From positions 7,384,258-7,448,257 of the forward strand of contig CM046307.1 in the NCBI GenBank assembly GCA_025267735.1: a DNA stretch of 64,000 nucleotides. The letters are read 5' to 3'. Below, one piece after another: positions 1 through 64,000 of the stretch (its first letter is position 1; every line of letters starts with the position of its first letter). The position numbers and the translations under genes are program-made. The notes beneath the pieces were generated by a model that was not told the origin of the DNA, did no database searches, and was given only the letters and a program-made list of their open reading frames with translations. Origin of the DNA: Mactra quadrangularis (taxonomy: Eukaryota > Mollusca > Bivalvia > Venerida > Mactridae).

Positions 1-190
1 TCCGCCCCTGATATAATACATATTGTTATATATTTTGTATGATGCCGCCTTCATCTTTCCTGTAAATTGACACATTTTTAATACTTTTTTGAAAATTCTT
101 GACCCGCCTTATATGTAACTTTATTTCCTCCAGATTTGAAGATACAAACAAACATATAATTATGGAAATAAACAATAAAGAAAGAAAATC

Positions 191-249
191 CAAAGGTTAG
201 TGAAAATCTAGTGATAGATCATCTATCACTAGATTTTCACTAACCTTTG
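191..249. repeat. 59-bp perfect palindrome
   Basis: Two 29-nt arms (191-219 and 221-249) are exact reverse complements around a single C at 220. The bases just outside (190 and 250) do not pair, so the palindrome ends sharply. It lies about 480 bp upstream of the calcyphosin-like start codon. It could be a very short fold-back element or a cruciform-forming site. Confidence 0.9.
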
Positions 250-419
250 ATCTTCTTGTTTATTTAGATTAGACAGTGATTATCCATCACCACATGTCAA
301 GACATGTACAAAAGGCGCGCTTAGTAGACATTTCAAACATATTTAACAATTCAGTGTCACGAATGGTGTATTTAAAAAGAGTGTGAAAAACACCAAACAG
401 AAAGACACTTTCGTTTTAA

Positions 420-434
420 GTTGCCAATAGCAAC
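420..434 (+). promoter_or_regulatory. RFX X-box-like motif upstream of CAPSL
   Basis: The sequence GTTGCCAATAGCAAC fits the X-box pattern RYYNYY-N(1-3)-RRNRAC, with half-sites GTTGCC and AGCAAC and a 3-nt spacer. RFX factors bind such sites in promoters of ciliary genes. It lies 296 bp before the ATG of a calcyphosin-like gene, a family expressed in ciliated cells, which makes a regulatory role plausible. Function is inferred. Confidence 0.6.
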
Positions 435-730
435 CAAACGAGCGTTCATCCAAAACGAGGCTCAATTAATGAAAGACAGGTGCGCGACATGTTAGCTCTC
501 GACAAAATCAATATATAAACATTACAACTCTAGGTACGTGCTTACATGATTCGTGTCATTGCAAGTAAAGTTTGAAATAATCATTCTTGCTTCGTTGAAA
601 TTTGATTTATTGTATTTAAATTGGCGGTAACTATTGTGTTTAGTTGGACTTTATCCGTGAAGTAATTCCCTACTTGCCCACTGTTTTACAGGTTAATTAA
701 TCGAAGGACCCACATTTGGACGTTTTCAAA

Positions 731-17502
<16,772 letters not shown>

Positions 17503-17760
17503 ATTCCATCTTAGAGATTATAAAAACTTTTCTATTCCAATCTTAGATTATCTATTTTGTGATATTTATACATTTGTACATAGTTTATACTTTTCTCTTC
17601 TTCTATTTTCTTCATTTCTTATCTCATTTACATCTACTTGTCAAATGGATCATTCTGATATTTCTGACCTTGCCATCATATCCAAATGCTACAGGTCTAT
17701 GAACATTGTTGGTCTTCAATGAAGCCTAACTTTCTGAAAAGATCATTACTACATTCATAA

Positions 17761-18033
17761 TACCCCCGCTTCGAAGAAGAGGGGGGTATACTGTTTTACC
17801 CTTGTCCGTGCGTGCGTCCGTGTGTCCGTGCGTCCGTTACAAAATTTCCGTCGCAGTTTTCTCAGCAACTATAACATGCAGCAGCCTAAAACTTTGCATA
17901 TTGCTTCATCCTATAGTCCCATGTGGTGTAAAGCAATTTCATGCTCCTTGCTCATCTACTTCCTGTTTGTCGCATAGTTTTAGATTTTGGCGGGGGTATC
18001 ACTAGTGAGCATTAGCTCACAGATTTACTTGTT
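17761..18033 (+). mobile_element. CTTCGAAG short repeat element, copy 2
   Basis: A 273-bp copy with both end hairpins. It begins 258 bp after the CAPSL exon C stop, so it may be transcribed in the 3'UTR. Sense relative to CAPSL. Confidence 0.9.
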
Positions 18034-19505
18034 TTATCTGAAATGTGACCAACTAGCTTAAAGACTTCAAAATCACACTTTCAATAGTTTCATATGAATA
18101 ACTACATGTACCGGTAATTGATTCCAGAATAACATCATAGGTATTATAAAATAGTCAAATACATACATGTATATTCACCATGGAATTTATTACATAATCA
18201 AGTGCTTTGATATGTAAATATTGTGTTCAACTACATGTTAAGGAGTCTTTTATAACTTATTTTACCTCAGTTTTGAAAATTCTGAATGTGCCTTTCTTTT
18301 ATGGCTTGTAATTTTATAGCAGTTGTTACAATTTTACTATGCTTTTAAAACATAAAATATATATTTTTATTTACCAGCATTTTATCTTTTATTGTGGTTA
18401 CCTAAGGGGCTAGGAAACTATGTTATCTCATTCAGTGTAGAACCCTTCCAAAATAAGATATGACTAGTTTTACTATACTATCTTACATTACATATGATTT
18501 TATGCTCATATTAAATGAGCCAATGAAGCGAAATTTTCAAAACTTTAATGAAGAACCTATGTTGATATTAAGGCAGCTCACTTACTCAATCTCTTTAACT
18601 TAGATTCTTAATTAACTACAGCACTGTTACCATATAAGTTGTATAATTTCAAGTATTGTACAGTTGATCAACTCTGTAATCTACAGGGTATTACTTGAAA
18701 TATTGCTTTAACTTGTACAATAAGTACTAATAAGCTTGTCACAAATATATACATGTATATTTTAAAGATACTTTTTTTTTAGTAGTTCCGTTGCTTTTAT
18801 TCTAATTTCTTTTATCTGTACACTAAGAATATATTTATTTCATTTAATGATAGATCTAGCCCAGTATTCTGGCATTTTGTGGTACTTTCTTCTGTAAAAA
18901 AAAATACAGATAAATAAATTTTGTCATCAACTATGAATTTCAGGAAGTATAGGACTCGATTGAAACACCAAAATTCTCTGATCATTATTGACAAAGAAGT
19001 TCAAATATTTTTATCTTAAAATGCAGTTGTAATATGTATAAGTGATTTTTGAAATGCCAAAATATTGTGCCAGATGTAAGCTATCCTTGTTTTTTGTATG
19101 ATTATGTACTGATATAAATGTACATATATTTTAGCAGTACTCATATAAGCTGATGGTAGATTTAGAGGAGCCAATCTATGTCCTATACCATGAGACATTT
19201 TTTGTAGAATAATAAAAAAATCATAGAACATACCTAGATGTTGTTTTTTTACTATCCAAGATCTAACTGTAGTGATGGGCAATTGGTACAGAGATTATAA
19301 AATGTGATTTTATAAGTTAGCAAAATGAAACTTATAAACCAATGCCTGGCTCAGTCTACAGATCAAGATAAATGTATACTGGTATTCAATCGGGGACCAA
19401 CTACAACTGATTTGATCGTTTGAGTGTAGTAGTCTCAAAAGCCTTAATCAATTCACCATCAGTTATAATTGATCATGAGTCCGTTACTACCTGGTTGTGA
19501 GGCTT

Positions 19506-19750
19506 ACCCTGGGGTCCAAAAGTTTCTTTACACATGTTATTTTTTTCATATTTTCTCTTATTATTTATTGAAAAATTATTGCCGACACACTTTGTTTTTG
19601 TATTTATTTTATATGGATAATACATAAAGAACATAATTGTGGGTTCATGTTAAACTGTATATTGGCTGTGAAGCTAATAACTGCATGTAAAGTATACACT
19701 TGAAAACATTTAAATTTTACATGTGTAAAGAAAGTTTTGGACCCAAGTGT
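19506..19750. mobile_element. MITE with ACCCTGGGGTCCAAAAG termini
   Basis: Left end ACCCTGGGGTCCAAAAGTTT and right end AAAGAAAGTTTTGGACCCAAGTGT-type sequence are inverted repeats. A partial copy lies at 29970-30208, where the right end is also present. Non-coding. Confidence 0.7.
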
Positions 19751-19752
19751 AT

Positions 19753-19894
19753 GGGCACGTTCTACAAGGAAATCGCTAACTAGCCCTTCGTCCCCTGGTA
19801 CCCTTGTTTTGGTGTCACATACTTTTACTTTTTGGTGCAAGATAGGTACCAGAGAACAAGGCGCTATCTAGCGATTTCCTTGTAGAACGTGCCC
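19753..19894. repeat. Short fold-back element
   Basis: GGGCACGTTCTACAAGGAAA begins the left arm; the right arm, ending GTAGAACGTGCCC, is its reverse complement over about 30 bp with two mismatches, and pairing continues imperfectly inwards (GGTACC). Confidence 0.82.
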
Positions 19895-20076
19895 TAAGTC
19901 TTAGATGGCATTGTACAAAAACTTACTAGATGGACAAAATGGCCTTAGGTGGCTCACCCGAGTTTCAAAAAATCTCACAGCAGGAGAGGCAAGATGGCCC
20001 CATATTGCTCACCCGAGTTCGAAACATCTTACAAGAGGGACAAGATGATTGAAGGGGCTAGTAATGGTAAAACCTT

Positions 20077-20836
20077 ATATAACTACTAGACAAGAAGACT
20101 CGGTACAATATACAAGCTCGTCAAAAGCGTACATGTATATACTAACTGATTATGGTATATATATACTAATGGACAAAAGTCTTGTCCGGTCTACAAAAAC
20201 CATAATATCTTTTTTGTTTGTTATTGCACACTCATACATTTGGTATCGTTAGAAAGAGAATGTTATTATGCATTGAGTAAAAAAAAGAATTGTGAAGTTT
20301 TAGCCAGTTGTGTCCTTACAGTAATGTGTTGAAAATTGACATTGGGGATTTGCAAGTTACAAATGATTGCTTTGAGTCAGTTTTCAATGAAACATTTTTT
20401 TTCAATAGTGTGTGTGACCCCATTAACCCGAATAAGTTTGGTGCTCCTTTTACGCATCGATGCTACAAGTTTGCAAAGGAATCTAGCCGGAAGACCAGAA
20501 AACCCATTCAGGTTAATGGGGGTCACACACACTATTGAAAAAAATGTTTCATTCAAAACTGACTCAACGCTATCATTTGTAACTTGCAAATCCTCAATGT
20601 CAATTTTTAACACATTACTGTACCGACAGAACTGGCTCAAATTTCACAATTCTTTTTTTATTCAATGCATAATAACATTCTCTTTCTAACGATACCAAAT
20701 GTATGAGTGTGCAATAACAAACAAAAAAGATATTATGGTTTTTGTAGACCGGACAAGACTTTTGTCCATTAGTATATATGTATGCTTTTGACAAGCTTGT
20801 ATATTGTACCGAGTCTTCTTGTTTAGTAGTTATATC
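20077..20836. mobile_element. Long fold-back element with about 350-bp arms
   Basis: The arms, roughly 20077-20435 and 20500-20836, are inverted copies of each other. Shared blocks include ACAAGAAGACTCGGTACAAT, GACAAAAGTCTTGTCCGG, CATAATATC and GTGTGTGACCCC. Only a spacer of 60-80 bp separates them. Small reading frames in the arms mirror each other and are not genes. No transposase is present. Confidence 0.88.
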
Positions 20837-21009
20837 AGGGACGCCATAGTATTATAAACAGTCTTATGAACAGTTAATGGCACATTCTAGTCTAAGTTTC
20901 ATGCTTATGCAGGTTCACCGACTACAGCTATTACCCCTGGTCATCGAGATACTGGTATCTATCTCCCGGGAAGTCTTTTACTCTGCTTATTAGTGCAGCT
21001 GACAAATTG

Positions 21010-21190
21010 GCGCAATGGAATTATACCATTCTCTCTGGTACTCATTTACACCTGGGTGGAGTGAAGCAATTGCAGATAAATTTCTTGCTCAAGGAATTTG
21101 GCAGTGCCCCTAGTGAGATTCTAACCCCGGACCTCTCAATCTGTAAGAGCATGTCCTACCACCGGACTATTGCTCTTGACAATTTTTTGG
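21010..21190 (-). repeat. tRNA-derived SINE remnant, family 1 copy 1
   Basis: On the minus strand an A-box-like segment (CCGGTGGTAGGACATG) and a B-box-like segment (GGGGTTAGAATCTC) occur at tRNA spacing. Similar sequence lies at 30290-30425 (minus) and 53520-53600 (plus). No acceptor stem forms, so it is not a tRNA gene. Confidence 0.62.
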
Positions 21191-22119
21191 TTTGTGATAA
21201 ATTCTCTATAGTACAGTTATATTATTTCTAAAGATAACACTTCCTGAAACTAGGAAGGCTGGGACTGTTTATCTTTCCTATCAACTATAGAGTCACAACA
21301 TTCACTGATCTCAGTGGAACTTATAGGACAATAAATTAACTGTAGAGCAGGTGCGGGCATTACCAAACACTGACTGTTTGGTGTTGCAAGCACACTACTT
21401 CCAATTTAAAATTATTAATATAAGAATAAACATACATGTATTTATCATTGGTTGCACATGTTGCATCCTTATGGAGCTAACAGACCCTTGTTAAATCTCA
21501 TATCATCATCAGTGTTATATTCAATATTTTTAATAGTAGCAAACCTTATGAGTTTCTCTTATGAGAATTAAGTTCATTGAAGCATTATATGAAAATAAAA
21601 CAAACATAAGACAACAAGGAAAATCTAAATTTGTATTTATTTTTATTAAATTTATTTGATATAGAAGACAATGTATGAAGAGAAACAATAGTATATAACA
21701 TTCACAAACAATATGATGATCAAAACTAATGAGTTTTGTAACAAGTGAGAAATCAACAAATCAAATACACAGTAATTTGAGAAAACTTAACCTGAAAAAA
21801 ATGATTCACATCTAGAGTCCAAATTTAACAAACAAATACTAACTACCCATAACAATGTGGAAAGCTAAGAACCTCTAAAACTTAGTTCTATAATGTTTTT
21901 CTTCAGACTTCACTGTATTAGATTACTTATTATCATTAAGAATAAACCCATCCACCATAATTCATGAATTCTATACTGTATGTTAGTGATGGAGATGTCA
22001 ATTTATATTGATTTCACTAACAAATAGTATATAAATAACATTGTACCCAAGTCATCACCTTAGTTTCTTCAAGCATTAGCCTGGTTTATTTTGTTTCATA
22101 CTGCAAGACAAGTTTTCAC

Positions 22120-22172
22120 TAGCCTTAATCAATTTTCACTAACCAAGGGCTTTGGGCTAGTGGGTTAGACTG
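22120..22172 (+). repeat. Dispersed repeat with GGGCTTTGGGCTAGTGGGTTA core, copy 1
   Basis: The core GGCTTTGGGCTAGTGGGTTA, preceded by TCAATTTTCACTAACC-like sequence, recurs at 29337-29392 and inverted at 32456-32515. Family unknown. Confidence 0.7.
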
Positions 22173-22586
22173 ATGACTGGTTTGACCAACAATGCTTTGT
22201 CATGTTTCCTTGGTCAGAAATAGAATTTATTAAACCAATACGGAACAATTATCATTAACATTCAAAAGACATGCAAGTATAACATTTTTTTTTATAAACA
22301 AATAAATAGCAACAACAACAGCTTATATTAAACATAATTTTTTGTCAGTCAATATAAAAATACACTAAATAAAACTGATTAAGAATCTAAAGCTATTGTA
22401 CAAACAAGGTAAAGCATTATTAATGTATATAGTCCAACAGAATTAACCTGAGCTTGACCTTTATGCAAGAATATATTAAAGTCAGTATTTACAGTCTATT
22501 TTTGTCTTCATTTGTAAATCGGGCTTTATCAGAAGCTTTCGGCAAAATACAGGTACTGAACAATTATTGTTGTTTTCATAAGAATA

Positions 22587-22700
22587 AATACTTTGAAACT
22601 GTGCCATAATACTACTGACTTACTTGTTTCCCCAAAAACTAATGTGTCCAAAATTAAACATACAATAACATGCCACTTTTAATAAATTGATTTATAGTCA
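22587..22700 (+). repeat. Segment paralogous to 47973-48174
   Basis: Shares ACTTTGAAACTGTGCCATAA and the block ending CCACTTTTAATAAATTGATT with the later copy. This copy lacks the 80-bp palindromic insertion and so shows the empty target site. Confidence 0.85.
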
Positions 22701-23690
22701 CATCATTTGTTATAGACCAAATCTGAAACTTCAATTAATAGGTTTTTCCCTCTGTGTACAGGTGGTACAAACAAAGTTTTTTACTAATAATTGCTGAAAT
22801 GCACAAAACATTAAATCTTTATGTTTTTGTACACATACACTGTATTTCATTGTAACAGAGAAAGTTTGTTCGTACCAGTGGCAAAAACCCAAATATTTGA
22901 ATTCCAGATATAGTCTATTCCACTCAATGTGGCTGTTATTTTGAACATTGAGGCTACATGAAAATATGTTCAAGTTAATTGATGTATATAAACTAAGGAT
23001 TCAGTAATAAAGGATAACAATTATTATCTACATATTCTAAATCCAGAAATTTCTAAGGAAACTCGATTTTGAGTTTGTCAGTTATGCCAAAGAAAATATA
23101 AGTAATTTTCAGAAGCACCAATTTTCTAAACCAACTCCCCATTTTCAAACATCACACAATCTTGTCACATCAAAAGTTTCAACTAGTACACTTTATACTC
23201 AAACCATCAAAGTTTCACCTGTAGAAGTCTGCGAATCCTAGATGATTTTAGGGCTTAGCATAAACAGCTGTACTTTTGTCTATGACAACCTAACTTTGGA
23301 TTCAGGCAGTTTTTAATGCAAGTCATCTGATTGGGCAACCAGAATATAGTAAAAAATTCAATGTAATAAGTCTAATGCACATGCAATCAGATTTATTCTC
23401 AAATTGCTTTTCCCATGAAGTGTGAAGCAAAAAAGCTGATGTTGTAATCCTTTGTTACTGAATGAACATTTCAGGTTATTTACCAGAATTCAATATTTCA
23501 TAACCCTTAAATTTTATTGTAAAGTCCATTTTGCTTAGTTAAGTCAACATTTGGTACAGGCAAGTAGAATTAACAGTTGATTGTCCGACGAGGCGACCTA
23601 CATCAACAGTTGAAGTAGATCCCGGGAATTTGTAAACTGTAAAATTATAACATACTATGAGACGTGTTCTATTTAAATAATACTAAACAA

Positions 23691-23821
23691 TTAAGTTCCT
23701 TCAACAATATTTTCATGCAGAGATGTACCCTCACTAAGATGATCTGGTTCAAAGTGTCTATGTACAGAATAATGAAGTCTAGCATCATCAGCTCGTAGAT
23801 TCTGTATACTATATGTATTAC
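23691..23821 (-). CDS. CENPC: CENP-C exon 19 (end of cupin and C-terminal tail, stop)
   Basis: Acceptor ATTACAG. Encodes NTYSIQNLRADDARLHYSVH (compare human NYYNIKNLRNEESVLLFTQ, recalled), then about 20 further residues to TAA. Cupins of this family usually end soon after this strand, so the tail is extra. Confidence 0.9.
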
Positions 23822-26800
23822 CTGTAATACAATATAACAATATTATGATTATATTAGAGCTGTCTTCCATTCCAACTATATTGATTTTATAGGTCATATC
23901 ACGGGAATCAGTCAACCTTCTTGCCGTTCCTGGAAAAACTATATCTCTAGATTTAGATGTTAACCAGTTACTAGGTGCATACTCTGTCAGTGACTGACAA
24001 CAGCCCTACATGATTGAAATCAGAGGTAGGAAGGAGAATGTCCGTAGAAATTATTTCATAACCAAACTCCATGAAAGTATGCTCCACCTGGGAATCGAAC
24101 CCCTCTACCAGTAGACTTCAGTGCTACCAAATGAGCTAGCTCAGAAAGACACCCAGCTCTGCATTGGTTTGAATCTCATCAAAAACCTCTCTGCTTCCAT
24201 AAGCAATAAACGTAATCCTACTAGTTAAGTCATGAGGAATTAGGAAGTGAAAAAAATAAATGCTTAAGCTAAAATAAATTAGTATAAAGTATAACTAAAT
24301 TAGTTAAGTAAAAGTATTCATGACCCTTCTTTGTTTACAGTCATTCATATTCAACAACAAAAATAAAACATTTTACCTAAAGGCACCATAAATATATCAC
24401 CAGATTCTAACAATGTAGAAGTTTTATGAATCTTCACTAAAACTTTACCATATTCTATATTAAACAACTAAAAATAAAACAGAAATATGCATTTTTATAT
24501 ACAATTGTTTATATAAGATAATAGTCATTTTAGTATTAATTACATATATTATCATTTGATTACTAAATTTAAGTGTTAAAGTAGTTAATACAATGGATAT
24601 GTCACAAAAGTCTTAAAATATAATATACATGTATTATAACATGCAAGAAATTCTTACAAGCTACATTTGTATCAGATAAAATCTTTCATCCAAATAGTTT
24701 GAGTAATTTTACAACATCAAGAGCATTTCTGCAACTTTTCATAGGCATAATCTGAGCAAGACATGTAAATATTTAGTGCACAAACATAATCTGCATTCCA
24801 TTTTGACACATATAAAACCAAAACCTTTCAGGAGGGTGTGAGAAAACGATGGCTCACTATCAACTTTGGCATTTTTATGGTAACTATATATCAGACATGC
24901 TAAAAGTTGGAACCCTGTAAGATTTTAAAATGTTGAAAAAACTAGTGAGTCTTCAGTTAAGATCATTTGTCACCAATGGGTAATATTCTGAATGTTAATG
25001 GTAGAGGAATTATTTCTTCTTCTTCCTCTAGTAATGTACCACACACAATTTTGAGCATTGTTGCACACACACAATTTTGAGCATTGTTGCACGCAGGTTC
25101 AAGATTATAGGGAGGAGAGCACAAATTGGTGCCTGCTAGGATAGTATGGTCAGATTAAAAGTCAAAATTCAAAGCTAAACACTGTCTTAATGTAAAGTTT
25201 ATTATGTTAATTTTTACTGATCTCTCAGAGGCACTTACATTAATTACATTGACTTGAAAATTCACTACATAGCATCTGTACTCATGATTGATAAAATTAT
25301 ATTTAAATCATCAGAGTTAATGTATGCGTGACTAATGGATGAAAAAAATAGATCAACATAATATTGGAATACAACTTGCTAAGATAAGCTGTAAGACCAA
25401 CATTCCCTACTTACCACATAGTCAGCTGTAACTCTATGTTCAGGTTTAAGAGCATTAGGTTTAATACTTAGTTTACCAGCAGATATACATGGATGACTCA
25501 ATAATCTTGTTATGATATAAGGATCATCTTTCTTTGGTGTTTGATTACCTGGACCAACTGGTTGACTACTATCTTTCTTAGCAACACAATCTATAACAAG
25601 AAATGTAATGTGGAAACCACATTAAAGCTGAGTTTAAAAACTTTAATGCAAAAATTACAAAGGGAAATAATCCATAATAAACCCAGGAAGAGTTGTGATT
25701 ACATAGTTCATAACATGGTATGTTATCATTGTATGAAGTTTCATAAAGATCTGAAATAAATGGCAGAAATATACGGCAAAGAAAAACTTCACCGCAATTG
25801 TTAAGGGCACCGGACGCCCGTCCTCAAGCCCACCCGCTTGCCTGTGTTTCGCCAAACTATTGGCTGAATTTTTTTGTTGAAACATCCGGCTAAAATTACA
25901 CTATATAGGAAATTACTTGAGTAGAGGTTGTGGGTCCAACCAAAGTTCTAACATTTTTGTTAGCCCTTACTCTTAATATAACATGCATAATAGTGAATAT
26001 TTTATGGCAGAATTACAGGGCACTACATCCTGTTATATTTCTTTCCATTCTGTCCTTTTTTGCTTCTATAATTATTTTGAAACATCAACCCTTCATTTGT
26101 CTGCCTCCCTGTCCCATTTTGTGATTAAAAGTCATAAATGCACTAATTTTGTTCATTTCAACAAACTGAATGTAGTCACACACTGTAGTAGTGGGATAAA
26201 AGTTTTTCATTCATCAGATTTCAAAATTTTGCAACCAAGTGCTATGTACATTCCACATCCTCGTAATTTTTTCAAATACCAATAATCATCATTTTCAGTA
26301 ACCACAAAACATGGTGGACCAATGGACAAGTCCTGTAAAAGATAAAAGGTCCATCTAGATAAGCAGGTTTACAGGACCAACTGTCAGGCAAACAATTTGA
26401 TCTCATCCACACAGTTTTCAATTCATCAAAATATGCAAAATGCCTCAGGTCCTGTAAGACTTGGTTCGGTCCTGTAAAATTTTGACCTTCTAAGGATCTA
26501 CTGTCCAGTAATAAACTGTTAAGTGACATTTTATGTCAAGCCTTATACTACAATATAATAAATACACTATTTACCAATTTCATCTTCAATCTGAGAGAAA
26601 GGATTATAAACAATAATCTCATGTGAATCTGTTTCATCAAGTTCTACATCCTCAGGTAAATCAAAATGTATAGATAACTTCCTCTTTGATTTATCACTAT
26701 TTGATATTGCTGATGCTTTCTTTACTGAAATAAGATATATTCACAACGAATGTTACGTATGATAGTTTTGTATACAAAAGCACAATTGTTCTGGAAGCTG

Positions 26801-29800
26801 AACTTGGCTTATTCAGATTTAGTAAGATCATGTTCTTGACTTACACATGTTTATCAAGCGGGACCAAAACACTCTTCCCAGAAGAAGCTGAATGCAGATT
26901 GCTTCCCCAAACAAAACAAAACACTTTTCCCCCAGTAAGATTCTTCTAACTCCCAAATCCCATAAAATATCCCCTAACCATGCAGAACCATAATTAATAT
27001 AGAATGAGAAAAATATTCCAGATTTCTTCACGACACAGTCTATATTGTTTCTTTCACCAATAATTTACTGGATTATCTTATTGATTTTTATGTAACACTT
27101 ATAATTCAATAAATTTATTCCTTTTTTACTTGCAATAAAATTGGTTCATTTTCCCTTTAAATAAAGAAAATCGCTGATTTTTCCACAAAGAAGGCCCCTT
27201 CTCAAAAAAGGCATTTGGACCTTGTATAGTAGATCTTGAATTAGAATTAGTCAGTGATAACAAAATGGTAATACTAATAGTAACAAAACACACTTGATTT
27301 GTTAAAATAATTCCATGTAGTCAAGCATAATTTCATTTATGGTGGACACACGGGTTCTCGCACATTTAAGGACTCAATGAACCATTTCTAATTAATGCAA
27401 CAATACTTTCAGAAAAATACATTAAAAACGAACCTTTTAATCTATATTCTATTTTTTTATCATATACTTGCTGATATTTTATATTTAAAACAAATCCAAA
27501 TCCTTCCAGAAAAAACACGACCATTTTCTGAAAACTGTCATGGCGGCTAAAAATAGATGACCTAATTTCGAACTTCTACCGTATTTGGCTCTTTGTGAGG
27601 TCATAATTAGCTGCCACATGACTGTCACGTGACTTTATGAGCAAGGGCTATCTGCCATGTGCTTTTTTTATTATAACATACTTTTAAACACTATTTGATG
27701 GATTGTACTGACAGAGCGGAAAAAGGTAATAAGGATTTACTGAAAAATATTCACCATCACAAAATATTCATTCTAATTACATGTTTCTTGTGCATTATTC
27801 TCGTTTGACAGTTGTAGTTGCGTCGATTGTTTACTTAACATTAGTGCACACGAATTGATGACGTCATTAATAACTTCTTTATGAAAGGTTCGAGATCAGA
27901 TGAGGTCCGAGATCAGGCGTTTGTATGATAAGCAGACATTCCGAAAAGTGTTTTGACATTACTGGACATTTGGTCCAGTGATCTTGGAAGAATAACTGGA
28001 CCGAATCAGGTTTCACTGGACCGAAGAAATCATCAAAATAACAGATTTTTACATGTATCTTTATCAACAACAATTTTTTTATTACTAATTGGATTAATAA
28101 GGGGAAGTCAATACGTCATGACATATTACTGTTTTTTAGTCGCTACTTAGTATTAACTTTTAACTGAAGACACAAAATAGGTTCCATACTTATCAAAAAA
28201 CTTGATAAAATAGCCAATAGTTGTCCTGATTTTAATTTAAAAAAAAAATTAAACAAGTAAATCTGTGAGCTAATGCTCACTAGTGATACCCCCGCCAAAA
28301 TCTAAAAATATGCGACAAACAGGAAGTAGATGAGCGAGGAGCATGAAATCGCTTTACACCACATGGGACTATAGGATGAAGCAATATGCAAAGTTTCAGG
28401 CTGCTGCATGGTATAGTTGCTGAGAAAACTGTGACGGAAATTTTGTAACGGACGGACGGACGGACGGACGGACGGACGCACGCACACACGCACGCACGCA
28501 CGCACGGACAAGGGTAAAACAGTATACCCCCCTCTTCTTCGAAGCGGGGGTATAATGAAATTGAACTGTACATTCGGACCAGCTATGACAGACTTTTTAT
28601 TGGACCGAATGGAAATTTACCAGTCAGGTCCGTCGGAATGTCTGTTGTTAAGTCTGGATTACGGACTTACTTTGATACGATAGTTGCCTTCTCTTTCTTT
28701 TCTTCTCTTCAGCCATTTTGTATATCATCTCTTTTGATGGTTTCACTCCAATAATTGCAGGCCCTGAAGAATAAAGCGTTAATTCAGTTTTTACATGTAC
28801 ATAAAACTTTCATAACATTCTATCAAAGATTCCAAAATACCATACATTAGTGAAATCAGGGAAAATTTACACAATATTCAAAATCTACAAATTGCACTTA
28901 TTTCAGCAAATATAAAATGAAAAGAAAACAACAGGTTCAACCCAAAATTAAGGACAAACCTATTTTTCATGAACAATATATGCACAACCTTCCAATGGAA
29001 ATGTACAGTTTTTACATTTAGAAAACAAGTATGTAAATGATGGTTACCTGAAGGTTTGCTGTAATCAAATACAACTCTTTCATTTTTATACCAAGCTACA
29101 GGTCTTAATCTTGTTCTCGATGAACGTCTCAATCCTTCTACAGGTTGGGATGGCTTTACTGATAAAATAAGTAAAAATAAAGTCTGATATATAATACAAA
29201 CATTTATAAATATAACACTACCAATCATCAATTTACACATTCACAGTCATTTAATCAAGCACTTGTCTGATTTATCATGCTATATAGTAAAAGGCAAGCT
29301 AATCAACTAGCCTAACTATGTAAATTAAGTAATTATCACTGGCCCAAATCAATTTTCACTTACCCCAGGCTTTGGGCTAGTGGGTTAAGACAAAGACTGC
29401 ATGCAAGTTTGCCAAAATCTTTTCCAAACAATTATAAACATCAACTTGCATGACAAAATTTACACAAAACTATTAGATTGACTGCATCTATATCTTTTAT
29501 AATCGTCACAAATGAAGTTACCGCCTTAGTTCAGTGTGGTAAGTATGCTTGACTTCATGTCAAGCAATCTAGGTTTGAATCCTGTTCATGTTAGATTATA
29601 CACTTTCATTAAACAAGTAAATCTGTGAGCTAATGCTCACTAGTGATACCCCCGCAAAAATCTAAAAATATGCGACAAACAGGAAGTAGATGAGCAAGGA
29701 GCATGAAATCGCTTTACACCACATGGGACTATGGGATGAAGCAATATGCAAAGTATTAGGCTGCTGCATGTTATAGTTGCTGAGAAAACTGCGACGGAAA

Positions 29801-32800
29801 TTTTGTAACGGACGGACGGACGGATGGACGGACGCACGGACAAGGGTAAAACAGTATACCCCCCTCTTCTTCGAAGCGGGGGTATAAAAATTCAATAATA
29901 ATGGAATAGTAAACAGCCATAATTTCAGGACATGTCAGAGGTACTATTCTCAAAACTCAAAGTAGGATTGGACATAAATTTTTTTTCATATTTTCCTTTT
30001 ATCTTTTTATAGCAAATATTAATGCAGACACACTTGGTTTAACATTATATTGCACATTTATAATAAAAATATATATGAGAGAACATAGTTGACAGTTAAT
30101 GATAAACTGTGTATTAGTTGTACAATGACAACAAGTAAAGTTTGTATAAATATATTCCAAAACGTAAAAATTTAACAATTTGTAAAGAAACTTTTGGACC
30201 CCAGGGTACATGTTTCGCTGACTTTAATGTTTTGTACGATAACCTCTGATCATTAAAATCACCTTCAACCAGGTAATCCCTTACACTACTCATTTACATC
30301 TGGGGGGAGTGGAACAACTGTAGAAAAATTCTAGGTAAAGGAAATTAACAGTGCCACTAGTGGGATACAAACTCTGGACCTCTTGATCCCTAAGCAAGCA
30401 TTCTACCACTGGACCACTGCTCCTATGTAAGTGAATACTTACTTAGTTTATCAACAATCATTTCATCACTGACAGTACCAGGATGTGGTGTATCAGACTT
30501 AGTTATTTCATGTATATGCACAGGTGTACTACTTGGTGAAGGTAATGGACTATCACCTGTAAAATAGAAAACAAATATAGCAGGCTCTCAACCAACAAGA
30601 GCATAACTTGATATTTAAAGTCTTCCTATAGCCACTGAGGACCTATTATTGGGTTTGGGCAACTTGTTACTGCTAGGAACCATTTGGTTTGGGCATGTTA
30701 CTTATATAGCTTGTTGTCCAATAGGGCTGACTTCCTTAACAATTTATGTTGAGCCCTGAACTGGGAAAATCATAAAGGAATTTTGTTTTCAAACTATACA
30801 AACTTTAGGATAAAACCTTGTAAAAATAGCGGAACATTTAGTTAATATTAATATTCACCATTTATTACAGCAAGTAAAACATTATGCCTCATTTAAGGCA
30901 GCCAGGAGGAATAAAATGGTGACATGAGTGTGGCAACATAAAACCTGGACAATAAAATGTAAGTTATTTAGTATTTACTAAACACTCAACAGTTTTAACA
31001 TATTCTTTCATGCTTTATGGTGAAATCTGGAGTCCTTTAATGAAAACAAAATCTTATATTTTCATTTTCAAAAGTATATCATCTAAGAAAATAAATGATG
31101 TCATCATAGAGAAGAAATGAAATCATGTTATAATTAGTGTAAAATACCTTTAACAAAACACAGAACAAAGCATGAAAGAACCAGTATATTCATCAATTTT
31201 GGAATAAAGATCTTTTTTCATTTCAACTTGTTAGCTTAGAAAACAACATTTACACTTGTAAGTATGCAACTTATGAAAATCAGTTTTCTGAGCTCACTCT
31301 GTCCAATGAAAATAGATCTTACACCACAATCGACAAATATCAGCTACTTCCAAGTAGAATCAAGACAAAGCAATTATTAAGCTTACCAGGACCACCGTAA
31401 CTATGAGGAAATCTTTCAGCATTATCACTAAAAGATGTATATTTGACAAATTGATGTTCTGTATTTTCTTCAGGACACAAAGTTACTCTTCTTCCTTTCT
31501 TTTTTCTTGACGTACCAGGACGTGTAATACATGGAGTCAATGTACCAACAGCTGGTGCTGACTCTACTTCAAGTCTTTGTGTAACAGTGTCTATAAAGAT
31601 TAATGAGAGATTTGGATGAACTTTATTTAGTTACATAACTGAAAGATTTCAACAATTTCATAATATCAATTTACAATGATATTCAATATTTTTTCAGGAA
31701 ATATTGCTATAAAATAGTCTGCAAAAGTATCTACAGAGAGCTGGTTGCCCTAAATACCTAAAAAAATGTTGATTCACAATGTTAATTTACCAGCACACTT
31801 TAGATACTTTTCCAGACTATTTTTTACCAATATTTTCATAATATTCCATAAGAAGTGCACAACTTTAAAACTCCCTTTATATTGATAATCAACATTATTC
31901 ATGAAAGGGTATGATCTCTTGTTACTTGTAACTAGGAACCAAACCAGTATCATCATATTTCAATGGAAGATGAATATTTTAAAGAATTTGTTTTATCCCA
32001 GCTTAGACAAATTTGACAAATAGATCTACATTAAAGTTCCACAGCTAGGAACATCAAACCCAATGACTATAATAGGGGCCATAATAAAATAGGGACCTTA
32101 ATATCTAAAACTAAGCATTTGGGACTTAAAAAATGTCAAAAATTGCATAGCTTTGCAATTACCTAGGAGGTTTTTATAGGCTTAGCTGTTAGCTGCAATG
32201 AATAAGTAAACATTAGATTATAATGACATACCTGCATATCCAGAACTGATATCATCAACAATCTCAGATCTTCTAGATACTCTAAATGATATACCACTAC
32301 CAAAATGTCCACCAGGTACTGTAATAATAGAATCACACATGAATCATGGCTGATCTCACAATGTGTTACATTTCTTTAACAACTTGCATACCAGATAATC
32401 AAATTTCCATTAATACCAGAGATAATAAGATACATAAAATAATGACAGTCATTGCCTTAACCCACTAGCCCAAAGCCAAGGACAAGTTAAAATAGAATTG
32501 GGCTAGTGAATATTACATACCGGTATCTTATATAGTCAGGCTAGTTGATAATTTTGCCCATTTCTATACAAAATATTGGGCTTGTGCTAAAGGAAATGTA
32601 AGGTGATGACAGTAATGATGGCTAATTAGTAATATCCAATATTATAATATTTAATTGAAAATAAATAGATCTAAGGTTTACCTCTAATTATGAAAAATAT
32701 TCAAGACTGAAAAGCATTATTACTTGTTAAGTAAGTTTCAACCAAAAAATATTAGTTTAGTTGACATCAACAATTTTTCATACATATATATATAAAGTAT

Positions 32801-35800
32801 ACTATTATCAGGTCAGTAAAAGATTGAGCCAATCTTAAAATTTAGCATGCAATTCAGATTGCCCAAAGTCTCCAAATACTGAATTCTCAAACAGACAGAA
32901 AGTAAACAGCATCAACAAACCTTTTGAGTCTACAGCTGGAGTGGCTAACTTGGGATTTTTCTGTGAATGGTCTTCTTCGGATGATGATGATGATTTAGTT
33001 TTAGAATTTTTACGAAGTGATTCAAGTTTTTTGGATGGCACGGATTTTCTTGACTTTTTACTAACAGAAGGTGATGCCTCATCAGAAGATGAAGTTCTTT
33101 TTACAGTCCTTGATTTATTTGCTGATTTTGCTGATTTATCCTCATCGGAAGAAGACTTTTTCACTGTCCTTGATTTATTTGTTGATTTTGAAGATTTATC
33201 CTCATCGGAAGACGAAGCCATTTTAGCAGTCTTTGATTTATTTGTTGATTTTGAAGATTTATCCTCATCGGAAGACGAAGCCTTTTTAGCAGTCTTTGAT
33301 TTATTAATTGGTTTAGTAGATTCACTGACTTTGAAATCTTCAGCTGAACTATTTAACTCATACACTTTACCAACTGTCTCATTTTTATCACTAATTTTAT
33401 TCGATTTTTTACTTATACTTTCTTCCATTGATTTCTTCGAATTTTTTCCTAACTTTTTAATAGACACAGATTGTTTATTTTTTAAACCCCTTACACTTTT
33501 ACTGTTTCTTTCCTTAGTTCTATTACCTTTAACATTTGTCTCATTTTTAGAATTTGATTTGCCACTATTTGTATCGTCATTATTATCAACATCATTATCT
33601 TGAGGCAATTCATCATCAACAGCCAAGTCCACTTCCACTAAATGTTCATCATTTGTTTCATGCTCACTTTCATCAATATCTGATCTTTCAGCAAATTCTT
33701 CTTCAGATTTTCTCTTTTTTTCTTGTGGACTCTTTTTCTTTTCTTCACCAGTTTTCCTCTTCACAGCTTTTTTACTTTTGGAAGTACTCTCCATTTCTTT
33801 TGTACTATTTGATTTTCTATTACCCTTCTTTAAATTATCCACCAATTTTTTATCATTTGATTGAGATTTAGAAGTTTTTGATGGCTTTGTCTTTTTTGTT
33901 TCATCAATTTCATTTTCACTAGACACAGAGCTGCTTTTATCTTTATCTTTTTTACTTTTATTATTTTTTCCTTTATCATTAACAAAATATGATTTTTTGA
34001 CATCATCTACAATAGCAATATCATCATCTGATTCTGACTCTTCACTTTCATATATCTTATCATCACCATAAAGCTTGGTTGATTTTGATGTAAGACACAT
34101 AATATCAGCACCATCATCCTCATCATTGTATGAAGTTTTCATGTTCTTAGACAGATTAGAAGGTTTACTATTCTTGATTGCCTGGGAAGATTTCACTGGA
34201 TTATCTGACTTATTAATACTTTGTGATTGTGTTGAGGAAGATATATTTTCATCCTTTCTAAGTTCTTTGTTGGCTTCATCAACCCTATCAAAGGTAAAAA
34301 TATACAATAATACAGATACATTTGAATGATACTATTTGAATGTAAGATTTGCTTCTATCTATTTTGCAGACAGTCAGTATCGGAGAAATCTTCTGCATTT
34401 TAATATCCTTTAACAATACTTCTCCTTAATCTGGGTCTAAGTTAATTACTTAACTCATAATTGTATCCATCCAACTGAAAAGGAATGAAACTTGATAAAA
34501 ATCCATACTCCAAACACAGATTCTACCCACAACCTCTTGAGTTGTAAACAGATTCTCTACCATGTCCCTATTAATGATAGCTTGAAGACAAGGAAGTACA
34601 AGTCGAGGGTTGCCTGCAAGACTGTAGTAAGTGCATTGCATTAAAGAATGAGTAACTACAGTCTTGCGGGCAACCCTTGAAGTGCTGTATTAAAGTTTAT
34701 ACCTCTGGTACAATAGCAAAATATAGATTCAAACATTTTCTAGCTTTATGCACATAATGTAAAGTGGTTCTGATACCGATAGTTATCATACATGATGACT
34801 CAGTAAACAAACACAATGTTAAACAGAACCTACCTTTCCCTAGTTTTTATTATAGATTCTTCACTTTTCTCAAGAGCTGAGTAAGACAATCTGTAATGAA
34901 AACATTAATGTAGGACTTTTTAATGTACAAGTAACTATTTTAACATATTTTAAAAATGTCACAAAACCTTACCACAAATGGTAAAAAACCAAACTACTGA
35001 GTACCAACATAAATTGTTCAGGTTGTTGAACTGATCTGGGCTGTCCTGGTGACAAGCAGACAAGTAAATATTTCCATCGCACATGTTTGTGGAGAGTTTA
35101 GCTGTTACATAGAGATACTTGATAATTAGATCATAATATGTGTCTCAATGTTTATATCCTATTTAACTGTGAACTATTTCATTATAAATTATCTATTATT
35201 TCTTGTAGTATGCATTTTATATCATAGCTCTAAAAATACTTAAGCCGAGTCCATTTTGATGCCTTACAAGATGATTTTTCTATTTTACTAGTCTGGCACA
35301 CCCCTGGTTGTAAGATAAAATTAAGTCTCACCTTTTACGTGTTCTATCAAAGCTTACAACAGATGCAGGTCTTTCTAGTTTTGTTATAGAACCACTTCTA
35401 TTTCCAGCAACATCAATGTTTGAATGAATTCTAATACTATCATATTGTCCAGTGTTATCTTTACCAAATGTGTCTATCAGTTCAATATTCCCTGTATAGG
35501 ATTCACCATGTTCTTTATTGGTATTAACATTTTTAGGAGTTATTTTCATACCAGGAGTTACTTTCTTAATTACCTCTTTAACACTAGATTCAGTTTTGTT
35601 TATGGAAATATGTTCTTTCTCTCCATTTTTACTGTTTTTGTTTTGTGTCTCATTTTTACTGGTTTTGTTTTGGGTCTCATTTTTACTGTTTTTGTTCTGG
35701 GTCTCATTTTTACTGTTTTTGTTCTGGGCCTCATTTTTACTGTTTTTGTTCTGGGTGTCATTTTTACTGTTTTTGTTTGGGGCTTCATTTTTACTATAAT

Positions 35801-38800
35801 GGTCAACATTTTCAGAACATTCATCATCACTATTAACACTCTCATTCTCAGAATCTATTTTATCATTAACATTTTCTTTGTTTGGTTTAATTTCTTCATT
35901 GTCTACCTTAGATGATGACTTTCTTGAAGCAACATCTTTTGACTGTTTCTGATCATTAGTACATTTACTTGACTCATTATCAAGTTCATCATCATCAGTA
36001 GACTGATCTGAAGGTGACTTGTGTATAACTATTTGACTCTGAGTTGAATGTGTCACAGAGCTTTTGTCAGAAATCACATCATCATTATTTTCATTATCCT
36101 CTGCATCATCATCATCAACATCCTCATCAACACTTTCATCATCTGATTTCTGAGACTGTTCTATTACAGCTGTATTTGAATGTTCAGTATCAACAGTTGG
36201 GTTGTTATCATCTAAACTACTAACCTCCTCATCTACGTCATCTTCTGTTTCCTGACTGTTAACTTCATCTTCTGTGCCTGCTGTTTGACTGTCAATTTCT
36301 TCTTCAGTACCTGTTTCCTGACTGTTCATATCATCTTCTCCATCATCTTCCTGACTATCCACTTCATCTTCGGTTCCTGTTTCCTGACTGTTAGTATCAT
36401 CTTCATCAACCTCCTGGCTATCCATTTCATCTTTGGTTCCAGTTTTCTGACTGTTCACGTCATCATCTCCATCAACTTCCTGACTATCCACTTCATCTTC
36501 GGTTCCTGTTTCCTGACTGCTAACATCATCTTCATGAACCTCCTGGCTATCTACGTCATCTTCAGTGCCTGTTTCTTGACTATCAATATCTCCATCAGAG
36601 TCAGCCAATTCAGTATGTTCATTGCTGGTAGCATCTATAGATTGAAAAATAACAATGTTTTCATGCAATTTATCATTATTTCTTCAGTTATTTATAGTAA
36701 TAACTTGATCTAATCAGCTGTCTTGTTTATCAACAATGACAAATCTTTCCAAAAACAGCAGAAAACTTTTCCTCAATAAAAAAGAAACCAACACGCTTGT
36801 TGAAATTTCATAGAATGGCGTGACCTGTGGCAATCTGAAATCATTCCACAAATTTACAATTCACAATACTAACCATGGCTAAATATTTGTTAAGAACTGA
36901 AATAAGTTGTTCCTAAAATTCTCACTGTTTTCTAAGACACATCCGCAAAAAAAGAAATACAAACAAGTAAATCTGTGAGCTAATGCTCACTAGTGATACC
37001 CCCGCCAAAATCTAAAAATATGCGACAAACAGGAAGTAGATGAGCAAGGAGCATGAAATCGCTTTACACCACATGGGACTATAGGATGAAGCAATATGCA
37101 AAGTTTTAGGCTGCTGCATGTTATAGTTGCTGAGAAAACTGCGACGGAAATTTTGTAACGGACGCACGGACGGACAAGGGTAAAACAGTATACCCCCCTC
37201 TTCTTCGAAGCGGGGGTATAACTAGCAATAGTATCTAGAGCTTCAAAATATGTACTTAAATTTTCAACTAAACTTTCGAGATCTGAACAGAGCTCAACAT
37301 AAAAAGTTGTCCTATTGCCCCTGACGACCAATATTTGGGTTTTGGCAACCTGCTACTGCAATAGAAGATATGGTTCGGGCAAGTTAAAATACAGCTGGCA
37401 GTCCATTCAGGCAACCTAGTTTAAAAATTAGTGTCCAGCCTTGCCTGAAATACTGTAAATACTCGTATGTAAAAAGCTATGCTATGAATATGAGTGGGTA
37501 TGGCCAAGAGGTTAGATAAAAGAGCTAAAAGATAAAAGCGTAAGTTCAGCAAAGTGTTAGTGTTATTTCACAACTTATTTACTTATATCCAATTCATTTT
37601 TTGCCAGCAAGAAACATTATTCAAATTGCTAAAAACATTGGAAGCAGTGAACAGAGTTAAGAACTTTTGTATACAAAAGAATAAAGTATAAAGCGATAAA
37701 GTTGTGAGCAAAGTTGTTCACCTTTTGTGTTTTCTTCATTAGTCTGATGAGAGCTTGCAGCCAAACTTGATACAGTGTATTCCTAAATATAGAAAAAATG
37801 TGGATAATAAACAAATTTAGCATAAGTCTAGCTTCATATCTAAAACATTGCTTGTTCAAAGAGTTTATTTGGTTGTTCAATAGATACAATCATATGATTA
37901 TAAACATTGGTAAACTCTAGTGAAATAATGGTGATAGACAGACAGACTAGCCCTTGAATCAAGATAAAGAGAACTCATATTCAGCAGTTAATTGTTTTTG
38001 TGTAATAAATAAGGAAAATCAAAATTAAATAGATGCAAGAAAGTAATTTTGTTTTCTTAAGTAGTTGGTTCTAATCCTTTAGTATTCAAGCACATATTTA
38101 GCGTTTTCTTATCAATTGCTGGGAAGTTTAGCACAAAGAGATCAATTTGATCAACAAATTTTTATGGCCAAACTAACATACAAAACTGGGTCCATTGAAT
38201 GGAAAGCTGAGTGTTCATGTCCCATTAAGAAAATGAAGTCTCTAAGTAATATTGATAAATGGTTTCATTTATGGAGCTATTCATTTAAGGATCACTGGTA
38301 TAAAATATTGGTATTTAAAAGAAAGAAATTTTAAAACTTGTAGAACACTTACAGATTGTGAACTTCTCCTAGTATCTCTCATAGATACACTATGTCTAGA
38401 TGAAATAGATGATACATCTGAAATTATATATGTGTAAGCTAAAATAATGTAACAAATTAAACAATATGACATTCTGGAATATGCAATGCATGGACTGTTC
38501 TTTCTGAAATAGGATAGAAATATGGCTGGAAGCAAATCTGAGGTTTATAGGTAAATTCATGTCTTAACAATTGTAAGAAATTCTGCAGCTTCAAACAAAA
38601 TGTCATATAATTTCATATGACCATTAAATGGTTCAAAAGACATAACTAGATAAATTGACTTGGTTGTCAAACGCACTGGTTCACCTGGTGAAAAACATTT
38701 CAATTTGATAGGACAAAAGCTGCTGAGAGCAAACATAACAGCCACTCAAGCTAGCAGTTCATCAAAAATGTTCACATAATATGAGAAGTCTTTAATGGGC

Positions 38801-41800
38801 AATAAAAAATTCATTCTTTCAATTACATGTACTTATTATTTTCTTTCCAGTGGAATACCTGATATAAAAATTGATATTCCATTGTTTTGACACATTGAAT
38901 TTTTTATTTTATTTTCACTGTTTGGTTGCTCCGTTTGGAGGCATATCAGACTTAAACAATAAATAATGCCAGTTTAAAGCATATAATAAACAGAAAATTT
39001 GTTTATTTCAGGGTAAGATCTACTTATTTCACTTGTGAGCTAAGGATATTATATTTTCACAAGTGGCTATGCCAGTCGGGAAAATATTCCATCCTTAGTT
39101 CACTTGTGAAATAAAAATCGATCTTACACCAAAATAAACAAATATCCTTTTTAGATACTTACCAGATTCAGATAAATAGTCATCAAAATTTTCAAATCCA
39201 TCTTCATTCAAAGTTATGTGTTTATGGGATATTACATCTTTACCTGTTCTCCTAAAATTATAAAATACTTGCATATACTTATACTTGTATATTGAAAATT
39301 AACAATTATCAAAATGTAAGTAAACAACACCATGTGTCTAAATAACAGGCTCCTTTAACTTAATACACATTGAAAGGGTATTAAATATCTAAAATTGGAG
39401 TTGCCGTACAATACAAACAAAGAAATGGCCATAACACTCAAATAGTTCTTAGAGCCACCTATGTACAGTATAACATATGAAAGAATTGTATGTTATGGGC
39501 AGGAGAGTTGTTTTTTTTTCAGCCAAGTAACATAATTTTTATTTACAAGACAATAATTTGTAATTAGCTTCACTATTAATGTAAGCTAATCAGTCTGGTT
39601 GAAACTGCCATTAAAATTTCTTAAAAATCATACACATGATCCCAGACACATTATTTGAATTTAGCGATAGGACAGTGGCCATCAAAATAATTGCTGGTTT
39701 AGAATATCTGAGAATGTCTGAGACTGGACATTTCAGCAATCTTATAATAAATTTTAACAAATCACAATATCTAACCTTCCAATCTTTTTATTTAGAGGAT
39801 GAACAAACTTCCTTCCACTAAAAGATGATACCTGAAAAAAACCCAAAAAACAATTACAACAAAACAACAATTGGATTCTATTACTAAATGCTGCATTCAT
39901 AGTCATCTTCATAGCAAAGTAATCATATTGAGTCTAAGATATATTTAAACCTAAAAAAAACAGCATTTAATAACTAGTTTTGATTTTTCTCTTCTATATT
40001 TTAAAATAGATCATACATTGGTGTACTCAATCTTATCATAAATGTCTTATGAATACATTGATTATATTGGGTAACTGTTATGAATAAAATACCAAGACTT
40101 CAAATTAATAATGAACTTAAGTTTTGTAAAGACTAAAGTTAAAGTATTATGTTCATATTGCTTAAATTGTCAAACTGGAATTTTGAAACTTGGAAGTTTA
40201 AAAATCTAGTCCATTTTTACTCTTGTTAAATAATTTTCTATTTCTTTTTTTTTGTAAAATGGTCATATGTTTTTCACAATTCATTGTCTATATAAATAAA
40301 ATTGCAAACTTAACTGCATTTTACCAAAGGTAAAATTCTACTTGCTAGTGATCATAGTAAAACTCAACTAATATTAGCAACCTGATTAAAGAGGATGCTG
40401 GAAGGCAAACAAGAAAAAATTGCTGTCTAACCTCAACGTGTTGTCAAAATATTCAGCATACAAGAGTTAAAGTCACAAAGTAAGATTAATGACAACCCAA
40501 GTAATTTGTAGGATATTAAGAAAACAAAAATGAGAAAATATGATTCGAGAATCAACATAACTTACATTCTTTAATTGTGAAGCTGTATCATTGTGTATCA
40601 AGCTAGGTACACTCTGTGACATAGAATTATGATTATTGCTCTCAGGTATACTTGATGTACTTCCTAGTCTACTAGTAACATTATTAGACAATGAGGATTG
40701 ATTTTCTTTACTATCTTGTGAATAGTTAATGTTACTTTCTTCACTGATTCCATCTAGTCTAAACTTTTCTCTTGTGATATCCATATCTATAATAATAGAA
40801 ATAAGTTTTATTAATTAAAATAAATCTAGATTGTCTCACTAAATGAGGTTGCACATCTACTAAGTTTTAAAAGATAAATGAACACAATAATTATATTTGA
40901 TTTCACCAGTTATTCTTCCCCTTTTCAGCTCATAGAGCTGTTTCATTTAACATAGCCGAATGCCATAATCATAGCAGTATGCTTTATATTTACACAGAGT
41001 GAATACATAAAACATATCTTAGGCCACAAGTGCATTCAATTTATTTCTCATGGGCATCAATTCTGAAAATAACTATAATACTTTAGGGGTTTAATAGAGT
41101 TTTGAAAGTCACTAACAAAGTGAACATCACACTTTTGAATTGTGTGAGCATTCTAGCATTTCAACTGATTCTGCTACATTATTGCCTATGATATCATTTA
41201 GTTATTTAACCCAGATTGGTAGTGCAGTTGGTAGCGTGTCTAGATTTTGAATCTAGTGTTTAAAGGGGGTACAGGGTTTTGAATTCCATCCAAGGAGGTT
41301 ATACCATTCCATGAAAATTTGACAATAATGTCAATTTTCCTCCTTTAATAAGGTATATGGAGTAGTTTCCGGTCTTGTGAAAGAGTAGGTTAGTACCGGT
41401 TATAGACAAGTGTCCAGGAAAGCAATGTTAGGTTCATTCTATAAATAGAAGGTGAAGATATCACCTCTATACTAAGACGCACAACGCTCCCAAAATTTGG
41501 CATTTGGTACGCAATAGAATATAGTGCAGCGCATGAAGACAAATTCGTTGGATCTTTTCGTTTTTTGACAAAATCATTGTTAAAATGTAAAATAAATTAT
41601 CACTCATAGCTACAGGAATATAAATCCATAGATACACAGTACTTTTAAACCTCTATAGGTATATAGGTGCATAGTTAAACCGTGTAACCTAGTTTCGATT
41701 TCAAACGTCTGTGTAAAAAATGACAGATGTAAACACGTTATGATGAAGGTTTAACTACCAGTTAAAAAGTTTAATTTAATGAGGACAGTTGGTTGGATAG

Positions 41801-43092
41801 TTAAATTTTATTGAGTAGACACAAAATACATACTCTATTTGTTCAGTATACTTGAAGAGGGAAGTTATTAGAATGTAAACATTGCCACGTGTTTTCAGGT
41901 AAATAAACAGTTTTACCCATGATGCACGACATCTCCGTACAAACAAAGGTCAGTCAGACTGTTTGTGTACAGAAATGAATAATGTTAGGTTTCCTGGACG
42001 CCGTAAAATAATCTAAAAAATTGTGTTGACACGGCATTTAACCCAGAATAGAAATAAACATACAGTCGTTTACCAATGGGAACCCTGAAAATCAAAGGTT
42101 TGACACAAATAAACAGGCTAACTACATTTATTAATCAAAATTGCATAAATGGAAGCTAAACATTTTCAAAATCCTGAAATTCATAATTTCAGCTGTTTTT
42201 ACCTTTCCCAGGTCTCAATATTCCTGAACCTTATCACCAGTTATATGAAAAGGAGAATATAACAACAAATTGTACAGAGAAACATAGTAAATGAACAGCA
42301 ATTGATACTTACCAGAATCTGAGAAATAATCATCAAAATTTTCCATACCATCATCTGTACGACGTACATTTTTACCTGCTAAAACTGCTTTACCTGTACG
42401 TCTGTAATAAAATCAAAATTACATCATAGACAGAGTTCAAATCAGTGACTGACATAAGCCTAATCTTACAATTACTTGAGCTAGATACAGTCAGGGAGGA
42501 GAATTACATTCACTGAAAAATACTGAAAACCCTACACCCCTTGAAAAAACACCAGATTTGAAAACTTCAGACTTAGTCTGCAACATTTTATAAACTCAAA
42601 TATTGCAAAAAATCTAAAATCAGCTGAACAGCTGAAAATTCTCATCCCTGAACAGTCCTCTGGAAACTTGTCATTCATGCAGTCTTGGTCAGTAAAAACA
42701 CAATACAATATTTTGAATTTATTTTCTGAGGTTGAATCCCATGTCCTACATTTGTCTAGCATAGTACAACTGGACCATCAAAGTCCTATATACTTGTCAT
42801 GGGTCTGCCTACTCTGTTTTCTATGGAATTCTATTCAACAGGATGTTCAACTACAATGCCATTTAACCTGGAAAAATCAACATGCAAACATAAACTCACA
42901 TCAATTATCATCCATGGTACTTTTAACATTCTAAATTGATTTCTAAAAGACTAAAATGCCTTAAAAATGACCTCTCAGGGATCATCAATGAGTCACGAAC
43001 AAATAAAAAAATTTAAAGTTATCATTAATATCTCACCTCCCAATTTTCTTGTTTAGAGGATGGACAAACCTCCTTTGGCTAAGGGAGGACAT
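23691..43092 (-). CDS. CENPC: Centromere protein C (CENP-C / Mif2 family)
   Basis: CENP-C is the inner-kinetochore scaffold: it binds CENP-A nucleosomes through the CENP-C motif, dimerises through a C-terminal cupin, and recruits Mis12 through its N-terminus. Nineteen exons with GT-AG introns and matching phases give 4518 nt, 1505 residues if the ATG at 43092 is used (human about 943). Order: two N-terminal FVHPLNKKIGR/RTGK/ENFDDY modules (about 1-49 and 122-171), an acidic repeat-rich exon (about 213-646), a Lys/Ser-rich exon (about 666-1120), the CENP-C motif RRSSRTRLRPVAWYKNER (about 1266-1283), and a cupin (about 1390-1480) with GKLSIKP, IEYGKVLVKIHKT, LESGDIFMVPLGN and YSIQNLR. Exon 1 directly follows a CAG acceptor, so an upstream exon, at least 5'UTR, probably exists. 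Odd features: module duplication, W-Y order in the motif and a C-terminal tail after the cupin. Confidence 0.92.
24050..24160 (-). repeat. tRNA-derived SINE remnant, family 2
   Basis: On the minus strand TAGCTCATTTGGTAGCA (A-box) and GGGTTCGATTCCC (B-box) are well preserved, but the acceptor stem is absent. It lies in the last CENP-C intron. Confidence 0.6.
24377..24467 (-). CDS. CENPC: CENP-C exon 18 (cupin core)
   Basis: Acceptor ATTTTTAG, donor TTAG|GTAAAA. Encodes LFNIEYGKVLVKIHKTSTLL followed by ESGDIFMVPL, matching the cupin strands of CENP-C (human VNFGDLLCTLHET and STGDSFYVPSGN, recalled). Confidence 0.93.
25415..25590 (-). CDS. CENPC: CENP-C exon 17 (start of cupin)
   Basis: Acceptor TTATAG, donor GTG|GTAAGT. 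Encodes a Lys/Pro-rich stretch, then SHPCISAGKLSIKP and HRVTADYV, corresponding to the first cupin strands (human FFSTGKLILGP). Confidence 0.92.
26575..26724 (-). CDS. CENPC: CENP-C exon 16
   Basis: Encodes KKASAISNSDKSKRKLSIHF followed by an acidic segment with EIIVYNPFSQ. Basic then acidic linker between motif and cupin. Phases match both neighbours. Confidence 0.85.
26725..28670 (-). other. CENP-C intron 15
   Basis: About 1.9 kb. Apart from the CTTCGAAG element at 28252-28552 no feature was recognised; small reading frames here lack coding character. Confidence 0.7.
28252..28552 (-). mobile_element. CTTCGAAG short repeat element, copy 3
   Basis: At 301 bp this is the longest copy, because its CCGT/CGTG tract is expanded. 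Minus-strand orientation, sense to CENP-C. Confidence 0.9.
28671..28763 (-). CDS. CENPC: CENP-C exon 15
   Basis: Encodes PAIIGVKPSKEMIYKMAEEK followed by KRKRRQLSYQ, a basic stretch just after the CENP-C motif. Donor CAAA|GTAAGT. Confidence 0.87.
29048..29158 (-). CDS. CENPC: CENP-C exon 14 (CENP-C motif)
   Basis: Carries the nucleosome-binding CENP-C motif RRSSRTRLRPVAWYKNER. The double Arg contacts the H2A/H2B acidic patch in known structures and the aromatic pair contacts the CENP-A C-terminus. Fungal, plant and vertebrate motifs read Tyr-Trp at the aromatic pair; this one reads Trp-Tyr. Confidence 0.94.
29337..29392 (+). repeat. Dispersed GGGCTTTGGGCTAGTGGGTTA repeat, copy 2
   Basis: Matches 22120-22172, including the flanking TCAATTTTCACTTACCC-like sequence. 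Confidence 0.7.
29512..29595 (+). repeat. tRNA-like SINE remnant
   Basis: TTAGTTCAGTGTGGTAAGTATG resembles an A-box and GGTTTGAATCC a B-box. A five-pair anticodon-like stem (CTTGA/TCAAG) is present, but the acceptor arms do not pair, so a functional tRNA is excluded. Confidence 0.5.
29612..29884 (-). mobile_element. CTTCGAAG short repeat element, copy 4
   Basis: A 273-bp copy in CENP-C intron 13, sense to CENP-C, directly beside a tRNA-like remnant. Confidence 0.9.
29970..30208. mobile_element. Partial copy of the ACCCTGGGGTCCAAAAG MITE
   Basis: The right edge reads GAAACTTTTGGACCCCAGGGT, the inverted terminus seen at 19506-19750, and the interior is similar. The left edge is missing or diverged. 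Confidence 0.6.
30290..30425 (-). repeat. tRNA-derived SINE remnant, family 1 copy 2
   Basis: Minus strand GGTCCAGTGGTAGAATGCTT (A-box-like) and GAGGTCCAGAGTTTGTATCC (degenerate B-box). Colinear with 21010-21190. Confidence 0.6.
30443..30556 (-). CDS. CENPC: CENP-C exon 13
   Basis: Encodes DSPLPSPSSTPVHIHEITKS followed by DTPHPGTVSDEMIVDKL. Ser/Pro-rich linker; phases agree with exons 12 and 14. Confidence 0.84.
31387..31590 (-). CDS. CENPC: CENP-C exon 12
   Basis: Encodes about 68 residues including PCITRPGTSRKKKGRRVTLC and HQFVKYTSFSDNAERFPHSY. Unlike the flanking exons it is not low-complexity. Function unknown. Confidence 0.85.
32232..32318 (-). CDS. CENPC: CENP-C exon 11
   Basis: Encodes PGGHFGSGISFRVSRRSEIV and DDISSGYA. 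Acceptor ATTACAG, donor GCAG|GTATG. Confidence 0.84.
32456..32515 (-). repeat. Dispersed GGGCTTTGGGCTAGTGGGTTA repeat, copy 3 (inverted)
   Basis: Reads TTAACCCACTAGCCCAAAGCC on the + strand, the reverse complement of the cores at 22.1 and 29.3 kb. Confidence 0.68.
32921..34284 (-). CDS. CENPC: CENP-C exon 10 (giant Lys/Ser-rich exon)
   Basis: Single 1364-bp exon encoding about 455 residues rich in Lys, Ser, Asp and Glu, predicted disordered. Near its 3' end about four units of roughly 19-20 residues (SSSDEDKSSKSTNKSKTAK and variants) form a coding minisatellite at about 33085-33310. Many basic clusters (KKK, RKR) suggest nuclear localisation or DNA contacts; Ser-rich DED contexts suit acidophilic kinases. 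The opposite strand also has an open frame, a shadow of this composition. Confidence 0.9.
34834..34890 (-). CDS. CENPC: CENP-C exon 9
   Basis: A small exon encoding LSYSALEKSEESIIKTRE between the two giant exons. Acceptor CATTACAG, donor AAAG|GTAGG. Confidence 0.83.
35332..36634 (-). CDS. CENPC: CENP-C exon 8 (giant acidic repeat exon)
   Basis: 1303-bp exon encoding about 434 residues. Its first third is an imperfect repeat around DSQETGTEDEVDSQEV (about seven units, 36240-36600), strongly acidic. Its last third has a 9-residue repeat, NKNSKNETQ, about six times, encoded by a 27-bp minisatellite (about 35625-35800). Predicted disordered. It contrasts in charge with exon 10. Confidence 0.9.
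36962..37218 (-). mobile_element. CTTCGAAG short repeat element, copy 5
   Basis: The shortest copy at 257 bp, in CENP-C intron 7 about 330 bp upstream of exon 8 in transcript order; sense to CENP-C. Confidence 0.9.
37722..37782 (-). CDS. CENPC: CENP-C exon 7
   Basis: Encodes EYTVSSLAASSHQTNEENTK. Acceptor TATTTAG, donor AAAAG|GTGAAC; phases fit exons 6 and 8. Confidence 0.8.
38353..38417 (-). CDS. CENPC: CENP-C exon 6
   Basis: Encodes DVSSISSRHSVSMRDTRRSS, Ser/Arg-rich with possible Aurora-type RRSS sites. Acceptor AATTTCAG, donor TCT|GTAAGTG. Confidence 0.82.
38997..39143. mobile_element. 147-bp MITE in CENP-C intron 5
   Basis: Ends TTTGTTTATTTCAGGGTAAG and GATCTTACACCAAAATAAAC are imperfect inverted repeats, and the interior also pairs (TTTCACTTGTGA, CTAAGGAT). 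It ends about 20 bp from the donor of exon 5. Confidence 0.72.
39163..39251 (-). CDS. CENPC: CENP-C exon 5 (second module, part 2)
   Basis: 89 bp encoding RTGKDVISHKHI, then EDGFENFDDYLSES. Same length and phase as exon 2, with the same RTGK and ENFDDY landmarks. Confidence 0.9.
39776..39831 (-). CDS. CENPC: CENP-C exon 4 (second module, part 1)
   Basis: 56 bp encoding VSSFSGRKFVHPLNKKIGR. Same length and phase as exon 1; FVHPLNKKIGR is identical to exon 1 despite silent codon differences. Confidence 0.9.
40566..40786 (-). CDS. CENPC: CENP-C exon 3 (spacer between modules)
   Basis: 221 bp encoding about 74 residues, starting MDITREKFRLDGI, rich in Ser and Asn. Acceptor TTATAG, donor AAT|GTAAG. 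It joins the two repeated modules. Confidence 0.85.
41211..41450 (+). repeat. tRNA-derived SINE, family 3 copy 1
   Basis: Head GTAGTGCAGTTGGTAGCG (A-box) with a degenerate B-box, then a body (GGAGGTTATACCATTCCATG) shared in reverse with 44440-44740. In CENP-C intron 2. Confidence 0.75.
42313..42401 (-). CDS. CENPC: CENP-C exon 2 (first module, part 2)
   Basis: 89 bp encoding RTGKAVLAGKNVRRTDDG then MENFDDYFSDS. The RTGK...MENFDDYF pattern recalls the yeast Mif2 N-terminus (RKTG...MENIDDFF, from memory). Confidence 0.92.
43037..43092 (-). CDS. CENPC: CENP-C exon 1 (first module, part 1; putative start)
   Basis: 56 bp, beginning with ATG immediately after a CAG acceptor (TATTTCAG). Encodes MSSLSQRRFVHPLNKKIGR. 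The same position in exon 4 is Val, so this Met could be internal; an in-frame upstream exon cannot be excluded. Confidence 0.85.
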
Positions 43093-43318
43093 CTGAAATA
43101 TAAAACAAAGTTCTTAATATTTAAAGTACACATTTATGTAATATGTCTCCAATCTTGTAGGACTTGGTCTGGTCCTGTAATATTTTTATCTTCACAAAAC
43201 ATACAGTCCAGTAATGAACAGTTGAGTTTCCTAATGACTGGGTTTATTTTAAATCAAGGTACTGAAGCACTAAATTTGTTAAGGTTTGCAAAATTATTAG
43301 TTTGCACCAAATAAATGT

Positions 43319-44150
43319 TTGAAGCACATGTCAGACTTATCATTTATTGTTGGCTCATCTGAGGATAAGCCATCCATGGGTGCTTTTTTTGACTCGCAGA
43401 TGAACATAGAACAACTGTTTGTAGATTGTGCAATTTCTCAGCTACGCCAGATAGGTCGTATAAGACCATATTTGAATACTGCAGCACCAAAAGAACTAGT
43501 TAATTCCCTGTTACATCTAGACTTGACTACTGTAATTCTTTACTTTATAGGCTTCCTAAAAATATGTTAAATAAACTCCAAACTGTTCAAAATACATCAG
43601 CTCGCCTAACTGCAATTACATCAAGGAGTCATATTACCCCAGTTCTTAAAGAATTACATTTGATAACTGGTCAATATAGAATAGATTTTAAAATATTGAC
43701 TCAGACTTGTGAACTTCAATCCAAACTAAATGGTATTACACTTGTATCCCCAAGCAGTCGTCCTGTTAAGTATGGTGAATGTAGTTTAATGACTGTTGCT
43801 CCAAAATTGTGGAATTCACTTCCTGCTGGAATTAGAGCATCTACCATGCTTGCATCTTTTAAAAAATCTTTAAAAACTCATCTTTTTTTACAAATATTTA
43901 GCCAGTGATAAATGACTGTCGATATGTACAAGTATTTTATGCTATTTTTGTAGTGCATTTAATTTATACTCTTCAGATCACTTGATTAGTTATTTTATGT
44001 CGTTTTATATATTGTTTGTCATTTTATCAGTATTTTTCATGTTTTATAGTATTTTTTGTTTTTGTTTTATGTAAAGCACTTTTGAGCATACTCATGTATG
44101 AAAAAATTGTTATATAAATGTGGTAAATAATAATAATAATTATTTGGATA
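43319..44150 (+). mobile_element. Truncated, frameshifted non-LTR retrotransposon (CR1/L2-like) 3' end
   Basis: Two reading frames (43319-43570 and 43564-43908) match the C-terminal end of CR1/L2-type reverse transcriptases: QLRQIGRIRPYL, then KLQTVQNTSARL, HITPVLKELH and APKLWNSLP. A frameshift near 43530 separates them. The tail has the family-like AAGCACTTTTGAGCAT and TTATATAAATGTGG followed by an (ATA)n run near 44130. The 5' part, including the catalytic domain, is absent; it is a dead fragment. Confidence 0.85.
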
Positions 44151-44439
44151 TTTAGTTTTTCCTAATTAAGAAAAAAATTATAGAGAAATTCTCTCTATTT
44201 TTCGATTTCAAGAATAAACACCATTTGGTTTCAACAAATTGAATTTGTGAAGATTATCTGATAGTAAAAGTATTTGTCACATAATCAGCTAAAGTCGTGT
44301 TTCAGACTTGGCACGGCTACATGTAAAGTTATATTTAAGAAAAAATCTGAGTTATTCGACTTTTATTGTCGGTCAAGATAAAATGTCAGCGGCTTATGAC
44401 ACAGTCTTAATGTGTTTAATAAGAGATAAGAAAATTTCA

Positions 44440-44740
44440 TTTATTTATTTATTTTGTTGGGTTTAACGCAGTAGCAACACATTGTATAGGTCATATAACG
44501 GCATCCAGCACACCTAATCTAGCTTTCCTGGACTCTTGTCAGTAACCAGTATTCACCTGCCCTTCCATAAAGCTAGAAAACTTCTCCATAAACCTTATTA
44601 ATGGAGGAAAATTGACTTTATTGTCAAATTTTCATGGAATGGTATAACCTCCAAGGGAGGATTCGAACCCGTACCCCCTTCGGGACACTAGATTCGAAAT
44701 CCAGGCGCTCTACCAACTGCGCTACCGACTATGTTAGAAA
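44440..44740 (-). repeat. tRNA-derived SINE, family 3 copy 2 (long)
   Basis: On the minus strand: GTCGGTAGCGCAGTTGGTAG (A-box) and GGGTTCGAATCC (B-box), a roughly 200-bp body, then a tail with GTTGCTACTGCGTTAAACCC and an A/T-rich (AAAT)n end. The same tail occurs at 1981-2018. The anticodon-arm-like part is preserved but the acceptor arm is not. Confidence 0.82.
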
Positions 44741-44812
44741 ATTCTACATTTGTGTGTGTAATAATTGGTGCTTCTGACATTCTAAATGGATTTATTCTGT
44801 TATTTCGGCTAT

Positions 44813-45610
44813 TGCATTCTTGTGACATTTACTGTTCTTGCTTTATACATTATATATACATAAATAATGGAAAATAGAGCAAAATGGCGTTCAAAATTTG
44901 TAAACAACGCAATGCACAATAGCTTTAGAATACATAAAATATCCGGAGTTCGCAAAATTAGATTCTATCCTAGCTAGACTACAATGTAGGTTTTGTGGTG
45001 ATCGTAGGTGACTATATAGTCACTTCCAACAGCCTTGCTGTTGGGTTAACCCTTAGCGACGCAGTCGAGTGTCTCGCCTACCACCCGGGAGAACCAGGTT
45101 CGATTCCCAGTCATGGCATGTATGGTTTTTATTCCCCCAATTTACTTTACTGGCGACGAGGATAATTCGGCATGCAGGTATATGGCCACCGGGGAGCGGA
45201 AATGACTAGAAATTGCAAGTATGTGCAGTTGATGCCAGCTCCAAAAAGTAAAGAGGGGAAGAGTGTGGTGATCATTGGCGACTATATAGTCACTTCCAAC
45301 AGCCTTGCTGTTGGGTTAACCCTTTAGCCACGCGGTTGAGTGTCTCACCTACCACCCGGGAGAACCAAGTTCGATTCCCAGTCATGGCATGTATGGTTTT
45401 TATTCCCCCAATTTACTTTGCATTCTCGTGACATTTACTGTTCTTGCTTTATACATTACATATACATAAATAATGGAAAATAAAGCAAAATTGCATTCAA
45501 AATTTGTAAACAACGCAATGTCTGTGCATGCGCAATAGCTTTAAAATACAGCAAACATCGGGAGTTGGCTAAATTAGATTCTATCCTAGCTAGACTACAA
45601 TGTAGGTGTG
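44813..45610 (+). repeat. Direct repeats of about 180 bp flanking the TRIM-like element
   Basis: 44813-44990 and 45420-45608 match closely (start GCATTC-TGTGACATTTACTG with one varying base, end CTAGCTAGACTACAATGTAGG). The miniature LTR element sits exactly between them. Confidence 0.85.
44994..45421 (+). mobile_element. TRIM-like miniature LTR retroelement
   Basis: Two direct repeats of about 157 bp (44994-45150 and 45264-45421), both starting TGTGGTGATC, flank a 113-bp interior. TGGCGACGAGGAT directly after the first repeat resembles the tRNA-Ser primer-binding site of Mag-type Gypsy elements, and the purine tract AAGAGGGGAAGAG lies directly before the second. No coding capacity. The repeats also hold A-box- and B-box-like sequences (GGTTCGATTCCC), so a tandem tRNA-derived SINE is the alternative. 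Confidence 0.65.
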
Positions 45611-46768
45611 CTTGCTGTCATTAAATAACAATAAATTGTGCTGAAACAGTATTAAACTCATTAAAACTATTACAAATATTGTTGGCTCCAAATGGGCGAT
45701 AACTTTTTTTCATTTGGCGAAAGTGTTGGCGACAACTCCTTATGACCCATCGCCAATCCTGACAGGTGCGGTCAATTTTGACTGACAGGATGAGTTGCCC
45801 CTACCCTTCTTGTCCACCAATTGATGTGTACTGGACCCACTTAGCTGGAGCTAAATTCTAATGCTAGTTTTTTACTTCATCTTTTTTGGAGTTATTTGCA
45901 GGCATTTTTGTAAGTTAATCCTTTTTCCGGTCAAGTCATAAAAGAGTCTGTCAGTGTCAACATTTTGTTTTGCATGAAAAAAAATGAAATCTTAATCAGG
46001 GAATGCAATAAAATCCCTGAAAGTGAACAGTACATCAATAACGAATTTGGATACAAATCGTCCGGTAACTCTTAAAGGTATATAGTTATCTTAAAAATGG
46101 ACATTATATTATGAAAGTAACAACCTTTTAACGCGAAACTTCATCAAAAGATCACTGATAATGCGAATGTTTCCAAACGCTTGAAATTGTTTTTACCGCT
46201 TTTTTGTAATACGTTTTTTGATTGGTCTTGATTCGTTCTTTCGACGAATCATAAGCTTTGTTTCAGATGGTTATGAAACAAGGCAAAACGCCGAAGTTAT
46301 CCGATATCGTTTTGGTTTGCCTAAGACACTGACGTATGTTGTGGCGTTATATACAGAGAAGTAATTAGCTGTAATCTATATAACTATATAATATGTGACG
46401 CCCCACGGAAAAACCATGCCAATGGCGAAAAAATCACAAATTTAGATTTTAACATTTTTTGAAACTATATATTTTCAAACATAAGTTGTGAAAAATTCAG
46501 ATGATTTTGACCAGTGGTTAAAAAGTTATAGGGTTCTTAAGAATGTATGATGCACGAAAATATTTTAGGGCAGGGAATTATCTATGTCTCTGTTTCTAAA
46601 GGGCAACCGGGACGAAATTTCATCAGTTATTATGTATACTACGGATATATTCTACAACAAAAAAAACGAGACATCTTAGATGTGAATTCCCTTTTAATCA
46701 ATATTTACATAATATCTTAAGACATAATGACAAAAAAGTATATTATTCAACTACACGAAGTTCACAAT

Positions 46769-46782
46769 GTTTCCATGGCAAC
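46769..46782 (+). promoter_or_regulatory. Perfect RFX X-box-like motif upstream of IFT74
   Basis: GTTTCCATGGCAAC, identical to the site at 13859-13872. It lies 4.8 kb before the first recognised IFT74 exon and 3.7 kb before CENP-C exon 1. IFT genes are classical RFX targets, but the IFT74 transcription start is not known here. Confidence 0.45.
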
Positions 46783-47194
46783 CATTTATTAGTGGTTTAT
46801 AGCACTATTTATGTGAAATTTGAATTATTAATGTGAAATTCAATGTCACTACTGCATATAACAGGATAGAGTGTATCGGAAAGAATTAAGTACAATGGCA
46901 CACAATCATTTTATCAAAATGATAATGATAGGACATAAATTGTTAGTGTTTTAAAGAAACCACTATGTATGTATGGAAGACAAGTCAGAATAGAGAGGAC
47001 AGATTGTTGCTGTTTTTGTCATGCTCATAGTTTTATTATCATTTTTTATCAACGAAAAAGTCAATGCTTGCCCGTTTAAAATTATAATGTAAATCCGATT
47101 TTTTGCTAAATCCAGTGTTAAATTAATAACACTTCAGTCCATCTAATACCGCTCCACTTAAGCATACTAGTAGTCGGAACGACTGGGGTGGTTC

Positions 47195-47256
47195 CATTCT
47201 CGTTCCCAGAGGCTATCAAGATTCCTGATACTTGATAACCTCTGGGTACAAGAAAG
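47195..47256. mobile_element. Palindromic micro-MITE, copy 1 (9-bp target duplication)
   Basis: 62 bp from CATTCTCGTTCC to GGTACAAGAAAG, largely self-complementary. GGGTGGTTC occurs directly on both sides (47186-47194, 47257-47265). Nine-bp duplications are typical of Mutator-like elements. Confidence 0.8.
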
Positions 47257-47972
47257 GGGTGGTTCGGGAGGGGTATCCCTCCCGACGAAAAAAATGTAGT
47301 CAACAAAGCAAATTTGAGCACTTTTGGGCACACCTAAGGAAAACATTTAGCGCTTTAACAGAAGCATCATATCTTTCCTGTGCCCGTTTTTGTTATTTTA
47401 GATTTAACTTGTTGGCTTGATTTACAAAAAATCACCAATTTTATCTTATAAAATGCCAAAACATAATTAAAAATACACGTGGTAACTAGTATAAAACCAC
47501 AAAATGCAATTAGAAAATTTGCCGATTTTACATCCAAAAATCGCCGGGATACATTTTTGTAAATAATTAAAGAGGTTTAGTTTATTGTGTTGAAAATCAT
47601 CGTTATTGTGAGTTTTGTTTTCGGACGTTTTCAGCTGATTTACAACAGGGATGCTTAATAATATATATAATAATCCCTGTTTACAAGAATGGTTGCTGGG
47701 AAGATAAAAAAACGTGGAAATCCGCCGATCCGCTGAAAAGTCACATTTTTGGATTCCTTAGGAAAATCATAAGGAATACAAATATTTAAAACTCAAATTG
47801 ATATAAAATAAAAGCAACGATTTAAAAATTAACTAAACACGTACCTATGAATTTATCATTTGTTAAAAAAAATGTTTATCCACTTATGAATTTTAGTAAT
47901 TTTTAGTTTTTCCTTTTCTTAAAAAACTTGTTGAAGGGTAGGTCATTCTTGAATAGTTATTTGAAATTTGAA

Positions 47973-48174
47973 ATACTTTGAAACTGTGCCATAATATTGC
48001 CATTCTCGTTCCAAGAGTCTAGAAGGATTATCAATACTAGCTAGTATTGAGAACTCTACTAGACTCTGGGAACGAGAATGTAATATTGCTGACTTAATTG
48101 TTTCCCCCAAAACTGATGTGTCCAAAATTAAAAGTACAATACTATGCCACTTTTAATAAATTGATTTATTGTCA
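47973..48174 (+). repeat. Paralogue of 22587-22700 interrupted by a micro-MITE
   Basis: Flanks of the MITE match the 22.6-kb segment on both sides (AATACTTTGAAACTGTGCCA and CCACTTTTAATAAATTGATT). Confidence 0.85.
48001..48080. mobile_element. Palindromic micro-MITE, copy 2 (9-bp target duplication)
   Basis: 80 bp from CATTCTCGTTCC to GGAACGAGAATG, nearly a perfect hairpin. TAATATTGC occurs directly on both sides (47992-48000, 48081-48089). The paralogous site at 22610-22620 lacks the insertion. Confidence 0.88.
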
Positions 48175-48719
48175 TTTCGGTTGTTATAAATACGTGTATA
48201 ACCGTATACACGCATACATGTACGGAAACTCACGTAATGTAAGTGAAGTGTGTTATTATTATAAATAGGCAGTTCAAGCTCAGGTTACTATATACATGTA
48301 CGTATATTATATACAGATGCCACGGATCCTCGTTAAACTGGAATTCATTCATTCATACCACTCTCGTACCAAGATCAAGATTATCAAAATTCCCAATCTA
48401 ACGATCAAACTGAAACGAACCGGCATTGTCGTTTTGTTCAGCGACTTTGTTGAGAGCATTTTCTCTTTGTATGCAAAATCGCCTTTGAACAATTTCTTTG
48501 TTGAATAGTTTTAACAAATTATCTCCCTTTATCAAAATTGAATGTTTTTGTGAAATTTCTTCTTTCTCTGTCAGTTTAGAATTGTGATACGTTTTGATTA
48601 TCTAAAACTGTGTAGTATTAAGCCTTTTAAACTGTTTGTTGAGAACTTTAAGGGAAATCAATACCTTTGTTTTATCAATTTAAAACTACGTATAATATTG
48701 AGTAAGGTCAGCTATGGAT

Positions 48720-50115
48720 AATATATAAATTACCTCCCTTTTTGAAAATTAACTTGTTTTACCTTCTGGATTGGAAATGGACTGTTCTGTAAAATAGACT
48801 CGTCCACTAGTATATAAATGCGTGTTGGCTTCATTTGGCAGCAGAAAGTTGGTGACTGCTCGTGGAGGTGGTTGGACTGAAAGATAGTCGCGGGTCTACT
48901 GTTTATTTGCCGATGCTTTTCGATCAAGGTGTGTTCTATCCACTGTACTGACAACAAAACATCATTGCGATTTGTATGTTGTCAAAGTGGAAGCACCTTC
49001 TTGCTCGTTGACGTTGGTGGCAGAACCGGATTTTCTGGTTATTTGCCGACGCTTGGCTGGCGGGGTATGAGCTATCTGCTGTACTGGCATTCGAACATCA
49101 TTGCGATTTGTAGTTTGTCTCTAAGGTAGAAGCGCTTTCCTGCACGTCAACGTTGGTGGCAGAACCTTCGGGGTAAAGCGTGATTATCCTGGGCTATCCC
49201 TTGCATCGTACCCGAGGTTATTTTAGTAGACAGACTGATTTTGTTCCAACGTTTGAGGTATTGTTTCTGCTCCGGGTCGTCCTTGTGATATAGGAGTGTT
49301 TGGACTGTTGGTTCCAAGCAGTAGTCTATGACCCGAGAGAGTGTTTCGAGGTTTTGGTTTTGGTTTAGTGTTTGCTCCGAGCTGTTCCTGAGACATTGGC
49401 TTGTCCGGACTCGGGATCTGTAGGTTTCAACATACGTTTTAGAACCCGAGGTTTTGTTCGGGGTTTTAGTTTTAGTTTTGGTTTTGCTTTAGTTCCGAGT
49501 TGTTCCTGAGACATTGGCTTGTCCGGACTCGGGGTCTGTCGGTTTTAACATACGTTTTATAACCCGAGGTTTTGTTCGGGGTTTTAGTTTTAGTTTTGGT
49601 CTTGCTTTAGTTCCGAGTTGTTCCTGAGACATTGGATTGTCCGGACTCGGGATCTGTTGGTTTCAACATACGTTTTAGAACCCGAGGTTGTGTTCGGAGT
49701 TTTAGTTTTGTTAAACGCTTTTGTCTCTGCTCCAGACTGTGTCTGGAACATTAAGTTTGTACATTGCTTTATTCTGTAGTTTTATTCTATCGTGTCTTTA
49801 ACTTTTGTTGTTTCTATTGGTTTTCATTCTGAGGTATTGTCTCAGGAGTGTGTTTTTGTTTTATGCTTTGTGCCTGTACATATTACTATACGCTTTTACT
49901 TTAATAGTTATTTTCTAATCATATAAGCAAATAGCTTGAGGAAAATCCAACTATATATATTCCACATTGTTGTTAACCCCGGGACACGAGTCAGTGTCCT
50001 GGGATTGTCTCGTCTCCGTTCCTGCAGCAGGCTCGGACACCTAGTCAGTCGGTGTTAAGACGGGCATCGACTTAAAACACGTACGCGAGCGCCGGCTTGA
50101 AGGTCGAGCGCCCAG
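48720..50115. repeat. GC-richer tandem-repeat block, possible LTR remnant
   Basis: A TATA-like TAGTATATAAATGCG lies near 48808. A unit of about 133 bp is duplicated (48900-49035, 49036-49170; shared ACGTTGGTGGCAGAACC), then a 118-bp unit occurs about three times (49330-49745; TTCCTGAGACATTGG at about 49384, 49502 and 49620). It ends ...GGACACGTTACAAAAC. No open frame or recognised gene. Confidence 0.6.
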
Positions 50116-50770
50116 CGGACACGTTACAAAACGATAAAAAATTGATAACTTCTTGGTACGAGGATGACTTATAAATACAGACAGACGATATATAGATCAA
50201 TGATGTCTGCACATAATGCATCCTAATGGAGCGGACGGACCCTAATTAAATCCAAACAAAAATATAGATCAATGAAGCAGACGCCTGGTTAAAGGGAAAC
50301 TACTGTTGAAAGAAGAACGGGGTTTAGCCTTTACCTCAACCGGAAGTTTACACTGGGAGACGAATTCTTTAGAATCTACAAATAAAGTTGGTAGAACTCA
50401 CACATTTGCTTGCACCAGGAGTATTTAAACGTATCAAATATGTAAGAAATGGGTTTTATCAATTCATAAAACATTTTGAAATGACCTAATCGCTTTTATA
50501 TTGTTAATATACTAATATTTACCGAATACTTCGGACTTCAGACTCAGTTGTCCTAAAATCTGTTGCTTGAAAACACATGATAAACTGCCGGTTATGATAA
50601 TCTTGATTATTGTGTTTTAACACTCGTTGAATAAAAACCAACACTAGCTTCAATGTATTTATTCAGATTCAGAAATTTAGAACTTGTTATCTGTCTTGCC
50701 ATTTTTTTCTCTCAATGTATAATGTGCTGCTACCAATGGCATGGTAGTTCTGGCTTCCAAAACTTAATTA

Positions 50771-51064
50771 TAAGCCGCTTTTTTAACATTTTGATTTTCA
50801 TTAGATGCGGCATTACATGTTCATTAACAGTATACACACGGGTTCACTGAAGACCTTAAGCTACTACCATTTTTATTCTACATGCCAGGTATGTAGGGTG
50901 TGAAGTAAAATTCTAACTAAGCCGCTTTTTTAACATTTTGATTTTTATTAGATGCGCGATTACCCGTTCATTAACAGCATTCACACAGGTTTACTGAAGA
51001 CCTTAAGCTACTACAATTTTTATTCTACATGCCAGGTATGTAGGATGTGAAGTAAAATTCTAAC
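50771..51064 (+). repeat. Tandem pair of 147-bp repeats
   Basis: GCCGCTTTTTTAACATTTTG recurs at 50774 and 50921, and the unit end TGAAGTAAAATTCTAAC occurs twice. A further single copy is inverted at 12826-12950. Confidence 0.85.
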
Positions 51065-51533
51065 AAAGTAATTAAATTGGCGCTAGTTAATACTTGCTAT
51101 TCCTCTTAACCCAGTACTTGCATAGCAGATTTATTCTGCTCTCCAAAAAAGTAAGAAAAAAAATTAAGAAAAATGGCACATGAATAGCGACACTGAAATG
51201 CAAAATATAACTAAATGGCAATAGGTGTTTGTGGTACTGGTCCATGCTAAACTTGGGTCCAATGACAATTTTGATGGAAGGGTTTTATCCTGTGTAATTA
51301 TTAGCACATAATTATGGAAAAAGATTTCGAGTGTCTTGTTCTGCAAAGCTTGACATTATTTTTAAAGTAGGTTGCCCAGTTGGACAATCAGCTATATGTT
51401 TTACTTGCCATAAGCAAATATTTTCTGACAGCATCATCTTTCAAGTTGCCCATACTCTCAAGTATAGGATGTTAGGGGCAATAGGACATCCTTTAATGTA
51501 GAGTTCTGACTCTGTTGGATTTTTATGTTTCAG

Positions 51534-51586
51534 GAATCGTCCACCAAGTAGTTCTGGAAGGGCTGCCCAAAGACCTATTGGGACAG
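51534..51586 (+). CDS. IFT74: IFT74 first recognised exon
   Basis: Acceptor TGTTTCAG, donor ACAG|GTAATT. Encodes [17 protein letters not shown]; its first base completes a codon from an unseen upstream exon. Confidence 0.85.
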
Positions 51587-54500
51587 GTAATTTTTTTTAT
51601 ACTATTATTTTTTACTGGAGTCAGAAAATGTATGTGCTGACTGCTGATATTGACTAGATATGGTCAAAATTATCTATCTAAAGTTTATTATAAACAATTA
51701 ATTAAAAATACTATTGACCTTTTTTTCATAATATCATATTAATTTTTTATGTTTGTATTAAGGCATGGTTTTCTACAAATTATAATGTTTAAAAAACAAA
51801 GTTTTTGTTGCCAAAAATTAATAATTTAGTTGTTCCCTGACTGATAGTATTAAATAAAATGTTTTGGGCCAATTAATATTACCTTATTTTTACAAATGTC
51901 TACTTACTTTTTTCTTTAGCTGCTGGCCGTCAACCAGGAACTGCTACAAGGCTAACAACAGCCATGGTAAGTGATGAATTATGTAAATTTAGTATACTAT
52001 GTCAATTTTCTTCAAAATATTAAAACACTGTTAAACATAAGTGCAAACAACAGCTGTTAGTAACTTAATTTCAGTTATATCCACTGAATTTATTTAATCC
52101 AACAATGCCATAAAAAATCAAGTGTTTGATTCTCATCTGAATTTTAAAAAAAGGCGAGTGCACATGTTTGATTTTTATTATGAATGTAGAACCTAATGAA
52201 GACTTGTATTAAACCACTGTGTTAGAAAAAGATATCTTTGCAGATTCATAATCCTCAAGTATATTTTAGCTTCAAGATAAAAATGAAAAGACAATGGACT
52301 GCAGGAGGATGAGAGTAATAAATTTAGTCCAAGTTCTTTCCTCAGAATGTCCTGCTACACAGTATATTTCCATCTTTATATAAACTTTCCTTTTTTTTGA
52401 CTAAGCTCTTTCTAAATGTAGTAGAGATATAATATGGCACTAGTTCTGAACTTTTCCCTTGTCTTCAAGCTAGCTTTTATTATGACATGGTAGTGTCTAC
52501 TCACTGCTCGGGAGGTGTTTTCGGTTTGATTGTCAGTTTGGGCCTAGGATATTTATCAGGTTTCATAGTTGTTTCTATATGATGTTTTTATAATATTTAA
52601 GAATCCAGGCACAGCTAGACCTGGAACCAGAGGTGGTCCTGCAGCTGCTGGGGGAGGTAAGAGTCTTTTCTCTACATGTACTGTAGTAAAGTCATCAGTG
52701 AAAATTGAATGTAATAAAAACGAACAATTTTTAATTTTAGATTGTTTCCAAAATTAAACTCTAAGTTGTAAACTAACTCTCGCAACTTGCAATAATCACT
52801 CTTGAGTCAGCTTCTTGATAATGCAGTACTACTGCTAAGCAATTAGGATAAAATTGCTCTAAGAAATAACAGGTTGGGATTTGGAAGAGATTTTAACTAA
52901 CACAAAAGCTATCTATACAAAGATAGACAATCAAGTATCAAGTATCAAAAATTCTCAGCCGCAGTCACCGGTGTTTAATATTACTATTCACTCAGCTAGA
53001 TTAAGTATAATATTGATCAATAAAGCATTCTCCACTTTCAGCTTTGGATTCTAGAATCAATGTTGTTGATAGACCTATGACACAGCAAGGTCTTGGTGGC
53101 ATGAAAACAGCTGCTAAAGGTAAGCTATGTTCATTTGTTTGTATCAAATTTTACATCAGTTTGAAGTAATTTGGAGTAAAGTCAAGTAAATTTTATTTAT
53201 AAGTTGACTTTTGGGGTTGTGATTTATGGTTGGAAATTTGAACAGTTGAAAGGCATTTTGTTTTGTTTGCTCTGTTACCTAGGTTTGAAATTTGATATAA
53301 TCTTAAAACAATGAGTAATTCTTAACTTCGTTGAATTAAGTCAATCTCTTTTACCAGTAAGTCAAATACACTGATGACATATATTGTGTATTTTCTATAC
53401 TATTTTCTATTTTAGGACAGAGACAAGTTCATGACAGAACTTACTATCTTGGATTAGTCAGGTAAGCCATGGTTTGGTAAATATTTGGTGTTCAATTGTT
53501 CATATGTCAAACCATAAAAATGTTGGCCCTGTGGTAGGATGCATATTCGGGGATAAAAAGTCCCAGATTTGAATCTCATTAGAAAAACTGCTATATTTCT
53601 TGAGAAAAGAATGTATCATTGATTGTTTTCTTTACCTGTTTTGATGATATTTTTCAGCTGCATTATAAACTATGTAAAAGACTGTCCAGGGTATTAGATA
53701 TCTTATGATGTAAAATGACACTAAGTGACATCAGCCAACTCTTTGGATAACATGTAAAGCAGCGTTAGACTTTTTGTCTGTGTGTTCTAACATACTTTTA
53801 ATCATGGAAATGTTTTCTGACATACTTTTAATGATGGGAACTTGACTATTATCAGTTTTGCTTCACTCAGTCTTAAGTCTTTTTTATAATGATTTTAAAA
53901 TCTATGGATCAAGAGTTAGGTCAATCTCTTTTAAAAAATTCTTATACAGCTTAACCTGAAAGCTTCAAATACTTTTGGGACCAAACAAAAACAGCAGATT
54001 ACCAGGTTATTCAGTTTTAAAAAAGGACTAAGAAAATTGTTGAGATTTCAGAGGATTTGTGATTTTTCAGGTGTCAGATATTTATGGTTACACTGTATGT
54101 AACAATATTAAAGGTACTCGTTCACAGATTTCATCTTAAATACCAACTTTTTCTAAACTATCAAAATTGTATGGAAATATTTTTTGAAGCAGGAAAGTAG
54201 TGTTCTGAAAATGACAATTTTACTGCAAATTGACATACAACTACAAATGATGGTGTTTCATGTAGTAAATATCTACCCTGTATGTAACGGTATAGACAGT
54301 TATAGTGCATTTTTATACCCCCGCTTCGAAGAAGAGGGGGGTATACTTTTTACCCTTGTCCGTGCGTGCGTCCGTCCGTCCGTTACAAAATTTCCGTCGC
54401 AGTTTTCTCAGCAACTATAACATGCAGCAGCCTAATACTTTGCATATTGCTTCATCCCATAGTCCCATGTGGTGTAAAGCGATTTCATGCTCCTTGCTCA

Positions 54501-57500
54501 TCTACTTCCTGTTTGTCGCATATTTTTAGATTTTTGCAGGGGTTTCACTAGTGAGCATTAGCTCACAGATTTACTTGTTGTGACTTTTATATGACATTGT
54601 ATATTTCTTGCAACATATAGGTCAGTTTATCTTAAAATAATAAGAATATTTCTTTGGCACAATAACAGACACTGAATGTTATTTTGAAATTATAGGAAAA
54701 GTATACCAAATCTATGAACTAGTACCTTTAATAATATAAAATGTATATTTTCAGGAGCAAAATTAATGAGCTTCATACTGAGACTGCTCGTTTAAATAAA
54801 GAAATAGAAAATGTTAGTGAAGAAAACTCTAGTTATCTAACTTATGAAAAACGGTTAGTATAGATTCTATAGCCCAACAATAATAACCTGAGCTTGGCCT
54901 TTCTTAATGCATAAGTGTATTTACTCAGAACTCGCCATCTATTTTTATTTTGTCAGTATTTCGCGAATCATCCTAATTTTTCGCTGAATCACAATTAAGT
55001 TTTTATGTAAACTTTTTGAAGCTCTAAATTATGTTTTTTTCAAACAGATTTCTTTGTAAATATGATAAAATATTTGACAATGTCATGTGTTGAAGAACAT
55101 TAAGCTATGACATTTTATATAGATAGGATTTAAGTAAAGTTTGAGTGTAAATCTTTGATTTGAACACTAAGTCTATTTTATACCTTAACATGAATTTTTA
55201 TCATTGGGACATCGCATGATATCCTGTTTGTTGTTAAGGACACCATTCTACTCGTTCTTTTAAGATGTTCAAATGTTTTGAGAGATGGGTCACATAACAA
55301 TTAGTGAATTACACATTTGAGTCTGTTGACCATTTAACTTGTTCTTCCCTTTCTCTGACTAGTTAGACAATCGGTAATTTAAGTTAAAGCTGTATTTGTT
55401 ATGTTTTGTATTGAATCACCCTGGCATATATATTGATGCAATGTTATGTATTTCAGAGCTGAGACCTTAGCCAGTGAAATAAAAGATTTACAAGGTGAAC
55501 TTGGAGATTATAACACTGTAAGTTTATACATAAATATACACTGCCTTCCAAAAGCCCTTCAAAAATGTCCTGTTAGAATATACAGTGCTCTACAAAAATC
55601 CTTGTACAAAATCTGGATTTTAGAATTAAATATTTCACATCACATTTCCTCATAAAAAACAGAAACAAGGAGCCATCTCGGCGAATTCCATAATTACCAT
55701 TAATAGATTTATTAACATGACTGTACATTGTACTACAAATGATATTAGACCAATGAATCCACTTCTAAGATCACCATGCTTATAAGAACACTTTTTGAAA
55801 GACCAGTTGGTTGTCTTAATAGAGGGGTTCCAGTGTGTTACACTGTGTTTACCACTTTCATTTTTGTTAACATTTTTATTGTTTGCTTACTTTTAGCTTG
55901 TTGATAAATTGACGACAGATGAAGATATACAAGATGTTGAATTTGATCTTAATGATGTAAGTACGCACATTACTAGTGAAGAAACTCACATTATATTATA
56001 TGTTTGGTTAGGCAGCTGAAGACTCTAGCCAACTGCTTCTTACTCCAGCATCTTAGAATTCACTGGAGGTATTTTCAAGACAAGTTCTTGGGTAAAAGTT
56101 TTCAGGACTGATCCTGAAGTTCTGGGTTCTGGGAGCCTGAAAATGGATTCTTTTCCTATGTAAGTGCTGCTGAAATCATGAAATTGAAATTTCAGGATTT
56201 TGAAAATTTTCCACCTCCTGTCGAGTATGTAACGTTCTTGGATTGTTTCAGGGAAAGTATCTGAGATAGGCTAGAGTGTTAACGCCCACAGTCATTATAT
56301 TCGATATTTTGAAAATTCAAATCAGAGGAATAAGACTGCTCCCACTTCCCCAGTTTTATATTTCCATAAGTCTATATTAGTATAATTGGGAAGTGTAGTG
56401 CAGATATATATTAGAGATTTGTTCTTCTGCTTGTTTTATATAATGAATTATGTAATGACAACAGAAAAATCTGAAAGGAAGAAATTTCCTAACATGCAAG
56501 CTACAACTTTGTATTACAACTAGTGATGTACCGATGATCGGAAAACATCGATTAGCGGCGTTTTGAAGCTCCCGATTATGATGATCGATTAAATTTAGTC
56601 AAAATCAATCATCGGCTTGAAATTGTCCCGGTGCCATCCGGTACCGAATACGGCTTTTATACAGGGCTTGGCCGCGAGGGCGATTCGGGCGATAATGTTG
56701 CCTTGTGTGTTACCATTTCGCCCTATCAAAGCATCAAGAAGAAGTCCACTTCGCTGAGTATTTCCGATTTCGGCGATTGAATAATAACGTGTGGACGTCA
56801 ATTACTGATTACGCTTCGCCTAGTTTACACACACAGCAAATCAGAGCGTCGTTTCTCAACATCGAAAGTCGATTAGCCAATCAGGATCGACAGTACGTAA
56901 TGATCTAGTAGGCTCCAGAAGAACGTTGCCTTGGGCAGTTTTACGACCGTGACTAGCAAATTATGTTTATGACACGTCGACGAGGATTAAATAACACCTT
57001 TGACCATCTAATTGTACCCCTAACTTAAACAATACAATGTGCAGTCGGCCATGCGAAAGGGTAAAGGCTTGCGGAAGAGAGTTTTTCACATGTCCCCAAA
57101 ACAATGTTAGCATACCATTTTCCCCTCGTAAAATCATTGGCCGCTTATTTTATCAAAAGAAAAAAAAGTTTAATTTTGAGTTTAGTAAAAAAACCGACAC
57201 ATATAAAATGAACCTTTGTTCGAAAATACGTACGTTCGATGGTGAGTAAAAATGACAAAAACTGTTACTAAAAATAGATTCGTTACGCCATGGACACTAT
57301 CCACGCGCTCGCTATTTGTGATAATGGTAACCAGTTCACACATTAATCGATACGCTTATCAGTTAATTATCAAAGCAATGAAATTTTAGTTTACAAACAA
57401 TTCCATTTGTCACACATTGGGGACAAAATGGATAAAGTTAATTCCCGTTTACAGTCTGTTCTTTCACTATTAGTCGAATATTACGATTGTACACTCTATA

Positions 57501-60500
57501 ATGATATATTGTGGCTATTAAATGCAGAAATTAAAACCCCGTTTAATTCATAATGATTTCTTAATAACATAATTGATAAGATCATATATTTGACCTGAAA
57601 AAATGCAATGGACTCGTGAAACATTCGTCCTCGATAACTTTCGTACCCGGGGCCGATCGTTATATTTCTTGAGTGAAAAAAAAATCAAATTTAAGCAAAG
57701 TTTAATATGTACAGAAATAAAAATTAAATTCATCATATGACCACTAATATTCTTGAATTGATACTTCACTGTAGCAGTGAAGACTGATACACTGTAATAC
57801 TTATTAGGTAAAATTACATTTTAATCTTTGAAATGATTTCAATACAATTATTAGCTAATAAAGACACAAAGTCACTGAAAGATGCTTTCATTTGTATAGT
57901 ACAAAAAATATTAAACTGAATTCAAGATACAACTAATAACAAGTGACATAATTTTATTACTTTGACCAGCAAAATCTATAGCATTCTTGTTCCCAGCGTC
58001 TAGTAGGAATGAGGATTATCAATACAATGCTAGTATTGAGAATCCTACTAGACTCTGGGAACGAGAATGATCTAAAGTGATCACTAGATTATAATTCAAT
58101 GAAATTTGGTGTACGATCACCCCGGTACGAAAAAGAAATCAGAAGACCGGCCAGTATTATCATAAGTCTTACAACCAATTTTGGTCTTAAATCCTTCTAT
58201 AACGAATAGCTAAATTGTCGTAAATTGTTTGATAATACGCTATCCTGGTCTAGTGAACTACATGAACTCAATCTGCTATACCATGTGGTCTTCTGTATCG
58301 TAAGCATTTCCAAACCAAACTGCATAGGTAACTTTGAAAAATAAATTGCATTAATTATCTAAATTCAGCATTCTATACTTGTTAGAACCCCCAGTTTTAT
58401 TATTACTATCAGTATCAGAGCATGGTTAATAGTTCATATGAACATGTATCACACTATTCATTAACTTTTATGTTACTAAGCCAATAGTAGAAAGCTGGGG
58501 TTGTTAATAACCAAATGATGCATGTATAGAAAGCAAATACAAACAACAAAAACAGCTATTTTTATTTCCTGGTCTATAATACATCGATTATGTAAGGATT
58601 CAAAGCAAAATATGAATGCAAAAGCAAATTTATCGTGAACCGATTATAATCGGAAGAATCGCATCGACAGCAGTAACCGATTTCAACCGATGATCGATTA
58701 TAATATCCAACCGATATCCCATCACTAATTACAACTATATTGTAGTTTTTAAGTGGCACTTTTTGTTTTCAAATGAATAAATTACGTATTTTTTTAATGT
58801 TCACTATCATATGTCAGCTTCAAATTCTGTTCTATGATGTACTTTTTTTTGTTAATAATGAAAATCTGTGAACTTTTTTCCTTGTGTTTACAGTTAAGAG
58901 CAGCAAATGAAAGAGAAGCGAAGAAAATTGAAGATTTATTTGAAATTAAGAAACAGTAAGTATAAATTATCAGCATGTAACTTTAAGTTCTCTGATATTT
59001 TGATTGGAATCCTCATAGATTATTGATGTTAGGGGAGAGAAAAAAGACTGTTTACGAATTTATTCACTTTTATACTTAGAAATTATTGTACTATTTCATT
59101 CAGTCCAATTAGGGACTTTTGTCAGTTATCTTTTCCTGATAAAATCTGAAGCAATCCAATGGGTAAGTAGGTCCTTACAGTTGGAATCCTTGGGTTTTAT
59201 CATTGAATTTCTTTGTGAGGATAAAAAAATATTTTTTAAAATATCTTTCTTGTTAATGATGATATAGACAGAAGTGATGAAATTTAGTTAGTTCTTTACC
59301 CTAAAAATCCTTAGCTTGAATTTCAAACAAATTAAATGATTTACAAAAAAGTTATTTAAGATTAATTTTGGCAAATTGACATTAAAAAAAGGTGTAAAAT
59401 CAGAGTAATCCAACTAATAGGACCTACCTATTTGAAGAGTATACAAGGGGAAATAACTGACTAAAGTCCCTTATTATGTTGAACATTGTTTTCTTTCAGA
59501 AAAGAAGACCAGATAAAGCAAATAGATCAAGAATTGGATCAGGAGAAGAGAATGGCTGATAACCTAGTTAATGATATGGTAAAGTTTTATGTAATACTTA
59601 GTTTGACTATTAGAAGAATAGAATCAGTTTTATATATTTATATGTTGTGGTCCTTCATTGACTATTGTGATTGTATCTGTGTAGACAATGATAGAAGTCT
59701 CATTTTAATCAGTTTCTAAGTAGTAAGTACTCTACTGCTAGTACTTGTGATTCTTCATTAACTATTGTGATGTATTAAAACCCGGACCTTGCTGTTAGGG
59801 CCTTTCATGACATGCTTTGAATTAGAGGTGTTAGAACTGTAGTTTGTCATTACTGACAGGTCAACCCTCTTATTGTTGTTTTATTTTGGACATATAATGG
59901 TAGCCTGTCATGATGATAGTTGTTAAAATGCATCCTCCATTGATGATTCTTGGGACAGACAGTAATCCATATGATTAAATTGCATATCCTGATATATATT
60001 ATATTAAATTAATTTACAGATCCAATCAGCCAGTCACTTTCACATGGCGGTGAGTGAACCCAGCATTGCTGCAGCTTGACCAATATCTATGTATTGAATT
60101 TATTGAAAAATTGCTTTTATTTTGTCCTTTCATATTCTAGAGTACTTATTGTCAAAGCTTGTTTGAACCAAGTATTTTACTCTTTGAATAACATTATCTA
60201 AAAACCATTTTGTTTACACAGGATCCAGATATGAGACAGAAATATTATAGAGTCAAAGATATGAATGAACATATGTTAAGACAATTAGAGGCTGGGCAAC
60301 AAGAATTAGATGTTCTTAATTCTAAAATGGAAGGTTTACAAGAGGTACTGTTTACTTACTTCTTCTGTAGATTAGATGGTCTAGTAAGAGTTATTGGTTA
60401 CAAATGTTGAGTGAAATAGAGTTTGTGTCGGTTGAGTTATTGTAATAATAACTTTAACATGGACTGACAAAACTGAATGCTTAGATAAGGGCCGGTACTA

Positions 60501-63500
60501 AAACAGATTTATTGTGAACCTGTATTGGCCCCAAAAATTTTATATTACCCTGCTGACCAGCCTTGAAACAGAGGGTAATAATCCAATTTAATGGTTGAGA
60601 ATATCAACTAACAACCTGAAAGCCTAATGTTATTTCTTCTATTATGCTAAAAACCTTGGACTTTGATGGTTGCACATCTTTCTTATTAATGTCCCCATCC
60701 ATATACATGACAAATTTCAACATTTTCTTACTTTTTTCACAGGATTGCACAGATTTATTTATGAAGACTTTTTTAATTGCTCTCATTTAGTTTGTCTTGA
60801 TCTAAAAGTGCTTGATATTTATCCAAAATGGTCAGAATTGAGTGTTTGGTCAAATTATGGGAGATAATTTGTACAAAAATAAACACTGAAATTGAGTTAG
60901 CTGCTCTTGAGTAATGTTAAAAAAATCAATCTCAACTTGGGGTGATATTCGTTTCAGTCATGTTGAAGCTCAACAGGAATTGTACTTAGGGGACAATACT
61001 GAAGTGTAAAAAATTAACTTACCCCTTTAGCTCTGCCCTGTATTGTGTAACCCCTTACATTACTCATCATGTATATTTGTAGGAATTATCAATGTCTCAA
61101 GTAAAACAAGAAGCTGTTAGATTATATGAACAATTAAATGATTTAGAAATGAAGAGAGATAGTTTAATAGAAGAAGCTAAATCTACCACAAGTCCTGCTG
61201 AAGAAAGAGAGAAATTATTAAAACAAGTGAAAGAAGATAATGTTGAGATTGCTAGTATGGAAAGACAGTAAGTTTTTTGTTTGTTTGTGTTATTGTGTGG
61301 TTGGATTATACTGAGGAGAGGTTGTTTGGAAAGGTTGGAAAAGCATGACAAGTGATCTCTTGATTGATTAAAATAGAGTAAAGTTCTGCTACAGGTAAAG
61401 GTCACCCTGTTTTTTGTAAAATCATTCATTTTAGGACAAATTTAAGTCCCAGATGTTCAATTTGAGAAGAAATATGTCCCTAAATCAAGACAATGTCTTT
61501 ATTAAGATTATTGAATTGGGTGGTTCTAATAGTGGAAATTTACTTTATAAAATGCTGCAAGTGGGATTCATAACCAGGGAATATTTTGGTTGGAAATATT
61601 ATGTATAATTATTATTATTTATATTACTATAATTACAAGTATATAATAGAATTGGTTCCTATAAGTCTAAGTTGTCACAAAAGTTATTGCTTTATTGGTA
61701 AATGTTGATTTGTACCCATTGATAACTGGCAAATCCATACTAAGTGATACACAATCTGTGTTCTCATTGGGAACCAGCTGCCAACCCAAACAGCAGGTTA
61801 GGAAGACTAAACAGTCTGTTAAAATTGGAAAAAAATAAAGGATGAAAGAAAGAAATTGCCTACAGACTGCCCTAGAAAGCCTATTACTTTTCTATTTGAG
61901 CCTTTTCATCAAAATCTTACTGAAAACACTGCACAATAGAGATTAGCAAGTCTTTACTAAGTAGTACAGTATAGAGTATGATTGTGTCATCAATGACACT
62001 ATAAGTTTACAGTAAAACTTGGTTATAACATACTCGGTTATAACATACACTCGGTTACAACATACTATTTTTCCTGGCCCATTCTTCATATTTTGTATGT
62101 AACATACTTAGTTATATGGATATAACATACCTCGGTTATAACATACCTTTTTTTTTGGCTCAGCGAGTATGTTATAACCGAGTTTTACTGTACTAATGTC
62201 TATACATTTACAATTAAAATCTGATAGAGTTGTTTATACTTCTTTTGAAAGTAAAGCATAAAAACATTGTTATTATTCCGACCAAATGATAATGTGTAGA
62301 GATTGAAATTGTTTTACTGAACAATAAGAAGGACTAACAACTATATGATATTGTCACTATTGTTAGATATTTATTATAATGTTTCTATTTCAGAACCAAT
62401 GAATTTAGAGAGAAGATAGAATCAGTACAAGAAGAGATTCATTCCTTAAATATGGATATTGAAGAAAACCAGGGTATGTTAATATTGTCTTGGACAAATG
62501 TTTGTGTAATGCTCTGAATCTACCTTTCGGTTGATAGATCATTGTTTTTATTATTCATTTTCAAGCTCACTTCCTGGTTCTTCGGTATTTAACTTTTATT
62601 TAAGTTTTTTGCTCATGATGATTTCAAGCTGTTGGTTGATCAATGTATTTTGTTTCAACACCCTTACATACTAATTAGTTCTTTAATTATAGCACTTTGA
62701 ATAAAGTTTTTTGCTCAGTGAAGTCCAGCAAGCTATGTTTTGGATGGAATTTGGTTATTCATTAACATTTAAATTAGCTTGCCAACTCAGTTTATGAAAA
62801 TAATGAGTTATACTAATAGGTCGTCCTCATGTTATGTATTTTTAGGTGAAAGAAATCAGAAATACAAAGAATTAAAGAAGAGAGAGGAGACTATGGATGG
62901 TATAGTGTTATTCTTTTAATTGATACATTTTTAGTTTACAATGAAATGCATTATGGGATATTTTCCTTGGCACAAATTATTGAGCCAAATATTGATCTTA
63001 GATTATTAGTTAAATCCATGAAACATGAAAAAGCAACCATTTGACAATGGCTGTCAAATGGCCGTTGTCAGTTGAACATGTTACACACACTTGTTTGAAA
63101 GCATAAGTAAGATTCTGGAAGAACCACTTAAGCTATATTTGTATTTATTGTTTTTGTCTTCTTTAACTTTCTGAGACAATGTTCCAGTATCTTTGTGATT
63201 GACTGTTGCTCAATAATAAGCACTCCTATACTTAAACTATGTTTATTCTATAACATGACATAGTATATTTGTAGCTAACCTGACCCACATGGGTCTAGTT
63301 AGGAGACATCCCAAATATTAAGAAAACTTTAATGAAGATTTTGACAATTGATGTATTAGGGTGTTTGTAGCAGTCACATTTATATCAATGAAATGCAAAG
63401 TCAGGAAAAAAAGCAGTGAAAGTTTTACCTATTGCTTCCTTTAAAATGCTTCAATTTTTATTGTAGAATTTCTTCATACATTTGAAGATGCCAAATCTCA

Positions 63501-64000
63501 GGAATATGTAAGTTATAGTTATTTACTTTATTTTAATCATTCTGAAGATCCTTCTATGTTTTATCAATCTGAAAAATTAAATTTTCAAAGTGTACCTCAT
63601 AAATGAAATGACGAAATCACTAAGCTATTTCATAAATATGTGAAATGAAATTTTACTTTCTATTGAGGAAGTTATTTCTGGAAATAATTTCTTAGAACTA
63701 AAATTGTCTGTATTGTTTTTCCCTGTCTTCACTACAGAATATAAATTAGTTTTAAATTGAAGTGAGTTAGTTGATAATTTCCCTCATGAACTGCTTTACA
63801 ATAAAGGATACAAAATTTACTCCCTTCTCACTAGAATGAAATATGTAGTAAATGATATTAAGAACTGTATTTTCCATCAGTATATACTGGCATTTAGTAC
63901 ACAGTATAAAGCAAACATGTCATGTATACTAAATAGGATGTAGTAGTTGCTGCTTTTTGTCATGTGAACTCAGTACTTTAGATAGAAAAATTTCTATTGA
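51534..64000 (+). CDS. IFT74: Intraflagellar transport protein 74 (partial, both ends missing)
   Basis: IFT74 is a coiled-coil subunit of the IFT-B core; with IFT81 it binds tubulin through its basic N-terminus and carries cargo into cilia. Fifteen exons with matching phases encode 374 residues, corresponding to about human 20-395 (human about 600). Order: Arg/Gly/Pro-rich basic N-terminus ([34 protein letters not shown]), the conserved [13 protein letters not shown] and [15 protein letters not shown], then heptad-rich coiled coil ([59 protein letters not shown]). The initiator exon lies upstream and was not identified; the first visible exon starts mid-codon. The gene continues beyond the window. 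The 3'-most visible exon ends KSQEY before a GTAAGT donor. Confidence 0.93.
51920..51966 (+). CDS. IFT74: IFT74 exon ([16 protein letters not shown])
   Basis: Acceptor TTCTTTAG, donor ATG|GTAAGT. Matches the human IRVATAM region. Confidence 0.88.
52602..52656 (+). CDS. IFT74: IFT74 exon ([18 protein letters not shown])
   Basis: Acceptor ATATTTAAG, donor GGAG|GTAAGA. Matches human PPGTARPGSRG. Confidence 0.9.
53042..53119 (+). CDS. IFT74: IFT74 exon ([13 protein letters not shown] region)
   Basis: Acceptor CTTTCAG, donor AAAG|GTAAGC. Encodes [20 protein letters not shown] and MKTAAK, a conserved IFT74 block. Confidence 0.93.
53416..53461 (+). CDS. IFT74: IFT74 exon (RTYYLGLVR)
   Basis: Acceptor TATTTTAG, donor CAG|GTAAGC. 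Encodes [15 protein letters not shown]. Confidence 0.93.
53520..53600 (+). repeat. tRNA-derived SINE remnant, family 1 copy 3
   Basis: GCCCTGTGGTAGGATGCAT (A-box-like) and AGATTTGAATCTC (B-box-like), similar in layout to 21010-21190. Confidence 0.5.
54108..54731 (-). mobile_element. TTAA-flanked MITE interrupted by a CTTCGAAG element
   Basis: Reverse-orientation copy of 7802-8152 with TTAA at both ends (54108-54111, 54728-54731) and AGGTACTCGTTCACAGATTT termini. It carries a 264-bp insertion at 54316-54579. Confidence 0.85.
54316..54579 (+). mobile_element. CTTCGAAG short repeat element, copy 6 (nested)
   Basis: Inserted inside the MITE above. Comparison with the uninterrupted MITE at 7802-8152 places the element ends at TACCCCC and ACTTGTT. 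Sense to IFT74. Confidence 0.9.
54755..54853 (+). CDS. IFT74: IFT74 exon (start of the coiled coil)
   Basis: Acceptor ATTTTCAG, donor CG|GTTAGT. Encodes [20 protein letters not shown] and [13 protein letters not shown]. Confidence 0.93.
55457..55517 (+). CDS. IFT74: IFT74 exon ([20 protein letters not shown])
   Basis: Acceptor GTATTTCAG, donor ACT|GTAAGT. Closely matches human AETLAVEIKELQGQLADYN. Confidence 0.95.
55897..55956 (+). CDS. IFT74: IFT74 exon ([20 protein letters not shown])
   Basis: Twenty codons, phase 0 at both ends; acceptor CTTTTAG, donor GAT|GTAAGT. Confidence 0.92.
56521..58727. mobile_element. hAT-type DNA transposon, degenerate, 2.2 kb
   Basis: Perfect 8-bp duplications ATTACAAC flank it (56513-56520, 58728-58735). 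Ends TAGTGATG and CATCACTA fit the hAT terminal pattern YARNG. Inner GATGATCG/CCGATGATCGAT-like words repeat near both ends. Open frames inside are at most about 70 codons and I recognise no transposase, so it is non-autonomous or decayed. Confidence 0.85.
57982..58069. mobile_element. Palindromic micro-MITE, copy 3, nested in the hAT element
   Basis: CATTCTTGTTCCCAG to CTGGGAACGAGAATG, 88 bp, mostly self-complementary (TAGTAGGAAT...ATCCTACTA). Flanks ATCTATAG and ATCTAAAG are a near duplication. Same family as 47195-47256 and 48001-48080. Confidence 0.8.
58894..58955 (+). CDS. IFT74: IFT74 exon ([20 protein letters not shown])
   Basis: Acceptor GTTTACAG, donor ACA|GTAAGT. Matches human LKAQNDRETQSLDVIF. 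Confidence 0.92.
59500..59578 (+). CDS. IFT74: IFT74 exon ([20 protein letters not shown])
   Basis: Acceptor CTTTCAG, donor ATG|GTAAAG. Ends NLVNDM. Confidence 0.92.
60020..60049 (+). CDS. IFT74: Candidate optional 30-bp IFT74 micro-exon
   Basis: Acceptor TTTACAG and donor GCG|GTGAGT are both strong. Ten in-frame codons ([10 protein letters not shown]) with phase 0 on both sides, so skipping or inclusion keeps the frame. The flanking exons join without a gap against the human protein when it is skipped, which marks it as a cassette if used. Confidence 0.5.
60222..60344 (+). CDS. IFT74: IFT74 exon ([18 protein letters not shown]...)
   Basis: 41 codons; acceptor TTACACAG, donor GAG|GTACTG. 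Encodes coiled coil including [20 protein letters not shown]. Confidence 0.93.
61083..61267 (+). CDS. IFT74: IFT74 exon ([14 protein letters not shown]...)
   Basis: Acceptor TTTGTAG, donor ACA|GTAAGT. Contains [37 protein letters not shown] and IASMERQ, nearly identical to the human segment. Confidence 0.96.
61758..61935 (+). repeat. Dispersed repeat, copy 2
   Basis: Matches 6611-6798 on the same strand, but without the C-run. Confidence 0.85.
62010..62190. mobile_element. Tc1/mariner-pogo type MITE
   Basis: TA-CAGTAAAACTTGGTTATAAC at the left and GTTATAACCGAGTTTTACTG-TA at the right are inverted repeats of about 27 bp with a TA duplication. GGTTATAACATAC is also repeated internally. 181 bp, non-coding. 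Confidence 0.85.
62394..62473 (+). CDS. IFT74: IFT74 exon ([20 protein letters not shown]...)
   Basis: Acceptor TATTTCAG, donor CAGG|GTATGT. Ends DIEENQ. Confidence 0.92.
62846..62899 (+). CDS. IFT74: IFT74 exon ([18 protein letters not shown])
   Basis: Acceptor TTTTTAG, donor GATG|GTATAG. Human equivalent [18 protein letters not shown]. Confidence 0.95.
63467..63507 (+). CDS. IFT74: IFT74 last exon in the window ([14 protein letters not shown])
   Basis: Acceptor ATTGTAG, donor TAT|GTAAGT. Human equivalent TFIETFEETKNQEL. About 200 residues of the protein are still to come beyond 64000. Confidence 0.9.

What the first reader, a model, noticed from the sequence alone, without database searches (positions are those of the whole stretch)
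39163..43092. Tandem duplication of a Mif2-like, putatively Mis12-binding module at the CENP-C N-terminus
Exons 1+2 (56 + 89 bp) and exons 4+5 (56 + 89 bp) have the same lengths and phases and encode the same about 49-residue module at 32 of 49 identical residues (FVHPLNKKIGR, RTGK, ENFDDY, S-S-D). FVHPLNKKIG is identical in protein yet five of its codons differ silently, so both copies appear to be under constraint. From memory, yeast Mif2 begins with a similar RKTG...MENIDDFF segment (Pfam Mif2_N), which binds the MIND/Mis12 complex. If both copies work, one CENP-C could recruit two Mis12 complexes, a change in kinetochore stoichiometry. The functional part is inference.
Basis: partly seen in the sequence, partly recalled or inferred. 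Interest (0 to 1): 0.9.

Follow-up and report, generated by a model that had tools for sequence, protein, structure and literature searches.

The report
Doubled Mis12-docking segment in clam CENP-C
A clam centromere protein carries two copies of the short segment that, in yeast and humans, hooks the chromosome to the microtubule-binding machinery; many other molluscs have two copies as well, so one such protein may hold two hooks where the well-studied animals have one.

Summary
Confirmed. The minus strand holds a complete 19-exon CENP-C gene (1505 aa, 43092-23691). Exons 1+2 and 4+5 (56+89 bp each) encode one module twice: 32 of 49 residues identical, 14 of those 32 codons differing silently. 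CENP-C motif and cupin are present.

Mis12 relation: the window stays below Pfam's Mif2_N cut-off (18.8 vs 23.5 bits). Profiles of module 1 and of module 2 each rank K. lactis Mif2, crystallised on the Mis12 complex, first of 177,635 PDB sequences, at E = 0.051 and 0.025; a broader profile reaches 0.0021.

The duplication is old. Of 27 proteins selected by C-terminus (a capped list), 16 of 21 mollusc CENP-Cs have two modules, one has one, three show none (models probably truncated), one chiton is degenerate; 3 of 3 deuterostomes have one. Second modules of scallop, oyster, hard clam and freshwater mussels group together. Spiders probably duplicated separately. In mactrids exon 4 was apparently overwritten by exon 1.

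Binding of two Mis12 complexes remains inference. Nine paper searches listed no report of it; known CENP-C exon duplications (grasses) lie elsewhere in the protein.

The parts
43037..43092 (-). CENP-C coding exon 1 (56 bp): module 1, N-half, starts at ATG (MSSLSQRRFVHPLNKKIG-R); vertebrate-like RRF..P segment
   Evidence: Mactra, Mercenaria and Dreissena proteins start at about the same place
42313..42401 (-). CENP-C exon 2 (89 bp): module 1, C-half (R-RTGK...GMENFDDYFSDS), Mif2-like
40566..40786 (-). CENP-C exon 3 (221 bp, phase 1-0): linker of about 74 residues between the modules
   Evidence: 56 of 74 residues identical in Mactra
39776..39831 (-). CENP-C exon 4 (56 bp): module 2, N-half (VSSFSGRKFVHPLNKKIG-R); apparently an overwrite by exon 1 in the mactrid stem
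39163..39251 (-). CENP-C exon 5 (89 bp): module 2, C-half (R-RTGK...GFENFDDYLSES), Mif2-like
38353..38417 (-). CENP-C exon 6 (phase 1-0, same phases as exon 3)
37722..37782 (-). CENP-C exon 7
35332..36634 (-). CENP-C exon 8: long acidic, internally repetitive, poorly conserved middle region
34834..34890 (-). CENP-C exon 9
32921..34284 (-). CENP-C exon 10: long low-complexity region, poorly conserved
32232..32318 (-). CENP-C exon 11
31387..31590 (-). CENP-C exon 12
30443..30556 (-). CENP-C exon 13
29048..29158 (-). CENP-C exon 14 (111 bp): CENP-C motif RRSSRTRLRPVAWYKNERVVFDYSKPSG
28671..28763 (-). CENP-C exon 15
26575..26724 (-). CENP-C exon 16
25415..25590 (-). CENP-C exon 17: cupin, first part
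24377..24467 (-). CENP-C exon 18: cupin, middle
23691..23821 (-). CENP-C exon 19: cupin end and stop codon

Best explanation
This is the CENP-C gene of a clam close to Mactra, and its N-terminal Mis12-docking region exists twice. Each module has two parts: a basic F-x-x-P stretch (exon 1/4, like human CENP-C RRRFCRP, residues 14-20) and a GRRTGK...ENFDDY stretch (exon 2/5, like yeast Mif2 RKTG...MENIDDFF and the human helix 32-44). The copies arose by tandem duplication of the first exons before the main bivalve lineages split, perhaps in an early mollusc, and both were kept in most bivalves and gastropods seen. In the mactrid lineage exon 4 was later replaced by a copy of exon 1, so that both modules are again complete. 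I infer that each module can bind the Head-1 face of a Mis12 complex, and that the roughly 74-residue linker lets one CENP-C chain hold up to two Mis12 complexes, where human CENP-C recruits one. Shown here by sequence: two modules, gene structure, family identity, age in bivalves. Likely: exon-4 replacement. Inferred: binding of Mis12, double occupancy, effect on stoichiometry.
For: Gene model and phases; cupin PF11699 E = 3.8e-15, and PDB CENP-C hits down to 4.5e-18 that include the CENP-C motif. Profiles of ten module-1 and of ten module-2 sequences each put K. lactis Mif2 (5T59) first of 177,635 PDB sequences (E = 0.051 and 0.025), the module-2 profile with S. cerevisiae Mif2 second; a 16-row broader profile gives E = 0.0021. 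One relative with the same module (P0027) passes Pfam Mif2_N at 30.5 vs 23.5 bits. Arg15, Arg16 and Phe17 of human CENP-C, named as contacts in PMC5101189 (passages), align with R7, R8/K8 and F9 of the modules, and Glu36, Asp40 and Phe42 of the human helix with E39, D43 and F/L45. Two or more modules in 11 of 13 bivalve proteins (Pinctada one, Mizuhopecten none) and 10 of 12 gastropod proteins (Babylonia and Nucella none), starts 83-129 residues apart (the profile was built from 12 of these modules, so six of the proteins match by construction). Group of second modules 98/83. Copy-to-copy dN 0.25, dS 1.18 by NG86 on 49 codons.
Against: No binding, structural or RNA evidence for this gene. The window is below the Mif2_N cut-off, and module 2 alone finds no Mif2 by single-sequence search. 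Only one of 12 relatives scanned passes Mif2_N; the very similar Limulus protein gives no Mif2_N hit. The PDB E-values of the module-1 and module-2 profiles are weak, and no profile found human CENP-C. Human Lys10 and Tyr13, needed for tight binding, have no match in either module, and human Ile37 aligns with Asn. In 8 of 11 two-module bivalves module 2 lacks the F-x-x-P half, so it may bind more weakly or something else. Module 2 differs from Mactra more than module 1 does (40 of 48 vs 45 of 48 residues identical), hardly less than the linker (56 of 74). Human CENP-C recruits one MIS12:NDC80 complex (PMC5241120) and a fly CENP-C fragment binds 1:1 (PMC4772808); I know of one docking site in each (recalled).
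Confidence: 0.5

Rival explanations
1. Both modules are Mis12-type sites but only one is occupied at a time: they compete for, or jointly wrap, one Mis12 complex (avidity or a spare site), so stoichiometry stays 1:1.
For: Second modules of 8 of 11 two-module bivalves lack the F-x-x-P half and could use only the Mif2-like half of the surface; in human Mis12C the two halves of CENP-C lie on different parts of Head-1 (PMC11189301, passages).
Against: In the window and Mactra both modules are complete, so they would compete for the same face; the linker of about 74 residues is long enough for two separate sites (inference).
Confidence: 0.25
2. The copies have divided the work: module 1 docks the usual Mis12 complex, module 2 a variant complex or another partner, or acts in another cell type or under other kinase control.
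For: Module 2 has its own sequence in several bivalves (W-L-R-N-K-N-I-G-R-R-T-G-K in Mercenaria and both Saccostrea, similar in others). Flies have two Mis12 complex variants (PMC4772808).
Against: Both copies keep the Mif2-like core, and the module-2 profile alone still ranks Mif2 first; in mactrids, Magallana and unionids the copies are more alike again, which argues for the same task.
Confidence: 0.15
3. The modules are used by alternative splicing or starts: exons 3-4-5 form an in-frame cassette (phase 1 to 1) and exon 3 opens with an in-frame ATG, so single-module isoforms may dominate.
For: Phases; the Met near the start of exon 3 (MDITREKF) is also present in Mactra.
Against: Predicted proteins of 20 other molluscs join two or more modules, though these are gene models; exon 4 has no ATG in the window.
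Confidence: 0.07
4. The second module is a decaying leftover or a gene-model artefact without function.
For: A degenerate second copy exists in Aplysia and two degenerate copies in the chiton Liolophura; Pinctada's model has one module.
Against: Two or more kept in 21 of 25 bivalve and gastropod proteins; ten second modules share 12 invariant positions; open, in-phase exons.
Confidence: 0.03

Closest known systems
N-terminal Mis12-binding segment of vertebrate CENP-C (Petrovic et al. 2016, PMC5101189, passages read)
   Same: Extreme N-terminus; basic RRF-x-x-P stretch followed by a short acidic/aromatic segment that is a helix in human; same protein with CENP-C motif and cupin.
   Different: Human CENP-C recruits one MIS12 complex (PMC5241120); the clam has two modules, with a GRRTGK element between the halves and without Lys10/Tyr13 equivalents.
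Mif2 N-terminus of budding yeasts (Pfam PF15624; 5T59, K. lactis Mif2 with the MIND complex)
   Same: RKTG...MENIDDFF matches RRTGK...MENFDDYF; first-ranked PDB match of every module profile.
   Different: One copy in the yeast chains matched; lacks the F-x-x-P half; the window scores below the Pfam cut-off.
Exon duplications in grass CENP-C (Talbert et al. 2004, PMC549713, passages read)
   Same: Tandem duplication of a pair of exons inside a CENP-C gene, recurrent, with later divergence.
   Different: There the duplicated exons 9-12 lie in the poorly conserved middle region, suggested to bind DNA; here it is the Mis12-docking N-terminus in animals.
CENP-T with several outer-kinetochore docking sites (PMC5241120, abstract and passages read)
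   Same: One inner-kinetochore protein carrying several short docking motifs, raising copy number of the outer kinetochore.
   Different: CENP-T binds one MIS12 and two NDC80 complexes through three phosphorylated sites; here the same motif is repeated in CENP-C.

Membership tests
CENP-C / Mif2 family | CENP-C motif (RR...TR..P..W...ER) | tested here: met
   Exon 14; PDB matches 7by0 and 7xhn align over it
CENP-C / Mif2 family | C-terminal cupin (PF11699) above the curated cut-off | tested here: met
   56.4 bits vs 29, E = 3.8e-15
CENP-C / Mif2 family | Localises to centromeres, binds CENP-A nucleosome and Mis12 complex | not testable with these tools
   Needs experiments
Pfam Mif2_N (PF15624) | Score at or above the gathering cut-off of 23.5 bits | tested here: not met
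   Window: 18.8 bits (E = 0.0028) for exons 1-5 joined, 14.6 for module 1, none for module 2; a 238-aa N-terminal piece and module 2 with its downstream part gave no hit, and module 1 joined to exon 6 onward 14.3. Of 12 relatives scanned one, P0027, meets it at 30.5 bits
Mis12-docking module | Basic residues and Phe of the first half (human Arg15, Arg16, Phe17, with Pro20) | tested here: met
   RRF..P in module 1, RKF..P in module 2 (contacts named in PMC5101189 and PMC11189301). Arg14 aligns with Gln and Gly
Mis12-docking module | Human Lys10 and Tyr13, required for tight binding | tested here: not met
   Ser at both places in both modules, counted back from Phe17 (requirement read in PMC5101189)
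Mis12-docking module | Short amphipathic helix on Head-1 (human 32-44) | tested here: inconclusive
   x-E-N-F-D-D-Y-F/L aligns with Mif2 MENIDDFF and human LEILQDCF (human row partly from memory); no structure or complex model made
Mis12-docking module | Binds Mis12 complex | not testable with these tools
   Needs a binding assay or complex prediction

The most novel reading that the evidence does not exclude
Molluscs run a two-hook CENP-C: one chain docks two Mis12 complexes, and in most bivalves seen the two hooks differ. Module 1 has the F-x-x-P half that in humans is blocked by the Dsn1 auto-inhibitory segment until Aurora B acts; module 2 has only the Mif2-like half, whose human counterpart stays accessible. 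So one site would be Aurora-gated and the other constitutive, and mactrids have since turned the second into a gated one by copying exon 1 over exon 4. Spiders and one sea slug (three copies) would have arrived at multivalent CENP-C in their own ways.
Probability: 0.2. Interest if true: 0.9.

Novelty: new variant of a known kind. Interest (0 to 1): 0.7.

Why it matters
How many outer-kinetochore complexes one centromeric unit can hold has been explained in humans by one Mis12 complex on CENP-C plus those on CENP-T (PMC5241120). A natural, long-kept doubling of the CENP-C docking site in a large animal phylum would make the question testable by comparing one-module animals (starfish, sea urchin) with two-module molluscs. 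The mollusc module also joins a vertebrate-like half to a yeast-like half; [quoted passage not shown]

Tried and rejected
Chance similarity: rejected (next best match in the window E = 0.47). Modules elsewhere in CENP-C: in the 52 proteins every profile match at i-Evalue under 0.5 ended by residue 254. Recent duplication: disfavoured by dS 1.18 between copies and by the group of second modules from several bivalve lineages. Residual intron similarity as trace of the event: the exon 1/4 match runs about 31 bases into the intron, 76 % identity over 93 bases, too weak to use. Human CENP-C as PDB hit: no profile found it. Single-module isoforms: not testable, no RNA. CENP-T and Mis12 genes in the same genome: the genome search did not complete. 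Structure prediction was not run: the module is a short, probably disordered peptide, and a complex with Mis12 could not be modelled.

Against my reading, and rows dropped: the module query favours two-module proteins; therefore I ran a C-terminus query, but its five cores came from the window and four proteins found by the first searches, only the 7998 candidates sharing most words were scored, only lengths of about 605-1925 aa qualify, and E was capped at 1e-8. The counting profile was built from 12 modules of six of the proteins counted. For the tree I used 46 of 58 module rows; the 12 dropped were degenerate or weak copies (Ornithodoros 1, Octopus, Elysia 3, Aplysia 2, Plakobranchus 2, Physella 2), close relatives of kept rows (Haliotis asinina 1 and 2, Saccostrea cucullata 1 and 2) and two unnamed single modules; the 58 came from 34 of the 52 proteins held. 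The tree has only 49 columns, its root is for drawing only, and 17 of 43 forks are under 80; the group of mactrid with Dreissena and Mya second modules has 87/90, below the star. It does not resolve whether bivalve, gastropod and Capitella duplications are one event. The C-half of window module 2 scores best against Mercenaria module 1 (130) and only then Dreissena module 1 (128) and Mercenaria module 2 (127); only the means over six species lean to module 2 (111.5 vs 107.3).

Full report
What is there. The minus strand carries one complete CENP-C gene. From an ATG at 43092 to a stop at 23691 I could join 19 coding exons with GT-AG borders and consistent phases into an open frame of 1505 residues. 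The last part holds the CENP-C motif (exon 14) and a cupin: Pfam CENP-C_C 56.4 bits against a cut-off of 29, and PDB matches to CENP-C at 4.5e-18 and 3e-17. The closest protein found is that of Mactra antiquata, 79 % identical over residues 1-212, so the window probably comes from a mactrid clam (inference).

The duplication. Exons 1+2 and 4+5 have the same lengths (56+89), the same phases (0-2, 2-1) and code for the same module at 32 of 49 residues; 18 of the 32 shared codons are the same and 14 differ silently; five of those lie in FVHPLNKKIG. NG86 gives dN 0.25 and dS 1.18 on 49 codons, a rough figure near saturation. In a six-frame search of the 64 kb the modules find each other at E = 1.3e-6 to 9.5e-10 and nothing else below 0.47. 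Exons 3-4-5 together are an in-frame (1 to 1) cassette.

What the module is. In the PDB the best match to module 1 alone is Mif2 of K. lactis (5T59; its structure with the yeast Mis12 complex is described in PMC5101189), E = 0.26; module 2 alone finds only unrelated chains. Profiles do better: the 12-row profile has K. lactis and S. cerevisiae Mif2 as first and second of 177,635 sequences (0.064, 0.53); ten module-2 rows the same (0.025, 0.25); ten module-1 rows K. lactis Mif2 first (0.051); a 16-row profile of mainly single or first modules of many animals reaches 0.0021. Pfam Mif2_N scores 18.8 bits on exons 1-5 of the window, below its cut-off of 23.5, and nothing on a longer piece. Of 12 relatives scanned, one (P0027, an unnamed protein much like that of Limulus) passes with 30.5; Limulus itself gives no such hit. 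By Pfam's rule the window is not a member; by descent it very likely is (inference).

Two halves. The structure papers (passages read) describe human CENP-C bound by two parts: an extended basic stretch, residues 6-22, with Arg14-16 and Phe17 in contact, and a helix, residues 32-44. Exons 1 and 4 code for a RRF-x-x-P / RKF-x-x-P stretch like the first; exons 2 and 5 for RRTGK...ENFDDY like yeast Mif2 and, less clearly, the human helix. Lys10 and Tyr13, which the human protein needs, have no equivalent here, and Ile37 aligns with Asn.

How widespread and how old. I held 51 relatives from three searches plus the window and counted modules with a profile at i-Evalue under 0.5. Bivalves: two in 11 of 13 including the window, one in Pinctada, none in Mizuhopecten. 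Gastropods: two or more in 10 of 12 (Elysia three; Aplysia's second degenerate), none in Babylonia and Nucella. The three models without any module probably lack the N-terminus (by eye). The chiton Liolophura has none by the profile and two degraded GRRT segments by eye. Octopus: one, without GRRTG (nine entries, one species). Annelids: Capitella two, Lamellibrachia one; one in the unnamed, Lamellibrachia-like P0023. Arthropods: Oedothorax and Araneus two, Ornithodoros two with a weak first (0.12), Argiope, two Centruroides and Limulus one; unnamed: P0021 one and a weak stretch (0.034), P0027 and P0040 one. Deuterostomes (three echinoderms, one acorn worm whose model starts inside the module): one in 4 of 4. 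Because the module query favours two-module proteins, selected by the C-terminus: of its 27 proteins, 21 are molluscs (16 with two modules, one with one, three with none, one chiton), three annelid or annelid-like (2, 1, 1) and three deuterostomes (1, 1, 1).

History. In a tree of 46 module rows and 49 columns, second modules of Argopecten, Mercenaria and Saccostrea and both modules of the two unionids group together (98/83), so the duplication most likely precedes these bivalves' split. The two Oedothorax modules pair with each other (96/89), as do the two of Magallana (98/84): probably a separate duplication in spiders, and a later levelling of the copies in Magallana. The tree does not say whether gastropod and bivalve duplications are one event. 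In Mercenaria, Dreissena, Mya, Argopecten, two Saccostrea and two unionids the second module begins with a W/Y-L/M...N stretch instead of F-x-x-P. In the window and Mactra it begins with FVHPLNKK; this half of the window's module 2 scores 36.5 on average against first modules of six other bivalves and 20.8 against their second ones, and in Mactra it even starts with Met, as exon 1 does. The simplest reading is that exon 4 was overwritten by exon 1 in the mactrid stem. The rest of module 2 leans to second modules only slightly (111.5 vs 107.3), with 87/90 in the tree.

Constraint. Against Mactra, exons 1 and 2 keep 45 of 48 residues, exons 4 and 5 40 of 48, the linker 56 of 74, and the long exons 8 and 10 only 53 and 61 % of aligned residues. 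Module 2 is thus less fixed than module 1, and its excess over the linker is small on these numbers; the stronger argument is its retention through bivalves and gastropods, with 12 invariant columns in ten second modules.

How it most likely works. Human CENP-C recruits a single MIS12:NDC80 complex (PMC5241120, abstract) and a fly fragment binds 1:1 (PMC4772808). With two complete modules 74 residues apart, a clam CENP-C could hold two. That step is inference; so is the idea that the halves matter for regulation, which rests on the report that Dsn1 auto-inhibition blocks human residues 6-22 but not 28-48 (PMC11189301, passages).

Known or not. Exon-pair duplications in CENP-C are known from grasses, in the middle region (Talbert et al. 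2004, PMC549713, passages). A 2025 preprint names an N-terminal Mis12-binding motif in Drosophila (PMC12724597, passages). Nine searches of the paper library (lists capped at 20) showed no title or abstract start on a doubled Mis12-docking region in CENP-C. Of eight papers I saw passages (PMC11189301, PMC5241120, PMC5101189, PMC9252888, PMC12724597, PMC549713, PMC4772808, PMC7333888), of the rest only listings; most subscription papers are not held.

Noticed in passing
window 36245-36590, 35624-35795, 33077-33305: Exons 8 and 10 of the gene contain tandem repeats (units of 63-66 bp, 27 bp and 63 bp; acidic SQETGTEDEV-like, NKNSKNET-like and SSSDEDKS-like). The window protein has 1505 aa, Mactra 1371.
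   Followed up: partly
window 13475, 17763, 54318 (+); 28527, 29859, 37193 (-): An interspersed repeat with the exact 24-mer CCCCCGCTTCGAAGAAGAGGGGGG occurs six times, three copies lying in introns of the CENP-C gene; it looks like a short mobile element (type not searched).
   Followed up: partly
window 43504-43905 (+): Open frame upstream of exon 1 that resembles the end of a non-LTR retrotransposon reverse transcriptase protein (recalled, not searched).
   Followed up: no
window about 700-5000 (+): Possible exons of an EF-hand protein, calcyphosin-like by recall ([20 protein letters not shown]...).
   Followed up: no
window 43092: The start ATG follows a 3' splice-site-like TTTCAG directly, so a non-coding first exon may lie upstream; Mactra's exon 4 homologue keeps a Met there.
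   Followed up: partly
P0018 (Elysia marginata) residues 6-47, 109-151, 210-254: Three modules in one predicted N-terminus; the protein is named after a jockey-like element and has no precomputed CENP-C cupin, so the model needs checking.
   Followed up: partly
P0048 (Magallana gigas) residues 6-54 and 128-176: The two modules are nearly identical although those of Saccostrea differ, which suggests recent levelling by gene conversion or a model artefact.
   Followed up: partly
window 3785-4165 and 49351-49709: Tandem arrays of 43 bp (8.8 copies) and 118 bp (3 copies).
   Followed up: no
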